Assembly: GCF_040838345.1 (NCBI RefSeq) | Contig: NZ_JBAKFF010000001.1 | Span: 1,550,001 to 1,614,000 of the forward strand | DNA: 64,000 nt | Source: Spiribacter sp. 1M189 | GTDB taxonomy: Bacteria; Pseudomonadota; Gammaproteobacteria; Nitrococcales; Nitrococcaceae | Reading direction: 5' to 3' | In this document: piece by piece, positions 1 to 64,000 of the stretch | How the letters are laid out: every line of letters starts with the position of its first letter | Position numbering within the stretch: the first letter of the stretch is position 1 | Program-made: the position numbers and the translations under genes | Notes under the pieces: model-generated | Told to the model about the DNA's origin: nothing | Seen by the model: the letters and a program-made list of their open reading frames with translations, nothing else | Databases searched by the model: none

Positions 1-495
1 CAGTCCGTAGGTGCTGCGCGTGGATGTCGCGCCATGCAGGACCGTCTCCAGTGAACGCTGTAGCCGTCGGCTACCCGCCGCCACCAGGATTGTCTCGTGG
101 AACTCGAGATTCAGCTCGCTGAGTCGCTCATGCGGTGGCCCGTCCTGCTGCACCAGGGCCTTCTCCTCGTCGACGATGGCGCGCAGCCGGGTCAATTGAG
201 GCGGACGGATACGGGTGGCGGCACGCCGCGCTGCATACGCCTCCAGCAGCGCACGCAGCTCGAACACCTCATGGCTGTCCTCGCGGGTCCACTCGATCAC
301 CCGAGCCCCTCGGTAGGGAATGAGCTCGAGCCAGCCATCGGCGGCGAGACGCACCAGCGCTTCATGCACCGGAGCAACCGACGTGCGAAGCTCGTCCGCC
401 AGCGCCTGCTCCTGCAGAAACGCTCCACCCGGGAACGCTCCGCGGAGGATGCGTTGGCGGATGGCCAGGCAGACCTGATCGGTGACGGTATCCAT
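1..495 (-). CDS. GntR-family transcriptional regulator, FadR/FCD type (3' end cut off)
   Basis: Reading the minus strand from an ATG at 495 gives 165 open codons running off the window start. The N-terminus is a GntR winged helix (LADELRTSVAPVHEALVRL, near residues 33-51). A helical FCD ligand-binding domain follows, with the metal-site start LNLEFHETI near residues 127-135. FCD-GntR proteins usually repress catabolic or transport genes in response to an organic acid. The neighbouring alpha/beta hydrolase is on the same strand downstream of other genes, so no target can be assigned. The C-terminal third is missing only because the window ends. Confidence 0.85.
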   Translation of the reverse strand, partial: MDTVTDQVCLAIRQRILRGAFPGGAFLQEQALADELRTSVAPVHEALVRLAADGWLELIPYRGARVIEWTREDSHEVFELRALLEAYAARRAATRIRPPQLTRLRAIVDEEKALVQQDGPPHERLSELNLEFHETILVAAGSRRLQRSLETVLHGATSTRSTYGL

Positions 496-574
496 GCTAA
501 TGCCCGAGGCTGAGAAGTCGGTAGGTTAGTCAGGCATCATGCGCAAGGTGATATCGGCATGCAATGCCTCTCCC

Positions 575-1429
575 TCAAAGCTGCGCCAGGAAATCCGCCA
601 ATTGCGGCCATTGCACGGTCAACTCCCGACTCAGGTCGTGCCCACCTTCGAGCCAGACCAGTCTCGTGGTCGCCGGATCACCGGCCTGCGCAAGGGTCTC
701 AGCATCCGCCGGCGGAATCACCTGATCGCGCCGGCCATGGGCAACGAGTACCGGCACATGGATGTGCCGGATGACGCTGACCGGGGCGATATCATCGAAA
801 CGATGCCCGATCACCCGTTCAACATAACGGAGCACGAGCCAGCCGATGGGCATGAACGGGATCCGCCGGGCGGCGAGCCAGCGTTTCATCATGAGCTCGG
901 GGTGTACAAAACCGGAGAGACTGATCACTCCATCAATGTCGTTCCGCCAGGAGGCGGCCAGAAGGGTCGCCGCCGCGCCCACGGAATGGCCGATCAGCAC
1001 CAGCGGGCCTTCACTGCCATCCTCCCCGCGCCGCATCCAGCTGGCTGCGGCGTCAATATCCTCCGCAAAGCGTGGCATCGACGAAAAGTTGTCGGCATCG
1101 CTGCTGCCATGGTTTCGCACATCAAAGAGCAATACCTGCCAGCCGGCGTCCTGCAGCGGTCTCGCCAGAGCCAGCATGAACAGCCGATTAACGCCCCAGC
1201 CATGGCAGATCACCACGCGACCCACGCGTGGGTCGCCATCCAGCAGCCAACCCGAAAGCCGACGCCCTCGCGCGGTGGGAATGGAGATCTCTTGGCCAAC
1301 CACGCCGTGATCGGCAGGTTCACCGTTCACTGGCCGGCGAGGTGCGGCCAGACTCCAATGCAGCCATTTGCCCCCGCCCCATAGCAGCAGCAAAGTCAGC
1401 CCAAGCGCGGACAGGATCCAGAGCATCAT
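575..1429 (-). CDS. alpha/beta hydrolase, membrane-anchored
   Basis: This is a 284-residue protein with one hydrophobic N-terminal segment (about residues 2-20), so it is probably tethered to the inner membrane. The alpha/beta-hydrolase signs are an oxyanion-loop HGWG (about 75-78), a nucleophile elbow GHSVGA with serine near residue 149, a late Asp in HGRRDQVIPP, and a catalytic His in GGHDL near the end. The substrate is unknown; the family includes esterases, lipases and thioesterases. The start lies 2 bases past the stop of the upstream LysR gene, so the two are probably co-transcribed. Confidence 0.8.
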   Translation of the reverse strand: MMLWILSALGLTLLLLWGGGKWLHWSLAAPRRPVNGEPADHGVVGQEISIPTARGRRLSGWLLDGDPRVGRVVICHGWGVNRLFMLALARPLQDAGWQVLLFDVRNHGSSDADNFSSMPRFAEDIDAAASWMRRGEDGSEGPLVLIGHSVGAAATLLAASWRNDIDGVISLSGFVHPELMMKRWLAARRIPFMPIGWLVLRYVERVIGHRFDDIAPVSVIRHIHVPVLVAHGRRDQVIPPADAETLAQAGDPATTRLVWLEGGHDLSRELTVQWPQLADFLAQL

Positions 1430-1431
1430 GC

Positions 1432-2298
1432 TCAGGGCAGCATGTCGCTTAACAGCGGATTGGGGAAGCGACGCTCGCTGGTTACGGCATAAAACGCCTC
1501 GCTCATCGCCGGAAGACGATCCGCCTCGACCAGCTCGCCGCTGTCGAGCTCGTCACGAACAACGATCGGCGGAATGACGGCGAGCCCGGCGCCCTCCCGG
1601 GTCAGCAACCGCAGCATGGCCATGTCGTCGATTTCCGCTGCAATTCTCGGTTGCACGTCGATACCAGAGAGCACGGCGCGGAATGCCGTGCGCAGTCCGC
1701 TGGAACGGCTGGGCAGGAGCAGTGGCGCAGCGGATAGCCAGGTTTCGAGAGAGTCCCCCAGCGCGACCAGCGTCGGCGTGCCGATGAGACTGACCGGTTG
1801 CTCGGCAAGCCGGTGCGTGATGAACGGATGCAGTGCGTCGGCTCGTGGCGGCTCGTTGGTGAGCACCACATCCAGTTGCAGCGCCAGCAGGGCCTCGAAC
1901 AGTTCGCCGGCGCTCCCGGCCCGCAGGATGACCTCCACGTCGGACCGGTCGAGAACCGGCCGCAGGAAAGCGAGCTGGAAATTTCGGGACAGAGTCGCGA
2001 GCGCGCCGACCCTCAGCGCCTGCCGGGGCTGGCCGGTCTGCTGAAGCGTCGCCACCAGCTCATCACCGGTCGCGAAGATGGTATCGGCATGATCCAGCGC
2101 GATCCGTCCCGCCTCGGTGAGATGCAACGCCCGCGCGCGGCGCTCGAAAAGCGGTTGCCCCAGACGATCCTCAAGCTGGCGGATCTGCGCGGACAGCGTG
2201 GACTGAGACACATTCAGCCGTTCCGCCGCCCGGGTGAGATGCCCTTCGTGGGCAACCACATGAAAGTAGCGCAGATGATGAAAATTGAGTATCGCCAT
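1432..2298 (-). CDS. LysR-family transcriptional regulator (NhaR-like)
   Basis: This 288-residue protein has a classic LysR N-terminal helix-turn-helix (HLTRAAERLNVSQSTLSAQI, about residues 20-39) and a substrate-binding domain behind it. The opening NFHHLRYFHVVAHEG and the late stretch with GLAVIPPIVVRDEL resemble the NhaR branch, which governs Na+/H+ antiporter genes in enterics. No antiporter is adjacent, so the regulatory target is open. It is followed directly by the alpha/beta hydrolase on the same strand, making that gene a possible co-transcribed partner. Confidence 0.85.
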   Translation of the reverse strand: MAILNFHHLRYFHVVAHEGHLTRAAERLNVSQSTLSAQIRQLEDRLGQPLFERRARALHLTEAGRIALDHADTIFATGDELVATLQQTGQPRQALRVGALATLSRNFQLAFLRPVLDRSDVEVILRAGSAGELFEALLALQLDVVLTNEPPRADALHPFITHRLAEQPVSLIGTPTLVALGDSLETWLSAAPLLLPSRSSGLRTAFRAVLSGIDVQPRIAAEIDDMAMLRLLTREGAGLAVIPPIVVRDELDSGELVEADRLPAMSEAFYAVTSERRFPNPLLSDMLP

Positions 2299-2352
2299 AT
2301 CGTTCGATACTACAGAACGACATGGCGAAAACCCAAAACGGAAACGATCAAT

Positions 2353-2375
2353 GGCGGCCGGTCAGGCCGGCCGCC
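2353..2375 (-). terminator. GC-rich hairpin downstream of the acetamidase gene
   Basis: Perfect 9-bp arms (GGCGGCCGG / CCGGCCGCC) flank a 5-base loop just after the acetamidase stop on the minus strand. There is no strong T-run after it, so intrinsic terminator function is plausible but not typical. Confidence 0.4.
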
Positions 2376-2383
2376 AAGGGCGG

Positions 2384-3700
2384 TTATACGCCGTACTGCT
2401 CGCGGGCGTAGTCGCCGAGGCCGAAGGCATCCAGCCTTGCCAGCGGCGCCAGGAAAGTCACCTGGATCACGCCCGGCGCACGGCCGATCTCGATGGCACC
2501 ATTCACCGTGGCACGGTTACGCACCTCCGCCACCGTCATATCCAGCAGCCGGCCGGCACGCTCAAGTCCGTTGTCGATCGCATCATTGAGGTTGGCGGCT
2601 GTCCCGATCACGGAAATCGGTGCCATGGGGTCGAGGGTCTCCATGCCCCAGCGCCGGGCGAGCCGTTCGCCCTTTGCCTGCTCCTCGGCCGAGAACGGCC
2701 GCGCCATGGGCGGCAGATCCTCAACCAGCGGGAAAAGCACCGGGCCATCAATGGGGTAGTCCTTCACCACCTCCACCTGCAGGGTCACGCTGCCAGAGAC
2801 ATCCATCGTGTGGCCTGCAATTTCGCCATCGCCCTGGCCCGCATGCATGTCACCGAGGTAGAGGCCGCCACCCTTGACCTTGCATGGTGCGACGAGAATC
2901 GCGCCGGCCCGCACTGCGTCGATATCCATATGCCCGTCGGTCTTGTGCCGGGCCAGCTCCTCGGCGCTGATGGCATAGTCATGCGGAGCGCCCACCAGAA
3001 AAGCCCCGAAATCCCCGGCATTATGGCTATCCGGCATGGCGCGCGACGGGCAGCTACCGAGCTGCCCCAGGAACGGGCGCATCCGCACCAGCGCTCCCGG
3101 CATATCGGACGGCGCGTAGTTCAGGATCGAGTGCTGATGGCTGCCATCCGGCAGCGCCGCATAGTGGTCCGCCTCGTGGCCGACCTTTTCGGCGGCCTCC
3201 TTCGGCAGCGTCACGCCGACGCTGCGTGTGTCGTCGAAGGCCACCGTGTAGCCATGAACGATCTCGAAGGGCTTGACCGGGTTTCCGCAGACATCGCAGC
3301 GCACGGAATCCTGACCGATCCCCTCCACATGGGTTTCCGGCCAGACGGTATCGCAGGTCGGGCAGCGCGCGGCGACGTAGGGGTCGCCCACGCAGAATCC
3401 CTCGGGCGACGAATCGTGGCCCGACGCGGTGGCGGTGGCCGTCACGGTGATATCGCGGATGCGGATGGCGAGACCGTCACCAACCTCTGCACCGGCCACC
3501 TCCACCGGGCGGGTCACCTCGTGGCCTCCGCGCAGACTGGGCGTAATCATCGGCCCCCAGCAGCCAGGCGCGGTGTTGGCGATGACCGTGCCGCCATCCT
3601 CCACCGGTCCCAGCATCGGCCCGTCGGGATCCAGTACGGAATTCGTGAATTCGTTCACCACCAGGCTGCGCCTGGCCGGGTTCTTGGTCTTGTCCAGCAT
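2384..3700 (-). CDS. acetamidase/formamidase family amidohydrolase
   Basis: This 438-residue protein matches the FmdA/AmdA family, which hydrolyses formamide or short amides to ammonia and the acid. Recognisable parts are the early NTAPGCWGP segment, a Cys-rich insert (CPTCDTVW and CDVCGNP, about residues 135-170) that may bind zinc, and the strongly conserved KVKGGGLYLGDMHAGQGDGE stretch. I chose the ATG at 3700 because a good GAGGAG ribosome site lies 8 bases upstream; an in-frame start 102 bases earlier lacks such support. No urea or amide transporter is adjacent, so the substrate could be formamide or another small amide. Confidence 0.88.
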   Translation of the reverse strand: MLDKTKNPARRSLVVNEFTNSVLDPDGPMLGPVEDGGTVIANTAPGCWGPMITPSLRGGHEVTRPVEVAGAEVGDGLAIRIRDITVTATATASGHDSSPEGFCVGDPYVAARCPTCDTVWPETHVEGIGQDSVRCDVCGNPVKPFEIVHGYTVAFDDTRSVGVTLPKEAAEKVGHEADHYAALPDGSHQHSILNYAPSDMPGALVRMRPFLGQLGSCPSRAMPDSHNAGDFGAFLVGAPHDYAISAEELARHKTDGHMDIDAVRAGAILVAPCKVKGGGLYLGDMHAGQGDGEIAGHTMDVSGSVTLQVEVVKDYPIDGPVLFPLVEDLPPMARPFSAEEQAKGERLARRWGMETLDPMAPISVIGTAANLNDAIDNGLERAGRLLDMTVAEVRNRATVNGAIEIGRAPGVIQVTFLAPLARLDAFGLGDYAREQYGV

Positions 3701-3873
3701 GCTCTCACTCCTCGGGAATCGTGATGTTTCGAGTATCCGGCGGAATGCCTCGAATGGCAATCGCCCTTGCCTGATGAGGACAGCACTGCGGATCCTCGGC
3801 AAGAGACGTGACTCGGGAGAACACCTCGGTCATGATCGGGTCAATCACAGAGGACATGGCAAGGAGAGTTTCG

Positions 3874-4536
3874 ATGCAGATGATCCGGGAATGGAGAAGT
3901 GTCTGGCTCGCGATGGCGATGGCACTGGTGGTAAGCGCCTGCGCTTCGGTGAGCGGCAGCGGGGAGTACAACCGCAGTTTTGATTTCGCCAGTATCCAGC
4001 GCACGGCGGTTGTGTCGGTTGAGGGGGTCGGTGGACAGGCCGCCCGTGACCAGATCGCCAGCATGTTCAACCAGGCCCTGCTGCGCCATGGCTACAGCCC
4101 GATCGAGCGCAGCCAGATCAACGCGGTCCTTGAGGAGCAGGACTTTTCACGATCGCAGGTCACCACAGCCTCCGGAGCGGCCCGGGCGGGCCAGGTGCTG
4201 AACGTGGATAGTGTCGTTCTGGTGAACATTCCGGAATTCGGCGACGACATGAGCATGAGCGCCCAGATGGTGGACGTGGAGGACGGCACGATCCTTTGGT
4301 CCGCCTCCGGCAGCGCCCGGACGGGGGCCAGCATGACCCGCCGGGCTGGACAGCTGCTTGGCGCCATTGGCGGCGGCATCATTGGTGCCGAGGTGGGTGA
4401 TGACACCGGCGCCGTTGTAGGCGGTGTAGGTGGCGCCGTTGGTGGCGGGATCGCCGCGGATGCGCTATCCAAACAGCGTCAGGAGCAGACGGCCATTCTC
4501 ATCGACCAGCTCACGCAGAGTCTGCCCATGCGCTGA
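3874..4536 (+). CDS. outer-membrane lipoprotein, CsgG/LpoB-like, with glycine-zipper segment
   Basis: The 220-residue product begins with a lipoprotein signal whose lipobox is VVSAC, so it is probably acylated on that Cys. The middle (VVSVEGVGG, later MVDVEDGTILWSASGSA) has the strand pattern of CsgG/TolB-N-like lipoproteins. A Gly-rich, zipper-like segment (GAIGGGIIGAEVGDD...) follows, as in membrane-interacting envelope proteins. The start is set by an AAGGAG site at 3861. The role is unknown; by fold analogy it may help assemble an envelope complex. Confidence 0.65.
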   Translation: MQMIREWRSVWLAMAMALVVSACASVSGSGEYNRSFDFASIQRTAVVSVEGVGGQAARDQIASMFNQALLRHGYSPIERSQINAVLEEQDFSRSQVTTASGAARAGQVLNVDSVVLVNIPEFGDDMSMSAQMVDVEDGTILWSASGSARTGASMTRRAGQLLGAIGGGIIGAEVGDDTGAVVGGVGGAVGGGIAADALSKQRQEQTAILIDQLTQSLPMR

Positions 4537-4625
4537 GCGCAGCATGCGCGAATGAACCCCTTGCGGAGAATCAGGCCGTGATACCGTTTTGACATCACGG
4601 CCTGCACGACAACCGGAGTCAAGCA

Positions 4626-4991
4626 ATGAGCAACGATCTCCCGCATGGCGCGAATGATGTCGCCACCAACAATCCGGATGTCTGGGATGCCTACAGCGAC
4701 CTGGGGCTGGCGGTGGCCGAATCGGGCCCGCTGGACGGCAGCGAGCGCCGGCTGGTGAAGCTGGCCCTGGCCATCGGCATCGGCAGCGAGGGCGCCACCC
4801 ATTCGCATACACGTCGTGCCCTGGACGAGGGGTTCAGCGCCGAGGCCCTGCGCCAGGTTGCGCTGCTGGCCATTCCCACGGCGGGATTCCCGGCGGCAGT
4901 CGCCGGCCTCACCTGGATAGAGGATGTCCTCTCCGAAGACGATGAAGAAGCGGATGAGGAAGAGGACGACGAGGCGGATGACGACGTCTAA
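4626..4991 (+). CDS. carboxymuconolactone-decarboxylase (AhpD-like) family protein
   Basis: This 121-residue protein has the all-helical CMD core: VKLALAIGIGSEGATHSHTRRAL corresponds to the active region of AhpD-like proteins. The two AhpD redox cysteines are absent (Gly/Ser occupy that place) while His residues remain, so a peroxiredoxin-reductase role is unlikely. The last 20 residues are almost all Asp/Glu, perhaps a low-complexity or halophile-type tail. The start has a modest upstream AACCGGAGTC ribosome site. Confidence 0.75.
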   Translation: MSNDLPHGANDVATNNPDVWDAYSDLGLAVAESGPLDGSERRLVKLALAIGIGSEGATHSHTRRALDEGFSAEALRQVALLAIPTAGFPAAVAGLTWIEDVLSEDDEEADEEEDDEADDDV

Positions 4992-5101
4992 TGTCTTGAT
5001 TCATAGACTCTGACTATCGATCGTCATGCACCGTTGCATTTTCCCCAGCAGCGGTTCCGGCCTATCATTGGCGTTTTCTGTCGAATGCGGGACTGACCGA
5101 C

Positions 5102-6208
5102 ATGCCAATGTACAGCTCTAAGCCGAATGCCCACCACGACGATGTGCCGCGTCTGGGCGTGCTGGTCACCAACCTGGGAACCCCCGATGCGCCCACGGCG
5201 CCAGCCTTGCGACGCTATCTGGCCGAATTCCTGGGTGATCCGCGCGTCGTCGAGATCAATCGCCCGCTCTGGTGGCTGCTGCTGCATGGTGTCATTCTGC
5301 GCACCCGACCGAAAAAATCCGCCGCCGCCTACGCCGAAGTATGGGAAGAAGGCGGCTCACCGCTGCTCACCATCGGCAAGGAACAGACTGAGGGGATTGC
5401 TACGCGACTGGCAGAGCGGCTCGATGGCCCGGTCAGCGTCGAACTCGCCATGCGCTACGGCAACCCGTCCATCCGGGACGGGTTGCGCAAGCTTCGTGAA
5501 GCGGGCGCGGAGCGTATTCTGGTCATGCCACTCTACCCCCAGTACTCCGCCACCACGGTGGGGTCCACCTACGACGCCGTTTTCGACGAGCTCAAGAAGT
5601 GGCGCGTAATCCCGGAATTGCGACTCATCGGGCAGTACCACGACGACCCGCAGTACATCGAATCCCTGGCCAACACCATTCGCGAGCACTGGGAAGCCCA
5701 TGGCAAGGCGGAGAAAATGCTTTTCTCCTTCCATGGCATGCCGCGGCGTTACCTGCTGAATGGCGATTTCTATCACTGCCAGTGCCAGAAAACCGCGCGC
5801 CTGGTAGCGGAGCGACTGGGCATGGACGACGGTGAATGGCAGGTCACCTTCCAGTCGCTTTTCGGACGCGAGGTCTGGTTGCAGCCCTATACCGACGAGA
5901 CCGTCAAGAGCCTCGCCGAATCGGGGATGAAGAAGCTCGATGTGATCTGTCCCGGGTTCTCCGCGGATTGCCTCGAGACACTCGAGGAGATCGAGGGCGA
6001 AAACGCGGAGATCTTCGAAGAAAACGGCGGCGGCGAGCTGCGTTATATCCGGGCGCTCAACGCCCGACCGGACCACCTCGATATGTTGACCAACCTGGCC
6101 ATCGACCATCTTCAGGGCTGGCCGGAAGCAAGCCCGGAGGTCCTGCGGAACCGGCGGGATCCCAAGGCGACCCGGGAGCGGGCCAAGGCCATGGGCTGCG
6201 ACTACTGA
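5102..6208 (+). CDS. hemH: ferrochelatase
   Basis: HemH inserts Fe2+ into protoporphyrin IX in the last step of haem synthesis. The 368-residue product shows the N-terminal VTNLGTPDAP, PLYPQYSATT (about 144-151), the catalytic-His motif FSFHGMP (His near 211) and the late acidic helix CPGFSADCLETLEEI (about 283-297). Length is typical. The stop overlaps a possible CTG start of the downstream exporter, but no functional link to it is evident. Haem supply fits the bd oxidase genes further along, though they are not in one operon. Confidence 0.96.
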   Translation: MPMYSSKPNAHHDDVPRLGVLVTNLGTPDAPTAPALRRYLAEFLGDPRVVEINRPLWWLLLHGVILRTRPKKSAAAYAEVWEEGGSPLLTIGKEQTEGIATRLAERLDGPVSVELAMRYGNPSIRDGLRKLREAGAERILVMPLYPQYSATTVGSTYDAVFDELKKWRVIPELRLIGQYHDDPQYIESLANTIREHWEAHGKAEKMLFSFHGMPRRYLLNGDFYHCQCQKTARLVAERLGMDDGEWQVTFQSLFGREVWLQPYTDETVKSLAESGMKKLDVICPGFSADCLETLEEIEGENAEIFEENGGGELRYIRALNARPDHLDMLTNLAIDHLQGWPEASPEVLRNRRDPKATRERAKAMGCDY

Positions 6209-6228
6209 CCAGCGTATTCTTCACTGGC

Positions 6229-6825
6229 ATGGCGATGGGCCTCGCGCTCATCGTCGCCATCGGCGCTCAGAATGCCTTCGTCCTGCGACAGGGACTGCTC
6301 GGCGAACATGTGTTCGCCGTCTGCCTGACCTGCGCACTGTCGGATGCCGCCCTGATCGCGCTTGGCGTGACAAGCTTTGAAGGGATCACGGCGTGGCTGC
6401 CCTGGATCGAGCCAACGGCGCGTATCGCCGGCGCGCTCTTTTTATTCGTCTTCGGCGCCAGGAGCCTCTGGTCCGCACTCCGCTCGCGCGGTGCACTGCA
6501 TGCGGGTGAGGCGCCGAGCGTGGGCGCTGCCGGTAATCGCCTGGGGCGCACGCTGCTGGCCTGCCTGGCGATCACCTGGCTCAACCCCCATGTCTATCTC
6601 GATACAGTGGTGATGCTGGGGACGATCTCGACCCAGTTCGAAGGCGCAAGAACGGCGTTTGCCGGCGGTGCGATCACCGGATCGTTTCTGTTCTTCTTCG
6701 CCCTTGGCTACGGCGCCAGGCCGCTTCAGCCGTTATTCGCCCGGCCTGCCGCATGGCGGATACTGGAAGGAGGTATCGCCCTGATGGTCTGGGCGATCGC
6801 CATTGGATTGCTGACGGGCGGGTAA
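6229..6825 (+). CDS. LysE/ArgO-family amino-acid exporter
   Basis: This is a hydrophobic, roughly 200-residue protein with about six membrane segments. It carries the family signature LIVAIGAQNAFVLRQG near the N-terminus and LAITWLNPHVYLDTVVMLG in the second half, as in ArgO/LysE exporters of basic amino acids. I give the ATG at 6229. The family normally has about 8 more residues, and the in-frame CTG at 6205, overlapping the hemH stop, would supply them, so the true start may lie there. It is convergent with the rhodanese gene; a palindromic spacer separates them. Confidence 0.85.
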   Translation: MAMGLALIVAIGAQNAFVLRQGLLGEHVFAVCLTCALSDAALIALGVTSFEGITAWLPWIEPTARIAGALFLFVFGARSLWSALRSRGALHAGEAPSVGAAGNRLGRTLLACLAITWLNPHVYLDTVVMLGTISTQFEGARTAFAGGAITGSFLFFFALGYGARPLQPLFARPAAWRILEGGIALMVWAIAIGLLTGG

Positions 6826-6842
6826 CGTCCGGGAGATGGAAT

Positions 6843-6869
6843 CCGGGACAGGCACGATGCCTGCCCCGG
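6843..6869. repeat. intergenic palindrome containing one GGGACAGGCAC copy
   Basis: Arms CCGGGACAGGCA (6843-6854) and TGCCTGCCCCGG (6858-6869) pair with a single mismatch around a 3-base CGA loop, in the 60-bp spacer between convergent genes. The left arm contains an exact copy of the dispersed 11-mer (6845-6855). No T-run follows on either side, so it is not a standard terminator, though it could act as a bidirectional hairpin. Confidence 0.7.
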
Positions 6870-6885
6870 AAACTGCGGTTCTCGC

Positions 6886-7839
6886 CTACTGACCGATGAC
6901 CAGCGAGCGATCACCGTCGAGGGTCCACTCATGCAGCGAACCATCGTAGAGGGCGACATCGGGCATTCCACCGATCTCGGACATACCAAACCAGGCCAGC
7001 GATGAGACATGGCCGGAATTGCAATAGTCGATGATCCGGCCCTCCACGCCCGGCAGCATCGCCGAGACGATGTCCCGGACCTGCTCGGGAGTGCGCCAGT
7101 AGACAACGCCCTCACGGGGTGCGACGAACAGGTTGAAAGGCACGGGCCTCGCCGCCGGCAGATGACCGCTGCCATCCACATAATCCTTGCTCATCACGCC
7201 GGTGAACTGCGGCAGGGGCCGGTTATCCACCAGCTGAGCGGCCTCATCCCCGGCGATCACCGCCGCCACTTCATCGGTGGTGGCGAGCAGCTCGCCACGC
7301 GGCGCTCCCGCCGTATAACTGCCACCCCCGGGCGACGCCGCCGGTGACTCGGACACCTCGCCACCGGCAGCATCCCAGGCAGCGACACCACCATCCAGGA
7401 TAGCGACGTTGTCATGGCCGAAGTACTTGAGCTGCCAGTAGAGCCGCGAAGCGACCGTGGCGTCGCCGTAGACCGTGGTCCCCGCCGGTGCGATGACCAC
7501 CATGTCACCGGCATCCACACCGAGACCCTGCATGACCGCCTCGAATTGCTCCGCGGTGGGTGCAAGGTAGCGGATCGTGTCCTTCAGCCCGGGACGCTCG
7601 GTGAGGAACTCACCCATCCCCACGAACGGTGCACCGGCGATAAAGCCGGTCTCGTCATAGTTAGACGGGCGACGGGAGACGTTGATCACCGTGGCCTCAT
7701 CCTGGTGGTCGAGCACCCACTCGGCATCCACGACAGGACCGATATCGGCGATGGAGGTGCCGGACTGTGCGCCGGCCATGCCGGGGACGGCAATCGCCAG
7801 AGCGAGTATCAGGTTTCGCGCGAGTGTTCCACTTCGCAT
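6886..7839 (-). CDS. periplasmic sulfurtransferase with two rhodanese domains
   Basis: The 317-residue product opens with a Sec signal peptide ending at about GMAGAQ. Two rhodanese-like domains follow. The N-terminal one lacks a catalytic Cys, and the C-terminal one has the active loop DYCNSGHVSS (Cys near 272), the layout of thiosulfate or mercaptopyruvate sulfurtransferases. It probably moves sulfane sulfur in the periplasm. It is last in a minus-strand set after a DsrE-like and a YgaP-like gene, both of which are also linked to sulfur relay. A GAGGA ribosome site precedes the ATG. Confidence 0.85.
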   Translation of the reverse strand: MRSGTLARNLILALAIAVPGMAGAQSGTSIADIGPVVDAEWVLDHQDEATVINVSRRPSNYDETGFIAGAPFVGMGEFLTERPGLKDTIRYLAPTAEQFEAVMQGLGVDAGDMVVIAPAGTTVYGDATVASRLYWQLKYFGHDNVAILDGGVAAWDAAGGEVSESPAASPGGGSYTAGAPRGELLATTDEVAAVIAGDEAAQLVDNRPLPQFTGVMSKDYVDGSGHLPAARPVPFNLFVAPREGVVYWRTPEQVRDIVSAMLPGVEGRIIDYCNSGHVSSLAWFGMSEIGGMPDVALYDGSLHEWTLDGDRSLVIGQ

Positions 7840-7859
7840 GGTGTCGTCCTCCGCGGCGA

Positions 7860-8294
7860 TCAGAACGTGAAAAGACGGATGGCCGGATCGGCCACGAGCG
7901 CGCCAACAGCAGGCGGCTGGGCAACGCCGACACCATCGATAAGGTCTGCCTCGGTGTACTCGCGGTTGGGCAGATAAATGGCACAGACATCCACGGTCAC
8001 ACCGTTATTGACCAGGCCCTGGATCATCTGTGCGGGGCTCGCATCGGGGCCGCGCAGCGTCTCGGATTCGGCGACCTCCGAGCGGACGGCCAGGTCACCG
8101 GCGTCGTCACAGAGCAGCACCTGAGGTGACGCCCCTTTCTGCTGGGCCTGCATGGTCAGAATCAGGGCCATGGCCTGTGTCTCATCCTCATCACTGGTGA
8201 TGATGGTGAGCATGTCGGCGTCGTTCTGCGCCATGGCGACACTGGAGAAGAGCGCCAGCAGCAGAATGCTGGCCAGAGATTTGATAGGTGTCAT
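7860..8294 (-). CDS. exported DsrE-like sulfur-relay family protein
   Basis: This 144-residue protein has a signal peptide (cleavage after about VAMAQ) and a DsrE/DsrF-like alpha/beta fold. The pattern is an early TIITSDEDETQAMALILTM strand-helix, Cys in VLLCDDAG, and Cys in VTVDVCAIYLPNR, the usual position of the sulfur-carrying residue. The start at 8294 is set by the GAGGAG at about 8300-8307; an upstream ATG lies inside that site. Its position between a periplasmic rhodanese and a YgaP-like protein suggests periplasmic sulfur transfer. Confidence 0.72.
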   Translation of the reverse strand: MTPIKSLASILLLALFSSVAMAQNDADMLTIITSDEDETQAMALILTMQAQQKGASPQVLLCDDAGDLAVRSEVAESETLRGPDASPAQMIQGLVNNGVTVDVCAIYLPNREYTEADLIDGVGVAQPPAVGALVADPAIRLFTF

Positions 8295-8321
8295 GACTGG
8301 ACTCCTCATGGGATCAGCGTG

Positions 8322-8522
8322 TTACTGCTGGGCGTTGCGCCCACAGGTGTTTAGACCGAAAATGCTGTACGCGGGGCAATAGCTGACGACCGAGGTGGCC
8401 AATGGCACCAGGCCGATCCAGCCCCACGCCATACCCTGGCCAAAGACCGCCATGGCAATGAGGGCCAGTCCTACGATGGCGCGAACGATGCGGTCGGCAG
8501 AACCGACGTTTTGTTTGAACAT
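8322..8522 (-). CDS. YgaP-like (DUF2892) inner-membrane protein
   Basis: This 66-residue protein has two hydrophobic helices separated by a short loop and the DUF2892 pattern: N-terminal NVGSADRIVRAIVGLALI, then SYCPAYSIFGLNTCGR at the C-terminus with two conserved Cys. In YgaP this module is fused to a rhodanese; here the rhodanese is encoded two genes downstream. An AAAGGAG site sets the ATG at 8522 (a GTG at 8531 lies within that site). It is probably the first gene of the sulfur set, divergent from the Crp/Fnr gene. Confidence 0.8.
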   Translation of the reverse strand: MFKQNVGSADRIVRAIVGLALIAMAVFGQGMAWGWIGLVPLATSVVSYCPAYSIFGLNTCGRNAQQ

Positions 8523-8632
8523 GAAATGCACTCCTTTGACCCAATGCGATGGATGTCTCTGAACGTTTACCCCAGTAAGCGCGCCTACTCATCAGCCGAT
8601 CAGTGATGAAGTCACATAACTTCGGACAGACC

Positions 8633-9325
8633 ATGAATGAACATGATCCCCGTCATGTCCCGGATGCACGGCCACCTGCCTTCGCAGACCTGGACCAGGG
8701 CACCTGGGACGAGGTGAGACAGGCCGCGCAGCAGCTGACCCTGCCGGCGGGCACGTCGGTGTTCGGGCCCGGTGATGAATGTCAGGGACTGCCGCTAGTA
8801 CTCAACGGCGAAATCCGTGTGCAGATGGTAGGCGCATCCGGGAACGAAATCGTCCTTTATCGGATCAAAGGGGGTGAACTGTGTCCGCTTTCGGTCGCAT
8901 GTCTGCTCACACAGGGCAGCCATCAGTCGGAGGCGGTGGTTGAGGAAGACAGCGAGGTGCTGCTCATCCCGGCGGGTCTGACCGAGCGGTTGATGAACGA
9001 CGCAGCCGGATTCCGGCAGGCCATCCTCGAGAGCTATGGCCAGCGTCTGCAGTCACTGATGCTGGTCATCGAGGAGGTCGCCTTCCGGCGCCTTGACCAG
9101 CGCCTGGCCGAGCGACTGCTTGAGCGTCAGCGCAATGGGCAGCTATCGATTACGCATCAGGATCTGGCGGTGGAGCTGGGAACAGCCAGGGAGGTCATCA
9201 GCCGTCTTCTGAAAGAGTTCGAGCGGCGGAGGCTGGTAACCCTGGAGCGCGGCCGCATCACCATCGTCAATCCGACGGCCCTATCTGACGTGGGGCGGGC
9301 GCAGGCCGGCAAGGCAAGCGCCTGA
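8633..9325 (+). CDS. Crp/Fnr-family transcriptional regulator
   Basis: The 230-residue protein has an N-terminal cyclic-nucleotide-binding-like beta roll and a C-terminal winged helix whose recognition region is LAVELGTAREVISRLLKEF. In the beta roll, GGELCPLSVACLL carries two Cys in the place seen in redox- or sulfur-sensing Crp-like proteins of rhodanese clusters; whether they sense anything here is inference. It is divergent from the YgaP-like/DsrE/rhodanese set and just upstream of the bd oxidase genes, so both are candidate targets. The start is uncertain: an in-frame ATG at 8606 also exists. Confidence 0.85.
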   Translation: MNEHDPRHVPDARPPAFADLDQGTWDEVRQAAQQLTLPAGTSVFGPGDECQGLPLVLNGEIRVQMVGASGNEIVLYRIKGGELCPLSVACLLTQGSHQSEAVVEEDSEVLLIPAGLTERLMNDAAGFRQAILESYGQRLQSLMLVIEEVAFRRLDQRLAERLLERQRNGQLSITHQDLAVELGTAREVISRLLKEFERRRLVTLERGRITIVNPTALSDVGRAQAGKASA

Positions 9326-9412
9326 GGCGGTACGCAGCGTCATCAGGCGGCGCGGTACTGAGAACCGGGCGCGCACGGCGCGCCACAGACATGCAATACA
9401 GAGGCAGATGCC

Positions 9413-10834
9413 ATGGAGTTCGATCCACTGCTGCTTTCGCGAATCCAGTTCGCGTTCGTTGTGTCCTTCCACGCGATATTCCCGGTATTCACCATCGGGC
9501 TCGCATCCTATATCGCGCTGCTTGAAGGACTTCACTTCAAGACCGGCAATCCCGCCTGGGCCCAACTCTCCCGGTTCTGGACCAAGGTCTTCGCCGTCGC
9601 GTTTGGCATGGGTGTCGTCTCGGGCATCGTGATGTCGTTCCAGTTCGGTACCAACTGGAGCAACTTCGCGCAGATGTCGGCGAACTTTCTGGGGCCGATC
9701 CTGAGCTATGAGGTGGTCACCGCCTTCTTCCTGGAGGCCGCCTTCCTCGGCGTGCTGCTATTCGGCCGTGACAAGGTGCCCCGGGGCACGCATCTGTTTG
9801 CCGCCATCATGGTGGCCCTCGGTACCTTTATTTCCTCGTTCTGGATTCTCGTCGCCAATAGCTGGATGCATACCCCCGCCGGCGTGGAGTTCCAGGACGG
9901 CATGCTGCATGTGCGCAGCTGGGCCGAGGCGATCTTCAACCCCTCCTTCCCGTACCGATTCACGCACATGGCCGTCGCCAGCTTCCTCACCGGGAGCTTC
10001 GTAGTGGCCGGCGTGAGCGCCTGGTACCTACTCAAGGGCCACATGGTCGAGGCCAATCGCAAGGCGCTTTCCATGTGTCTCTGGATGATTCTGTTCCTGG
10101 CGCCGGCGCAGGCGGTGATCGGTGACTTCCACGGCATCAATACGCTGGAGTACCAGCCGACCAAGGTCGCGGCCATGGAGGGCAACTGGGAGACGCAGGC
10201 CGGTGCGCCGCTGCTGCTGTTCGCCCTGCCTGACAAGGCCGCCCAGGAAAACCGCTTCGAAATTGGCATCCCCAAGCTCGCCAGCATCATCCTCACGCAT
10301 GAGGCGGATGGCGTAGTGCCGGGGATCACCGAGGCCGCGCCGGAGGATCAGCCGCCAGTATCCATCGTGTTCTGGTCGTTCCGGATCATGGTGGGGATTG
10401 GTTTCCTGATGATCGCCTTCGGGATCTGGGGGCTGGTGCTGCGTCTGCGTGGACGACTCTATGAGCCGGGGCGCTTCCATCGCCTGTTGCCGCTGATGAT
10501 CGCCGCACCGTTTGTTGCCGTCCTTGCCGGCTGGTTCACAACCGAGTCCGGGCGTGCACCATGGCTGGTCTACGGCATGATCAACTTCTCGGAAGGTGTC
10601 ACCCCTTCGCTCACCGGCTGGATGGCCGTACTCAGTCTCGTGGGGTACATGTCCGTCTATGCAGTGGTGTATGCCTCCGGCGGGTACTACCTCTGGCGGC
10701 TGGTGAAGGGCGGCATGACCGATGTCGAGCCGGCCAGCACCGAGTCGGGAGCGCACCCCAAGCGGCCGCTGTCCGCGGGGGGCCCGATCGGTGATCACGC
10801 TCCCGCGGCACCGGTGAGGGGAGACTGGACATGA
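9413..10834 (+). CDS. cioA: cytochrome bd-type (cyanide-insensitive-like) ubiquinol oxidase subunit I
   Basis: Subunit I of the bd oxidase oxidises quinol and reduces O2 to water in the inner membrane. The 473-residue, roughly 9-helix protein has likely haem ligands His20, His185 and Met326, acidic residues Glu100/Glu108 near haem b595/d, and the GWFTTESGRAPW segment. The quinol loop is short, as in CioA rather than E. coli CydA. The ATGA overlap with subunit II and the following cydD and cydC form a complete oxidase assembly operon. The Crp/Fnr gene immediately upstream suggests oxygen or redox control. Confidence 0.93.
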   Translation: MEFDPLLLSRIQFAFVVSFHAIFPVFTIGLASYIALLEGLHFKTGNPAWAQLSRFWTKVFAVAFGMGVVSGIVMSFQFGTNWSNFAQMSANFLGPILSYEVVTAFFLEAAFLGVLLFGRDKVPRGTHLFAAIMVALGTFISSFWILVANSWMHTPAGVEFQDGMLHVRSWAEAIFNPSFPYRFTHMAVASFLTGSFVVAGVSAWYLLKGHMVEANRKALSMCLWMILFLAPAQAVIGDFHGINTLEYQPTKVAAMEGNWETQAGAPLLLFALPDKAAQENRFEIGIPKLASIILTHEADGVVPGITEAAPEDQPPVSIVFWSFRIMVGIGFLMIAFGIWGLVLRLRGRLYEPGRFHRLLPLMIAAPFVAVLAGWFTTESGRAPWLVYGMINFSEGVTPSLTGWMAVLSLVGYMSVYAVVYASGGYYLWRLVKGGMTDVEPASTESGAHPKRPLSAGGPIGDHAPAAPVRGDWT

Positions 10835-11829
10835 TCGACTTCACCATGATCTGGGCGGTCATCATCGCCTTTGGTGTGATCATGTACGTGCTCATGGATG
10901 GCTTCGATCTGGGCGTCGGGATCCTCTATCCCTTCGCCCCGGACGAAGAATCGCGGGACGTCATGATGAACTCCGTAGCACCGGTCTGGGATGGCAACGA
11001 GACCTGGCTGGTGCTGGGTGGCGCGGGGTTGCTTGGCGCGTTTCCGCTGGTTTACTCCGTGCTTCTCCCGGCACTCTATCTCGGGGTTTTTCTTCTGCTG
11101 GCGGGCCTCATCTTCCGCGGTGTGGCCTTCGAATTCCGCTTCAAGGCAAGTCCGGAGAAAAAGGGGTGGTGGAGCGCGGCCTTCGCTGGCGGATCCACCG
11201 TTGCCGCGCTGGCGCAGGGTATTGTCGTCGGCGCGTATATCCAGGGCTTCCAGACGGAGAATCTCACCTATGTCGGGGGGGCCTTCGACTGGTTGACCCC
11301 GTTCTCCGTGCTCACGGGCATCGGCCTTGTGCTGGGCTATGCCCTGCTCGGCAGCACCTGGCTGATCATGAAAACGGAAGGCCCGGTGCAGGACTGGGCC
11401 TATCGGCTGACGCCGAAGTTGCTCGGCGGCGTGCTGGGTGTATTCCTGATCATCAGCTTCTGGACACCATTGGTCGACGAGTTCGTCCGTGACCGCTGGT
11501 TCAGCAATCTGTTCTCCATCTGGCTCCTGCCCGCGGGCGCACTGGGCTGCGCCTGGCTGATCATGCGATCCGTGCGCAATCGCTCCGAGGGCCTGCCATT
11601 CGTGGCGACCATGGGGCTTTTCATCTTCACCTATCTGGGGCTGCTGGCGAGTAAGTGGCCTTACGTGGTCCCGCCGGACTACACCCTCTACGACGCTGCA
11701 TCGGCGCGCGAGTCGCAGATGTTCCTGCTGATCGGTGTACTGTTCGTCATACCGGTGGTTCTTGCCTACACGGCCTGGACCTACTGGGTATTCCGCGGCA
11801 AGGTGCGGCCCGGCGAGGGATACCACTAG
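10831..11829 (+). CDS. cioB: cytochrome bd-type ubiquinol oxidase subunit II
   Basis: The 332-residue subunit II has about eight membrane helices and the family start IWAVIIAFGVIMYVLMDGFDLGVGIL, followed by NSVAPVWDGNETWLV. It partners CioA and stabilises the haem d/b595 site. Its ATG overlaps the cioA stop by four bases (ATGA), implying translational coupling. The cydD start lies five bases after its stop. Length is slightly below E. coli CydB (379), in line with the CioB branch. Confidence 0.93.
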   Translation: MIDFTMIWAVIIAFGVIMYVLMDGFDLGVGILYPFAPDEESRDVMMNSVAPVWDGNETWLVLGGAGLLGAFPLVYSVLLPALYLGVFLLLAGLIFRGVAFEFRFKASPEKKGWWSAAFAGGSTVAALAQGIVVGAYIQGFQTENLTYVGGAFDWLTPFSVLTGIGLVLGYALLGSTWLIMKTEGPVQDWAYRLTPKLLGGVLGVFLIISFWTPLVDEFVRDRWFSNLFSIWLLPAGALGCAWLIMRSVRNRSEGLPFVATMGLFIFTYLGLLASKWPYVVPPDYTLYDAASARESQMFLLIGVLFVIPVVLAYTAWTYWVFRGKVRPGEGYH

Positions 11830-11833
11830 CGAG

Positions 11834-13549
11834 ATGACACCCGCCGCATGGCTCGCCCGGGAAGGCCGGGCGGTCACCCCCCGGTTGCGGCTTGCCGCTC
11901 TGTATGGGGTCATGGAGGGCCTGCTGATCATCGCCCAGGCGGGTCTGATCTCATGGCTCGTTTACCGGGTCGTGATGGAAGGCGCCAGCCTGTATGCCAT
12001 GCTGGCGCCCGCCGCGATGCTGGTCCTGGTGGTCCTGCTTCGACCTGTCGCCCAGATCCTCCGTGCTCGGGTGTCCATCGAGGCCTCAGACACGGTGAGA
12101 CAGCGCGTGCGTTCGCGACTGATCACTCACGCTGAGGCATTGGGTCCCGCTGGTCTTGCCGCCAGGGATACAGGCGAGACCGCCAGCCAGCTCACCGAGC
12201 AAATCAGTGCCCTGGATGGGTACTATTCCCGCTATCGTCCGCAGATGACCGTGGCCGTGGTGATTCCGGTCGCCATTGCCATCACGGCATTCACTCAGGA
12301 CTGGATCGCCGCCTCCTTCCTGGTGGTATCCGCGCCGCTCATCCCGCTTTTCATGGCGCTGGTCGGCATGGGGGCGGAACGTCTCAACCGTGATCAGTTC
12401 GAATCGGTCGCCCGGCTGTCCGGGCAATTCCTGGACCGCGTTCGCGGCCTCACCACGCTGCGACTGTTCGGCCGGGTGCAGGACGCCACGGACGGGATTC
12501 TTGAGGGTTCTGATGAGTACCGGCAGCGCAGCATGCGGGTGCTACGGGTCGCCTTCCTGTCGTCTGCAGTGCTCGAGTTCTTTGCCTCCGTGGCGATCGC
12601 GGTGATCGCCATCTATATCGGTTTCGGTTTGCTGGGTTACATCGAACTCGGGCCGGCGCCGGAGCTGACGCTGTTCAGCGGTCTATTCGTGCTATTGCTC
12701 GCCCCGGAGTTTTTCCAGCCCCTGCGCACGCTCGCCCAGCATTACCATGACCGAGCCACTGCACTGGGGGCGGCAGAATTGCTGATGGAGTTCGAGGCCG
12801 AGGGCGAGACTGGGGATCAGGCCGAGGCTGCAGCCGAGGCCGAATCGGCATCCGTAGAGCCGCTACGCGAGGGAGCACCCGCTCCCACCGGTGGGACGCC
12901 GAACGGCGATAACAGCCTCTGCGCCATGGACCTGACGCTTCAGCGCCCTGGCCGAGGGGTTGTGCTGAAAGTCGCCAAGTTGGTGGCCCATCCCGGGGAG
13001 CGGGTGCTGATCGAAGGCCCCTCCGGGACCGGCAAGACGACATTGCTGCTGGCACTGGCCGGGTTACTGACGCCCGCCGCCGGTGTTATCCGGCGACCGT
13101 CGGCAGATGAGCGCACGGGCTGGCTTGGTGCACCACCTTTTATCGCCAATGCCACCCTCCGCGAAAACATCCGCCTGGGTTATCCAGACGCGGGCGACGA
13201 GGCACTGGAGTCGGCAGCCGATCGTGCCGGGGTCACCGAATTCTCCAGGCGCCTCCCGGACGGACTCGATACCGGGGTTGGCGAACGTGGCGTTGGGCTA
13301 TCCGGGGGCCAGGCACAACGCGTGGCGCTGGCACGGGCGCTTGTCTCGCCGGCACCCCTGATCCTGCTTGATGAGCCAACGGCAGCCCTCGACGCCGAAA
13401 CCGAGCGTTATGTCATCGATGGGTTGAGCGCCCTCGCCACCGAGGGCCGCATCATCGTGATCGCCAGTCATGACCGGGCACTGCGGGACAGCGCAGAGCG
13501 CCGTTACCGGATCCGCCATGCGTGCCTGGAGCCTGTCCTCGATGAATGA
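11834..13549 (+). CDS. cydD: thiol-reductant ABC exporter subunit CydD
   Basis: This 571-residue half-transporter has a six-helix membrane domain (about residues 1-330) and a nucleotide-binding domain. Walker A is GPSGTGKTTLL (about 395), the signature LSGGQAQRVALARAL (about 489) and Walker B LILLDEPTA (about 508). CydDC exports cysteine/glutathione to the periplasm and is needed for bd oxidase assembly, which matches its place after cioAB. I start at the ATG at 11834, five bases after cioB; upstream in-frame codons lie inside cioB. The end overlaps cydC by 8 bp. Confidence 0.92.
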   Translation: MTPAAWLAREGRAVTPRLRLAALYGVMEGLLIIAQAGLISWLVYRVVMEGASLYAMLAPAAMLVLVVLLRPVAQILRARVSIEASDTVRQRVRSRLITHAEALGPAGLAARDTGETASQLTEQISALDGYYSRYRPQMTVAVVIPVAIAITAFTQDWIAASFLVVSAPLIPLFMALVGMGAERLNRDQFESVARLSGQFLDRVRGLTTLRLFGRVQDATDGILEGSDEYRQRSMRVLRVAFLSSAVLEFFASVAIAVIAIYIGFGLLGYIELGPAPELTLFSGLFVLLLAPEFFQPLRTLAQHYHDRATALGAAELLMEFEAEGETGDQAEAAAEAESASVEPLREGAPAPTGGTPNGDNSLCAMDLTLQRPGRGVVLKVAKLVAHPGERVLIEGPSGTGKTTLLLALAGLLTPAAGVIRRPSADERTGWLGAPPFIANATLRENIRLGYPDAGDEALESAADRAGVTEFSRRLPDGLDTGVGERGVGLSGGQAQRVALARALVSPAPLILLDEPTAALDAETERYVIDGLSALATEGRIIVIASHDRALRDSAERRYRIRHACLEPVLDE

Positions 13550-15269
13550 GCTGCGCCCTTATCTGAGCATGCTGCGTCCCTACCGCGGCCGTCTCCTCAT
13601 CGGTGCCGCACTCATGCTGGTGACGGCGGCATCCGGGATCGGGCTACTGGCGCTCTCGGGCTGGTTCATTACCGCAACCGCTGTCACCGGTGCACTGCTG
13701 GCCGCCGGCATTGCGGCGCGGCTTGATATCTATGTACCGGGTGGCGGCATCCGCACCTTTGCCGTCACGCGCACCGTCGCCCGCTACTTTGAGCGGGTCT
13801 TCAACCACGATGTGGTGTTGAGGCTGCTGCGCGATCTGCGCGGACAGACCTTCTCGCGCCTGGCAAACCTCTCGCCGAGCGCACTGGGCGCGCTGCGGAG
13901 CGGCGAGCTGCTCAATCGGCTGACCACGGACATCGACCGACTCGACGGGCTTTATCTACGGGGGCTGGCACCGCCTTTGGTCGCCGGCCTCGCGATACTG
14001 ATCACCGGCGCGCTCCTGGCCATCGGCTCGGTCACCGTGGCGTTAACCGCTGGTCTGATTCTGGCGACGGCGGGCGCGCTGATCGGACTTCGTGCCTGGT
14101 CTTTGGGACAGGCACTGACCAGACGCCTGGCGAGCGCCAACGCAAACCTGCGCGCTCAGCTGGTGGACCATCTCCGGGGCCTCACCGAGTTAAAGGCTTT
14201 CGGGAGTGTTGGTTATCACCGCAAACGCGTGGATCGTCTCGATGAAGAGGAACGCGCAGGCGAGAACCGGCTCGCCGCCGAGATCGCCACGGGCGAGGCA
14301 ATCCTTCACGGCACCGTCCAGCTGGTCGTGGTGGGCGTCCTGCTCGCTGCCCTGAGTCTGTTCACAGCCGATCGGATCAGTGGTGCCGTCGCGGTGATGA
14401 TGCCCCTGGCCGTCCTCGCCCTGCTTGAGCCACTGGGCGTACTGCCGGGATCCGGACTGCACCTGGCCCGTGCCCGTGCCTCGGCACAGCGCCTCGACAC
14501 GCGGGAGCTCGACGCAACACCCTCGCGGCATGAGACCCGGGCGGGCGATGGCCATGGCGGTGGCGATCAATCCACTAAGGCAGTTCTGGGACAGGCACGA
14601 TCGGGACAGGCACCGGATATCCGATTCGAGTCGGTCACCCTACGCCGCGGTGCCGGTGCAAAGGTCCTCGATGAGCTGAACCTGGTAGTCGGTGAAGGCG
14701 AGCATGTCGGCGTAATCGGCGCATCAGGCTGCGGAAAATCGAGTCTCGCCAACCTCGTTGCCGGATGGCTCGTGCCGGACAGCGGTCGGGTATCAGCAGG
14801 AGGGGAGCCGGTCGAAAAGCTGGTGCCCGCCAGTCATCTCGCTCGGCTGGGCTACCTTACACAGCACACCGATCTGTTCAGCGGAACAATCGCCGGCAAT
14901 CTGCGGGTCGCCTGCCCGGACGCAAGCGACGCACGTCTATGGTCTCTACTGGAAGCGCTGGCGCTGGACGAATTCGTGGCCGGTTGCCCCAATGGAATAG
15001 ATACCTGGATCGGGGAATCGGGCCTGGAAGTCTCGGGCGGGCAAGCCCGGCGGCTCGCCCTCGGCCGGGTGATGTTGCGAGAGGCGACGATCGTCGTGCT
15101 CGACGAACCCCTCAGCGGGCTGGATGAGGGCACCGCCGCCCACGTGAGTCTTGCCATCAAGCGCTGGCTCGCGGGACGCACGGCCATCGTCCTTGGACAC
15201 GAGCCATCCGCGATTCCATCCGTTGAGCGGGTGTTGCAACTGCGCACGGGTCGTCTGACACCGGTTTGA
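13542..15269 (+). CDS. cydC: thiol-reductant ABC exporter subunit CydC
   Basis: Partner of CydD. The 575-residue protein has a membrane domain (about 1-315), a linker and an ATPase domain with Walker A GASGCGKSS (about 392), signature VSGGQARRLALGR (about 496) and Walker B VVLDEPLSGLD (about 516). The ATG at 13542 overlaps the cydD stop; an ATG 24 bases earlier is possible. The linker is odd: it holds two tandem copies of the dispersed 11-mer (14588-14613), read as GQAR-SGQAP. A third copy (14105) encodes LGQAL in the membrane domain. Confidence 0.92.
   Translation: MNELRPYLSMLRPYRGRLLIGAALMLVTAASGIGLLALSGWFITATAVTGALLAAGIAARLDIYVPGGGIRTFAVTRTVARYFERVFNHDVVLRLLRDLRGQTFSRLANLSPSALGALRSGELLNRLTTDIDRLDGLYLRGLAPPLVAGLAILITGALLAIGSVTVALTAGLILATAGALIGLRAWSLGQALTRRLASANANLRAQLVDHLRGLTELKAFGSVGYHRKRVDRLDEEERAGENRLAAEIATGEAILHGTVQLVVVGVLLAALSLFTADRISGAVAVMMPLAVLALLEPLGVLPGSGLHLARARASAQRLDTRELDATPSRHETRAGDGHGGGDQSTKAVLGQARSGQAPDIRFESVTLRRGAGAKVLDELNLVVGEGEHVGVIGASGCGKSSLANLVAGWLVPDSGRVSAGGEPVEKLVPASHLARLGYLTQHTDLFSGTIAGNLRVACPDASDARLWSLLEALALDEFVAGCPNGIDTWIGESGLEVSGGQARRLALGRVMLREATIVVLDEPLSGLDEGTAAHVSLAIKRWLAGRTAIVLGHEPSAIPSVERVLQLRTGRLTPV
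14105..14115 (+). repeat. dispersed 11-mer GGGACAGGCAC
   Basis: Exact copy inside cydC, sense, read in the GQA frame (SLGQALTRR) within the membrane domain. Confidence 0.8.
14588..14613 (+). repeat. two tandem copies of GGGACAGGCAC
   Basis: Exact copies at 14588-14598 and 14603-14613 are separated by GATC. Both are read in the same frame in the cydC linker between membrane and ATPase domains. It is the only place where two exact copies are nearly adjacent. Confidence 0.9.
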
Positions 15270-15386
15270 GGATCGACCGGGTAGCCGGATATTCGGCACG
15301 CCTGCATATCCAGTCGCCCGCTGTGCCCGCGGACGCTTATCGGCTAGCATTGCAGTTCAAATATTGATCAGTGTGAAAGGTTCAGC

Positions 15387-16448
15387 ATGACCCATCGAAT
15401 CGCCCTCATACCCGGCGACGGTATCGGCCTGGAGGTTACCCCTGTCGGCGTGCGCTGCCTGGAGGCGCTTGCCAGGCGTCCAGGTCTTGATTTCGCGTTC
15501 ACCGAGTTTCCCTACTCTTGCGAATATTATGCTGAACACGGGGCCATGATGCCGGAGGATGGCATCGAGCAGTTGCGCCCACATGACGCGATTCTGCTGG
15601 GTGCCGTCGGTTATCCCGGTGTGCCAGATCATGTCTCTCTCTGGGGACTGCTGCTGCCGATCCGGCGCGAGTTTCAGCAATACGTCAATCTGCGTCCCGT
15701 CCGCCTGCTCCGCGGCCTCACCTCGGCGCTGCGAGACAGGGGTCCGGAGGACATCAACTACTTGGTGGTTCGCGAGAACAACGAGGGTGAGTATTCCGAA
15801 ATTGGTGGCCGACTTTACGATGGTCTGCCCGAGGCCATGGCAGTGCAGGCGACCGTCATCACCCGCAAGGGCAGTGAACGCATCCTCGATTATGCGTTCC
15901 GGCTGGCACAGTCACGATCGCGAAAGCGGCTTGCCTACGCCACCAAATCCAACGGCATCAAGCATACGATGCCTTTCTGGGACGAGCAGGTGGCGGCCAT
16001 GGCCCCGAATTGGCCAGACGTGCAGGTGGATGGATACCACGTCGACATCCTCGCCGCTAACTTTGTCACCCACCCGGACTGGTTCGATGTTGTGGTCGGC
16101 ACCAATCTGTTCGGCGACATCCTATCGGACCTTGGGCCGGCAACGGCCGGCGGAATCGGCGTCGCGCCATCCGCGAACATCAACCCGTCCCCCGATATGC
16201 CATCGATGTTCGAGCCGGTCCATGGCTCCGCCCCGGACATCGCCGGCCAGGATCTCGCCAACCCGATTGCGATGATCTGGACGGTGGTGATGATGCTCGA
16301 GGATCTCGGCGAGCAGGAAGCCGCCGATGACCTGATGGGCGCGCTCGAGACAGTGACGGCCGAGGGCCGCGTCCTCACCCGGGACCTGGGTGGCCAGGCA
16401 GGCACCCGCGAATTCGCCGACCGCGTACTCGCCGAACTGAAGGGCTGA
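15387..16448 (+). CDS. tartrate dehydrogenase / D-malate dehydrogenase-like oxidative decarboxylase
   Basis: This 353-residue member of the isocitrate/isopropylmalate dehydrogenase superfamily resembles DmlA/TtuC, which oxidise D-malate or tartrate with NAD+ and Mn2+/Mg2+. Clear signs are IALIPGDGIG at the start, EYYAEHGAMMP, QYVNLRPVRL, VRENNEGEYS, the metal-binding NLFGDILSDLGP and FEPVHGSAPDIAG near the end. It stands alone after cydC with a 117-bp gap that shows no clear terminator. The substrate choice between D-malate, tartrate and isopropylmalate analogues is not settled by sequence. Confidence 0.88.
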   Translation: MTHRIALIPGDGIGLEVTPVGVRCLEALARRPGLDFAFTEFPYSCEYYAEHGAMMPEDGIEQLRPHDAILLGAVGYPGVPDHVSLWGLLLPIRREFQQYVNLRPVRLLRGLTSALRDRGPEDINYLVVRENNEGEYSEIGGRLYDGLPEAMAVQATVITRKGSERILDYAFRLAQSRSRKRLAYATKSNGIKHTMPFWDEQVAAMAPNWPDVQVDGYHVDILAANFVTHPDWFDVVVGTNLFGDILSDLGPATAGGIGVAPSANINPSPDMPSMFEPVHGSAPDIAGQDLANPIAMIWTVVMMLEDLGEQEAADDLMGALETVTAEGRVLTRDLGGQAGTREFADRVLAELKG

Positions 16449-16455
16449 GTGGATC

Positions 16456-16484
16456 GGGACAGGTGATTGGATGGGGACAGGCAA
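16456..16484 (+). repeat. pair of degenerate 11-mer copies before the dienelactone hydrolase gene
   Basis: GGGACAGG followed by TGA (16456-16466) and GGGACAGGCAA (16474-16484) lie 18 bases apart as direct repeats, between the dehydrogenase stop and the hydrolase ribosome site. Confidence 0.65.
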
Positions 16485-16512
16485 TTCAGAGAACCTTGGG
16501 AGGATCTCCGTG

Positions 16513-17280
16513 ATGTCGAGATTGATCACTGCCATGACGCTGTTGGGGCTGCTGGCGGTCAGTCAGGCCCTGCACGCAGAAATCGTTTCCGAATCAGTTC
16601 GTTACACGCATGACGATGCCGCTTTCGAGGGTTACGTGGCTTACAACCGGGCGTTGGGTGACAACCAGCCCACCGTTGTGATCGTGCATGACTGGGATGG
16701 TCTTGGCGAGTACGAACGCAAGCGCGCAAGGATGCTCGCCAGGGAGGGTTACACCGCTTTTGCCATCGATCTGTTTGGAGAGGGCGTCCGGCCCGAGAGT
16801 ATTGAACGTCGCCGCGAACTGACCGGCGCACTCTACGCCGATCGCGATCGTATGCGTGCACTCGTCGATGCCGGGATGGACGCCGCATTCAATCAGCGCG
16901 CTACGGACATCGGCGAGATGGTGGCGATCGGCTATTGCTTCGGCGGCGCCGTGGTCCTGGAGATGGCGCGCGCGGGGTTACCCCTTGAGGGATTCGTCTC
17001 TTTCCATGGCGGGCTCGGCACGCCAGAGGGTCAGGACTATACCGATGTGCAGGGCGAACTGTTGATTCTGCATGGAAGCAATGACGCTGTTGCGCCCATG
17101 GAGGACATATCGTCACTTGCCGACCGTCTTGATGCCGATGGAGTGGATTATCAGATCGAGATCTACGGCGGGGCACGACATGCCTTTACCGACTGGGAAG
17201 CGGAGGACCGGTATGACCCGCAGGCCGATCTGAAGTCCTGGCAGGCGCTGCGGACCTTTCTAGGCGATACGCTGAACTGA
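16513..17280 (+). CDS. exported dienelactone hydrolase family protein
   Basis: The 255-residue product starts with a likely signal peptide (cleavage near ALHAE). The hydrolase fold has the catalytic Cys in GYCFGGAVV (about residue 141), Asp in GSNDAVAP (about 190) and His in GARHAF (about 222). This Cys-Asp-His triad is that of dienelactone hydrolases, though exported members have other, mostly unknown substrates. The start at 16513 is supported by the GGGAGGAT ribosome site. A longer in-frame start at 16471 would begin inside a copy of the dispersed 11-mer (MGTG) and destroy the signal peptide. Confidence 0.82.
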   Translation: MSRLITAMTLLGLLAVSQALHAEIVSESVRYTHDDAAFEGYVAYNRALGDNQPTVVIVHDWDGLGEYERKRARMLAREGYTAFAIDLFGEGVRPESIERRRELTGALYADRDRMRALVDAGMDAAFNQRATDIGEMVAIGYCFGGAVVLEMARAGLPLEGFVSFHGGLGTPEGQDYTDVQGELLILHGSNDAVAPMEDISSLADRLDADGVDYQIEIYGGARHAFTDWEAEDRYDPQADLKSWQALRTFLGDTLN

Positions 17281-17285
17281 ACCGG

Positions 17286-18884
17286 ATGCTCAATACCACA
17301 ATGGGCACCCGGGGCATGATGACCGCTCCCCATCACATGGCGGCCGAGGCTGGCCGTGATGTGCTCCGCGAGAACGGGACAGCCACTGAAGCGATGGTAG
17401 CGGCAGCAGCGGTCATCGCCGTCGTCTATCCGCATATGAATGCGATTGGCGGCGACGGTTTCTGGCTGATCAGTCGACCCGGGGAGGCGCCGATTGGTGT
17501 TGATGCCTGTGGCCCGGCCGCCCGATTGGCTACCAGAGACTACTACGGCGAGCGCGGTTTGGCGGCCATTCCGACTCGGGGACCACAGGCCGCACTGACG
17601 GTGCCCGGTACGGTGGGAGGTTGGCAGACGGCACTATCGCATGCGACCAACGGCGGAGGCGGAGGCAGACTACCGCTATCCCGACTGCTCGAGCCCGCCG
17701 CAGCACTAGCGCGTGACGGCGTGCCAATCACCGCTGGTCAAGCGCTGGTTACGCGAGAAAAGCTCAACGAGCTCCATGATTTACCAGGGTTCGCGGAAAC
17801 GTTTCTCGATGCCTATGGCCGGCCACTCGAATGCGGAGCACGGCTTCGTCAGCCAGCGCTGGCCGATACGCTCGAGCAACTGAGCCGTGTGGGGCTGGAT
17901 GACTTCTACCGCGGAGATGTTGCCCGCAGCATAGCCGCTGATCTCGACACGCTTGGCAGCCCGCTCCGGCTGGACGACCTCTTGGAGTACAGACCACTTA
18001 CGGTCGAACCACTGAGCCTTCGCGTCGGCAAAGCCCGCCTCTACAACATGCCTCCGCCCACTCAGGGACTCGCCTCGCTGCTGATACTTGGGATTCATCA
18101 AAGAGTGCCTGTCCCAAACATGGGCCCATTTGGACATATCCACGCGCTCGTCGAGTCGACCAAAAAGGCCTTCCAGGTTCGGGACAGGCACGTTGCGGAC
18201 CCACGCTGGATGACCGTAAACCCGCAGGATTTCCTTTGCGGTCAGTGGCTGGAAACAGCTGCCAGTGAGATCGATATGACCCGGGCAGCGCCCTGGCCCT
18301 ACCCAGGAGCTGCCGGCGATACGGTCTGGATGGGCGCCGTCGACTCGCAGGGCCAAGCGGTGAGCTTTATTCAGTCGATCTACTGGGAATACGGAGCGGG
18401 GGTCGTACTACCGGCGACCGGAGTCCTGATGCAGAACCGCGGGATCAGCTTCGGTCTGGATGCACAGAATCTTCAGGCCCTTGAGCCCGGTCGGCGTCCC
18501 TTTCACACCCTAAACCCGGCGATGGCCCGCTTCGATGACGGGCGCGATATGGTTTACGGGACTATGGGCGGTGAGGGACAGCCACAGACACAAGCTGCAA
18601 TCTTCACCCGTTACGCCAATGACATGATGCCTCTTCAAAAAGCGATCAGTGCGCCGCGATGGTTGCTCGGTCGCACCTGGGGAAGTTCGAGTACAAACCT
18701 GAAGCTCGAGTCTCGATTCCCTTCAAGCCTTTCGGAGCAACTCCATGAGGCAGGGCATGCCGTTGAGATGGTTGGGAATTTCGACAGCATGATGGGACAT
18801 GCCGGCGCGATAGTGCGTCATCCCGACGGATTGCTCGAAGGTGCCAGCGACCCGCGTAGTGATGGAGCCGTCGCCGCGAGCTGA
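17286..18884 (+). CDS. gamma-glutamyltransferase family protein
   Basis: This 532-residue Ntn-hydrolase-type protein has GGT landmarks: AIGGDGFWLI (about 54-63), PGTVGGWQTAL, DTVWMGAVDSQGQAVSFIQSI (about 345-365, where Thr of DTV is the likely autoprocessing nucleophile) and MGGEGQPQTQAA. No signal peptide is seen, unlike E. coli GGT, so it may be cytoplasmic and act on another gamma-glutamyl or related amide. Two dispersed 11-mers fall inside it: one antisense (18105, read VPVP) and one sense (18181, read DRH). It starts 5 bases after the hydrolase stop, suggesting one operon. Confidence 0.87.
   Translation: MLNTTMGTRGMMTAPHHMAAEAGRDVLRENGTATEAMVAAAAVIAVVYPHMNAIGGDGFWLISRPGEAPIGVDACGPAARLATRDYYGERGLAAIPTRGPQAALTVPGTVGGWQTALSHATNGGGGGRLPLSRLLEPAAALARDGVPITAGQALVTREKLNELHDLPGFAETFLDAYGRPLECGARLRQPALADTLEQLSRVGLDDFYRGDVARSIAADLDTLGSPLRLDDLLEYRPLTVEPLSLRVGKARLYNMPPPTQGLASLLILGIHQRVPVPNMGPFGHIHALVESTKKAFQVRDRHVADPRWMTVNPQDFLCGQWLETAASEIDMTRAAPWPYPGAAGDTVWMGAVDSQGQAVSFIQSIYWEYGAGVVLPATGVLMQNRGISFGLDAQNLQALEPGRRPFHTLNPAMARFDDGRDMVYGTMGGEGQPQTQAAIFTRYANDMMPLQKAISAPRWLLGRTWGSSSTNLKLESRFPSSLSEQLHEAGHAVEMVGNFDSMMGHAGAIVRHPDGLLEGASDPRSDGAVAAS
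18105..18115 (-). repeat. dispersed 11-mer GGGACAGGCAC
   Basis: Exact copy on the minus strand inside the gamma-glutamyltransferase gene (antisense), encoding VPVP in RVPVPNMGPF. Confidence 0.8.
18181..18191 (+). repeat. dispersed 11-mer GGGACAGGCAC
   Basis: Exact copy, sense, in the gamma-glutamyltransferase gene, encoding DRH in VRDRHVADP. It lies 65 bases after an oppositely oriented copy. Confidence 0.8.
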
Positions 18885-18891
18885 GGCACAA

Positions 18892-19710
18892 TCAACGCTG
18901 GCAACGCGGACAATAGACGGTCGAGCGCTGGGCGAGGCGGATTTCTTTCAAGCGCCGCCCGCAGTAACCGCATGGCTGGCCTCCTCGTCCATAGGCGTGG
19001 AGGGTTTGCTGGAAGTATCCGGGGACACCATCGGCACCGCTGAAATCTCGCAAAGTTGTGCCGCCCGCCTCGATCGCCTCCTCCAGAACTGCACGAATGC
19101 AGCCGACCAGATGGTCATAGCGCTGGCGGGCAATGCGCCCTGCGGGGCGCGTTGGATGGATACCGGAACGATAGAGCGCCTCAGTCGCATAGATATTCCC
19201 GACACCAACTACGACGTGGCTGTCCATTACCAGGTTTTTTACGGCAACACGGCGCCCCGCGGCTATGCGGTGGAGATATTCACCCTTGAATTCGCCACCA
19301 AGCGGTTCCGGGCCAAGCCGGGATAGCAGCGGATGCTGCTCCGGCGGATCTTCGGTGATATGGAGACTCCCAAAGCGGCGCGGATCGTTAAAGCGGAGTA
19401 GCTCGCCACTGTCGAGCTCGAAGTCGACATGGTCATGGGACTTTAGTGCCTGTCCCGGTCTGACCACACGCATATGTCCGGACATGCCCAGATGCATGAG
19501 GATCGTGGTACCTGCTTCGAGCCGAAACAACAGATACTTACCCCGCCGATCGAGGGAGTGGATGCGGGCACCGGCGACGCGAGGGGGGTCAGTCACCGGG
19601 ACATGCCAACGCAGCCTGGGTTCTCGCACCCTCAAGCACAGTAATCGATGGCCCACGCAATGGGGTTCCAGGCCCCGGCGCGTCGTCTCTACCTCTGGCA
19701 ACTCGGGCAT
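18892..19710 (-). CDS. mutM: formamidopyrimidine-DNA glycosylase
   Basis: MutM/Fpg removes oxidised purines such as 8-oxoguanine and nicks the site by beta/delta elimination. The 272-residue protein has the obligatory N-terminus PELPEVE (catalytic Pro and Glu after Met removal), a conserved Lys in RRGKYLLF (about 58), DPRRFG, NIYATEALY and a C-terminal zinc finger CGYC...CPRC. A copy of the dispersed 11-mer (19446) encodes PGQAL just before the conserved HDHVD. Compared with the E. coli protein as I remember it, this causes no length change. Confidence 0.96.
   Translation of the reverse strand: MPELPEVETTRRGLEPHCVGHRLLCLRVREPRLRWHVPVTDPPRVAGARIHSLDRRGKYLLFRLEAGTTILMHLGMSGHMRVVRPGQALKSHDHVDFELDSGELLRFNDPRRFGSLHITEDPPEQHPLLSRLGPEPLGGEFKGEYLHRIAAGRRVAVKNLVMDSHVVVGVGNIYATEALYRSGIHPTRPAGRIARQRYDHLVGCIRAVLEEAIEAGGTTLRDFSGADGVPGYFQQTLHAYGRGGQPCGYCGRRLKEIRLAQRSTVYCPRCQR
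19446..19456 (-). repeat. dispersed 11-mer GGGACAGGCAC
   Basis: Exact copy, sense to mutM, encoding GQA in RPGQALKSHD. Confidence 0.8.
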
Positions 19711-19737
19711 GCAATCGGTTTTCCGGATGTCGCTTAC

Positions 19738-19764
19738 AAAAAAGCCCGCTAGGGAGCGGGCTTT
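19738..19764 (-). terminator. intrinsic terminator of rpmB-rpmG
   Basis: Arms AAAGCCCGCT (19741-19750) and AGCGGGCTTT (19755-19764) form a 10-bp stem with a 4-base loop. On the minus strand it is followed by six T residues, 24 bases after the rpmG stop. Confidence 0.88.
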
Positions 19765-19787
19765 CGCGCTGAGATGGTAGCCAAGGC

Positions 19788-19943
19788 CTACTTGATCTTG
19801 GCTTCCTTGTAGATCACATGCTTACGCACCACCGGATCATACTTGCGGAACTCAAGCTTGTGGGGGGTGTTACGCCGGTTTTTGTCCGTCGTGTAGAAAT
19901 GCCCCGTGCCAGCTGAAGAGACGAGCTTAATCTTGTCGCGCAT
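19788..19943 (-). CDS. rpmG: 50S ribosomal protein L33
   Basis: Minus-strand translation from the ATG at 19943 gives 51 residues beginning [19 protein letters not shown], then [20 protein letters not shown] and ending KEAKIK. This is the full, Cys-free (C-) form of L33 as in most Gammaproteobacteria. It follows rpmB by 8 bases and ends at a strong intrinsic terminator, the usual rpmB-rpmG operon. Confidence 0.96.
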
Positions 19944-19951
19944 GGTTTACC

Positions 19952-20188
19952 TCAGACCTTCTCGCCACGGTTACGCAGATCCGAAATAACCTGCTCTATA
20001 CCGACCTTATCGATAATCCGCATGCCCTTGCTGGAGACACGCAGCCGGACCCAACGGCTCTCGCTGTCCAGCCAAAAGCGATGGTAGCGCAAGTTCGGCA
20101 GAAAGCGCCGACGCGTCTTATTGTTGGCGTGAGAGACGTTGTTTCCGGTCATCGGACGCTTACCGGTGACCTGACATACCTTGGCCAT
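19952..20188 (-). CDS. rpmB: 50S ribosomal protein L28
   Basis: This 78-residue basic protein begins [20 protein letters not shown], with [14 protein letters not shown] and [13 protein letters not shown], matching L28 of the large subunit end to end. It is first in the rpmB-rpmG operon, with a good sigma70-type promoter 61-89 bases upstream and a GGGAGG ribosome site. Confidence 0.97.
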
Positions 20189-20248
20189 TGGGGCCTCCCG
20201 AAATTCATGTCCGAACGTGCGCGCCTAACCGCGCTCGGTGAACCGAGC

Positions 20249-20277
20249 TTTATACCAGTCCCGCCCAGAGGCTGCAA
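20249..20277 (-). promoter_or_regulatory. sigma70-type promoter for rpmB-rpmG
   Basis: On the minus strand, TTGCAG (20272-20277) and TATAAA (20249-20254) are spaced by exactly 17 bases upstream of rpmB, close to consensus. Confidence 0.7.
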
Positions 20278-20341
20278 TCCTCCTACGGCTGCTCATTGAA
20301 TTCACTGCCAGTAGCCTCCATATCTTCAAGCGTGGCGGATT

Positions 20342-20352
20342 AGGACAGGCAC
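20342..20352 (+). repeat. 11-mer variant AGGACAGGCAC just before cbpA
   Basis: One mismatch from the dispersed word. It sits 10 bases upstream of the cbpA ATG, immediately before its GAGGGG ribosome site. Confidence 0.6.
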
Positions 20353-20361
20353 CGAGGGGAT

Positions 20362-21321
20362 ATGGAGTTCCAGGACTACTACAAGACGCTCGGCGTAAAC
20401 CGCGAGGCGTCCAAAGACGAGATCAAAAAGGCGTATCGTCGCCTTGCGCGCAAATATCATCCGGACGTGAGCCAGGAGCCAGACGCCGAGACAAAGTTCA
20501 AGCAGGTCGCCGAAGCTTATGAGGTCCTCAAGGACCCGGATAAGCGCAAGATGTATGACGAGCTCGGTGAGAACTGGCAATCGGGCCAGGACTTCCGGCC
20601 ACCGCCGGGTTGGGAACAACAGACCGGCACACGCGGTGGTGCAAGCTACAGCGCCGGCTTTGGTGATTTCAGCGACTTCTTCGAGAACCTGTTTGGCGGA
20701 GGCCTGGGAGGCGGGTTCGGCTCAAGTGGTTTTGGAAAAGGCCCTGACGGGGACAGGCACACAGCCGGTCATGCAAGGGATTTCCGCGCTCCGGATACCA
20801 CTGCGAAGCTGCAGATCGACCTTGAAGACGCTTATGCCGGCGCCACCAAGTCGGTGGATATCAGTGCTGGCGGAGAGTCTCCCAAGCGCCTTCGCGTGAA
20901 GATCCCCGAGGGCGTCACGAACGGACAACAGATTCGACTCAAGGGTCAGGGTACGCGCTCACCCATGAGTAGCGAGCCGGGTGACCTCCTCCTTGAGATT
21001 CATATCCGCCCCCATGACCGCTTCCATCTTCGCGGCAAGGATATCCACGTCGATGTGCCGGTTGCGCCGTGGGAGGCCGCGCTGGGAGGAACGATCCCGG
21101 CCCCAACGCTGGGCGGGACGGTCGAGCTTAAAATCCCGCGAGGCAGCCAGACTGGCACACGGCTGCGCTTGAAAGGACGGGGGCTTCCCGGTCGAAACAG
21201 AGGAAATCAATATGTTTCTCTGAAGATCGTCAACCCGCCGCTCGACAGCCAGCAGTCGGAAGACTTCTTCAAGTCGATGGCAGAGGCCTTTGACTTCGAT
21301 CCACGTGCTTCGACGAGCTGA
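20362..21321 (+). CDS. cbpA: curved-DNA-binding DnaJ-family co-chaperone
   Basis: The 319-residue protein has an N-terminal J domain (residues 1-70, HPD at 33-35), a Gly/Phe-rich linker ([17 protein letters not shown]) and a DnaJ C-terminal substrate domain without the DnaJ zinc centre. This is the layout of CbpA, which partners DnaK and binds curved DNA. The linker contains one copy of the dispersed 11-mer (20750, read GDRH). The last 53 bases overlap the convergent RAYT transposase gene. No cbpM follows. Confidence 0.88.
20750..20760 (+). repeat. dispersed 11-mer GGGACAGGCAC
   Basis: Exact copy, sense, in the flexible Gly-rich linker of cbpA, read as DRH in PDGDRHTAG. Confidence 0.85.
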
Positions 21322-22330
21322 AACGAAGGCGTTCGCCGGCGCATCTGAAAAGCGCGGCGGCAAGCCGACGACCCCTAAAGTAGTGGCGGCCGAGAGAGAC
21401 CGCCCATGATCGTAGACTATCGGGGTCACCCAGTACGGCCAGGCCATGCCCTCCGCCAGCGGCGACGAAATCTCCGAACATCTCAGAGCTAAGCCCCAAT
21501 CGGCTCAGAACCGGCGGGATACCATCCGGCATCGCTGCGCCTTTGCCGGCGGCGACGGCCCGAGCGCTCCAATCGATGAGCTCGAGGTATTCGAGCAAGG
21601 TCAATGGAGGCGATGCTCCAGGGCCGTCGCTCTCTTCCGCTCCACCTGCGGGGAGCGCCATTAATTTGGGGCCTGTTCCAGGAAACGGTCGACCGGCCGC
21701 ATGGGCAAATCGCTGGGCTACAGAGGCGTACTCCGCATCTTCAGGACGTTCGACGATGCCGGCTCTTAGAGGGTTCAGATCCACGTAGGTCATGGCAGTC
21801 ATCAAAGCCCCTTCGTCCAGCAACGCCTGACAGCGGTAGCGGCCCTGCCAGAAATGGCCATTCACCTCGTCCTCCCGGTTCGCCCGACGGGCGATCGGTT
21901 CGTTGATACAGCGCATAAACCAGGAGAGGCTCATGAGACGGGAACGGTACATCGCCACGACGAGCGACATCGACGGATGCGACGCCATCCGATGGCCGGA
22001 CTGCACAACCTCATGCATCCAAGCCGGCCCTTTGAAAAGCATGAGCCAGCGCCTCAAGACTTCATGCGGCGTCCACGATCTCGCGGTCTGTTCATCGATC
22101 CGTACGACCAAGTGATAGTGATTGGACATCACAGCATAGGCACAGACGTCGACGGCAAAGATCTGAACGAGTCGTTCTAACCTCTGACATATCCACCGAC
22201 GCCTATGCGAGTAATCCTTGCCCGTCAGCGGATCATGGCCACATAAAAACTCGCGTCTTACGCATCGCGATACGAGGTGATAGTAAGGCGTTGCCTTGAG
22301 CGAGATCTGATTGCGACGAGGTTGCCCCAT
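21269..22330 (-). CDS. REP-associated tyrosine transposase (RAYT, Y1_Tnp family)
   Basis: This 353-residue protein has the IS200-type HUH nuclease core found in RAYTs. Features are [18 protein letters not shown] at the start, the HUH motif NHYHLVV (His71/His73), [13 protein letters not shown] and the catalytic-Tyr segment [11 protein letters not shown] (Tyr182). A long C-terminal extension follows. RAYTs usually mobilise short REP palindromes rather than themselves. I start at the ATG at 22330, where family proteins begin ([10 protein letters not shown]); longer in-frame starts reach 22402. The last 17 residues are encoded opposite the end of cbpA, so the original 3' end may be altered. The frame is otherwise intact, so it may be active. 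A REP-like palindrome lies just upstream. Confidence 0.85.
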
Positions 22331-22390
22331 CCCTGGATAACCTTCTGACTTCAGTCCAAACAGTGGAAACAATTTCGGCATTGATGTGAC

Positions 22391-22443
22391 AGCCGCCGGC
22401 ATCCCGGCGTGGCATCCATTCCTTTACCGGCTTGCCGGCGGCT
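22391..22443. repeat. REP-like inverted repeat beside the RAYT gene
   Basis: Perfect 11-bp arms AGCCGCCGGCA (22391-22401) and TGCCGGCGGCT (22433-22443) flank a 31-base loop that contains further CCGG-rich palindromic bits. It is 60 bases from the transposase start, where RAYTs typically have REP elements. Confidence 0.6.
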
Positions 22444-22814
22444 GGCCACAAGCTTAGTCTCGGAAAAGTGCTCCCGGATTTCCAGTATCCACGGGCCGTA
22501 ACCGATGGGCGGTAGGCGTCTCAGGACGAACGGCTGCTCAACAGGGGGTTCTGCTGGCTCGACTACCCCATTGACTCGATTTGAATATCGGGCCGATCAC
22601 AAGCCAAACGGGACCCGTCGGGCGAAAGAGGCGACCAGCCGCCAGCCCAAGCGATTTTTCAGCGTCCCTGCTGCCGTATCCGACGGGCCAGCGACTGGTC
22701 TGGGACAAAGTATCTACAACCGTGGCGACGAAAACTATCCCCCATATGTGGGGTATGGATGATGCTTGTCGCTCTGCGGCAAACGCCTTAACCTCTCATC
22801 TCGGGCGAGATTAA

Positions 22815-22825
22815 GGGACAGGCAC
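22815..22825 (+). repeat. dispersed 11-mer GGGACAGGCAC
   Basis: Exact copy in the RAYT-pcm spacer, 88 bases before the pcm start. Confidence 0.85.
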
Positions 22826-22913
22826 TCGTGCGGGGATGCGTTCGGTACACGAGAGTGCGTACCGCCCGTAGGCCAAACCGGCCATTGAGATGGCCATCAT
22901 AGAGCGGACCTCC

Positions 22914-23576
22914 ATGACTGACGTGAATCTGGCTGATGCAAGGGAAAACATGATCGAGCAGCAGTTGAGGACCTGGGAGGTCTTGAACGGCCGCGTCCTC
23001 GATGCACTGGAGAAGCTGCCACGGGAAGCCTTCACGCCGCCCCAGTACGCCAACCTTGCGTACGCAGACATGCAGGTTCCGCTGGGGCATGGGGAGGTAA
23101 TGCTCGAACCGAAGGTTGAGGGTCGGCTACTGCAAGCGCTGGACCCACAGCCCAACGAGCGTGTCCTCGAGGTCGGCACCGGCTCTGGCTATCTCACGTG
23201 TTGCCTTGCCCGCCTCGCATCCCACGTCACGAGTGTCGACATCTACCCCGACTTCACAGCGCGTGCCGAGGATTCCATTCGCCATGCGGGGGTACGGAAC
23301 ATCCGTTTGGAAGTGGGCGATGCAGCGCTGGGCTGGGATGATGGTCGACGCTATGACGTCATCGCCGTTACCGGCTCTCTGCCCCAGCTGCACCAGGGGT
23401 TCCATCGCAGCCTAGCCGAAGGCGGGCGACTGTTCCTCATTCTGGGACAGCCACCGATCATGGAGGCGGTTCTCATCACTCGAGTTGGCGAGGATCAGTG
23501 GTCGAGCGAGAGCCTGTTCGACACCACCGCGCCACCACTTTTAGGCTCGCCGGTCACTCGGGAATTCTCTCTCTAA
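22914..23576 (+). CDS. pcm: protein-L-isoaspartate O-methyltransferase
   Basis: Pcm methylates isoaspartyl residues in damaged proteins using S-adenosylmethionine. The 220-residue product has MIEQQLRTWEV, the SAM-binding motif VLEVGTGSGYLT (about 85-96) and the late GQPPIMEAVLITR. The active-site region, usually P-X-T/S, appears as YADMQVPLGHGEVML, so it belongs to the shorter PIMT-like branch found beside tolC, and activity on isoaspartate is not certain. The start at 22914 follows an AGCGGA site. The gene order pcm-rhodanese-tolC recurs in related bacteria. Confidence 0.82.
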   Translation: MTDVNLADARENMIEQQLRTWEVLNGRVLDALEKLPREAFTPPQYANLAYADMQVPLGHGEVMLEPKVEGRLLQALDPQPNERVLEVGTGSGYLTCCLARLASHVTSVDIYPDFTARAEDSIRHAGVRNIRLEVGDAALGWDDGRRYDVIAVTGSLPQLHQGFHRSLAEGGRLFLILGQPPIMEAVLITRVGEDQWSSESLFDTTAPPLLGSPVTREFSL

Positions 23577-23600
23577 GACAGCGAGGGCCGCATTCTGCAC

Positions 23601-23924
23601 ATGCAGAGCTTGACGCCACGGGAACTCCATCAAAAGATCAGATCGGGACAGGCACAAATCACAGTCCTCGATGTAAGGGAGCCATGGGAGACTCGAATTG
23701 CTCGGCTCGAAGGGTGCGTCTTTGCGCCCTTGAGCACCTTTGGCACCGAGATCGTTGATGATCTGCCCGACGACAGAGATGTCGTTGTCCTCTGTCATCA
23801 TGGCGTTCGAAGTGCCATGGTGACCCAATGGCTTGAACAAAATGGCCGGGAACGGGTCTTTAATCTCAGTGGCGGGATCGATGAATGGTCCCGCACCATC
23901 GACCCGAGCCTGCCCAGGTACTGA
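23601..23924 (+). CDS. single-domain rhodanese (GlpE-like) sulfurtransferase
   Basis: This 107-residue cytoplasmic protein has the rhodanese core: VLDVREPWE (about 22-30), the active loop LCHHGVRSA (Cys near 65) and NLSGGIDEWS. It probably transfers sulfane sulfur from thiosulfate or a persulfide to an acceptor thiol. It lies between pcm and the tolC-like gene with short gaps, in an apparent operon. An exact copy of the dispersed 11-mer (23645) encodes SGQAQ just before the first core strand. Confidence 0.88.
   Translation: MQSLTPRELHQKIRSGQAQITVLDVREPWETRIARLEGCVFAPLSTFGTEIVDDLPDDRDVVVLCHHGVRSAMVTQWLEQNGRERVFNLSGGIDEWSRTIDPSLPRY
23645..23655 (+). repeat. dispersed 11-mer GGGACAGGCAC
   Basis: Exact copy, sense, in the rhodanese gene, preceded by GATC and read as GQA in IRSGQAQITV. 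Confidence 0.85.
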
Positions 23925-23939
23925 CGACAGGATTTGAAA

Positions 23940-25283
23940 ATGCCTCGCCCGCAAACAGTGATCATCGGCCTGGCGGTTTTTGCAATCGCGACATTAGTGT
24001 CTGTCCCCAACCAGAAGGCGTCGGCAGAGGACCTTCTGGACGTCTACGAGCGGGCGCTCACCAGTGATCCGCAGTTCCAGCAGGCCATTGCTGAACGCCA
24101 GGCCCTGGAAGAGTCGCTCCCGCAGGCAAGAGCCGGTCTGCGACCTGATGTCTCAGTAACTTCGTCATTCAATGTCAACGACGAAAACGGCGACCTGGCC
24201 GGTGGGCAAGCGGACGGTCAGTATCGGCAACTGACCTATGGAGTCTCGCTGTCGCAGCCCCTCTACCGGTATTCGCAGGCCAAGGCCGTTGACCGTGCAG
24301 ACGCGCAGGTAAGCCAAGCCCAGGCCCAATTCGCGTTCGCTGAACAGGCGCTTATCCTGAGGGTCGCGGAAAGATACTTTGATGTCCTGGACGCGAGGGA
24401 GGCGGTTGATGCCGCCGAAGCGAGTCTTGAGGCCATCGAACGCCAGCTCGAACAGGCGGAGCAGCGTTTTGAGGTGGGGGTCATCGCAAGGACAGACGTC
24501 GAGGAAGCCAGAGCGCGCGCGGACTTGGCCCGAGCTGAGCTGTTTCAGGCCAGGGATAACCTCCAGAATCGCCGGGAAGAGCTTCGGGAGCTGACCAATC
24601 AACCCCCTGGCGTACTCGAAGCCCTGGGAGCGGGCGTCTCACTGACGGCACCAGAGCCGTCCGACCTGGCTTCATGGAGAGAACAGGCACAGCAGGAAAA
24701 TCGACAGCTTGCTGCTGCACGCTTCGCGGCTGAAGCGGCCATGGAAGGCGTCGACGTGGAGCGTGGCGTGCGCCGTCCTACGGTTGATCTTGTCGCCGGA
24801 TATGACGGGCTCGAGCAGTATGGCCGTCAGGGCCGAGACACGAGCTCCGACCAGCTGAGCGCGGGCGTGCAGCTCAACCTACCGCTCTATCAAGGTGGCG
24901 GTATATCATCGAATATCCGCGAGGCGCAGTTCCGGTACACCGAGGCGCGAGAGGCATTGGAGGAAACTCGGCGGACAGTCACGCGCGACGCAGCGAATGC
25001 GTATCGCGGGGTTTTGACAGCACTGGAGCGCGTCCAGGCACTGGATCAGGCAAGGGTATCCACCCGATCCGCGCTCGAGGCGACCGAAGCCGGGTTTGAT
25101 GTCGGCACACGAACGATCGTCGACGTACTCAATGCTCAGCGTGAAGTTTTTAATGCAGAGCGTGATTACCAGCAGGCCCGAAACGCCTATCTTCTCAACA
25201 CGCTCAGACTTCAGCAGGCCGCCGGAACACTCTCGAAGGAGGATGTTGACCGCGTCAATGCACTGCTCGAAGAGGCGCCCTAA
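23940..25283 (+). CDS. tolC: TolC-family outer-membrane efflux protein
   Basis: The 447-residue product has an N-terminal signal peptide and the two long coiled-coil repeats of TolC, the trimeric outer-membrane duct used by tripartite efflux pumps and type I secretion. Family marks are DLLDVYERALTSDPQF at the mature N-terminus, LILRVAERYFDVLDARE, and the C-terminal VGTRTIVDVLNAQREVF. I chose the ATG at 23940 with an upstream CAGGA; a TTG six bases earlier is possible. It ends by overlapping the convergent waaA by 4 bases. A degenerate 11-mer (23997) lies in the signal-peptide region. Confidence 0.92.
   Translation: MPRPQTVIIGLAVFAIATLVSVPNQKASAEDLLDVYERALTSDPQFQQAIAERQALEESLPQARAGLRPDVSVTSSFNVNDENGDLAGGQADGQYRQLTYGVSLSQPLYRYSQAKAVDRADAQVSQAQAQFAFAEQALILRVAERYFDVLDAREAVDAAEASLEAIERQLEQAEQRFEVGVIARTDVEEARARADLARAELFQARDNLQNRREELRELTNQPPGVLEALGAGVSLTAPEPSDLASWREQAQQENRQLAAARFAAEAAMEGVDVERGVRRPTVDLVAGYDGLEQYGRQGRDTSSDQLSAGVQLNLPLYQGGGISSNIREAQFRYTEAREALEETRRTVTRDAANAYRGVLTALERVQALDQARVSTRSALEATEAGFDVGTRTIVDVLNAQREVFNAERDYQQARNAYLLNTLRLQQAAGTLSKEDVDRVNALLEEAP
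23997..24007 (-). repeat. 11-mer variant GGGACAGACAC
   Basis: One mismatch from the dispersed word, on the minus strand within the tolC signal-peptide coding region (LVSVPNQ). Confidence 0.45.
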
Positions 25284-26560
25284 GACTTAACCTGATCGAC
25301 AAAAAGTGTCCGATGCAGCGCACTTAGCGTACGCTCCGTCGCGCCCCTGTGCTCCTCAACAAGCCGTCTCGCGTTATCTCCCACCTCCGCCAGATAGTGC
25401 CTGTCCCCGAATAACGAAGTCAGTGAGTCTGCCAGCTCGGCCGCGCTATGAACCCGGATGCGGCCACCCCGATCTCCCAGCAGGCTATCGATCTGACGGA
25501 AATTGGTGACATTCGGCCCCATTAGAATCGCTTTGGCCAAGGACGCTGGCTCCAGGGGATTATGGCCACCGACCGGTGTAAGCGTACCCCCCACAAACGC
25601 GATGTCGGCGGCGGAGAGAAACCGGATCATCTCCCCGTATGTGTCTCCCAGCACGACGCTTGTTTCGGGGGCTATCGGTTCATTCTCGTACAACCCCGAA
25701 GCCATCAGAACATGCCTGTCCCAAACCGAGTCAGGCCAGGTGAACTGCTCAGGGTGTCTCGGCACCGCAATGAGGAGCGCATTCGTGTAACGCGCACGAA
25801 GCAACTCATGCGCCTCTTTCACGATCGGCGCCTCGGCCTGCCTGAGGCTCACCGCCACCCATACAGGACGATCGAGACCTATCTGCGAGCGCAAGAGGCG
25901 GCCCAGCTGGATCTGCTGATCATTGACCGATTGATCGAACTTGAGGTTGCCCGTGACTTCAATCCGCCGATCCGGGACACCCATCTTGCGGTACCGCTCC
26001 GCGTCGGCTTCGGTTTGTGCGCTGACGCAGACAACGCCCGCCAGGCACTGCTTCATCAAGCGGCCAAATCGGGCATAACGCCGGAAACTCGCCTCACTCA
26101 GACGAGCGTTGACGAGGGCGACGGGGATGCTTCTCCTTTCCAGCGCCACCAGCCGATTGGGCCATAGCTCCAGCTCGACGAACAAAGCGGCGGACGGCCG
26201 GAGCTTGTCGAGAAAACGCTCAACGGCATCTGGGACATCCACTGGAGGGAATCTCACCACGATCCCGGCGCCATAACGGCCCTCCGCGGTCTGACGGCCG
26301 GTTGGGGTGTTCGTGGTAATAAAAAGCGCACGGCCCTCCTCAAGCAGACGATCGATGAGGGGCTGGGCAGCGCGGACCTCGCCCACCGATGCGGCATGAA
26401 TCCAGAGGGACCCTGAGGCGACCGCATGATAATCGCCTCGGCCCCACCGCTCGTTGATACCAAGTCGGTAGGCTGGATCTTTCCGACCCAGCCTCCGGAG
26501 GTAGGCATGTGCAAGCGGCCGCAAAAGCCGAGACAGGACCCGGTAGAAAGTGACCGTCAT
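25280..26560 (-). CDS. waaA: 3-deoxy-D-manno-octulosonic acid (Kdo) transferase
   Basis: WaaA adds Kdo from CMP-Kdo to the lipid A precursor at the inner membrane. The 426-residue protein has the amino-proximal RWGRGDY and LWIHAASVGEV (the catalytic Glu follows SVG), FVELELWPN, and the C-terminal FVGGTLTPVGGHNPLEPA that binds the nucleotide. Two copies of the dispersed word lie inside it: 25397 (exact, read GDRHY near the end) and 25712 (one mismatch, read WDRHV). It overlaps the downstream tolC end by 4 bases and the upstream GT9 stop by 4, so waaA and the GT9 are co-transcribed. Confidence 0.94.
   Translation of the reverse strand: MTVTFYRVLSRLLRPLAHAYLRRLGRKDPAYRLGINERWGRGDYHAVASGSLWIHAASVGEVRAAQPLIDRLLEEGRALFITTNTPTGRQTAEGRYGAGIVVRFPPVDVPDAVERFLDKLRPSAALFVELELWPNRLVALERRSIPVALVNARLSEASFRRYARFGRLMKQCLAGVVCVSAQTEADAERYRKMGVPDRRIEVTGNLKFDQSVNDQQIQLGRLLRSQIGLDRPVWVAVSLRQAEAPIVKEAHELLRARYTNALLIAVPRHPEQFTWPDSVWDRHVLMASGLYENEPIAPETSVVLGDTYGEMIRFLSAADIAFVGGTLTPVGGHNPLEPASLAKAILMGPNVTNFRQIDSLLGDRGGRIRVHSAAELADSLTSLFGDRHYLAEVGDNARRLVEEHRGATERTLSALHRTLFVDQVKS
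25397..25407 (-). repeat. dispersed 11-mer GGGACAGGCAC
   Basis: Exact copy, sense to waaA, read as DRH in LFGDRHYLAEVG. Confidence 0.8.
25712..25722 (-). repeat. 11-mer variant GGGACAGGCAT
   Basis: One mismatch at the last base, sense to waaA, read as DRH in SVWDRHVLMASG. Confidence 0.65.
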
Positions 26561-27708
26561 ACGGCCAGCCGTTCCTTGGTCGGCGTCGACATCAATTCAT
26601 CGAGCTTCGCGATCACCGCCGCTGGCTTGATCAGCTCCATGGCACGAGGATCTCTGACCCGTTTTCCCCAGCGAATATCGCCCACCGCTCGGCCCAGTGA
26701 CTCCCGAACCGCCTGCGGATAGGCATTAACGACCCACCGCATGCCGAGCACGGGCCCCGTCCGCTCCGGATTGGAGGTCGCATAAAGGCCAATCGGCGGA
26801 GCGCCCGCAGCAACCGCCATGTGCAACGGGCCGGAATCCGGTGCGAGCACCACAGATGCCCGCTGCATCAGGGCAAATAATGTCTTGAGATCCGTGCGTC
26901 CAATGAGGTTCAGGATCGGGACAGGCACTTTCCGACCCGATGGATTATTCAGCGCAGCGAGTATCCGCTCTCCGTAGTCCCGCTCGACCTGGCTTCTGCC
27001 ACCGGTCAGGACGATTCGCAGTCCATGTACCGATGCCGCGTAGCTGGCAACCTCCGCGTAGTACTCAGGCGCCCAGTTCCTGAAGTTACGGAACCGATCG
27101 CTGCTGCATGGGCTGATCAACAGGATTTTACGAGCCGCAGTCTTATCACCATCGGTACCGGACGTTTCCCCACCAAACCGCGCCAGCAGATCCTCCGATC
27201 GCTCTCTCGCACTGTTGGGAACGGGGATGTCCCAGCGCAAGTGACGCTCCTGAACACCGAGCGCCTCGCAGAACCCGAAAAAACCGTCGATGACGTGTCC
27301 GGGCGGAACATTCGGGATGCGTTCATTAATGAAAACGCTATGCCCATCTCTAGACCGGGACCTGTCGAATCCGATACGTACTGGTGCCTTAACCGCACGT
27401 GACGCCAGCCCCGCACGAAGGGCAACCTGCATGAGCAACAGAACGTCGAACGCCCGACCGGAGAGCTTGCGGCGGAGAGTGCCTGTCCCGGTTTTCTTGT
27501 CGTGAGTGATAATCTCTACACCATCAAGGTCACCGAGCAGGCCGGCTTCCGTCTGGCCCATGATCCAAGTAAGCCTGGTCTCTGGCAGATGCTCCTGAAG
27601 AGTCCGAACGATGGGAACCATGTTGCAGCAATCACCTATCGCCGAGAGACGGAACAGGCACAGTCGACGCGGAGCATTGGCGCTCACGGGTAATTGCTGA
27701 TGGTGCAT
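26557..27708 (-). CDS. glycosyltransferase family 9 (heptosyltransferase-like)
   Basis: This GT9 protein has the fold of ADP-heptose:LPS heptosyltransferases. The N-terminal LFRLSAIGD carries the catalytic-Asp region, then LLLMQVALRAGL, and the C-terminal VLAPDSGPLHMAVAAGAPPIGLYA binds the sugar nucleotide. It may be WaaC-like or another core heptosyltransferase. The start is uncertain: the ATG at 27708 overlaps the divergent kdkA ATG by 9 bases, and a GTG at 27687 would avoid this. Two exact dispersed words lie inside: 26918 (antisense, VPVP) and 27479 (sense, GTGT). Confidence 0.85.
   Translation of the reverse strand: MHHQQLPVSANAPRRLCLFRLSAIGDCCNMVPIVRTLQEHLPETRLTWIMGQTEAGLLGDLDGVEIITHDKKTGTGTLRRKLSGRAFDVLLLMQVALRAGLASRAVKAPVRIGFDRSRSRDGHSVFINERIPNVPPGHVIDGFFGFCEALGVQERHLRWDIPVPNSARERSEDLLARFGGETSGTDGDKTAARKILLISPCSSDRFRNFRNWAPEYYAEVASYAASVHGLRIVLTGGRSQVERDYGERILAALNNPSGRKVPVPILNLIGRTDLKTLFALMQRASVVLAPDSGPLHMAVAAGAPPIGLYATSNPERTGPVLGMRWVVNAYPQAVRESLGRAVGDIRWGKRVRDPRAMELIKPAAVIAKLDELMSTPTKERLAV
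26918..26928 (+). repeat. dispersed 11-mer GGGACAGGCAC
   Basis: Exact copy, preceded by GATC, antisense to the GT9 gene, which reads it as VPVP in RKVPVPILNLIG. Confidence 0.85.
27479..27489 (-). repeat. dispersed 11-mer GGGACAGGCAC
   Basis: Exact copy, sense to the GT9 gene, read as GTGT in KKTGTGTLRRK. Confidence 0.85.
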
Positions 27709-28437
27709 TTGGATGTCCGCGCTCAAGGTGCGACTTACTTTATCAGCCCGCCGATCACCTCGTCGCACGAGGTGTCTTCCAAACTTTTTAACCCGCAATG
27801 GCTTGAAGCGCAGGCGCTGATCGAAGGGACGGCGCAAGGCCGTGCGGCCGCCTGGTTCATCCGTTTAAAAGACGAACAACTGGTGCTTCGTCATTATCGC
27901 CGCGGCGGCCTGCCAGCCCGGTTCAGCAACGATCGATTCCTCTGGATCGGGCTGAGAAGGAGTCGTCCATGGCGAGAACTATCCGTCCTTTCGCGACTGC
28001 ACGCCCTCGGCCTTCCGGTGCCTGTCCCAATCGCTGGCCGTGTCCAGAAGAAAACAGTCAGCTATACCGCGGACATCATTACTCGGCGGATCCCGGGGGC
28101 TCGATCGCTGGCAGATTTCATGCTCGCAAGTTATTTCGGGGACACCCACGATCAGAACGCTCGCGATGACATCTGGCGTGAAACCGGGCGGGTGATACGA
28201 GCGTTCCACGCAATCGGCGCCCACCATGCGGACCTGAATGTCCGCAATATCCTTATCGACGAGCAACGCAAAGTCTGGTTGATTGACTGGGATCGCGGTA
28301 GATTGAACGCGGGCGCCGCGATTCAGAGCCGAAGCATGGCACGACTTCGCCGATCCCTGTCCCGGGAGGCGGAGCTGGAGAGCATCGCCCGGCAGGGCTG
28401 GCCCCTGTTAATGAGCGCCTATTCGCGGGGTCCCTGA
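27700..28437 (+). CDS. kdkA: 3-deoxy-D-manno-octulosonic acid (Kdo) kinase
   Basis: KdkA phosphorylates Kdo of the inner core on the cytoplasmic face. The roughly 245-residue protein has a small kinase-like fold: LVLRHYRRGGL (ATP-binding Lys/Arg strand), GLPVPVPIAGRV hinge region, then FHAIGAHHADLNVRNILID and VWLIDWDRGRL, matching the catalytic HxDLNxxN and DWD metal-binding loops. Its last 19 bases overlap the convergent hldE. One exact dispersed word (28018) encodes VPVP in the hinge, where this residue pattern is common in the family. Confidence 0.9.
   Translation: MVHLDVRAQGATYFISPPITSSHEVSSKLFNPQWLEAQALIEGTAQGRAAAWFIRLKDEQLVLRHYRRGGLPARFSNDRFLWIGLRRSRPWRELSVLSRLHALGLPVPVPIAGRVQKKTVSYTADIITRRIPGARSLADFMLASYFGDTHDQNARDDIWRETGRVIRAFHAIGAHHADLNVRNILIDEQRKVWLIDWDRGRLNAGAAIQSRSMARLRRSLSREAELESIARQGWPLLMSAYSRGP
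28018..28028 (-). repeat. dispersed 11-mer GGGACAGGCAC
   Basis: Exact copy on the minus strand, antisense to kdkA, which reads it as VPVP in GLPVPVPIAG. Confidence 0.75.
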
Positions 28438-29858
28438 ATCCGATCGATGATCGCGCTGGTCGACTCACCTTCGACGAAATCAAGGACGCGCACTTCTCCG
28501 CCGGCCGCGGTCACTGCGTCGTATCCGGCGATCTGCTCTGGCGAATAGTCGCCGCCCTTGACCAGCACATCCGGCAGAACTTCACCGATCAGCGCCGCCG
28601 GCGTATCTTCGGAAAACGAAATGACCCAATCGACGGCGTTCAAAGCCGCTAGCACCGACATCCGCTGGGCGAGCGGCATGACCGGGCGTCCCTCGCCCTT
28701 GAGCCTCTGCACCGACTCATCATCATTGACTGCCACCACCAGACGATCGCCAAGCCGTCGTGCCTGCTCCAGATAATGCACATGGCCCGCATGGAGCAGA
28801 TCGAAGCAGCCGTTGGTCATCACGACCTTCTCTCCCCGCTTGCGTAGTGGTGCCAAGATAGCCTGGAGGGTCTTGGAATCGAGCACTTCGCGGTTGCCAT
28901 GCATTACGCCCGCCGCCGCCTCCAATTCCGGGACAGCCACCGAGGCGGTGCCGACTTTTGCCACCACGAGGGAGGCCGCAAGATTCGCGAGCGAGGTGGC
29001 GTGCCGAAAATCCGCCCCGGCCGCGAGCGCAGCAGCGAGAAGTGCGATCACCGTATCTCCCGCACCCGTGACGTCAAAAACCTCGCGCGCATGCGCCGGC
29101 AGATGAAATGGGGGCTGATCACGATACAGCAGACTCATGCCCTCCTCGCCACGGGTGATGAGCATCCCGGCCAGCGATAGCTGCTCGATCACTTGGCCAG
29201 CCAGCTGCTCCAGCTGATGGCCGTCCCAATCGCCATTGCCATGCTGCGCCTGGTATTGCTGGAACTCGGTGAGATTGGGCGTCAGCAGCGTGGCTCCTGC
29301 ATAGCGATCCCACTCCGTTCCCTTGGGGTCTACCAGGACTGGGACACCCACTCTCCGTGCGTCTTGGATAAGACCCTCAACCCCGCATAACGTCCCCTTG
29401 GCGTAGTCCGAGACCACCACCACATCGGCCTCGCGCAGGGCCTCGGCAAACCGGTCGGCAAGGCCGGCCGTCTCGGAAGGAGTGAACGGCCGCTCGAAAT
29501 CGAGCCTCATCAGCTGCTGGCGCTGACTGATGACGCGAAGCTTGCAGATCGTCGGGTGAGTATCAACTCGCTGGAGTAGCGGTTGCACCCCAGCCGCGCG
29601 CAGCCGTGACTCAAGCAGCCGACCATGATCATCGTCTCCTATCAGCCCGATGATCCTGACCTGCGCCCCGAGGGTACCGAGATTCATCGCGACGTTAGCC
29701 GCGCCCCCGGGACGCAGATCCTCCTCGTCAACGCGCAGTACTGGGACCGGTGCCTCAGGGGATATACGCCCGGTTGGCCCGTGCCAGTAGCGATCAAGCA
29801 TGACATCACCGACCACGAGCACTCGGGCGGCACCAAAATCCGGAACTTCAAGCTGCAT
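28419..29858 (-). CDS. hldE: bifunctional heptose 7-phosphate kinase / heptose 1-phosphate adenylyltransferase
   Basis: HldE makes ADP-D-glycero-manno-heptose from the 7-phosphate in two of the three activation steps. The 479-residue protein has a ribokinase-like domain (about 1-320: GDVMLDRYWHG, PGGAANVAMNL, DVTGAGDTV) and a C-terminal nucleotidyltransferase domain (about 345-479: MTNGCFDLLHAGHVHYLE, with the HxGH motif). Both domains look complete. The 3' end overlaps kdkA; lpxL is divergent. With hldD at 40.3 kb the heptose pathway needs only gmhA and gmhB elsewhere. Confidence 0.96.
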   Translation of the reverse strand: MQLEVPDFGAARVLVVGDVMLDRYWHGPTGRISPEAPVPVLRVDEEDLRPGGAANVAMNLGTLGAQVRIIGLIGDDDHGRLLESRLRAAGVQPLLQRVDTHPTICKLRVISQRQQLMRLDFERPFTPSETAGLADRFAEALREADVVVVSDYAKGTLCGVEGLIQDARRVGVPVLVDPKGTEWDRYAGATLLTPNLTEFQQYQAQHGNGDWDGHQLEQLAGQVIEQLSLAGMLITRGEEGMSLLYRDQPPFHLPAHAREVFDVTGAGDTVIALLAAALAAGADFRHATSLANLAASLVVAKVGTASVAVPELEAAAGVMHGNREVLDSKTLQAILAPLRKRGEKVVMTNGCFDLLHAGHVHYLEQARRLGDRLVVAVNDDESVQRLKGEGRPVMPLAQRMSVLAALNAVDWVISFSEDTPAALIGEVLPDVLVKGGDYSPEQIAGYDAVTAAGGEVRVLDFVEGESTSAIIDRIQGPRE

Positions 29859-29948
29859 CGAGGTCCTCGAGACGGTAAATTGTGAGAAGCAATACTCAGA
29901 TTCTAGCAGCCACCATCACCAACGACGCCCTCACTCTGATAGAGAGCT

Positions 29949-30917
29949 TTGGCTAACGTGTCCGATCCGACAACTCGTCCCTCGTATCACCCGCACAACG
30001 CTGGCCAATGGCTAATGCTGGGGCTGCTATGGCTGATTGGCAGGCTTCCCCCCAAAGCGGCTTTTGGCATCGGTGAGTGGGCAGGTTTGCTTCTACGCCT
30101 GTCCAGACGACGTCGCCAGATCGCGCTGAGGAACCTCGAGCTTTGCTTCCCGGAGTTGGGACAGGCACAACGTGAGCATCTAGTCCGCGAAAATCTGTGC
30201 TACATGGGTAGGGCCATCGCGGAGACGGCGCTTGCCTGGTTTGGTGGAAAGCGCGTCGACGAGATCCCCTGCCAGGTTCGGGGGATCCATCACCTGCATG
30301 CCGCACAGTCAGACGGTAGCCCCGTTATTCTCCTGTCGGGACATTTCCTGTGCGTCGAGCTGGCCGCAAGGCTCATCGGACCACAGCTCAATATGGCTGT
30401 GATCTACAAGCCGTTGCGTAAAAAGCCACTGATGGACCGAGCAATGCTTCGCAGCCGATCCAGGACCCTGGCCGGCGCGATACCGCGGAATGATCTGCGA
30501 GGCATCATCCGGACCCTCAAGAACCGAACGCCAGTCTGGTACGCGGGTGATCAGGATTACGGCGTAAAAAACAGCGTTTTCGTCCCTTTCATGGGTGTCC
30601 CTGCCGCCACGATCACAGGACTGACGCGTCTAAGTAAGCTCGGAAAAGCACGGGTGGTACCGCTTTTCTTCAACGTCAACGCCACCGGTAATGGATACGA
30701 AGTAACACTCGGTAAAGCGCTGGAGGGTTTCCCAACCGGCTCCGATGTCCTTGATGCGCAATGGATGAACGCGGTGCTAGAGCGCGGCATTCGTGCACAT
30801 CCGGAGCAATACCTGTGGGTCCATCGCCGGTTCAAGCATCCGCCCCCGGGTGAGCGGCCCGCTTATCGCAACTCACTGCAAAAATCCTACAACCGGGTCG
30901 CGGGTGCTCCATGGTGA
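29949..30917 (+). CDS. LPS lipid A acyltransferase, LpxL/HtrB family
   Basis: This 322-residue protein carries the LpxL-type core: RRQIALRNLELCFPEL, the catalytic HX4E motif in SGHFLCVELAARL, YAGDQDYGVKNSVFVPFMG and YLWVHRRFKHPP. It probably transfers a secondary acyl chain to Kdo2-lipid IVA. The start is a TTG at 29949 after GAGAG; a GTG at 29958 is an alternative. The end overlaps waaF by 7 bases. A second family member lies at 41.3 kb, so the two may add different acyl chains. The dispersed word at 30158 encodes GQA in FPELGQAQREHL. Confidence 0.88.
   Translation: MANVSDPTTRPSYHPHNAGQWLMLGLLWLIGRLPPKAAFGIGEWAGLLLRLSRRRRQIALRNLELCFPELGQAQREHLVRENLCYMGRAIAETALAWFGGKRVDEIPCQVRGIHHLHAAQSDGSPVILLSGHFLCVELAARLIGPQLNMAVIYKPLRKKPLMDRAMLRSRSRTLAGAIPRNDLRGIIRTLKNRTPVWYAGDQDYGVKNSVFVPFMGVPAATITGLTRLSKLGKARVVPLFFNVNATGNGYEVTLGKALEGFPTGSDVLDAQWMNAVLERGIRAHPEQYLWVHRRFKHPPPGERPAYRNSLQKSYNRVAGAPW
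30158..30168 (+). repeat. dispersed 11-mer GGGACAGGCAC
   Basis: Exact copy, sense, in the first lpxL-type gene, read as GQA in ELGQAQRE. Confidence 0.8.
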
Positions 30918-32026
30918 GCGCAGTGACCGACTCAAGCGATGCGAATGCAATCCTGATCGTCGGGCCTGGCTGGGTGGGTGATATGGTCATGGCGCAGAGT
31001 CTATGCAAAGCGCTCAAGCAAGCGGCGCCGACTCGCCCGATCGATATGATCACTCCACCTTGGGGACAGGCACTGGTCGAACGCATGCCGGAAATCCGAC
31101 ACGCGATCCCGCTGGATGTTGCGCACGGGGAACTCGGATTGGGCAGACGCTGGAAACTGGGACAGGCACTGCGCGACCGGAATTATGCCCAGGCGTTCGT
31201 TCTCCCGCGCTCGGCAAAAGCAGCCTTGGTGCCATGGGTCGCGGGCGTCCCGCGCAGAACGGGATACCTCGGCGAGTATCGCTACGGCCTGCTGAACGAT
31301 ATCCGCCCGCTCAACCGGGAAATGCATTACCGCACGGTCGATCGTTTTGTGGCGCTGGCTGATCCGCCGGGACGCGGAGACGACCGTGAGCGATCAGGGA
31401 CAGGCACAAACCCATCCAGCATCCCGCAACCCGCTCTCACGAGCTCGACCGCTCAAATAAATTCGGCAATACAAGAGCTTGGCCTATCAGGCGCTTGGAA
31501 TTCAGCAGGCGCGCGATTCGGGACAGGCACTATCCTCACCCTCTGCCCAGGGGCTGAGTACGGGCCAGCGAAGCGCTGGCCGGTTGAGCATTTCGCGAGC
31601 CTTGCGAAGACATATATCGAAATGGGCTGGTCGGTGTGGATGTTGGGATCCAGCAAAGACACGCGGATCACCCGGGAAATTTCGGGACAGGCACTCGGTG
31701 TCGTGGATCTTGCAGGTCGCACGACGCTGAGTCAGGCCATCGATTTGCTCGCCGCCAGCACAGTGGTCGTGACCAACGACTCGGGGCTGATGCACATAGC
31801 AGCCGCGACGTCGACACCACTCGTCGCACTATACGGCTCGTCGGATCCTCAATATACTCCGCCACTTAGCGATAATGCGCAGATTATTTACAGGGACCTC
31901 GACTGCAGCCCCTGCTTTCAGCGTGAGTGCCCGCTGGGGCATCTCAACTGTCTCCGCGGCATCAACTCGCAGAGCGTGGCTGATGCAATCGATCGAGCTT
32001 TATCAGCGGACGCCGACAGCCGCTAA
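30911..32026 (+). CDS. waaF: LPS heptosyltransferase II
   Basis: WaaF adds the second heptose to the inner core from ADP-heptose. The 371-residue GT9 protein begins AILIVGPGWVGDMVMAQSL and carries VLPRSAKAALVPWVAGVPRRTG, CPGAEYGPAKRWP and VVTNDSGLMHIAAATSTPLVALYG, all characteristic. It contains five exact copies of the dispersed 11-mer, all sense (31063, 31159, 31397, 31520, 31684), read GQA three times and GTGT twice. Two GTGT copies border a Ser/Ala-rich stretch (about residues 158-206) that aligns poorly with E. coli WaaF as remembered. The active-site motifs are intact. Confidence 0.94.
   Translation: MVSAVTDSSDANAILIVGPGWVGDMVMAQSLCKALKQAAPTRPIDMITPPWGQALVERMPEIRHAIPLDVAHGELGLGRRWKLGQALRDRNYAQAFVLPRSAKAALVPWVAGVPRRTGYLGEYRYGLLNDIRPLNREMHYRTVDRFVALADPPGRGDDRERSGTGTNPSSIPQPALTSSTAQINSAIQELGLSGAWNSAGARFGTGTILTLCPGAEYGPAKRWPVEHFASLAKTYIEMGWSVWMLGSSKDTRITREISGQALGVVDLAGRTTLSQAIDLLAASTVVVTNDSGLMHIAAATSTPLVALYGSSDPQYTPPLSDNAQIIYRDLDCSPCFQRECPLGHLNCLRGINSQSVADAIDRALSADADSR
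31063..31073 (+). repeat. dispersed 11-mer GGGACAGGCAC (waaF copy 1)
   Basis: Exact, sense, read as GQA in PPWGQALVERMPE. Confidence 0.85.
31159..31169 (+). repeat. dispersed 11-mer GGGACAGGCAC (waaF copy 2)
   Basis: Exact, sense, read as GQA in WKLGQALRDRN. Confidence 0.85.
31397..31407 (+). repeat. dispersed 11-mer GGGACAGGCAC (waaF copy 3)
   Basis: Exact, sense, read as GTGT in RERSGTGTNPSS, within a low-complexity loop. Confidence 0.9.
31520..31530 (+). repeat. dispersed 11-mer GGGACAGGCAC (waaF copy 4)
   Basis: Exact, sense, read as GTGT in ARFGTGTILTLCPG, immediately before a core strand. Confidence 0.9.
31684..31694 (+). repeat. dispersed 11-mer GGGACAGGCAC (waaF copy 5)
   Basis: Exact, sense, read as GQA in REISGQALGVVDLAG. 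Confidence 0.85.
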
Positions 32027-32041
32027 TCGAGATTCTGAGCT

Positions 32042-33010
32042 ATGCCCACACGCAATCATTTCCGAAAGACCTACCTCGTGACCGGCGGGGCTGGCTTCAT
32101 CGGCTCCCACCTCTGCGATCGGCTCATTGAGGCCGGCCACGGCGTGCTCTGCGTGGACAATTACCTCACCGGGAGTCGGGATAACATCGCGCATCTGCTG
32201 GATCATCCGCATTTCGAGGCCATGCGACACGACGTCACCTTCCCTCTGTTCGTCGAGGTCGATGGCATCTATAACCTGGCCTGCCCGGCATCACCCATTC
32301 ACTACCAGCGCGATCCTGTACAGACCACCAAGACGAGCGTGCATGGCGCGATCAATATGCTGGGCCTCGCCAAGCGGCTCAACGTCCCGATCCTCCAGGC
32401 GTCGACCAGCGAAGTGTACGGCGACCCGGAAGTTCACCCACAAACGGAGGATTACTGGGGACACGTCAACCCCATCGGCACACGCGCCTGTTATGACGAG
32501 GGCAAGCGCTGCGCCGAGACCCTGTTTTTTGACTACCACCGCGAGCACAGTCTCGAGATCAAGGTGGCACGCATCTTCAACACCTATGGCCCCCGGATGC
32601 ATCCCAACGACGGCCGGGTCGTGTCGAATTTCATCGTCCAGGCACTGAAGGGCGAAAACATCACACTCTACGGTGACGGCGAGCAGACTCGCTCGTTCTG
32701 CTATGTGGACGACCTCGTCGACGGCTTGCATCGCCTCATGGAAACAAATCCCGATGTCACGGGTCCGATCAACCTCGGCAACCCCGGCGAATTCACCATG
32801 CGCGAGCTGGCACAGCAGGTGATTACAGAGACGGTTGCTGGAGTCGAGATGATCCACCACCCTTTGCCTTCGGATGACCCGCGGCAGCGACAGCCGGACA
32901 TCTCACAGGCGCTGGAAACACTCAACTGGACACCGAACATAACGCTCGCCGAAGGACTGAAACCAACGGTCGGCTACTTTCGCGACTTGATTGAGCAGGG
33001 GCTTGCCTGA
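32042..33010 (+). CDS. UDP-glucuronate decarboxylase (UDP-xylose synthase), SDR family
   Basis: This 322-residue extended SDR enzyme has the NAD-binding [13 protein letters not shown] (about 13-25), the family-specific [17 protein letters not shown], the [10 protein letters not shown] loop and the catalytic Tyr/Lys in ACYDEGKR, followed by [11 protein letters not shown]. These match UXS enzymes, which convert UDP-glucuronate to UDP-xylose. Within an LPS core cluster it suggests a pentose donor for one of the neighbouring glycosyltransferases. It starts 15 bases after waaF and belongs to the same plus-strand run. Confidence 0.92.
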
Positions 33011-33011
33011 G

Positions 33012-33881
33012 TTGAGTACCGATAGGGGACAGGCACTTTCGGAGCTTGGTACGGGACAGCCACTCTCCCTCTCCGTTGCCATCATCACCAAGAATGAGAG
33101 CGACAACCTGCCGAGGCTCTTCGACAGTCTGGCGACCCTGAATCCCCATGAGATCGTCGTGATCGACTCTGGATCGACCGACGACACCGTGCGGATCGCT
33201 CGCGCCCGCGGCGCACAGGTCCACGTGACCGACTGGCCCGGACATGTCGAGCAGAAGAACCGGGCCCTCGATGCCTGTACTCAGCCATGGATACTGTCAC
33301 TGGACGCCGACGAGCCGATCAGCGCTGAATTGGCGGCCAACCTTCGTGAACTCCTTGAAAATGGTGAGCCGGACAAGGACGGCTATGAGATCAGCCGCCT
33401 GACCTGGTACCTCGGTGACTGGCTCCTGCACATCTGGTATCCGGAGTGGCGACTCCGCCTAATCCGCAACGGCAAAGCCCGATGGGCGGGCTACAACCCG
33501 CACGACCGGCTCGAGATCGATGGCAGCGTCGGGCGCATTAAAGGGGACATCCACCACTACTCCTACGCCGATGTCGAAGATCACTTCCGGCGTAGCATCG
33601 ACTATGCGCGCATCGGTGCGGAGACGCTCGCTGCCCGCGGCAAGCGGTTCCGCTGGCACAAGATTGTGCTCGCCCCCCTTGTCCGGCTTATCCGACTGAT
33701 GGTCTTCCGTCAGGGCTGGCGGGACGGATGGCGGGGCTGGATCATCGCCTGGTCCTCGATGTTCTCGTGCTTCCTGAAGTACGCATTTCTCTATGAAATC
33801 CAGCGAAGCAAGCGATACCCAGCGAGCGGGGCAGACTCTGCCTCAAATCGGGACAGCCACGAATCAGGATCCGAGCGATGA
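33012..33881 (+). CDS. glycosyltransferase family 2, WaaE/KdtX-like
   Basis: This inverting GT2 has the nucleotide-sugar-binding start LSVAIITKNESDNLPRL, SGSTDDTVRIAR, the DxD-type LSLDADEPIS and EWRLRLIRNGKARWAGYNPHDRLE, as in LPS core glucosyltransferases of the WaaE type. The start is unclear: homologues begin close to LSVAIITKNE, but no ATG or GTG lies there, and the first in-frame starts are TTGs at 33012, 33003 and 32991. The extra N-terminal residues are encoded by one exact and one variant copy of the dispersed word. The C-terminal tail also contains a variant copy. Confidence 0.87.
   Translation: MSTDRGQALSELGTGQPLSLSVAIITKNESDNLPRLFDSLATLNPHEIVVIDSGSTDDTVRIARARGAQVHVTDWPGHVEQKNRALDACTQPWILSLDADEPISAELAANLRELLENGEPDKDGYEISRLTWYLGDWLLHIWYPEWRLRLIRNGKARWAGYNPHDRLEIDGSVGRIKGDIHHYSYADVEDHFRRSIDYARIGAETLAARGKRFRWHKIVLAPLVRLIRLMVFRQGWRDGWRGWIIAWSSMFSCFLKYAFLYEIQRSKRYPASGADSASNRDSHESGSER
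33026..33063 (+). repeat. GGGACAGGCAC plus GGGACAGCCAC pair at the GT2 gene start
   Basis: An exact copy (33026-33036) and the variant GGGACAGCCAC (33053-33063) lie 27 bases apart, in the same frame (GQAL...GTGQPL), right where the conserved GT2 domain should begin. Confidence 0.85.
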
Positions 33882-33895
33882 TTCGGGACAGCCAC
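33850..33895 (+). repeat. two GGGACAGCCAC copies flanking the GT2/GT4 gene junction
   Basis: Copies at 33850-33860 and 33885-33895, 35 bases apart, surround the overlapping ATGA stop/start at 33878-33881. Each is preceded by (A/T)TC and read as RDSH in the GT2 tail and the GT4 N-terminus. Confidence 0.8.
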
Positions 33896-34999
33896 CAACC
33901 GAAGGTTCTCATCGCGGCCGGTGATGGCCACATCACCGAGATCGAGATGATTAAAGGACTGCGCCGGGAAGGCATTAATATCCACGCGGCACTCGAGTCC
34001 ACTTCACCCCATCTAGAAGATTTAGAGGCCAGTGGCGTCCCAGTTCGGACACTGGATCTGCGGAGCAATATCGACCTACGGAACGCCCGTCAGATCCGCC
34101 GCTGGATAAAGCAAGAACACTTCGACATCGCCCACGGCCTGGCGAATCGCCAGGTCGCCAACTTCATCACCGCCAGCTATGGCCTGCCAAACAACGTCAT
34201 TGCCTATCGCGGCGCCATCGGACACGTTTCCCGGTGGGATCCTAGCTGCTATATCAAATGGTTAAATCCACGGATCGATAAAATCATCTGCGTATCAAAG
34301 GCGGTTGAACGCGATCTTGCCGCCAACGGCGTGAGATCCGACAAACTCATCACGATCTACAAAGGCCACGACCTCGCCTGGTACGAGAAGCTGGATCCCC
34401 ATGCCGCCCGCCGGTCAGTCAATGACGAATTCAGCATTCCGGATAGCGCCGTTTTAATCGGCATCGCAGCCAATATGCGGCCAGTCAAGGGGGCCGATCT
34501 CCTGCTGATGGCAATGCTCGAGCTCCCGGACCATGTCCATGCACTGCTCATCGGCGAGGCCCGCGACCCACAACTCGAAACACTTGCTGCCGATCCCCGT
34601 ATCCGCGATCGAGTCCACTTCACTGGCTTCCGGAAAGATGCTCCGCGCCTAATCGGCGCACTCGACATCAACACCGCACCGTCCAGGGGTCGCGAAGGCC
34701 TGACCAAGACGGTGATTGAAGGTATGGCCCAGCAAGTCCCCGCGGTCGTCTCTACGGCCGGCGGCCTACCGGAACTCGTGGATGACGGAATAACCGGTCG
34801 TGTCATCGCGATCGACGACCTGAACGGGCTTATCGACGCGCTGCTATCGCTGGTTGAGTGCGGTGATCTTCGTCAGAGAATGGGGCTGGCCGCAAAGACC
34901 GTCATAAAAGAAAAAATTAATATAGAACGAACTATAAGTTCAACCGCAGAAATATATCGCACTATCGAGTCAAATGGAGCATCTAAATTTGACCGATAA
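33878..34999 (+). CDS. glycosyltransferase family 4
   Basis: This 373-residue GT-B transferase has an N-terminal acceptor domain, ICVSKAVERDLAANGV in the middle and a C-terminal donor domain with GIAANMRPVKGADLLL, HFTGFRKDAPRLIGALD and the GT4 E-X7-E-like PSRGREGLTKTVIEGMAQQVPAV. It probably extends the LPS core; donor and linkage are unknown. It starts at an ATGA overlap with the GT2 and its last 26 bases overlap the first GT8. The 3' end becomes noticeably A+T-rich, in line with the following genes. Confidence 0.87.
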   Translation: MIRDSHQPKVLIAAGDGHITEIEMIKGLRREGINIHAALESTSPHLEDLEASGVPVRTLDLRSNIDLRNARQIRRWIKQEHFDIAHGLANRQVANFITASYGLPNNVIAYRGAIGHVSRWDPSCYIKWLNPRIDKIICVSKAVERDLAANGVRSDKLITIYKGHDLAWYEKLDPHAARRSVNDEFSIPDSAVLIGIAANMRPVKGADLLLMAMLELPDHVHALLIGEARDPQLETLAADPRIRDRVHFTGFRKDAPRLIGALDINTAPSRGREGLTKTVIEGMAQQVPAVVSTAGGLPELVDDGITGRVIAIDDLNGLIDALLSLVECGDLRQRMGLAAKTVIKEKINIERTISSTAEIYRTIESNGASKFDR

Positions 35000-35915
35000 G
35001 AAAATCCATATTGCTGCTGCAACTGACTCAAACTATGCCCAGCATATTTGCGTACTCTCGACATCTGTCCTTTGCAATTCAAAAGATCCCGGCAATATAT
35101 TTTTCCATATCCTGGACTGCGGCATAAAAAAGGCCGAAAAAAACTTAATCGCTGACAATATAAGAGGTTTCTCCGGCAACGTTTATTTCCTTGAGGTTGA
35201 CGCACACCAACTATCGGCACTGCCCAATACAAGGCATACTAAGGCATCTTATGCACGGTTGTTTGCACCCGACCTACTACCACGCGAGATCTCGCGACTA
35301 ATCTATCTTGATTCGGATATCATCGTCCTCGACGATGTCTCGGGACTTTATACTTTCCCGCTCGACGGTAAAATAATCGCTGCTGCCAGGGACTTTTCCA
35401 CATCCTCCGGCGAAAGGCTAGGTCTCGGGCATGGGAACTACTTTAACTCCGGCGTCCTCTTGCTGGATCTGAACCAATGGCGGGAAAGAAGTCTAAGCGA
35501 TGTGATAAAAGGGCATTTGATAGAGGCTCCTAGTGCCTTTCACTTCGCTGATCAGGATGCCCTCAACATCACTTTCAGCAGCTCATGGAAGGAACTCCCC
35601 CCCCGCTGGAATACACAGCTTGGCGTCTATAATAGCCGTCGAGAAAAGTGGGCGGGGCTTGGATTCAAAAAGGACGATCTTGCAGCAGCATTGAGAAACC
35701 CAGCAATCGTTCACTACATCAATAACAGCAAACCGTGGCTATATAAATCAACGCATCCTTTAAAAAGTCTTTATTGGCACTACCTACAGATGACTCCGTT
35801 CCGCGACTATCGCTATCCGGACAAGAACATCCGCACCATGATTAAAAAATCCATCGACCTGAAGCGGATTGCAAAAGGAATCAGATGCCGAAGGGCGTTC
35901 GCGGGGAGAATATGA
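34974..35915 (+). CDS. glycosyltransferase family 8 (first of two)
   Basis: This retaining GT8 of 313 residues has IHIAAATDSNYAQHICVLSTSV at the start, the metal-binding DxD in RLIYLDSDIIVLDDV, GNYFNSGVLLLDLNQWR, DQDALNITF and HYINNSKPW. These match LPS core galactosyl/glucosyltransferases such as WaaI/WaaJ. Its base composition is clearly more A+T-rich than its neighbours (AAA, AAT and ATA codons are frequent), suggesting recent horizontal acquisition. The ATG overlaps the GT4 end by 26 bases; its stop overlaps the next GT8. Confidence 0.9.
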   Translation: MEHLNLTDKKIHIAAATDSNYAQHICVLSTSVLCNSKDPGNIFFHILDCGIKKAEKNLIADNIRGFSGNVYFLEVDAHQLSALPNTRHTKASYARLFAPDLLPREISRLIYLDSDIIVLDDVSGLYTFPLDGKIIAAARDFSTSSGERLGLGHGNYFNSGVLLLDLNQWRERSLSDVIKGHLIEAPSAFHFADQDALNITFSSSWKELPPRWNTQLGVYNSRREKWAGLGFKKDDLAAALRNPAIVHYINNSKPWLYKSTHPLKSLYWHYLQMTPFRDYRYPDKNIRTMIKKSIDLKRIAKGIRCRRAFAGRI

Positions 35916-36862
35916 AGAAATTGGATGTTGTACTGAGCGCAGACGAGCGGTACGCCGAGCATCTTTCTGTCGTTCTAGTCTCTACGCTCATGAACTGTTC
36001 CGACCCGGGCCGAATCCGATTCACAATACTTGACGGCGGCCTTCATCCGGAAACCGCAGACCGGCTGTCTGCACTGGTGGAAGGCTATGGCGCCAACATG
36101 GTTCTCAGCTCCCAATCGCAGGCGCTTTATCAGAACTTTCCAGTGAATGCGGAGCGGATGAGCGTAGCGGCCTACTATCGAATCTCGATCGCGGAGATTT
36201 TACCCAGCGATGTCGCGCGAGCGCTTTATCTGGATTGTGACCTAGTGATTGAAAGGGACATTCTCGAACTAGTGACCTTCTCCATTGATCACGATATGGC
36301 GGTGGCGGCGGTCGAGGACATATCCAGGACGCCCGCATATCAGCGCCTCGACATCCCGCCACATCACTACTTCAACTCAGGGGTCCTGTTGTTGAACCTT
36401 CCTTACTGGCGACGCCATTCAATAGGGGAACAGGTGAGACAATTCAAGGACCGATTCGCGGAAAAGCTCACAACGAACGATCAGTGCGCGCTGAACGGGG
36501 TCCTCTGGGATCGATGGGTACGGATGCCCTTGTTGTGGAATCAGCAGTCCGGGGTTTACAGGCGGCGTATGCGGCGATCGGGCATCACCGGATACAGCGA
36601 GGCGGACTTTCGGCAGGCCATCAAATCACCGGGAATAATCCACTACGTCGGAGCACGGAAGCCATGGGGCGCAGTCTGCCCCCACCCGCTCCGTGACCGG
36701 TACCATTACTACCGGGCGCGAACACCGTGGCCATACCGCCGGAAGGCCTCCATGTCAGAATATTTAGTGCGCGTACGGAAGGCCCATCACTATTTAAAGG
36801 GAGCCTACTACCGCCGCCAGTATGTCGGTGGCGCAGGCGGAAGGGGGCAATCCCCGAACTGA
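35912..36862 (+). CDS. glycosyltransferase family 8 (second of two)
   Basis: The roughly 316-residue GT8 parallels the previous gene: LDVVLSADERYAEHLSVVLVSTL at the start, RALYLDCDLVIERDI (DxD), HHYFNSGVLLLNLPYW, NDQCALNGV and HYVGARKPW. The start at 35912 has a GGGGAGAA site and overlaps the previous stop (ATGA). G+C returns towards the window average, so this is not a recent tandem duplicate of the first GT8. It is probably a second core hexosyltransferase. The convergent GT4 begins its stop 25 bases later. Confidence 0.9.
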   Translation: MKKLDVVLSADERYAEHLSVVLVSTLMNCSDPGRIRFTILDGGLHPETADRLSALVEGYGANMVLSSQSQALYQNFPVNAERMSVAAYYRISIAEILPSDVARALYLDCDLVIERDILELVTFSIDHDMAVAAVEDISRTPAYQRLDIPPHHYFNSGVLLLNLPYWRRHSIGEQVRQFKDRFAEKLTTNDQCALNGVLWDRWVRMPLLWNQQSGVYRRRMRRSGITGYSEADFRQAIKSPGIIHYVGARKPWGAVCPHPLRDRYHYYRARTPWPYRRKASMSEYLVRVRKAHHYLKGAYYRRQYVGGAGGRGQSPN

Positions 36863-36886
36863 CCGCTATGTCTATCTGCGGCCGAG

Positions 36887-38023
36887 TCAATTCCTTTGGT
36901 AGTGTTCGATCAGCTTTCGCGCGTGTCCGGACATGGAGAACGCAGCTTCCACCCGTTGCCGCGCGGTTTCCTCCATCCGTGATCGGTCGTGCGGGTTGTC
37001 CATCAAATCGTTGATGGCGGCCGCCCAGGCGTCTGCGTCATCTGGACTGACAAGCCTTCCGCCGCCAGATCCGATAACCTCAGGGATAGCGCCGGTTTCG
37101 GCGCCAACAACCGCGGTACCTGCGGCCATTGCCTCTACAACGCCGAGACCGAAAGCTTCGTTGCGCGATGGCACGCAGACAACATCCATCGCTTTAAGCC
37201 ATTCCAGGATATTTTTCTGGAACCCGAGGAAGTGGATATTCGCATCAACCTTTTGCTCGCTTATCTCCGACTGAAGCTGTCCAAGGAATCTGACATCCTC
37301 GCTGTTTCCAGTGTCGGTGGCGCCAATCACAACTGCAGTCCAGTCATCCGTGCTCCGTCGCCGGCGCAGCGCGCCCAACGCCCTGACCCATTCCAGATGA
37401 CCCTTGTCACGACTTATACGGGCCGGCAACCCGATCACGAACCGTGACGGATCAATACCGATCGACCCGAGCAGCTGCTCGCGCGCCCCATCACCGAAAG
37501 GGAACTCAAAGTCCGTCAAATCCACCCCGGGGTAGAGACGCGATATCTTTTCCGGACAAACCGGAAACGCAGCGATATTGCGTTGATATGTCGCATCGCT
37601 AATTGAAAAGATCCGGTTCACCTTCCCGTACGCCCATCGGTGATAGACGTCTTTCTTGGGTTTAGTCACGCCCATATGATCGGTAAAGAAGAGCTGGAGC
37701 TCCGGATTCAGGGCAACGCATAGAGCCGCGATACGCATATCACCCGATTTGTGTGCATGGAGAACCCGGATGTTGTTGTGCTGTATGTAGTCGAGGACTC
37801 GCTTGATCCACAACGGTGCCAGTTTCATGCCTGGAATTTCCAGGCAAGGCAAGCCGGCGGAGACAAAGCTCTCAGCAACCCGCGATCCCCGGGCGGCAAG
37901 CCCATGGGCTTCCCAGCCCAACATCCGCAGAGCCTGGGCTGCCCGGGCCGGATACATTTCAAGACCGCCCCAGCTCCGGGACAGGCACATGTGGAGTACT
38001 TTCTCGGGGACTGGCTCGGTCAT
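36887..38023 (-). CDS. glycosyltransferase family 4
   Basis: The 378-residue GT-B enzyme has an N-terminal LHMCLSRSWGGLEMYP loop, HAHKSGDMRIAAL, FSISDATYQRNI and the donor domain IGLPARISRDKGHLEWV, HFLGFQKNILEWL and VPSRNEAFGLGVVEAMAAGTAVV with the GT4 E-X7-E. It is probably an LPS core or O-chain transferase. It is last in the long minus-strand run from glnE. An exact dispersed word (37978) is antisense here, encoding CLS in the N-terminal loop, at a position where GT4 proteins often have small residues. Confidence 0.9.
   Translation of the reverse strand: MTEPVPEKVLHMCLSRSWGGLEMYPARAAQALRMLGWEAHGLAARGSRVAESFVSAGLPCLEIPGMKLAPLWIKRVLDYIQHNNIRVLHAHKSGDMRIAALCVALNPELQLFFTDHMGVTKPKKDVYHRWAYGKVNRIFSISDATYQRNIAAFPVCPEKISRLYPGVDLTDFEFPFGDGAREQLLGSIGIDPSRFVIGLPARISRDKGHLEWVRALGALRRRRSTDDWTAVVIGATDTGNSEDVRFLGQLQSEISEQKVDANIHFLGFQKNILEWLKAMDVVCVPSRNEAFGLGVVEAMAAGTAVVGAETGAIPEVIGSGGGRLVSPDDADAWAAAINDLMDNPHDRSRMEETARQRVEAAFSMSGHARKLIEHYQRN
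37978..37988 (+). repeat. dispersed 11-mer GGGACAGGCAC
   Basis: Exact copy, antisense to the minus-strand GT4 gene, which reads it as CLS in HMCLSRSWGG. Confidence 0.8.
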
Positions 38024-38031
38024 GAAATCGC

Positions 38032-39051
38032 CTACAGGAAAGCTCGACTGATGGCGACTGCAACCTCGGAGAGATCTATTTCCGCCATATCTGATTCACC
38101 CGCGCTCTGTGGCGGGGAAAAGGCAAGCCGCCGCGCCGCCTCATTGGTGGTCTGCCACCTTAAGGCCGTCGATGATCGTCGATTGGGGTAAAACCCAACC
38201 GTTCTGGCATTCAGCGCACCGGCAATATGCAATGGCCCGGTCGAACCGCTGATGAAAGCCTGACCCAATGCGATCAGCTTCGCAAAGGTAATCAGTCCGT
38301 CGCTCGAATCATGGTGCGCAACGCCCCGGCGGCGGACCCCGCGTACCACTTCGGCCGCAATAGATGACTCGCCGGGCCCACTCGTCACGAGCACAAAGAC
38401 ATCAGGGGCATCAATCGCGTCGATCAGTCGCGCATAAGCCGATGGACTGAGATTCGCTGCCGAACCTCCACTGCCCGGATGCACCAGGAGGAGCCGGTCT
38501 GAATCGGCAAACCCGTACTTGCGCTGGCACTGATGGCGAAGCCGCTCGAGTGCACTGCCATCAAAAGCCAGGAAGGGTGGGTCCGGCCGGTCCGGCAGTG
38601 GGATATGCCAGTCCTCTGCGAAGCGCCGGATCAGATCGCAGTTGTACTCGAACTCGGGCTTCAACGACTTGGACCGGCGCTGGATCAGCCGATCGGTCAG
38701 CCAGAGCTGGGCGAGTTTGCTGGCCGGTCCCAGCCGATAACCGATGCATCCCCTGACTAGCGCCCGCAGGGTAGGGGTATCGTTGTGCAAAACGATCGAG
38801 GCATCGAAACCGGCGGACTCGAGCCGTGTAGCCAACGCGACGCCGGGTTGGGCATCATCCACGATGACCTCATCGATGTGCGGGCAATGCGCCGCCATAT
38901 CGGCAACTGCCCTCGAGACCAGAACACCGATCCGACCAGCCGGCATCATTTCCCGTAACCAGGCGAGCGCCGGCCACGCCAGCATGAAATCGCCGAGCTT
39001 GTCGTTACGGACAACCAGAACGCTCGGCAAGAAACCTCTACTCCTGCGCAT
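38032..39051 (-). CDS. glycosyltransferase family 9 (LPS heptosyltransferase-like)
   Basis: This 339-residue GT9 protein has VLVVRNDKLGDFMLAWPAL at the start (the Asp of KLGD is the usual catalytic position), LLLVHPGSGGSAANLS and AFISGSTGPLHIAGALNARTVGFYP near the end. It is more distant from WaaF and resembles WaaQ-like or uncharacterised heptosyltransferases. I start at the ATG at 39051, which overlaps the upstream ligase stop by 14 bases; a start 54 bases earlier would extend deep into that gene. The GT4 downstream starts 8 bases after its stop. Confidence 0.87.
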   Translation of the reverse strand: MRRSRGFLPSVLVVRNDKLGDFMLAWPALAWLREMMPAGRIGVLVSRAVADMAAHCPHIDEVIVDDAQPGVALATRLESAGFDASIVLHNDTPTLRALVRGCIGYRLGPASKLAQLWLTDRLIQRRSKSLKPEFEYNCDLIRRFAEDWHIPLPDRPDPPFLAFDGSALERLRHQCQRKYGFADSDRLLLVHPGSGGSAANLSPSAYARLIDAIDAPDVFVLVTSGPGESSIAAEVVRGVRRRGVAHHDSSDGLITFAKLIALGQAFISGSTGPLHIAGALNARTVGFYPNRRSSTALRWQTTNEAARRLAFSPPQSAGESDMAEIDLSEVAVAISRAFL

Positions 39052-40303
39052 GCTGACGCTGACGCTCAACCAGGCCACCGGTGATGACTGCCAGCCAGAA
39101 AGCATAGGTCATCACGCCATTATTTGAACCCAGGGCGTTATGAGCCATCCCGTAGGTCACGAAGTTGGTCACAAGCATCGCACCGGCTGTGGCCAGGATA
39201 CAGGTCTCCCGATCAACACTCCGTATAAGCCTCTTCATGAAAAACGCCAGGGGGACGGCATAAACCGCAAAGAGCCAGATCGCACCGAACAACCCCTTTT
39301 TGGCAAGCACGTTGAGCCAGTCGTTATGCGCATGATTGAACGTTGCGATTTCTTCGGCAATCACATCCCGATCGGCCATTGATGCCATCTCGGACCGATA
39401 ACCACTTTCTCCCCAGCCGAATAGGGGACGTTGCTGAAAAAGCTGTATGGCACCCGACCAGATCTGAAACCTCTGGCCGACCGAACCGGGCGATGTCCCT
39501 TGGGAATATGCCTCAAGATCCTGCGCGGTCTCGGTAACACGCTGAGCCACACCCGACTGCGGGATTACGGCAGCCGTTACGGCCAGCGTCAGCATTGCGA
39601 GCAGTAGGCCGCCAAGCAGGCGCTTATGCCCCAACCGTACCAGCGTGAAACCCGCGAGGACGAGCAGAGGCAGCAGACTAATCCAGCTGGAGCGGCTACC
39701 CGAGAGCAGCACCATGACCAGCGCCGAGAGACCGCCGATTGCAGCGAACAGCGCATGGACGTATCGACGCTCCACCGTCAGAAACCAGACCCCGCCTAGA
39801 ACCGAGAGACTAAAGAAAAGCGCTCCTAGATTTCCCAGGTGTTCCGGGCCAACAAAACCTGTTGCCCTGGGCGCCCCCTCCAGCGCCGTTTGCCAGAGGG
39901 CAACAACACAGCCGCCGATCGACCCTAGTGCAATCCCGACCCATACCACTCCCCAGTCAAGCCGATACTTGGCGAGCGCAACGAGGCATAGGGAGGCGAA
40001 GAGCAACCGACTCGGCTGATCCAAGGCATCGATGCCACGACCCCTGAGCATGGCCTCAAGCATCCAGACAAGAGAGTAGGCCACCATAACGATGAAAACC
40101 CACGATTCGGCACTGCCGAGACGACGGAAATCCCGCCCCCTGACCCGGATAACGCTCACAATCAGCAGGAGCAGGGCGCCAATCGAATAGCCAGAGGGCA
40201 GAACAAGGGCCAAAGCGGCCATCAGGAAAACCGCGAGGGTAAGCCAGCGGGGGGCGGTGGATTGATGGAATGCGGCCAACAACCCGTTTACCTTCTCAGT
40301 CAC
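39038..40303 (-). CDS. O-antigen ligase family membrane protein
   Basis: This 421-residue protein has about ten membrane segments and the Wzy/WaaL signature region: [11 protein letters not shown] (conserved Arg), a large periplasmic loop with [20 protein letters not shown], and [15 protein letters not shown] (the conserved His). These are features of O-antigen ligases and polymerases; placement beside core genes favours ligase. The GTG start at 40303 overlaps the hldD stop; a longer upstream frame would run through hldD. Internal sequence is hydrophobic throughout. Confidence 0.83.
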
Positions 40304-41240
40304 TCCCGACCAGCCACTCCATGTAATCCCTGACTCCCGCTCGGACATCCCGAAACTCACCCGGATATCCGGCATCCCGCAACCGAGAGACATCCGCCTC
40401 GGTAAAGCTCTGATAACGGTCGCGCAGCTGATCCGGGAAAGGAATGTACTCAACCTCTCCCCGACCAAAGTACTCGATCACACCATGAGCGATGTGGTTG
40501 AAGGGTTCGGCTCGCCCCGTGCCGCAATTGAACACGCCACTCACCCCCGGATTCTCCAGTAACCAGCGCTTTACCGCGACCGTATCTTCCACGTAGACGA
40601 AGTCGCGCCGCTGTTCGCCATCGTCGTAGCCGTCACAACCCTCGAAAAGCCGTACTTTGCCGTCGGCGTGCAACTGCTGGTAGTGATGATAGGCAACACT
40701 CGCCATACCGCCCTTGTGCTGCTCGCGCGGGCCATAGACGTTGAAATAGCGCAATCCGGCCACCTGACTTCCGGCCCTCGGCAACCTCGCTTCGACATAC
40801 TGGTCGAAAAGCGCCTTGGAATAACCGTAGACGTTTAACGGCCGCTCCTCGCCAATCCGCTCGCGGAAATCGTGACCGGCGCCATAAACCGCCGCCGATG
40901 AGGCGTAGATGAACGGAATGCGATAAGCCAGGCAGATATTCAGCGCCTGCTTCGAGTACTCGAAGTTGTTCTCCATCATGTAGCGGCCATCCCACTCGGT
41001 GGTATCCGAACAGGCACCCAGATGAAAAACCGCGTCAACGGCCTCGTCCCCGTTCTCCACCAACCAGTCGAGAAACTGATTCTGATCCAGGTAGTCGGCG
41101 ACACCGGCATCGCGGATGTTGAGAAACTTTGTGCCATCGGTCAGATCGTCGACCACGAGCACATCGTCGCGACCCTCCGCATTGAGCCCATGGACAAGAT
41201 TGCTACCGATGAAACCCGCACCGCCAGTTACAACAATCAC
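40296..41240 (-). CDS. hldD: ADP-L-glycero-D-manno-heptose 6-epimerase
   Basis: HldD epimerises ADP-D,D-heptose to the L,D form used for the inner core. The 314-residue SDR enzyme starts [20 protein letters not shown], has [32 protein letters not shown], the catalytic [10 protein letters not shown] and [14 protein letters not shown]. All are diagnostic. It follows an lpxL-type gene and is coupled to the ligase. With hldE at 28.4 kb it supplies ADP-heptose to waaF and the GT9 enzymes. Confidence 0.97.
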
Positions 41241-41253
41241 GATTCACCTTCCT

Positions 41254-42150
41254 TCACTCATACGGATTCCCCCAACCCTCCGGCCGCCGCGAAAATCGCC
41301 GGTACGTCCACTGATACTGCTCCGGACATTCGCGCACAACCTTCTCTATCTCCCGATTAAGCGCCGTGGCGGCCACTTCCGGGTCTGCATCTCCGACCGG
41401 TTCCGTCACTCGTCGCCAGTGCAGTCGATAGCCAGCGCCATGCTCCAGCCGTTCCGCCCAACCGATGACCACCGGCGCATCGGTGCGCGCCGCCAGTTTG
41501 CCGAATAACGTCATGGTTTTCGCGCGGCGGCCAAAGAATGGAACGAACACACCCTCACCCGGCGGGGACTGATCCGGCAGCACGCCCACGGCTTCGCCAG
41601 CCTTGAGCGCCTTGAACAGGGCCCGGATTCCGGAGGGTCGTGCGGGCCAGAATATGGCCCCACTCCGCGATCGGCCGCGATTCAGCAACATCTCCAGATC
41701 GGCCCAGCGTGGTGGACGGTAGAGCGCATGGAGCCTGACGCGCTGCGCAAGCCACATCTGCAGCAACTCCCAGGCACCGTGATGCGGCGCGATGACCAGC
41801 AGCCCCCGGCCCTCGGCGAGCGCTCCATCCACTTCATCCGCGCCCTCCACCGAACGAATCAATCCCAGCACCCGGGGCACTGGCCATTTCCAGAGCGCAG
41901 CCAACTCAAACAACCCCTTGGCATTCTCACGCAACGCCGCACGCGCCAGCCTCTCGCGCTCCTCCACCGACAACTCGGGAAAGCAGAGCTCGACGTTGAC
42001 CCGGGCGACATGCCGCTCCTCCCGGTGCAACCGCTCGCTCAACCAGGCGACGGCGCGACCCAGGCGATGCAATGCCGGCAGGGAGAGATGGGAGAACAAT
42101 CCGAGAAGGCAGTCGATGGCCCTGCCACGACCACGCAGCGGCTGTTCCAT
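41254..42150 (-). CDS. LPS lipid A acyltransferase, LpxL/HtrB family (second copy)
   Basis: The product carries the family's VARVNVELCFPELS, the catalytic HX4E in IAPHHGAWELLQMW, RPSGIRALFKALKAGE, GVLPDQSPPGEGVFVPFFGRRAKTMTL and YQWTYRRFSRRPEG. It is only distantly similar to the copy at 29.9 kb, so the two are likely specialised for different acyl positions. I use the ATG at 42150 with an ACGCGGA site. A GTG at 42195, overlapping the zinc-finger stop as GTGA, is also possible. It lies upstream of hldD in the same minus-strand unit. Confidence 0.88.
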   Translation of the reverse strand: MEQPLRGRGRAIDCLLGLFSHLSLPALHRLGRAVAWLSERLHREERHVARVNVELCFPELSVEERERLARAALRENAKGLFELAALWKWPVPRVLGLIRSVEGADEVDGALAEGRGLLVIAPHHGAWELLQMWLAQRVRLHALYRPPRWADLEMLLNRGRSRSGAIFWPARPSGIRALFKALKAGEAVGVLPDQSPPGEGVFVPFFGRRAKTMTLFGKLAARTDAPVVIGWAERLEHGAGYRLHWRRVTEPVGDADPEVAATALNREIEKVVRECPEQYQWTYRRFSRRPEGWGNPYE

Positions 42151-42191
42151 ATCCGCGTCAGCCGCTGCCGGGGAGGCGGGAGACGGCGGTT

Positions 42192-42446
42192 TCACTCCCG
42201 GCGGTGATGCTCGGCCAGCGCCGGATCGTCCGGATCAAAGTCACGGATGAAGTACTCGGCACCGCAATAGGGACACTTGCCTTCGCCGGTCTTGTGAACC
42301 GGAATATAGACCTTGGGATGGCTGTTCCAGAGGTACATGCCCGGCATGGGGCAGGAGAGCGGGAGGTCATCGACGGTGACCTCGTAGCGGTTCTCGCTAT
42401 TCGGCTTGATCAGATCGGGGCGATCGTGAGTTTGCGGATCAGGCAC
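42192..42446 (-). CDS. zinc-finger (CHCC, NDUFS6-like) protein
   Basis: This 84-residue protein ends in a CHCC zinc site: LSCPMPGMYLWNSHPKVYIPV with Cys and His, then GKCPYCGAEYFI with two Cys. Bacterial members are homologous to the mitochondrial complex I subunit NDUFS6 but have no settled role. It sits between ilvE and an lpxL-type gene, the same place seen in many Gammaproteobacteria. Confidence 0.85.
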   Translation of the reverse strand: MPDPQTHDRPDLIKPNSENRYEVTVDDLPLSCPMPGMYLWNSHPKVYIPVHKTGEGKCPYCGAEYFIRDFDPDDPALAEHHRRE

Positions 42447-42477
42447 GGCAGTCTCCTCGAATCAGTCTCCGGCCGCG

Positions 42478-43401
42478 TCAGGCGACGGGCGTCAGCCATT
42501 CATGATGGGCATCGGAACGCCCTTCCACCAGGGCGAAGAAGCGACTCTGGATATCCGTCGTGATCGGGCCACGTCGGCCCTCCCCGATAACCCGGCCATC
42601 AAGCTCGCGGATGGGCGTCACTTCGGCGGCTGTTCCCGTGAAGAACGCCTCGTCGCAGACATAGACCTCGTCCCGGGTAATGCGCCGTTCACGGACTTCG
42701 TAACCCGCCTCACGGGCCAGCGTCATGATGGCATCCCGCGTGACGCCGGCAAGCGCCGAGTGCAGCTCGGGCGTATGGATGACACCATCGCGGATCAGGA
42801 AGAAATTCTCTCCGGAACCCTCGGCCACGAAGCCTTCCGGATCCAGCAGCAGGGCCTCGTCATACCCACAGGCAACGGCTTCCTGGAGCGCCATCATGGA
42901 GTTGATGTACTGACCATTGGCCTTGGCCCGGCACATCGCGATGTTGACGTGATGGCGGGTGAACGAGGAGGTGCGAACGCGGATGCCCCGCTCCATGTTC
43001 TCCTCGCCCATGTATGAGCCCCAGCTCCAGGCGGCCACGATCAGGTGGGTCTGCAGATTGTCGGCCCGCAGGCCCATGCTCTCGGCGCCGTAGAAGGCCA
43101 TCGGGCGGATATAACCGCTCTCGAGCCCATTCTCGCGCACCGCTGCGCGACAGGCCTCGATGACTTCGTCCTGCGACCAGGGGAGCGACATGCCAAGGAT
43201 TTTGGCGGAGTCGAACAGGCGACGGACATGCTCAGGCAGTCGGAAGATGGCCGGACCGCGGTCCGTCTTGTAGGCACGGATGCCCTCGAACACCCCCATC
43301 CCGTAATGCAGGGTATGTGTGAGCACATGCACCTGAGCGTCGCGCCAGGGCACTAACTCACCGTCCATCCAGATCCAACCGTCGAGATCGGCCATGCTCA
43401 T
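42478..43401 (-). CDS. ilvE: branched-chain amino-acid aminotransferase
   Basis: IlvE is a PLP enzyme that transfers the amino group between glutamate and the keto acids of Leu, Ile and Val. The 307-residue fold-type IV protein has THTLHYGMGVFEGIRAY, YIRPMAFYG, the PLP-Lys region NGQYINSMMALQEAVACGYDEALLLD and GSGENFFLIRDG. An AGGAG site supports the ATG at 43401. It begins 11 bases after glnE; the glnE-ilvE-LPS order recurs in Pseudomonas-like bacteria. Confidence 0.95.
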   Translation of the reverse strand: MSMADLDGWIWMDGELVPWRDAQVHVLTHTLHYGMGVFEGIRAYKTDRGPAIFRLPEHVRRLFDSAKILGMSLPWSQDEVIEACRAAVRENGLESGYIRPMAFYGAESMGLRADNLQTHLIVAAWSWGSYMGEENMERGIRVRTSSFTRHHVNIAMCRAKANGQYINSMMALQEAVACGYDEALLLDPEGFVAEGSGENFFLIRDGVIHTPELHSALAGVTRDAIMTLAREAGYEVRERRITRDEVYVCDEAFFTGTAAEVTPIRELDGRVIGEGRRGPITTDIQSRFFALVEGRSDAHHEWLTPVA

Positions 43402-43412
43402 GCGCGGCTCTC

Positions 43413-46319
43413 CTAAGCGTTCTCGTCTGCCCCGGGTTCCATGACCGCGCCCCAGACCCCGGCGACCGCCGCCCGGGATTCGTCGACGGAATCAACCACT
43501 ACGCGGGCCGGCTGCTCCTGGAGGGTCAGCCGGTGGACCATGCCCCGATAGTGTCGATAGGCATCCGCCAGCACCCGCGCCTGTTCGGTGGTGAACTCGC
43601 CCGCCCGCTCAAGCTCGTCGAGCAGGCGGATGTTGTCCGTGTAGCGCAGCAGGCCGGAATACCCATAGGCTCCGGCCAATACGCCATATTGAACCATGAA
43701 TTCGATATCCGCGATACCGCCGCGGTCCTGCTTGAGATCGAACTCATTGCGCGCCGTCGAGCCCAGTTCGCGCCGCATACGCTCGCGCATGTGGCGCACC
43801 TCCTCTCGCAACTCGTCGCGGTCTCGGGGGCGGGTCAGGATCTCGCGGCGCAGCGCCACAAAACGATCACTCAGATCGTCGCCACCGACCACCATCCGGG
43901 CACGAACCAGCGCCTGATGCTCCCAGGTCCAGGCCCTTTCGCGCTGGTATTCGGCGAGGGCATCGATACTGGTGGTGAGCAGGCCGGACTGCCCGCTGGG
44001 GCGGAGTCGGGTATCCACCTCGTAGAGAATCCCACCCGGGGTAGGCGTATTCAGGATGTGGATCACGCGCTGGGCAAGCCTTGCGAAGAAAACCGCCGGC
44101 TCCACCGGCTTCTCACCGGTCGTGGCCGTGCCCGCAGGCACCGGATCGTGAAGGAAGACGATATCGAGGTCGGAGCCGTAACCAAGTTCCAGCGAACCGA
44201 GCTTGCCGTACGCGATGATGCCGAAATCCGCCACCTCTCCATCGGCACGCAGCGGTTCACCATAGCGCATGCTGACCTGCCGCCAACCCAGCGTGATCAC
44301 CCGCTGGAGCACCACCTCGGCGATATCCGTGAGATAGTCGCTGACCAGCATCACCGGAATGGCGCCGGCGAGATCCGCCGCCGCGACCCGCAGCACCTGG
44401 GTCTGCTTGAACTGACGGAGAATCTCCATCTGTTGCTCAAGGTCGTCGGGATCGGCACTGGCCATCCGCGCGTCGACCTCGGCGGCCAGAGCTTCCCGGC
44501 TCAACGGTGCGTAGAGCGTGCGAGGATCCAGCAGCTCGTCGAGCAGCATCGGGTGCAGGGACAGGTAGCGGGCGATCCATGGGCTGCCGCCCACCAGGCG
44601 CACGAGCTGGGAGATCGCCATGGGATGCTCGTTGAGCAGTGCCAGATAGGCTGTACGGCGAACGATGCCGTCGAGCAGGGTCAGCAGACGCTCCAGGGCC
44701 GCATCCGGCGCATCACCGCCTACCACGGCGGCCAGCAGCATGGGCATCAGCCGGTCCAGCCGTGTCCGACCCTGTTCCGAGAGTGCCCGAACCCGGCTGC
44801 CGTCGCGGAATCGCTGGATCATGAGGTAGGCGGAATGCGGATCGGCAAATCCGGCATCCGCAAGGATCTCGCGGGCCATCTCCTCGTCCACGGTGTCGTA
44901 CCAGACATCGGAGAAATCCGGTTCATCGGTGGTTTCCGCCTCATCCTCCTGCTGCGGAGCGACAAACACCTGATCGAAATGCCCCTGCACCCGACGCCGC
45001 CAGCTGTCGAGTTCCTCGCGCAGGCTATCCCAGTCCTCGGCACCCATCGCCAGGACCAGGCGCGCCTGATCAAGCGCGTCCGTCGGCAGATCGTGTGCCT
45101 GGCGATCGTGCATGGCCTGAATGCGGTTCTCGATGCGCCGCAGGTAGCGATAGGCCTCCGTGAGGTCGTGCTGGGCATGGGCCGGGATCAGCGCCTGCTC
45201 GGCAAGATACGCCAGCACCGGCTGCAGGCTGCGCTCCCGCAAGGCAGGCTCCTGCCCGCCGCGGATGAGCTGGAATGCCTGGGCGATGAATTCCACCTCG
45301 CGAATGCCGCCGCGCCCCAGCTTGACGTTATCCGCCAGCCGGCGACGGCGTACCTCCCGGGCGATCATCGCCTTCATCGAGCGCAGCGACTCGAGGGCGC
45401 CGTAATCGAGATACCGGCGATAGACGAACGGCGAGAGTGTCTCGAGCAGTGCCTGTCCCTCAACCTGATCGCCGGCGACGACCCGGGCCTTGATCAGCGC
45501 ATAACGCTCCCACTCCCGGCCCTGCTCGAGAAAGTAGAGCTCCATCGCGGGGACGCTCATCGCCAGCGGCCCGCTGTCACCGTAGGGTCGCAGCCGCATG
45601 TCCACCCGAAAGCACTGGCCATCGGGTGTCTGCTGGTCGAGGGCGGCGATCAGCGAACGGCCCAGCTGCAGAAAGAACTGCTCGTTGGCCTTCGGTTGTT
45701 CGGCGTCGGTAAAACCAGGCTCAGGGAAAGCAAAGATGAGATCGATGTCGGACGAGAAGTTGAGCTCGCGACCGCCCAGCTTGCCCATACCCAGCACGAT
45801 CATTCGCTCGGCATTACCGGCACTGTCACGGGGTGTGCCCATTTGCCCGCACAGCCGCTGGTAGAGCCACTCCAGCGCCTCGTCGATCAGTACATCGGCC
45901 AGTTCGGAGAGATCCTCGAGCACCTCGTCGAGCTCGGCGCGCCCACTCAGATCCCGCCACGCGATGCGCAGCATCTCGCGCGAGCGGAAGCGGCGCAGCG
46001 CACGATGCAGAGAAGACTCGTCACTGATGCGGTCGAGCTGGGACTGCAGTCGTCTACGGCAACCATCAACAGGGTAGGAGCCATGCAGATCGCCGGTTTG
46101 CACCAAATCTCGGAGCATCTCCGGGCTACGCAGACAGATACGACTCACGAACTCGCTCATTGCCCAAACGCTCGGCAATTCAGCCAGTACGCCTTCATCC
46201 TCGGGCAAGTCATCAGGCCCCGGAAAACGATCCAATGCGATAGTGACGGCGCCTCGGAGCTCTTCCGGTACGGCCTGCAGAGAGGTTTCAAGAGTGGAGG
46301 GGAGTTCGTCAGGACTCAT
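43413..46319 (-). CDS. glnE: bifunctional glutamine-synthetase adenylyltransferase/deadenylase
   Basis: GlnE adds or removes AMP on glutamine synthetase according to nitrogen status. The 968-residue protein holds two nucleotidyltransferase domains: the N-terminal deadenylase with MGKLGGRELNFSSDIDLIF and the C-terminal adenylyltransferase with YGKLGSLELGYGSDLDIVFLHD. Each is followed by a helical domain. Length is typical. One exact dispersed word (45449, sense) encodes EGQALLE, the only copy in the right half of the window, at a position where similar residues are normal. Confidence 0.96.
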   Translation of the reverse strand: MSPDELPSTLETSLQAVPEELRGAVTIALDRFPGPDDLPEDEGVLAELPSVWAMSEFVSRICLRSPEMLRDLVQTGDLHGSYPVDGCRRRLQSQLDRISDESSLHRALRRFRSREMLRIAWRDLSGRAELDEVLEDLSELADVLIDEALEWLYQRLCGQMGTPRDSAGNAERMIVLGMGKLGGRELNFSSDIDLIFAFPEPGFTDAEQPKANEQFFLQLGRSLIAALDQQTPDGQCFRVDMRLRPYGDSGPLAMSVPAMELYFLEQGREWERYALIKARVVAGDQVEGQALLETLSPFVYRRYLDYGALESLRSMKAMIAREVRRRRLADNVKLGRGGIREVEFIAQAFQLIRGGQEPALRERSLQPVLAYLAEQALIPAHAQHDLTEAYRYLRRIENRIQAMHDRQAHDLPTDALDQARLVLAMGAEDWDSLREELDSWRRRVQGHFDQVFVAPQQEDEAETTDEPDFSDVWYDTVDEEMAREILADAGFADPHSAYLMIQRFRDGSRVRALSEQGRTRLDRLMPMLLAAVVGGDAPDAALERLLTLLDGIVRRTAYLALLNEHPMAISQLVRLVGGSPWIARYLSLHPMLLDELLDPRTLYAPLSREALAAEVDARMASADPDDLEQQMEILRQFKQTQVLRVAAADLAGAIPVMLVSDYLTDIAEVVLQRVITLGWRQVSMRYGEPLRADGEVADFGIIAYGKLGSLELGYGSDLDIVFLHDPVPAGTATTGEKPVEPAVFFARLAQRVIHILNTPTPGGILYEVDTRLRPSGQSGLLTTSIDALAEYQRERAWTWEHQALVRARMVVGGDDLSDRFVALRREILTRPRDRDELREEVRHMRERMRRELGSTARNEFDLKQDRGGIADIEFMVQYGVLAGAYGYSGLLRYTDNIRLLDELERAGEFTTEQARVLADAYRHYRGMVHRLTLQEQPARVVVDSVDESRAAVAGVWGAVMEPGADENA
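45449..45459 (-). repeat. dispersed 11-mer GGGACAGGCAC
   Basis: Exact copy, sense to glnE, read as GQA in VEGQALLETLSPF. It is the only exact copy right of 38 kb and might be coincidental. Confidence 0.6.
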
Positions 46320-46333
46320 AAACGCGCTCAGGA

Positions 46334-47128
46334 CTACCTCGATTTTCCGTATTGCTCCGCAACCGCGGGATCAGTGGTGCCCGGCAACAGTTCATCAGGC
46401 TGGGCGCTCATATGGCGAAAGCTAGCGCAGGCATTGAGCACTCCGTTACGAGAACGGTGAAAAAATCGCGTTGTGCGGCTCCACCAGGGACCCTTTTGGG
46501 TGTGCCTATCACCAATCTGCGAGGCAAGAGGCTTCTGGCGAGGTCTGACAGCAAAAGGTTCGATCCCGTGGATCGGGACCCCATGCAGGTATTGATTACG
46601 CACGAAAACATCGACGGGATAGCTGAAGGTCTGGCTCGCGGTAACCAGCGCGCGGGCCGCTCGCGGCGTAATCTGGTAGGCAGTCAGACGCTGTGGAATC
46701 TTCAGGTAGCGCACAATCGACCGACCATCGCGCTGCCAGCACCGGATCGAGGGCTTTTTCCGAGTCGCTTCAAGCCGGATGAAATCGAACCGGCTGCTCA
46801 ATTCCTCGGCAACGGCAAGGATGCCGCCGGCATCTCCCACGAACTCCAGGTCATCCTCCATGATGACCAGTGGCATCCCAGTCTCAATGCAGTGTTGCCA
46901 CAACAGAAAATGACTTGCGTAGCAGCCAATTTCGCCCGGCACATGGGGACGTCCATGCTGGATGAGGAATCGGCGGGGGCTGAATCGGGCCACCACCGGG
47001 TTAGATATGTCACCCCCATCGACTGCATCGAAGAACCGAAAATCCCGCCCCAACCGCGCGAACTGTTCACGGACGGAGGCGCGACGTTCGAGTGAACCCT
47101 TCAGACTAATGACCCGAACTTCCAGCAA
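46334..47128 (-). CDS. glycosyltransferase family 25 (LPS biosynthesis)
   Basis: The 264-residue product has the GT25 opening VRVISLKGSLERRASVREQF, GEIGCYASHFLLWQHCIE, the metal-binding PLVIMEDDLEF and AYQITPRAARALV, as in LgtB/LpsA-like galactosyltransferases of lipooligosaccharide. It lies just upstream of glnE and is probably separated from groEL by a terminator. The donor and acceptor are unknown. Confidence 0.85.
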   Translation of the reverse strand: MLEVRVISLKGSLERRASVREQFARLGRDFRFFDAVDGGDISNPVVARFSPRRFLIQHGRPHVPGEIGCYASHFLLWQHCIETGMPLVIMEDDLEFVGDAGGILAVAEELSSRFDFIRLEATRKKPSIRCWQRDGRSIVRYLKIPQRLTAYQITPRAARALVTASQTFSYPVDVFVRNQYLHGVPIHGIEPFAVRPRQKPLASQIGDRHTQKGPWWSRTTRFFHRSRNGVLNACASFRHMSAQPDELLPGTTDPAVAEQYGKSR

Positions 47129-47207
47129 TGCCTCTTCCTATCCTCCTAATTTTGCGTCGGATAATGCATGAAGCCCCGGGGATTTGAAAGCTGATCGCAA
47201 AACCCAC

Positions 47208-47234
47208 AAAAAAGCCCCGCCGAAGCGGGGCTTT
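47208..47234 (-). terminator. intrinsic terminator of groES-groEL
   Basis: Arms AAAGCCCCGC (47211-47220) and GCGGGGCTTT (47225-47234) form a 10-bp stem with a CGAA loop. On the minus strand it is followed by a T-run, 50 bases after the groEL stop. Confidence 0.9.
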
Positions 47235-47283
47235 GCTGGCAGACCGGCTCGCAACGAGAGCCGGCGGGTCGCCGACGGCGTGA

Positions 47284-49279
<1,996 letters not shown>

Positions 49280-49325
49280 CTTCTGTTCTCCCTCAATTGA
49301 TTGATGTTGGACCTACGTGCCTTTG

Positions 49326-49352
49326 TTAGCACTCGCTTTAGGTGAGTGCTAA
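49326..49352. promoter_or_regulatory. CIRCE element (HrcA operator)
   Basis: TTAGCACTC - 9 bases - GAGTGCTAA is a perfect match to the CIRCE consensus, 47 bases upstream of groES and just downstream of the -10 box. It implies HrcA repression of groESL outside heat stress; hrcA itself is not in the window. Confidence 0.97.
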
Positions 49353-49379
49353 TGATAGTTACGAAACCTTCCGCGTCAA
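49352..49379 (-). promoter_or_regulatory. sigma70-type promoter of groES-groEL
   Basis: On the minus strand, TTGACG (49374-49379) and TATCAT (49352-49357) are separated by 16 bases. The CIRCE element begins at the last base of the -10 box, so bound HrcA would block transcription start. Confidence 0.75.
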
Positions 49380-49452
49380 TACCTTGTCCTTGGCATGGGG
49401 ACGATGGTGCTACGATTCAAGGTTTATGCGGCTTTTGCCCGAGGAGGGCCGG

Positions 49453-49779
49453 GTGTCCGAAAGGCTGGTTACACTGATCACCGCGCCGGAGAGAACGGTG
49501 GCCGATGCCATCGCCGACGCGCTGGTGGAAAGGCGGCATGCCGCCTGCGTCAATATCATCCCGGGACTGACTTCGGTCTACCGCTGGGAGGGCCGCATCG
49601 AGCGGGACGAGGAATGGCTTCTCGTTGCAAAGACCACCGAATCAGCCTATCCGGGGCTGGAGGCTTGTGTACTCGACCTGCACCCGGATGAACTGCCGGA
49701 GATCGTCGCCATGCCGATCGCCACCGGGCTTGCCGGGTATCTGGCGTGGATCGGCACAGAGACGGAACGGCAGGGATGA
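49453..49779 (+). CDS. cutA: divalent-cation tolerance protein CutA
   Basis: This 108-residue CutA1-fold protein has VTLITAPERTVADAIADALVERRHAACVNIIPGLTSVYRWEG and the C-terminal IATGLAGYLAWI. It forms trimers and has been linked to copper tolerance, though its biochemical role is unclear. I prefer the GTG at 49453 because GAGGAGG (49441-49447) lies at the right distance; an ATG at 49426 would add nine residues. The stop overlaps the dsbD ATG. cutA next to dsbD recurs in Gammaproteobacteria. Confidence 0.88.
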   Translation: MSERLVTLITAPERTVADAIADALVERRHAACVNIIPGLTSVYRWEGRIERDEEWLLVAKTTESAYPGLEACVLDLHPDELPEIVAMPIATGLAGYLAWIGTETERQG

Positions 49780-51716
49780 CAAATAAGGCAATCGGCCAGC
49801 TCGCTTTCCTCGTCGGCCTGTGGCTGACGCTCGCGGCCAGCGCGGTCACCGCGCAATCCAGCCTGGGTGGGCTGTTTGGCAATGAAAGTCAGAGCCAGGA
49901 CGTCCTCCCGGTCGAGGAAGCTTTCGAGCTCGACATCCGGCTGCATGACGATGGCCAGGCGACGATCGATATCGACGTACAGGACGGTTACTACGTCTAT
50001 CGCGACAGCCTGGACGTAGAGCTCGACGGCGCTGGCGCGCAGCAAGAAGACCTCGCGTTCGATCATCCGCAGGGTACGGTAAAAGAAGATGCATTTTTCG
50101 GGCGGCAGACGGTCTATACCCGGCCGGTCAGCCTGCCACTCATCGGTCAGGCCGATTTCACCAGCGAAAGCGTCTTCAGCGTCGCATTCCAGGGCTGCTC
50201 CGAATCCGGTGTCTGCTACCCCCCTTACCGCGCCACCGGGACCCCCAGCGACCAACGTCTTGCCTATGCCATCAACCCCACCGCACCGACGCTGACCGCC
50301 GAATCCTCAACGGCCGGCGGACAAACAGCCGAGTCCGCCGCCACGGCCGCACCAAGCGGGGCATCGGCGGACACACCGCAGGGCGCCGGCGGGGGCGAGG
50401 CCGGACGGCTGGAGCGACTGCTGAACAACGCAAGCCTGCCGACGATCCTGGCAGGGTTTTTCGTTGCCGGGCTGCTGCTGGCCTTCACGGCCTGCCTTTA
50501 TCCAATGATACCCATCCTGTCGGGCTTGATCGCCGGCGATCCGCACCGCAGCGGCAGCCTCCGCGCGCTGGGACTGTCATTGATTTATGTGGAATCCACG
50601 GCGATCACCTATGCGCTTGCCGGCGTGGCGGCGGGACTCACCGGGGCGGCTGTGCAGGCCGATCTGCAGTCACCCTGGGTGCTTGGCAGTTTCGCCGCCG
50701 TATTCGTCATCCTCGCACTGGGCATGTTCGGCGTCTTCGAGCTTCGTCTGCCCAACGGGCTGCAGACCCGACTGACGACCCTGTCCAACCGGCAGCGTGG
50801 TGGCACCGCCATTGGTGTCGCCATCATGGGTGTGCTCTCGACGCTAATCGTCGGCGCCTGCTCCGGACCGGCGCTGATTGCCGCGCTGGTGTTCATCGGC
50901 AGCACCGGCGATGCCTGGCTCGGGGGCCTCGCCCTTTTCACGCTGGCCAACGGCATGGGGCTACCTCTGCTGCTGATTGGCACGGCGGCCGGCCGCTGGC
51001 TGCCGCGCAGCGGCCCCTGGATGAACACGGTCCGCGCGATCTTCGGTGTGGGCTTCCTGGCCGTTGCGCTATGGACGCTGGAACGCTTCCTGCCAGGGCC
51101 AGTCACACTCGCGCTCTGGGGCGTGCTGCTGATCGGCTGCGGCGTATGGCTCGGTGTTTTCGAGCGGGTCGAGCCGCCGGTCAGCAATATCCGCCGGTTG
51201 GCGCGGACAATCGGCGTGGCGGCGATGCTCTGGGGTGCGGCCAGTCTACTGGGGGCGTCGGCGGGCGGTGGTGATGTCCTGCGACCCTTAACGGGCCTCT
51301 CCCTGTCCGCCGGCGGCGGGGGCGGAAGCGAACAGCAGGAGATGGCATTTCGTGACATCAACAGCCCCGAAGAACTGGAGACGGCACTCATGGATGCCCG
51401 CGCGGCGGGCCGCCCGGTGATGGTGGATATATACGCCGACTGGTGCGTCTACTGCGTACAGCTCGAGCAACGCACCTTTACCGATTCCGCGGTTCAGGAT
51501 GCCGTTGCCGAGGCCATGCTCCTGCGCGCCGACGTCACCGACATGAACGCCGAGCACCGGGCATTGATGTCACGTCTCGATGTCTACCTGCCACCGGCCA
51601 TCGTTTTCTATGGCCCACAGGGCCGCGAGAACCGGGACGCAAGGGTCGTCGGCTTCCTCGGGCCGGAGGCATTCATCGCCCGCGCCCGGCAGGGACTGGC
51701 GGGGCCGGCGCAATGA
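49776..51716 (+). CDS. dsbD: thiol:disulfide interchange protein DsbD
   Basis: DsbD carries electrons from cytoplasmic thioredoxin to periplasmic isomerases and maturation factors. The 646-residue protein has a signal sequence, an alpha domain with Cys pair FQGCSESGVCYPP (about 146-158), a membrane domain with Cys in TACLYPMIP and GACSGPALIA, and a C-terminal thioredoxin-like gamma domain with ADWCVYCVQLE. All three redox pairs are present. The ATG overlaps cutA (ATGA) and the stop overlaps the following TlpA-like gene. Confidence 0.94.
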   Translation: MTNKAIGQLAFLVGLWLTLAASAVTAQSSLGGLFGNESQSQDVLPVEEAFELDIRLHDDGQATIDIDVQDGYYVYRDSLDVELDGAGAQQEDLAFDHPQGTVKEDAFFGRQTVYTRPVSLPLIGQADFTSESVFSVAFQGCSESGVCYPPYRATGTPSDQRLAYAINPTAPTLTAESSTAGGQTAESAATAAPSGASADTPQGAGGGEAGRLERLLNNASLPTILAGFFVAGLLLAFTACLYPMIPILSGLIAGDPHRSGSLRALGLSLIYVESTAITYALAGVAAGLTGAAVQADLQSPWVLGSFAAVFVILALGMFGVFELRLPNGLQTRLTTLSNRQRGGTAIGVAIMGVLSTLIVGACSGPALIAALVFIGSTGDAWLGGLALFTLANGMGLPLLLIGTAAGRWLPRSGPWMNTVRAIFGVGFLAVALWTLERFLPGPVTLALWGVLLIGCGVWLGVFERVEPPVSNIRRLARTIGVAAMLWGAASLLGASAGGGDVLRPLTGLSLSAGGGGGSEQQEMAFRDINSPEELETALMDARAAGRPVMVDIYADWCVYCVQLEQRTFTDSAVQDAVAEAMLLRADVTDMNAEHRALMSRLDVYLPPAIVFYGPQGRENRDARVVGFLGPEAFIARARQGLAGPAQ

Positions 51717-52237
51717 CCGGCGGCATCCGAACCGCGCTGACCGTTCTGTTCGCCGCCGTGATCGGTGCCGGCGGCGGCATCCTCGCCGTGAGCTGGTTGC
51801 AGAGCGATCCGGAACCCACCATGAAGCGACCTGACTTCACGCTCCCGGCGCTGGACGGCACGCGCCGAAGCATCAACGAGTGGGATGGCGACGTCGTGGT
51901 GCTGAACTTCTGGGCCACCTGGTGTAGCCCCTGCCGCGAAGAGATCCCCCTGTTCTCGACACTGCAGGACGAGTTCGGAGATGACGGCATCCAGTTCCTT
52001 GGCGTGGCCATTGACGATCCGGAGCCGGTGCGTGGCTTCATCGCCGAGGTCCCCATGAGCTACCCAACGCTCTACGGCATGGAGTCGGCCCTGGATGTGG
52101 CCGCCGCCTACGGCAATGATCGTGGCACGTTGCCCTATACGGTCATCATCGGTCGCAACGGCGATATCCTGGAACGCTACAGCGGGCAGCTTCATGAACC
52201 GGACCTGCGGCCGCTGCTTGAGGATCTGTCCGACTGA
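51713..52237 (+). CDS. membrane-anchored TlpA/ResA-like thioredoxin
   Basis: The 174-residue protein has one N-terminal membrane anchor and a periplasmic thioredoxin fold with the active site FWATWCSPCREE and a cis-Pro in TLPYTVII. It belongs to the TlpA/ResA group, which reduce disulfides, for example in cytochrome c maturation. Overlap with dsbD (ATGA) makes DsbD its likely electron donor. The next gene, aroQ, is unrelated in role but close by. Confidence 0.9.
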   Translation: MTGGIRTALTVLFAAVIGAGGGILAVSWLQSDPEPTMKRPDFTLPALDGTRRSINEWDGDVVVLNFWATWCSPCREEIPLFSTLQDEFGDDGIQFLGVAIDDPEPVRGFIAEVPMSYPTLYGMESALDVAAAYGNDRGTLPYTVIIGRNGDILERYSGQLHEPDLRPLLEDLSD

Positions 52238-52342
52238 TAGCCGCGATCTGCGCCGATCCCGTGGCGAACTCCGGCGACCATGGACAAAAAGCTCCCCAAT
52301 GAGCCAGAATCATGGTTTCTACTGACGGGGGAGCGCGACGTC

Positions 52343-52786
52343 ATGAGCCGGTTACTGGTCCTCCATGGCCCGAATCTCAACCTGCTGGGGACGCGCGAAC
52401 CGGCTATCTACGGTGACACCGACCTGAATCAGATCAACCAGCGCCTGACGCGCCAGGCGGGTTCGGCCGGCGTCGACATCGAGTGCCTCCAGAGCAATGC
52501 CGAGCACGTTCTCGTCGAGCGCATTCAGCAAGCGCCCCATGACAGGATGGGTGGGATCATCATCAACCCCGCGGCGTTTACTCACACCAGCGTTGCGCTG
52601 CGCGATGCGCTCGCGGCGGTGGCTATCCCCTTCATCGAAGTGCATCTATCCAACATCCACGCCCGCGAGCCATTCCGACAGCACTCGTATTTCTCGGACA
52701 TCGCCCGCGGCGTCATCGCAGGATTCGGGCCGCTGGGCTACGAGCTTGCCCTGAGCGCCCTGCTAGCAAACACCGAACGGAACTGA
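52343..52786 (+). CDS. aroQ: 3-dehydroquinate dehydratase, type II
   Basis: AroQ dehydrates 3-dehydroquinate in the shikimate pathway. The 147-residue protein has [17 protein letters not shown], the loop [19 protein letters not shown] and [14 protein letters not shown], all active-site segments of the type II dodecamer. The ATG at 52343 follows GGGGGAG; an upstream in-frame start lacks a site. It is followed by accB after 6 bases, the conserved aroQ-accB-accC arrangement. Confidence 0.96.
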
Positions 52787-52792
52787 CCTGCC

Positions 52793-53251
52793 ATGGACAT
52801 TCGAAAGATCAAACGCCTCATCGAATTGCTCGACGAATCCGGCGTCAACGAAATCGAGATTCACGAGGGAGAGGAGAGCGTCCGCATCACGCGGGCCGCC
52901 GCTCAGCTCGCCGCCGCGCCCGCGCCGGTGGCGCCCGCACCCCCGGCACCAGCCCCGGCACAACCCGCGGCCACCGAGCCGGCTGCCCCCGCCGAGACGG
53001 ATTCCCTGGAGGTCGGCGGGCATGCGGTGCGATCACCCATGGTGGGCACGTTCTACCGCGCCCCGTCACCGGACTCCTCTCCCTTCGTCGAGGAGGGCCA
53101 GAGCGTGAATGCCGGCGACACCCTCTGCATCATCGAGGCCATGAAAATGCTCAACCAGATCGAAGCCGATCGCAGTGGCGTGGTCAGAAGCATACTGCTG
53201 GAGAACGGACAGCCGGTGGAGTTCGATCAGCCGCTGTTCGTCATCGAATAG
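52793..53251 (+). CDS. accB: biotin carboxyl carrier protein of acetyl-CoA carboxylase
   Basis: AccB carries biotin between the biotin carboxylase and carboxyltransferase for malonyl-CoA synthesis. The 152-residue protein starts [20 protein letters not shown], has a long Ala/Pro-rich linker (about 42-68) and a C-terminal lipoyl-type domain with the biotinylation motif EAMKMLNQI. It is co-transcribed with accC, which follows by 10 bases. Confidence 0.97.
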
Positions 53252-53261
53252 GGCCCACGCG

Positions 53262-54605
53262 ATGATCGACAAGGTTCTCATCGCCAACCGCGGCGAAATC
53301 GCACTGCGCATCCTGCGCGCCTGCCGGACGCTCGGCATCGGCACCGTCGCCGTCCACTCCACGGCCGACCGGGACCTCAAACATGTTCGGCTGGCCGATG
53401 AGTCGGTCTGCATCGGCGGCGCCAGCTCGGCGGAGAGTTACCTCAACATTCCGGCCATCATCAGCGCCGCCGAACTTACCGACGCCGTCGCCATTCATCC
53501 GGGTTATGGCTTTCTCTCAGAGAACGCGGACTTCGCAGAACGCGTGGAGCAGTCCGGTTTCCGTTTCATCGGCCCGCGGGCCGAGACCATCCGGCTGATG
53601 GGCGATAAGGTCTCGGCCATCGATGCGATGAAGGCCGCGGGCGTACCCTGCGTGCCGGGCTCTGGCGGCCCGCTCACCGATATCGACGCCGACAACCTTC
53701 AGCTTGCCCGGCAAATCGGCTATCCGGTGATCATCAAGGCCGCCGCCGGTGGCGGCGGTCGCGGCATGCGGGTCGTCCACGGCGAGGGGGCGCTCCTGCA
53801 CGCGATATCGGTGACGCGCACGGAAGCCGCCAACGCGTTTGGCAGTGACGTGGTGTACATGGAGAAGTACCTGGACAATCCCCGCCACGTCGAGATTCAG
53901 GTCATGGCCGACGAGCAGGGCAATGCGGTGCATCTCGGCGAGCGCGACTGCTCCATGCAGCGCCGCCATCAGAAGGTGATCGAGGAGAGCCCGGCCCCCG
54001 GGATCACCCCCGAGGAGCGCACCCGCATCGGCGAGCGCTGCGCCGAGGCCTGTCGCCAGCTGGGCTACCGCGGGGCGGGAACCTTTGAATTCCTCTACCA
54101 GGATGGCGAGTTCTACTTCATCGAAATGAACACGCGCATCCAGGTGGAGCATCCGGTAACGGAAATGGTCACCGGCCGCGACCTGGTTGCCGAGCAGATC
54201 CGCGTCGCCGGCGGCGAACCCCTTTCTTTCGCACAGGATGAAATCGAATTCCGCGGCCATGCCATCGAGTGCCGCATCAACGCTGAGGATGCAGAGCGTT
54301 TCATCCCCTCCCCCGGTCAGATCACCCTCTACCACCCGCCGGGCGGTCCCGGCGTGCGCGTCGACTCACATGTCTACACCGGCTATCACGTCCCGCCCCA
54401 CTACGATTCCATGATTGGCAAGGTCATCACCTGGGGCGAAGACCGCAGCAGTGCCATCGCCAGGATGCGGACCGCTCTGAGCGAGCTCGTGGTGGAGGGC
54501 ATTAATACCAATACGGCGCTGCACGAGGATCTGCTGCTCGATCGCGGGTTCGAGGAGGGCGGCACCAACATCCATTACCTGGAGAAAAAGCTGGGGCTCA
54601 GCTGA
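53262..54605 (+). CDS. accC: acetyl-CoA carboxylase, biotin carboxylase subunit
   Basis: AccC carboxylates biotin on AccB with ATP and bicarbonate. The 447-residue ATP-grasp protein begins [21 protein letters not shown], with [18 protein letters not shown], the Gly-rich ATP loop [29 protein letters not shown] and [14 protein letters not shown] near the active site. Length equals that of E. coli AccC. The start at 53262 matches the family N-terminus exactly. Confidence 0.97.
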
Positions 54606-54626
54606 GGCCCACGACCGGCACCGCGC

Positions 54627-55418
54627 TCAGCCGGACAGCAGCAGCCGCAGGCCGACGAGGACGAGAAACACCGCGAAGGCACGGCGCAGCCAGACCGCCG
54701 GCAGGCGGGTCGCTACCTTCGCGCCGACCGGCGCCAGGAATACGCTCGCCACGGTGATCCCGCCGACGGCCGGCCAATAGATGTACCCCGTACTCCATGG
54801 TGGCAGCGCATCCTCCCCGGTGCCGGCGAGAATGAAGCCGATACTCCCGGCGATCGCAATACTCACGCCGGCCGCGGATGAGGTCCCCACCGCCTGACGC
54901 ATGGTCACGCCCGCCCAGATCAGGAAAGGCACCACGAGCGTGCCGCCTCCGATGCCCACCAGGCTGGAGATGGTGCCGATCAGCGCACCGGCGACGACCA
55001 CAATGGCAGGCCTCGGCATGAGACGCCCCGCCGGTGGCTGCAGGGCGAACGCCATGCGCACGGCAAGGGTCAGGACAAACACCGCGAAGATCACCCGCAG
55101 TATATCGCCGGGTAGTGCCGCGGCGAGGTGAGCCCCCAGCAGCGCGCCGGTCATCAGGCCGGCCACCAACCAGGGCAACGCGGAGAGCACCACGTTGCCC
55201 AGCCTCCAATGCGCCCGCGCCGAGGAGAGCCCAGTGACCACGATGGTCGCCAGCGAGCTGCCCACCGCCATGTGCATGGCCACGTCCATGCTCAGCCCCT
55301 GGGCCTGGAAGATGGGTAGCAGCACCGGCACGACAACCACGCCGCCGCCGATACCGAACAGCCCGGAGGCAAATCCGACCACCACGCCGGCGAGGACGTA
55401 GATCAAAAGATCAAGCAC
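54627..55418 (-). CDS. TauE/SafE-family membrane transporter
   Basis: This 263-residue protein of seven to eight hydrophobic helices shows the duplicated TauE/SafE motif FASGLFGIGGGVVVVPVLL and, in the second half, ISSLVGIGGGTLVVPFLI. The family exports sulfite, sulfoacetate or other anions; the substrate here is unknown. The start is a GTG at 55418 with a GGAG site. It is convergent with accC and divergent from the NDUFA9-like gene. Confidence 0.9.
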   Translation of the reverse strand: MLDLLIYVLAGVVVGFASGLFGIGGGVVVVPVLLPIFQAQGLSMDVAMHMAVGSSLATIVVTGLSSARAHWRLGNVVLSALPWLVAGLMTGALLGAHLAAALPGDILRVIFAVFVLTLAVRMAFALQPPAGRLMPRPAIVVVAGALIGTISSLVGIGGGTLVVPFLIWAGVTMRQAVGTSSAAGVSIAIAGSIGFILAGTGEDALPPWSTGYIYWPAVGGITVASVFLAPVGAKVATRLPAVWLRRAFAVFLVLVGLRLLLSG

Positions 55419-55509
55419 CCGCTGCTCCGTTGATGCAGATCGAAGCGTCCATTATGGCATTTGCTCTACAATGTCGGTATCGACAAGCGAATCAGGAGAG
55501 CGCGGGCTC

Positions 55510-56475
55510 ATGCGCATCCAGACTGTCTGCATCCTGGGCGGCACCGGCTTCATCGGCCGCCAGATTGCCAATCGCCTCGCCAACACGGCGGTGCACATCA
55601 AGGTGCTCACGCGACGCCGCGAGCGGAACCGCCATCTGCTGCCCATCCCCAACCTCGAGCTCATCGAGGCCAACGTGCACGATCGGGAAGATCTCTTTCA
55701 CCATCTGGAAGGCGTTGACGCGGTCATCAATCTGGTCGCCATCCTCAACGAGGAGAACAAACCGGGGCGCCGTTTCGAGGATGTGCACGTGCACCTGGTC
55801 GAAAAACTCCTCGGGGCCTGCCGCGATGCCGGCGTAAAGCGGCTTCTGCACATGAGTGCGCTCGGCGCCGATATCAACGGCCCCAGCCGTTATCAGCAGA
55901 CCAAGGGCGAGGGTGAGCGGCTGGCACTGGCGGCCAATGGTGACGACCTGGCGGTGACGGTCTTCCAGCCCTCGGTGGTGTTCGGCCCGAGCGACAGTTT
56001 TCTCAACACCTTCGCCGGCATGCTCCGGCTCGCACCGATCATGCCCCTGCCGACACCCGGCGCCCGGTTCCAGCCCGTTTACGTGGATGACGTCGCCGCC
56101 GCATTCGAAGCGGCGCTCACCAACCGCGACACCTTCGGCCGGACCTATGCGCTCTGTGGCCCGGAGACCTACACCCTGGAGACGCTGGTCCGCTACGTCG
56201 CCGAGCTGATGGGTCTGAAGCGCGCCGTGATCGGCCTGCCCGACAGGCTTTCGCGACTGCAGGGTCGGATCATGCAGCGGCTGCCAGGCAAACCCTACAC
56301 CTATGACAATTACCTCTCCGCCCAGGTGGATAATGTGTGCCATCACAACGGGCTGCCCGATCTGGGCATCCACCCGACGGCGCTGGAAGCAGTCGCGCCG
56401 GGGTATCTGGGTGGCAGACGCAGTCGCGACCGATATGACGAGTGGCGCCGCGAGGCCGGTCGCGACAACGAGTGA
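55510..56475 (+). CDS. complex I NDUFA9-family atypical SDR protein
   Basis: This 321-residue protein has the NAD(P)-binding [18 protein letters not shown] (about 5-22), a [13 protein letters not shown] catalytic-like region and [14 protein letters not shown], as in NDUFA9-like atypical short-chain dehydrogenases. The bacterial role is unsettled; proposals include quinone or NAD(P)H-linked reactions. The ATG at 55510 follows AGGAGAG. The stop overlaps the GTG of cca as GTGA, so the two are translationally coupled. Confidence 0.85.
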
Positions 56476-57725
56476 GTACCGCCGGCCTGGAGATTTACGA
56501 AGTCGGTGGCGCGGTCCGCGACCGACTGCTTGGCCTGCCGGTCCACGAGCATGACTGGGTGGTGGTCGGCGCAACGCCGGAGGCGATGACCGACCGCGGC
56601 TTCCGTCCCGTTGGTCGGGAATTCCCGGTATTCCTCCACCCGGAGACGGGCGAGGAATATGCCCTTGCCCGCACCGAGCGTAAAACCGCTCCCGGCTACC
56701 ATGGGTTCGCATTCCATGCGAGCCCAGCGGTCAGCCTGACCGAGGATCTCGCCCGGCGGGATCTCACCATCAACGCCATGGCAGCGGCGCCGGACGGGAC
56801 AATCATCGACCCCTTCGACGGCCGCGGCGATCTTGAGTCGCGTTGTCTGCGGCATGTCTCGGATGCCTTTCGCGAAGACCCCGTCCGCATTCTACGACTG
56901 GCCCGGTTCGCCGCACGATTCGCGCCACTCGGGTTTCGGGTGGCGGATGACACCATCGCGCTCTGCCGCGAGATGGTGGAAAGCGGCGAGGTCGATGCGC
57001 TGGTGCCCGAGCGGGTCTGGCAGGAAATGGCCAAGGCCCTCATGGCGCCGTCCCCGGATGCCTTTATCCAGACCCTCAGGGACTGCGGCGCACTGGCCGT
57101 CCTGTTGCCGGAGATCGACCGCCTCTTTGGAATCCCCCAGCCCGAGGACCATCACCCGGAGATCGATACCGGCGAGCATGTCCTGCTGGTCCTGAAACAG
57201 GCCGCGCGCCTCGACAGCGATCTGCCCGCCCGATTCGCCGGCCTTGTTCATGACGTCGGAAAGGGACTGACTCCCACCGCCGAGCTGCCGCGGCATCGAG
57301 GCCATGAGGCACGCGGTGTCCCACTGGCCGATGCAATCTCCGAGCGATTGCGGGTGCCATCGGAATGCCGTGACCTGGCCCGCGGCGTCACCCGCTACCA
57401 CTTGCATTGCCATCGGGTCCGGACGCTCCGCCCGCAGACCCTCCTCGAGATGATGGAGAAGCTCGATCTGTTGCGGCGGCCGGCACGGCTGGAGAGCTTC
57501 CTGCTCGCCTGCGAGGCGGACTATCGCGGCCGGCTCGGACTGGAGAACTGCGCCTATCCACAGGCCGATTACCTGCCCGAGGCCCTGGCGCGCTGCCAGG
57601 CGGTGGACGCCTCACGGTTCGTCGAGCAGGGCCTGAAAGGCCCCGCCATCGGCGAGGCCATTCGTCATGCCCGCCTTCAGGCGCTGAAGGCCCTGCGTGC
57701 CGAAAAGGGCGATACGCCCGATTGA
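56472..57725 (+). CDS. cca: multifunctional CCA-adding tRNA nucleotidyltransferase
   Basis: Cca adds or repairs the 3'-CCA of tRNAs. The 417-residue protein closely follows E. coli Cca: [19 protein letters not shown] at the N-terminus, [30 protein letters not shown] and a C-terminal HD domain ([11 protein letters not shown]) with phosphodiesterase/phosphatase potential. Where E. coli has the metal-binding DxD (DRDW), this protein has EHDW, an unusual Glu at the first position. The start is a GTG overlapping the previous stop. Confidence 0.94.
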
Positions 57726-57737
57726 GGAGGCGGTCTC

Positions 57738-58547
57738 CTAAACCGCTTGTTGACCCGCGAACAGCCAGATGAGGATCAGACCAAGGCCGATTCGGTAGAC
57801 GACGAACGGCGTCATGCCGACACGCGCGACGAGCGCCAGAAAGGCACCGATGCAGAGATAGGCGGAGACGCCGGCGACACCGACACCGACAGCAAACGCC
57901 ATCCAGTCGACGGGAGCACTCGTGCCGACAAGCTGCAGGGCCTTCCAGCCACCGGCGAGCGCAATAGCCGGGATGGAGAGCAGGAACGAAAAGCGTGCGG
58001 CCGCGGTTGCCTCCAGCCCCAGCCAGAGCGCCGCCGTCATGGTAATGCCGGAGCGCGAGGTGCCGGGAATGATCGCGAGCACCTGCGCCGCCCCGATGAA
58101 AAGTGCCGCGCCCGGCCCGATGTCCCTTTCACTCCGTCGCCCCTGATGACGGGCCGAGACCCAGAGCAGGATGCCGAACCCGATGGTCGCCGCCGCAATG
58201 ACGAGGGGCTGGCGCAGAACGGAGTCGGCGGCATCCGCAAGCACCAGCGCACCAGCCACCAGAGGCAGTGTGCCAATGACGATGGCCCAGCCCAGGCCGC
58301 TGTCGCCCACCCGCTCGCGCCGCCAGACGGACTGGAGCGTATCGGTCGTCAGCGGAACCAGCTGGCGACGGAAATGCAGCAAAACCGCCAGCAGCGTGCC
58401 CACATGAACGGCGACATCGAACGCCAGCCCCTGGTCGGGCCACCCCAGCAGTCGCGGCAGAAGGATCAGGTGTGCCGAACTGGAGATGGGCAGGAACTCC
58501 GTCAGTCCCTGGATCAGTCCCAGCCAGAATGCCTGGACAAGATCCAT
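57738..58547 (-). CDS. uppP: undecaprenyl-diphosphatase
   Basis: UppP (BacA) removes a phosphate from undecaprenyl diphosphate so the lipid carrier can be recycled for peptidoglycan and O-antigen. The 269-residue membrane protein has GLIQGLTEFLPISSSAHLIL (about 12-31) and IIPGTSRSGITMT (about 160-172), the two conserved active-site motifs. It starts on the base before the cyclase stop, so the pair is likely co-transcribed. It is convergent with cca. Confidence 0.95.
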   Translation of the reverse strand: MDLVQAFWLGLIQGLTEFLPISSSAHLILLPRLLGWPDQGLAFDVAVHVGTLLAVLLHFRRQLVPLTTDTLQSVWRRERVGDSGLGWAIVIGTLPLVAGALVLADAADSVLRQPLVIAAATIGFGILLWVSARHQGRRSERDIGPGAALFIGAAQVLAIIPGTSRSGITMTAALWLGLEATAAARFSFLLSIPAIALAGGWKALQLVGTSAPVDWMAFAVGVGVAGVSAYLCIGAFLALVARVGMTPFVVYRIGLGLILIWLFAGQQAV

Positions 58548-59234
58548 TCAACGCGGCTCGGCGCGATACAGTGCCATCGCCGGATCGACGCCGTCCGGCG
58601 CCGGCCCCTGCAGACGACGGAAGTGTCGCGCTGCTCCGTCGGACAGCGCCGCACGGACCGGGTCGCTGATCACCACATCACAGCCGGCGGCCCGCCCGGA
58701 CAGCCTTGCCGCCACGTTGACCGTGTCTCCGACCGTCGTATAGATGAGACGGCTCTCAGAGCCGATGCTCCCCATCACGACATCGCCGCTGTGCAGGCCG
58801 GCACCAATCGGTACCTGATCATCCGCGCGGTTCAGCCCCATGCGGTCCGGTCGCTGCACGATCTCCAGCGCACAGAGACAGGCGTTTTCCTCTATCCCAT
58901 ATCCCTCAAAAACCGCCATCAGGCCATCACCGGTAAAGTTGTCCACATAGCCCCCATAACGCTCCACGGCATTCACCTGACGGCCTATGCAACGATCGAC
59001 GGTGTCGATCAGCACGCCGGGATCCATACTTCTCGACAACTCGGTGAAACCGCGAATATCGGTGAACAGAATACAGGCATCGACGTGACGCGGTGATCGC
59101 AGGGCCCGTTCGGCGAAAGGGCCGGCATCGAGCAATTCCCGAACGGGTGGAGACAGATAGCGGGAAAACCAGGATTGTCGGTACGCATAAAGCGGGGTTG
59201 CGGGCCGGAATCGGTAAGAGCCGGGGGATTCCAT
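58548..59234 (-). CDS. class III adenylate/guanylate cyclase domain protein
   Basis: The 228-residue protein is almost wholly a class III nucleotidyl cyclase catalytic domain: CILFTDIRGFTELSR with the first metal Asp, YVDNFTGDGLMAVFEGYG with the second, HSGDVVMGSIGS and YTTVGDTVNVAARLSG. No membrane or sensory domain is visible beyond about 45 N-terminal residues. Such stand-alone enzymes usually make cAMP. It lies immediately upstream of uppP; a functional link is not evident. Confidence 0.87.
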   Translation of the reverse strand: MESPGSYRFRPATPLYAYRQSWFSRYLSPPVRELLDAGPFAERALRSPRHVDACILFTDIRGFTELSRSMDPGVLIDTVDRCIGRQVNAVERYGGYVDNFTGDGLMAVFEGYGIEENACLCALEIVQRPDRMGLNRADDQVPIGAGLHSGDVVMGSIGSESRLIYTTVGDTVNVAARLSGRAAGCDVVISDPVRAALSDGAARHFRRLQGPAPDGVDPAMALYRAEPR

Positions 59235-59283
59235 TCTCTTCTCCCATTGGTCGCTTCCATGACTGACCCGAATGAGTACTAAA

Positions 59284-60489
59284 TTAATCTTGTTTCACTG
59301 ACAAGCGCGCCCGATGGTCGGTGAAGCCGAACCCCGGGAGCGGCTTTTCAAGGCCGCGTCCCAGGCCCAGCACCTTGAAACGCTCGCCCATCTCGTCCGG
59401 GAAGAGCAGCGGTTTGGCCTGCTGTGCCAGCTCGGCCGCCTGGTTGGGATCGCTGGCAGCCCGCTCCTCGATGATCCCCGGCAGGCCGGCACCAGCGAGG
59501 AAATTCCCCTGCGTTGCAAAACCAAGCACATCCAGCCCCGCGGCAGCGCCAGCCCGCGCTGCGGCGGTAAAATCCACGGAGGCGGTAATGTCCTGCAGAC
59601 CCGGCCAGAAGAAGGGATCGTCGTGGGCGCGATGCCGGTAATGGCAGAGCAGCGTCCCGGTGGCACGCTGCGGATGGTAGAACTCGCGCCGCGGATAGCC
59701 ATAATCGATCAGCAAAGCCGCACCGGCTTCGATGATGTCGCCGAGGGCGGCCACCCATGGCTGGAGCGACGGACACCACTCGGAACAGTAGCCTGGCGGC
59801 AATCGCCCGCCCAAATCCGATTCGATGTCGGACACCGCTGAGGTCAGCGCGTCATCGGCCGGCTGCGGCCGCCAGCAAAGCTCGCCGTCCCCGTCGACGC
59901 CGACCGCCAGATTGTGGATCGCATTCTCGGTTCTCTGGAAGCGTTGAACCGGCAGGGCATCGAGCACCTCGTTGGCCAGAACCGCCCCACGAAACGCCGC
60001 CGTCGGCAGCCGCTCAAGCCACTCCACGCGGTTGCGGACGGACGCCGGCAGCGTCTCCAGGGTGCGTGCCTGCTCCGCCCGCAGATCGGCACTCACCTCA
60101 ATGATCAGGTATCGCGCCGGCAGGCGCTCCATCCGGTGGAGTTCCAGCAGCAGGTCAGCGGCCATCTGTCCTGTTCCCGCGCCAAACTCGAGCACTGTGT
60201 CGCCATCCGCCGCTTCAAGTATGCGGCGTACTTCATGCGCCAGGGTCTGCGAGAACAGGGCACTCATCAGCGGCGCGGTGGTGAAATCGCCACCGGGTCC
60301 AAAACGCGCTTGCCCGGCGCTGTAGTAACCCAACCCGGGGGCATACAGCGCCAGTGCCATGTAGTCGGCGAAGTCCATCGCCCCACCGGCCATCGCTATC
60401 GCGGCATCGATCCGCTCGCGCAACCTGCGGCTGTGATCCGCCGCGTTGGCATCCGGCGCCGGGGGCGACGGGGGTGCGCGCCGGGCCAT
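59284..60489 (-). CDS. SAM-dependent methyltransferase, MidA/NDUFAF7 family
   Basis: This 401-residue protein has ALYAPGLGYYSAGQARFGPGGDFTTAP near the start, the SAM-binding VLEFGAGTGQMAADLL (about 99-114), VLANEVLDALPVQRF and LIDYGYPRREFYHPQR. These are the marks of DUF185/MidA proteins; the mitochondrial relative methylates an arginine of complex I subunit NDUFS2. The bacterial target is not known. It follows folK by two bases on the minus strand. Confidence 0.9.
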   Translation of the reverse strand: MARRAPPSPPAPDANAADHSRRLRERIDAAIAMAGGAMDFADYMALALYAPGLGYYSAGQARFGPGGDFTTAPLMSALFSQTLAHEVRRILEAADGDTVLEFGAGTGQMAADLLLELHRMERLPARYLIIEVSADLRAEQARTLETLPASVRNRVEWLERLPTAAFRGAVLANEVLDALPVQRFQRTENAIHNLAVGVDGDGELCWRPQPADDALTSAVSDIESDLGGRLPPGYCSEWCPSLQPWVAALGDIIEAGAALLIDYGYPRREFYHPQRATGTLLCHYRHRAHDDPFFWPGLQDITASVDFTAAARAGAAAGLDVLGFATQGNFLAGAGLPGIIEERAASDPNQAAELAQQAKPLLFPDEMGERFKVLGLGRGLEKPLPGFGFTDHRARLSVKQD

Positions 60490-60491
60490 GG

Positions 60492-60992
60492 TCAGTCGCC
60501 AGTCTCGGCGGAGAAATCGAGGGCAATGGGTCGCAGGCCGCCCTCGGCTTCGAGCTGCGCCCAGAGTTCAGCGTAGCGGCGACCATCCACGGGATGCCGT
60601 TCCTCCGGCGCGATGTCCATTAACGGTTTCAGGACGAAGGCATATTTGAGGATTTCATCCCGCGGCAGGATCGGCACATCCTCGCGGATGACATTGCCAA
60701 GCGTCAGCAGATCGATGTCCAGCGTCCGGGAACTGAAGCGCTGATCCGTGCGAAGCCGCCCCTGCGCGGTCTCGATCTCGCGACAGGCGGCTGCCAGATG
60801 CTCGGCCGAGTCATCGGTGTCGAGCCCGACCACCAGGTTGTAGAAATCATCACCGTCGAACCCCACCGCGTGCGTCTGGTAAACCGGCGAGATGATGAGC
60901 GGAGCGTATCGGTGGTGGAGCGCCGCCACGGCGGCGCGCACATGGCGCTCGGGTTCGATATTGCTGCCGATGCTGAGATAGGCGCGGTTCAT
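60492..60992 (-). CDS. folK: 2-amino-4-hydroxy-6-hydroxymethyldihydropteridine pyrophosphokinase
   Basis: FolK transfers pyrophosphate from ATP to the pterin in folate synthesis. The 166-residue product begins AYLSIGSNIEPERHVRAAV, with FYNLVVGLDTD, RFSSRTLDIDLLTLG (metal-binding Asp pair) and LPRDEILKYAFVLKPL. It overlaps folB by 4 bases, so the two folate genes are coupled. Confidence 0.95.
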   Translation of the reverse strand: MNRAYLSIGSNIEPERHVRAAVAALHHRYAPLIISPVYQTHAVGFDGDDFYNLVVGLDTDDSAEHLAAACREIETAQGRLRTDQRFSSRTLDIDLLTLGNVIREDVPILPRDEILKYAFVLKPLMDIAPEERHPVDGRRYAELWAQLEAEGGLRPIALDFSAETGD

Positions 60993-61351
60993 GGGACCTC
61001 TGCTTGGCTTCGGACAAGTTTGACACCGACACTCTGGGCAGCCGGCAGGGCACCCGGCTTGCGCAGCACCAGTTCAACCTGGCGGATGGCGGGGTCGGTG
61101 AGCACCACGTCCACCAGCCGCGCGGCCAGTGTCTCGATCAACTGACAGTCGGCCTCCGCGGCCTGCCGAACCAGTCGTTCGCTCAGGGCGGCATAGTCCA
61201 CGGCATCATCAAGCGCATCACTGGCGGCCGCGGCACGAGTGTCCACGCTCAGCGCCAGATCGAGCTCCAGCTGCTGGGCAAAGGCCCGTTCCCAGGCATG
61301 AACGCCAATCACGGAGCGCAATGACAGCCGCTCAAGGAATACGGTATCCAT
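60989..61351 (-). CDS. folB: dihydroneopterin aldolase
   Basis: FolB converts dihydroneopterin to 6-hydroxymethyldihydropterin, the FolK substrate. The 120-residue protein has VFLERLSLRSVIGVHAWER at the N-terminus (active-site Glu is in this loop), VDYAALSERLV and ELVLRKPGAL with the catalytic Lys. It is first of the folB-folK-midA-like run and divergent from plsY. Confidence 0.95.
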   Translation of the reverse strand: MDTVFLERLSLRSVIGVHAWERAFAQQLELDLALSVDTRAAAASDALDDAVDYAALSERLVRQAAEADCQLIETLAARLVDVVLTDPAIRQVELVLRKPGALPAAQSVGVKLVRSQAEVP

Positions 61352-61431
61352 GGGCGACGGAGCATTTCATGTCACCGCAGGCAGCACAAGGTCTGCTTGA
61401 CCAGACATCACCCAGGGGGTGCAATGCCGAC

Positions 61432-62019
61432 ATGACGGGATTTCTCATGGTCTTCATCGGCTATCTGGCGGGTTCACTGTCCGCCGGCATCATCGTGGCA
61501 CGGCTGATGGGGCTGGGAGACCCCCGCGAGGACGGCAGCGGCAATCCCGGCGCCACCAACCTGCTGCGCCTGGGCGGACGGAACGCTGCGGCCGCCACAT
61601 TGCTCGGCGACGCCCTGAAGGGGGTTCTCCCCGTGCTGGCAGGCCATGCGCTGGGGTTGTCGAGCGGTTTCCTGGCGCTGATCGGGCTTGCTGCCTTCCT
61701 GGGCCATCTCTACCCGGTCTTCTTTGGATTCCGTGGCGGCAAAGGGATTGCCACCGGGCTGGGGGTTTTCGTGGCCTGGTCCTGGTTGGTGGGGCTTGGC
61801 GTCATCCTCAGCTGGCTCGCCATCGCGGCGCTGATGCGGATTTCGTCACTCGCGGCGCTGGTGAGTTTTGCGCTGGCACCGCTCTATGCCCTGTTCATCA
61901 CCGGCTCCCGGCCGCTCGCCGCAGCCGCTGCGGTCATGGCACTCCTCACGACCTGGCGGCACCGAAGCAACATCCAGCGTATCGCCCGCGGCGAGGAGCC
62001 GCGGATCGGCCGGCGCTAG
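61432..62019 (+). CDS. plsY: glycerol-3-phosphate acyltransferase PlsY
   Basis: PlsY transfers an acyl group from acyl-phosphate to glycerol-3-phosphate, the first step of phospholipid synthesis. The 195-residue, five-helix membrane protein has the three family motifs: [49 protein letters not shown] and a late [18 protein letters not shown]. It overlaps the convergent tsaD by 4 bases. Confidence 0.95.
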
Positions 62020-63041
62020 TCAGCCGGCGCCGGCACCCGCAGTTCATCCATCGGCCAACGCGGCCGAATGTCCACGGGTCCGGGATCGCGCTCCCCCGCC
62101 CATAACCGCCGATATCCCGCATACGCGATCATGGCGCCATTATCCGTGCAGAACGCCAGCCGGGGGCAGGCCATGACCGCCCCCTGATCCTCTGCTACCT
62201 GACGGAGCCGGCCGCGCAGCGCCTGGTTGGCCCCCACGCCACCCGCCACCACCAGATGCCGCACGCCGGTCTGTTCAAGCGCCCGCCGCACCTTGATGGC
62301 GAAGGTATCCACCACGGCATCCTGAAACGCGCGGGCAATCGCGGCGCGGGTTGGCGCATCCTCGTCCGCCTCACGCACCGCATTGACCACAGCGGTCTTC
62401 AGGCCGCTGAAGCTGAAGTCCAGTCCGGGCCGGTCGGTCATGGGGCGCGGAAAGCGGAACGGTCCCGGCTCTCCCTCCCGGGCCAGGGCCTCCAGCTGCG
62501 GCCCACCCGGATAGGGCAGCCCGAGGAGCTTGGCGGTCTTGTCAAACGCCTCGCCTGCGGCATCATCCAGCGACTCACCCAGCACCCGATAGCGGCCGAT
62601 GTCGGCGACTTCCACCAGCAGCGTGTGGCCACCGGAGACCAACAGCGCCAGAAAAGGGAATGCCGGCGGGTCCGGTTCGAGCATCGGCGCCAACAGGTGG
62701 GCCTCCATGTGGTGGACGCCGAGCACCGGGCAATCCAGTGCCCAGCCGAGGCCCTCCGCGACCGATGCTCCGACCAGAAGCGCCCCGGCGAGCCCCGGCC
62801 CACGGGCATAGGCAATGCCGCCGATATCGCCAGCGTCGAGGCCTTCCTCGGCCAGGCAGTCCTGCGCCAGCGGCAGCACCCGACGCACATGATCGCGGGA
62901 GGCCAGCTCGGGCACGACGCCCCCATAGGTGGCATGGGTCGCCACCTGGCTGTGCAGACGATGGGCAATCAGGCCGCGGTCACCCGAGTACAGGGCGATC
63001 CCCGTCTCATCACAGGAGGTCTCGATACCCAGAACGATCAT
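62016..63041 (-). CDS. tsaD: tRNA N6-adenosine threonylcarbamoyltransferase
   Basis: TsaD transfers threonylcarbamoyl to A37 of ANN-decoding tRNAs with TsaB and TsaE. The 341-residue ASKHA-fold protein has [29 protein letters not shown], the metal-binding [21 protein letters not shown], and late [12 protein letters not shown]. Length is typical. It is divergent from rpsU, the usual arrangement next to the macromolecular-synthesis operon. Confidence 0.97.
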
Positions 63042-63064
63042 GGCAACGGCACTACCGGAAGCTT

Positions 63065-63093
63065 TTGCATTTAAGGGCGGGCCGGCTTAGACT
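63065..63093 (+). promoter_or_regulatory. possible sigma70 promoter for rpsU
   Basis: TTGCAT (63065-63070), a 17-base spacer and TAGACT (63088-63093) lie 66 bases before rpsU in the tsaD-rpsU divergent spacer. The match is moderate. Confidence 0.35.
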
Positions 63094-63158
63094 ACCGGGC
63101 TCGATTGGTTTACGCCGATTCTACGACGTTTACAGCAACACGGTAAGGTTTGAGCTCT

Positions 63159-63374
63159 ATGCCGAGTGTCAAGGTTCGCGAAAACGAGCCCTTTGAAGTG
63201 GCCCTGCGCCGCTTCAAGCGGTCCTGCGAGAAGGCCGGCGTACTTTCCGAGGTACGTCGCCGGGAGCATTACGAAAAGCCCACCCAGGAGCGCAAGCGCA
63301 AGCAGGCCGCGGCAGTCAAGCGCCACGCCAAGCGTCTGCAGCGGGAGAATCAGCGCACCCAGCGTCTCTACTGA
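63159..63374 (+). CDS. rpsU: 30S ribosomal protein S21
   Basis: The 71-residue basic protein reads [19 protein letters not shown], continues [22 protein letters not shown] and ends in a Lys/Arg-rich tail, matching S21 over its full length. The ATG at 63159 gives the canonical N-terminus; three upstream in-frame codons are not needed. It opens the rpsU-yqeY-dnaG macromolecular-synthesis operon. Confidence 0.97.
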
Positions 63375-63389
63375 ACCGGACGTCCGCCG

Positions 63390-63836
63390 GTGAGTGATCT
63401 CAAAACGCAAGTTACCGACGCCGTCAAGGCAGCGATGCGGGCCGGCGACAAGTCACGCCTTGCCACCTTGCGGATGGTGAGCGCCGCCATCAAGCAGAAA
63501 GAGGTGGATGAGCGCCGGACACTCACCGATGCTGACGTGCTGGCCATCCTCGACAAGATGGTCAAGCAGCGCCGGGAATCGGTGGAGCAGTACGAGACCG
63601 CAGGCCGTGAAGAACTGGCGGCGGCGGAACGCGCAGAGATCGACATCATCGGGGAATTCCTTCCCCGGGCACTCGATGAGTCGGAGATCAGCGCCATGAT
63701 CGCGGCGGCCATCGAAGAGACCGGCGCCGAGTCCATCCGCGACATGGGCAAGGTAATGGCGAAACTCAAACCCGAGGTTCAGGGCCGGGCCGACATGAGC
63801 ACCGTCAGCGCCCGGGTCAAGCAGCAGCTGAGCTGA
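63390..63836 (+). CDS. GatB/YqeY domain-containing protein
   Basis: This 148-residue, all-helical protein begins SDLKTQVTDAVKAAMRAGDKSRLATLRMVSAAIKQKEVDE and ends in a small domain (IRDMGKVMAKLKPEVQGRADMS) related to the tail of GatB. YqeY-like proteins are often found between rpsU and dnaG; their role is not established, though tRNA-linked amidotransferase function has been proposed. The start codon is GTG, 15 bases after rpsU. Confidence 0.92.
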   Translation: MSDLKTQVTDAVKAAMRAGDKSRLATLRMVSAAIKQKEVDERRTLTDADVLAILDKMVKQRRESVEQYETAGREELAAAERAEIDIIGEFLPRALDESEISAMIAAAIEETGAESIRDMGKVMAKLKPEVQGRADMSTVSARVKQQLS

Positions 63837-63881
63837 TCCTTCGCCTCCTCTGGCCCGGCGGTTTGCCGTAAAGTGGCGACC

Positions 63882-64000
63882 ATGGCCGGCCGAATCCCAG
63901 ATACCTTCATCGACGAACTGCTCGCCCGAGTCGATATCGCGGATATCGTGGGCGAGCGGGTGCAGCTGCGCCGTTCCGGGAGCAACCACCTCGGACTCTG
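63882..64000 (+). CDS. dnaG: DNA primase DnaG (5' part only)
   Basis: From the ATG at 63882 the frame is open to the window end (39 codons): MAGRIPDTFIDELLARVDI, then ADIVGERVQLRRSGSNHLGL. This is the N-terminal helix leading into the CHC2 zinc-binding domain of bacterial primase. The position after rpsU and yqeY confirms it. Confidence 0.93.
   Translation, partial: MAGRIPDTFIDELLARVDIADIVGERVQLRRSGSNHLGL

What the first reader, a model, noticed from the sequence alone, without database searches (positions are those of the whole stretch)
21269..22443. A RAYT transposase with a REP-like palindrome sits within the 11-mer cluster
The 353-residue protein has intact HUH (NHYHLVV) and catalytic-Tyr ([11 protein letters not shown]) motifs. 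RAYTs are known to be associated with dispersed short palindromic REPs. The 11-mer block surrounds it, and one intergenic copy at 6843-6869 is half of a near-perfect hairpin, as a REP would be. It is inference that this enzyme recognises the 11-mer; the palindrome at its own start (AGCCGCCGGCA arms) has a different sequence.
Basis: partly seen in the sequence, partly recalled or inferred. Interest (0 to 1): 0.75.

Follow-up and report, generated by a model that had tools for sequence, protein, structure and literature searches.

The report
Transposase inside its own motif field
In this probably salt-loving bacterium a tamed transposase gene sits amid about thirty copies of one short DNA word, most of them written into neighbouring genes; related species show the same arrangement around the same gene, several with their own spelling of the word, which points to an unknown job for this enzyme family.

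Summary
The gene (21269-22330, minus, 353 aa) encodes an intact HUH/Y1 transposase fitting TnpAY1 subclass 2.3. GGGACAGGCAC occurs 25 times in this 1.95 Mb genome, 23 within 39 kb around the gene. All 12 RAYT loci in 11 genomes of the genus (probably Spiribacter) carry such a field, at either of two chromosomal places that share only the RAYT as orthologue-grade gene. One genome has two RAYTs and two fields in different "dialects"; seven RAYT-free stretches and a RAYT-free genome have none. Most sites lie in coding genes, both strands, several frames. Few if any look like inserted units. Across 191 aligned site-pairs identity is 0.91-0.98 over exactly the 11 bases and 0.55-0.77 outside. Some homologous positions carry each species' own dialect; none of the 12 RAYT genes contains a site. 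In some other gammaproteobacteria the same motif class flanks this RAYT as inward-pointing ends. Best reading: the motif is the enzyme's recognition site, acting locally and maintained at DNA level; what the field does (self-maintaining nick/transfer sites, or a bound chromosome domain) is inferred. The palindrome beside the gene is a separate, single-copy, conserved element.

The parts
21269..22330 (-). RAYT gene (HUH/Y1 transposase, TnpAY1 subclass 2.3-like), 353 aa from the conserved start; the ORF is open to 22402
22390..22444 (-). single-copy hairpin about 60 bp upstream of the RAYT start; stem and ARGAANGGAYGCC loop conserved in the 7 loci at this chromosomal place; no 11-mer in it
6845..6855 (+). 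GGGACAGGCAC inside a terminator-like hairpin 6843-6869; outlier, probably not part of the field
14105..14115 (+). field site GGGACAGGCAC
14588..14598 (+). field site GGGACAGGCAC (absent from G010 by an indel)
14603..14613 (+). field site GGGACAGGCAC
17376..17386 (+). variant field site GGGACAGCCAC
18105..18115 (-). field site GGGACAGGCAC
18181..18191 (+). field site GGGACAGGCAC (reads RDRH in frame)
18575..18585 (+). variant field site GGGACAGCCAC
19446..19456 (-). field site GGGACAGGCAC
20750..20760 (+). field site GGGACAGGCAC in the gene next to the RAYT (DnaJ-type by recollection of the sequence, not searched)
22815..22825 (+). field site GGGACAGGCAC, between the RAYT and the next gene
23444..23454 (+). 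variant field site GGGACAGCCAC
23645..23655 (+). field site GGGACAGGCAC
25397..25407 (-). field site GGGACAGGCAC
26918..26928 (+). field site GGGACAGGCAC (antisense, encodes VPVP)
27479..27489 (-). field site GGGACAGGCAC
28018..28028 (-). field site GGGACAGGCAC
28930..28940 (+). variant field site GGGACAGCCAC
30158..30168 (+). field site GGGACAGGCAC
31063..31073 (+). field site GGGACAGGCAC (encodes GQAL)
31159..31169 (+). field site GGGACAGGCAC
31397..31407 (+). field site GGGACAGGCAC (encodes GTGT)
31520..31530 (+). field site GGGACAGGCAC
31684..31694 (+). field site GGGACAGGCAC
33026..33036 (+). field site GGGACAGGCAC
33053..33063 (+). variant field site GGGACAGCCAC
33850..33860 (+). variant field site GGGACAGCCAC
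33885..33895 (+). variant field site GGGACAGCCAC
37978..37988 (+). field site GGGACAGGCAC, towards the edge
45449..45459 (-). outlying GGGACAGGCAC

Best explanation
SHOWN by comparison: the field is local to the gene, is found round it at two chromosomal places, is absent from RAYT-free counterparts, differs in dialect between RAYTs, lies mostly in coding genes, is conserved at DNA level over exactly the 11 bases, and spares the RAYT gene itself. INFERRED: the enzyme, made beside its own gene and acting mainly in cis, binds the site (probably as single strand at replication or recombination) and uses its conserved HUH/Tyr chemistry to nick there and hand the strand on. Repair or transfer then favours the copy that carries an intact site, so each site maintains itself, as DNA-uptake sequences are thought to do (recalled), but only within reach of the gene. 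A site inside the RAYT gene would cut the gene apart in the transferred segment, which would explain why there is none.
For: Localisation: 23 of 25 genome copies within 39 kb; G005 26 of 27 GGACAGACAC in 35 kb; G006 31 of 45 in 46 kb and G011 69 of 94 RGACACCCAC in 60 kb (reversed-pattern controls 8 and 13). RAYT dependence: 12 of 12 same-genus RAYT loci enriched for RGACANNCA (-log10 p 14.6 to 79.7); 7 RAYT-free stretches 0 to 1.6; G007, with both RAYT neighbours and no RAYT between them, has 0 copies of four dialect 9-mers and 2 of a fifth (GGACAGCCA) in 53.8 kb. The field follows the gene: between the two places only the RAYT is an orthologue-grade shared gene; G011 has both RAYTs with separate dialects, 54 against 5 and 8 against 69. 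Constraint: of alignable sites 15/21, 22/28, 23/27, 23/24 and 25/28 are exactly conserved against 12%, 3.8%, 3.7%, 8.9% and 1.9% of nearby windows; footprint of exactly 11 bases over 191 site-pairs. Not inserted as units: of 170 sites alignable to RAYT-free counterparts 111 gapless, 58 partial gap, 1 whole motif missing (102 of 272 unaligned). Dialect change at shared positions: for example G005 to G003 11/22 against 2/577 control windows. HUH and Tyr residues intact in 12 of 12 same-genus RAYTs. 0 sites in 12 RAYT genes against 14.7 expected. In some other genera the motif forms inward-pointing ends round the RAYT (4 of 13 loci examined: L093, L099, L158, L083).
Against: No binding, cleavage or transfer was measured; no strain-level sequences were available to see conversion or drive. 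Cis action rests only on the field's shape. 45 of 71 non-Spiribacter loci show no motif enrichment at p 0.01; of four RAYT loci in relatives outside the genus two are weakly enriched (G018a 2.8, G025 2.2) and two not (G018b 0.7, G014 0.3). Next to the RAYT the nearest sites are in the same orientation in 8 of 12 same-genus loci, inward in 2, outward in 2, so they are not simple ends. Gaps at sites are commoner than nearby (54/153 against about 22% of windows, from the RAYT-free rows), so some sites may have come with indels. Over deeper splits sites are not well conserved (G000 to G011a 1/15, G001 to G011a 3/19, G003 to G004 4/12). Sites are sense to their gene twice as often as antisense (203:93 over nine loci). 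The exclusion from the RAYT gene counts related sequences, and another gene is nearly free too (1 site in 7 species). Fields of G005, G006, G011a and G011b reach to 40 kb. G008 shows field-like sites but no RAYT in a 74%-complete assembly.
Confidence: 0.55

Rival explanations
1. Host-beneficial chromosome domain: the RAYT has been domesticated as a site-specific DNA-binding protein, and the field is a binding array that organises, segregates or silences an origin-proximal stretch; selection on the host keeps the sites.
For: Both places are origin-proximal where it could be measured (about 132-167 kb on one side in G000, G001, G002, G011, G012; about 22-23 kb on the other side of dnaA in G005, G006, G011). 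Very strong conservation of each site between the closer species. Long-resident genes, each place one clade.
Against: Does not by itself explain why the field is centred on the gene, why the gene is free of sites, why catalytic residues stay intact, or the inward-pointing layout in some other genera.
Confidence: 0.3
2. REP-type dispersal: the RAYT inserts REP elements carrying the 11-mer.
For: The family is the RAYT family; motif and RAYT are paired; gaps are somewhat commoner at sites than nearby.
Against: Not palindromic, not dispersed, mostly coding; only 1 of 170 aligned sites is cleanly missing as a unit from a RAYT-free counterpart; between G000 and G010 gained or lost sites mostly differ by 1-3 bases; single-copy hairpin.
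Confidence: 0.04
3. Another protein reads the motif and the RAYT is a passenger that happens to sit in the field.
For: No direct biochemical link was tested.
Against: RAYT is the only orthologue-grade gene shared by the two places (ORFs of 80 aa or more); G007 lacks both RAYT and field; two RAYTs, two dialects in G011; the same motif class is enriched round this RAYT in 26 of 71 loci of other genera against 0-2 for scrambled controls.
Confidence: 0.08
4. RNA-level element (mRNA signal) in the transcripts of these genes.
For: Sense orientation predominates in all nine loci examined: 21:5, 20:3, 21:6, 34:8 at one place, 26:18, 16:8, 37:24, 17:12, 11:9 at the other.
Against: A third of the sites are antisense (93 of 296), and the bias is weak at the second place; the field depends on the RAYT.
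Confidence: 0.03

Closest known systems
TnpAY1 subclass 2.3 (Quentin et al. 2018, PMC6006769)
   Same: Length, NHYH and YVDLNP motifs, long C-terminal tail, no REP-like structures flanking the gene.
   Different: That paper found no associated DNA element for the subclass; here one is proposed, as a site field in Spiribacter and as inward-pointing ends in some other genera.
REPtron (RAYT/TnpAREP with cognate REPs, e.g. E. coli; PMC8266576)
   Same: HUH/Y1 enzyme paired with, and co-evolving with, its own short sequence; one pair per enzyme in a genome.
   Different: No palindrome, no GTAG foot, local instead of genome-wide, mostly intragenic instead of intergenic, little sign of insertion as a unit.
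TIRtron / TIRYT (Di Nocera et al. 2013, PMC3733652)
   Same: TIR motif GGGGWSAS resembles GGGGACAG; inward-pointing copies flank the RAYT in L093, L099, L158 and L083.
   Different: In the window the nearest sites flank the gene in the same orientation, and dozens more are spread through neighbouring genes; Quentin et al. place the described TIRYTs in subclasses 2.1, 2.2 and 2.5, not 2.3.
DNA uptake sequence dialects (Frye et al. 2013, PMC3630211)
   Same: Short motif at high copy, species dialects conserved within each species.
   Different: DUS occur in thousands of copies per genome; here about 20-70 copies within some tens of kb around one gene; the proposed reader is an HUH enzyme, not an uptake receptor.

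Membership tests
Y1/HUH transposase (IS200/IS605-TnpAREP superfamily) | HUH and catalytic Tyr motifs in a Y1 fold | tested here: met
   Pfam Y1_Tnp 25.4 bits over cut-off 23; H71 and Y182 invariant, H73 in 12 of 13 sequences of A1 (the exception is G014, outside the genus), all three invariant in the 41 of A4; model matches 4er8 at Z 12.1, rmsd 2.9, 158 aligned
REP-associated tyrosine transposase (NCBIfam NF047646) | Score over the curated cut-off | tested here: not met
   46.6 bits against cut-off 80
REPtron | Palindromic REPs dispersed in intergenic regions | tested here: not met
   Motif non-palindromic, 23 of 25 copies local, 26 of 35 sites of G000 in conserved ORFs; hairpin single-copy. 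No dedicated REP scan was run
TnpAY1 subclass 2.3 | about 325 aa, NHYH, YVDLNP, long C-terminal tail, no REPs | tested here: met
   353 aa, NHYH, YVDLNP compared with Table 1 of PMC6006769; the paper's own HMM was not available
TIRtron | Inverted repeats flanking the gene | tested here: not met
   In the window the nearest sites 20750 and 22815 are both plus; inward in 2 of 12 same-genus loci and in 4 of 13 loci of other genera
DNA uptake sequence | Genome-wide abundance | tested here: not met
   23 of 25 within 39 kb
DNA uptake sequence | Motif-dependent uptake in transformation | not testable with these tools
   ComEC and DprA domains are present in 5 of 5 genomes tested, which is not evidence of competence, since E. 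coli rings too
ParB/parS-type centromere | Palindromic sites clustered near the origin | tested here: not met
   The 11-mer is not palindromic; ParB itself was not searched for

The most novel reading that the evidence does not exclude
A gene that imposes its own DNA code on its neighbours: a cis-acting HUH enzyme that keeps a self-maintaining field of recognition sites within about 15-40 kb of itself, written into unrelated protein genes in several frames, re-spelled in concert when the enzyme's specificity drifts, and excluded from the enzyme's own gene. This would be a local, haplotype-bound drive (or a local transfer signal), unlike repeat systems dispersed across a genome.
Probability: 0.35. 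Interest if true: 0.95.

Novelty: new variant of a known kind. Interest (0 to 1): 0.86.

Why it matters
RAYTs are widespread domesticated transposases whose role is unresolved, and subclass 2.3 had no known DNA partner in the paper that defined it. Here a partner can be read off by comparison, with a built-in specificity test: species dialects that predict which enzyme should prefer which site. The field also shows DNA-level constraint overriding protein-coding sequence around one gene, which makes questions on cis action, site maintenance and co-evolution of a nuclease with its site directly testable in a halophile.

Tried and rejected
Faster protein divergence near the RAYT (a mutator idea): rejected. 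The same genes diverge as much in RAYT-free pairs (near/far medians 68.8/74.3 for G006vac/G005vac against 67.1/73.6 for G000/G001).

Replication terminus (suggested by local GC skew): rejected, because dnaA lies about 150 kb away.

Palindrome as a REP family: rejected, single copy. REP insertion as the usual origin of the 11-mers: rejected, though indels at some sites remain.

Other top repeats in some loci (L097, L106, L116, L123, L108, L082; L112 also compact) were tandem or regularly spaced repeats and were not counted as fields.

The exact letters GGGACAGGCAC / GTGCCTGTCCC gave 22 papers, none recognisably relevant among the 15 listed. No paper describing such a field was found in searches (search listings only); bioRxiv and most subscription journals are not held; a paper on domesticated bacterial transposases that I recalled (doi 10.1093/gbe/evx146) is not held. 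Papers: PMC6006769 abstract, outline and sections 12, 15 (part 1) and 31; PMC8266576 abstract, outline and introduction; PMC3733652 passages; PMC3630211 abstract and outline; others listing only.

Foldseek alone gave no match at E 0.001 or less (best 4er8, 3.6e-3).

The sense/antisense counts were completed, which raised the RNA-level rival from 0.02 to 0.03.
Full report
WHAT IS THERE. The window belongs to a 1.95 Mb, 3-contig genome (G000). Its genus is probably Spiribacter: the contig of same-genus genome G013 that carries the RAYT (78,075 bases) has the same length and RAYT position as L080, whose record title reads 'uncultured Spiribacter sp.'. The RAYT gene is 21269-22330 minus (353 aa from the start conserved in relatives; the ORF is open to 22402). 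It gave the only match to itself in the genome. The 11-mer GGGACAGGCAC occurs 23 times in the window and 25 times in the genome, 23 of these in C1:1556845-1595459. The variant GGGACAGCCAC shows 7 of its 8 genome copies in the same stretch, all on the plus strand.

THE FIELD FOLLOWS THE GENE. Of 14 same-genus genomes (own included), 11 have the RAYT, 12 loci in all. Each of the 12 loci is enriched for the class RGACANNCA (-log10 p 14.6-79.7), and each has a leading dialect: GGGACAGGCAC in G000, G010, G001, G012, G002 and G013; TGGACAGGCAC in G003 and G004; mainly AGGACAGGCA in G011a; TGGACACCCA in G006; AGACACCCAC in G011b; GGACAGACAC in G005. The RAYTs lie at two chromosomal places. In the genomes where dnaA could be related to them they are about 132-167 kb on one side of dnaA (G000, G001, G002, G012, G011a) or about 22-23 kb on the other (G005, G006, G011b); G010, G013, G003 and G004 are assigned by gene order. 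Between the two places the RAYT is the only orthologue-grade shared gene among ORFs of 80 aa or more (39-46% identity); the other one or two hits per comparison are 26-33% paralogue-type. G011 has both RAYTs and both fields: GGACAGGCA 54 against 8, AGACACCCA 5 against 69. The RAYT tree groups sequences by place (support 95/94 and 98/97).

WITHOUT THE GENE, NO FIELD. Seven RAYT-free stretches (six counterparts of a RAYT place and one beside the origin) give -log10 p of 0 to 1.6. G007 has both RAYT neighbours 1.3 kb apart, no RAYT match in the genome or between them, and in 53.8 kb 0 copies of four dialect 9-mers and 2 of GGACAGCCA. G009 could not be tested: the neighbour gene was not found. G008 (74% complete, about 240 contigs) lacks a RAYT hit but has four and five GGACAGGCA on two small contigs homologous to the G011a flank; its RAYT may be in the missing part, so it stays unresolved. 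The 16 relatives outside the genus have 0-3 copies of the 11-mer, at the level of the reversed control or below it in most.

HOW SITES ARISE AND PERSIST. In nine loci examined 296 of 400 sites lie in a non-overlapping set of conserved ORFs (coverage 0.60-0.97), 203 sense and 93 antisense, in several frames; in G000 the 11-mer reads GQAL, GTGT, RDRH, VPVP or CLSL (that call's looser ORF set held 29 of 30 sites). Of 272 sites compared with RAYT-free counterparts 102 did not align; of 170 that did, 111 were gapless, 58 had a partial gap, and 1 lacked the whole motif. So few if any sites look like inserted units, although gaps are commoner at sites (54 of 153 aligned) than in nearby windows (about 22%) in the RAYT-free rows. 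Between G000 and G010 gained or lost sites mostly differ by 1-3 bases; between G000 and G001, G002 or G013 the sites not conserved are indels or differ by 3 or more.

CONSTRAINT. Exact conservation of alignable sites is 15/21 (G000/G010), 22/28 (G001/G012), 23/27 (G002/G013), 23/24 (G001/G002), 25/28 (G001/G013), 14/20 (G000/G001), 10/17 (G000/G002) and 14/20 (G000/G013), against 12, 3.8, 3.7, 8.9, 1.9, 2.4, 1.9 and 1.0% of nearby windows (2 to 6 sites per pair did not align). At RAYT-free counterparts it is 0/7, 0/6, 0/9 and 0/10, with 17 to 22 sites unaligned in each. Over deeper splits it is low: G000 to G011a 1/15, G001 to G011a 3/19, G003 to G004 4/12 (all). Over 191 aligned site-pairs from nine overlapping species pairs, identity is 0.91-0.98 in each of the 11 columns and 0.55-0.77 in every flanking column from -30 to +39.

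DIALECTS AT SHARED POSITIONS. At the second place a share of homologous positions carries each species' own dialect: G006 to G003 10/35 against 2/929 control windows; G005 to G003 11/22 against 2/577; G003 to G005 11/33 against 3/895; G006 to G011b 10/48 against 2/1256; G006 to G005 5/42 against 1/1112. Other pairs are weaker (G011b to G005 1/60, G011b to G003 2/36, G005 to G011b 1/26). G004 is mixed: G.GG 30, A.CC 17, G.CC 15.

SHAPE. The fields lie mostly within about 15 kb of the gene, and reach to 40 kb in G005, G006, G011a and G011b (several stretches were cut short by what was fetched). Sites avoid the most conserved genes and sit in fast-evolving ones. None lies in any of the 12 RAYT genes against 14.7 expected from local density (one lies in the N-terminal ORF extension of G013, outside the conserved gene), although the RAYT is fast-evolving. 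Related sequences are not independent, and one other gene is nearly free too. The nearest sites on either side are in the same orientation in 8 of 12 loci, inward in 2, outward in 2.

BEYOND THE GENUS. A scan with the RAYT alignment kept the best 80 loci of at least 578. Of 71 loci of at least 8 kb other than L080 and L090 (several from one genome or cut by a contig end), 26, 15 and 6 are enriched for RGACANNCA at p of 1e-2, 1e-3 and 1e-4; three scrambled controls give 2, 1, 0 at 1e-2 and none beyond. So 45 of 71 show no enrichment at 1e-2. Of 13 enriched loci looked at in detail, 11 have 60% or more of their copies within 120 bp of another (same-genus loci 10-65%), and 4 have every copy pointing inward from both sides of the RAYT (L093 5+ | 4-; L099 4+ | 4-; L158 6+ | 2-; L083 4+ | 1-); the other 9 are mixed or one-sided. 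This ties the motif class to the enzyme independently of the genus.

THE ENZYME AND THE HAIRPIN. HUH and Tyr residues are intact in 12 of 12 same-genus RAYTs and in all 41 of a wider set; G014, outside the genus, has lost the second His in the copy aligned, and its locus has no enrichment. The AlphaFold model (pLDDT 84.8, pTM 0.86) matches the E. coli TnpAREP structure 4er8 best (Z 12.1, rmsd 2.9, 158 aligned). By length and motifs it fits TnpAY1 subclass 2.3 of PMC6006769, which that paper reports as having no REP-like elements. The hairpin upstream is single-copy and conserved in the seven loci at this place, with 94.2% of cells paired and 5 pairs changed on both sides (1 and 20 of 500 shuffles reach these). 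It carries no motif, and no counterpart is recognisable in the 170 nt upstream at the other place; a regulatory or enzyme-binding role is open.

MECHANISM. Shown by comparison: pairing, locality, dialect change, DNA-level constraint, near-absence of unit insertions, exclusion from the gene. Inferred: that the RAYT itself binds the site; that it acts mainly in cis; that it nicks and passes on strands, so that intact sites are favoured. The main rival is a host-beneficial binding domain near the origin. I put the RAYT as reader of the motif at about 0.85, and the nick/transfer self-maintenance at about 0.4 within that; the stated 0.55 is for the statement as a whole, weighted towards its first part.

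NOVELTY. The enzyme kind is known, and pairing of such enzymes with short cognate sequences is known (REPtrons, TIRtrons). A local, mostly intragenic, individually conserved and dialect-switching site field is not described in anything I found (the library lacks most subscription journals and preprints). I therefore file it as a new variant of a known kind, with a bolder reading in the section on the most novel reading.

Noticed in passing
L158 (Aeromonas rivipollensis), 9330-9940: Repeated truncated 5' copies of the RAYT gene, with the motif GGGACACCCACC between them, stand in a row just upstream of the RAYT, as if partial copies had been laid down repeatedly (seen in the sequence).
   Followed up: partly
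L092 (Oceanospirillales MAG), 9837-11379: Around this RAYT the repeat is GAGCACGGAC, inward-pointing on both sides, a possibly quite different end motif for the same enzyme family.
   Followed up: no
G011:C12:259376-319758: The second field of G011 stops sharply at 319.8 kb after a dense stretch; no RGACACCCAC in the remaining 65 kb of the contig.
   Followed up: partly
L033 (G006:C1:1-20000): GTTCCACGTGG-type palindrome, 4 copies near dnaA, resembling a parS site (label recalled, not tested).
   Followed up: no
window 22390-22444: Conserved single-copy hairpin with loop ARGAANGGAYGCC upstream of the RAYT in all 7 loci at this place.
   Followed up: yes
window 32000-40000: GC falls to about 0.55-0.59 against 0.59-0.66 elsewhere in the window, next to the field's right edge.
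   Followed up: no
L049-L050 (G004:C8): Three dialects of the motif mixed in one field (88 RGACANNCA in 31 kb) with one RAYT, perhaps a transitional specificity or the trace of a lost second RAYT.
   Followed up: partly
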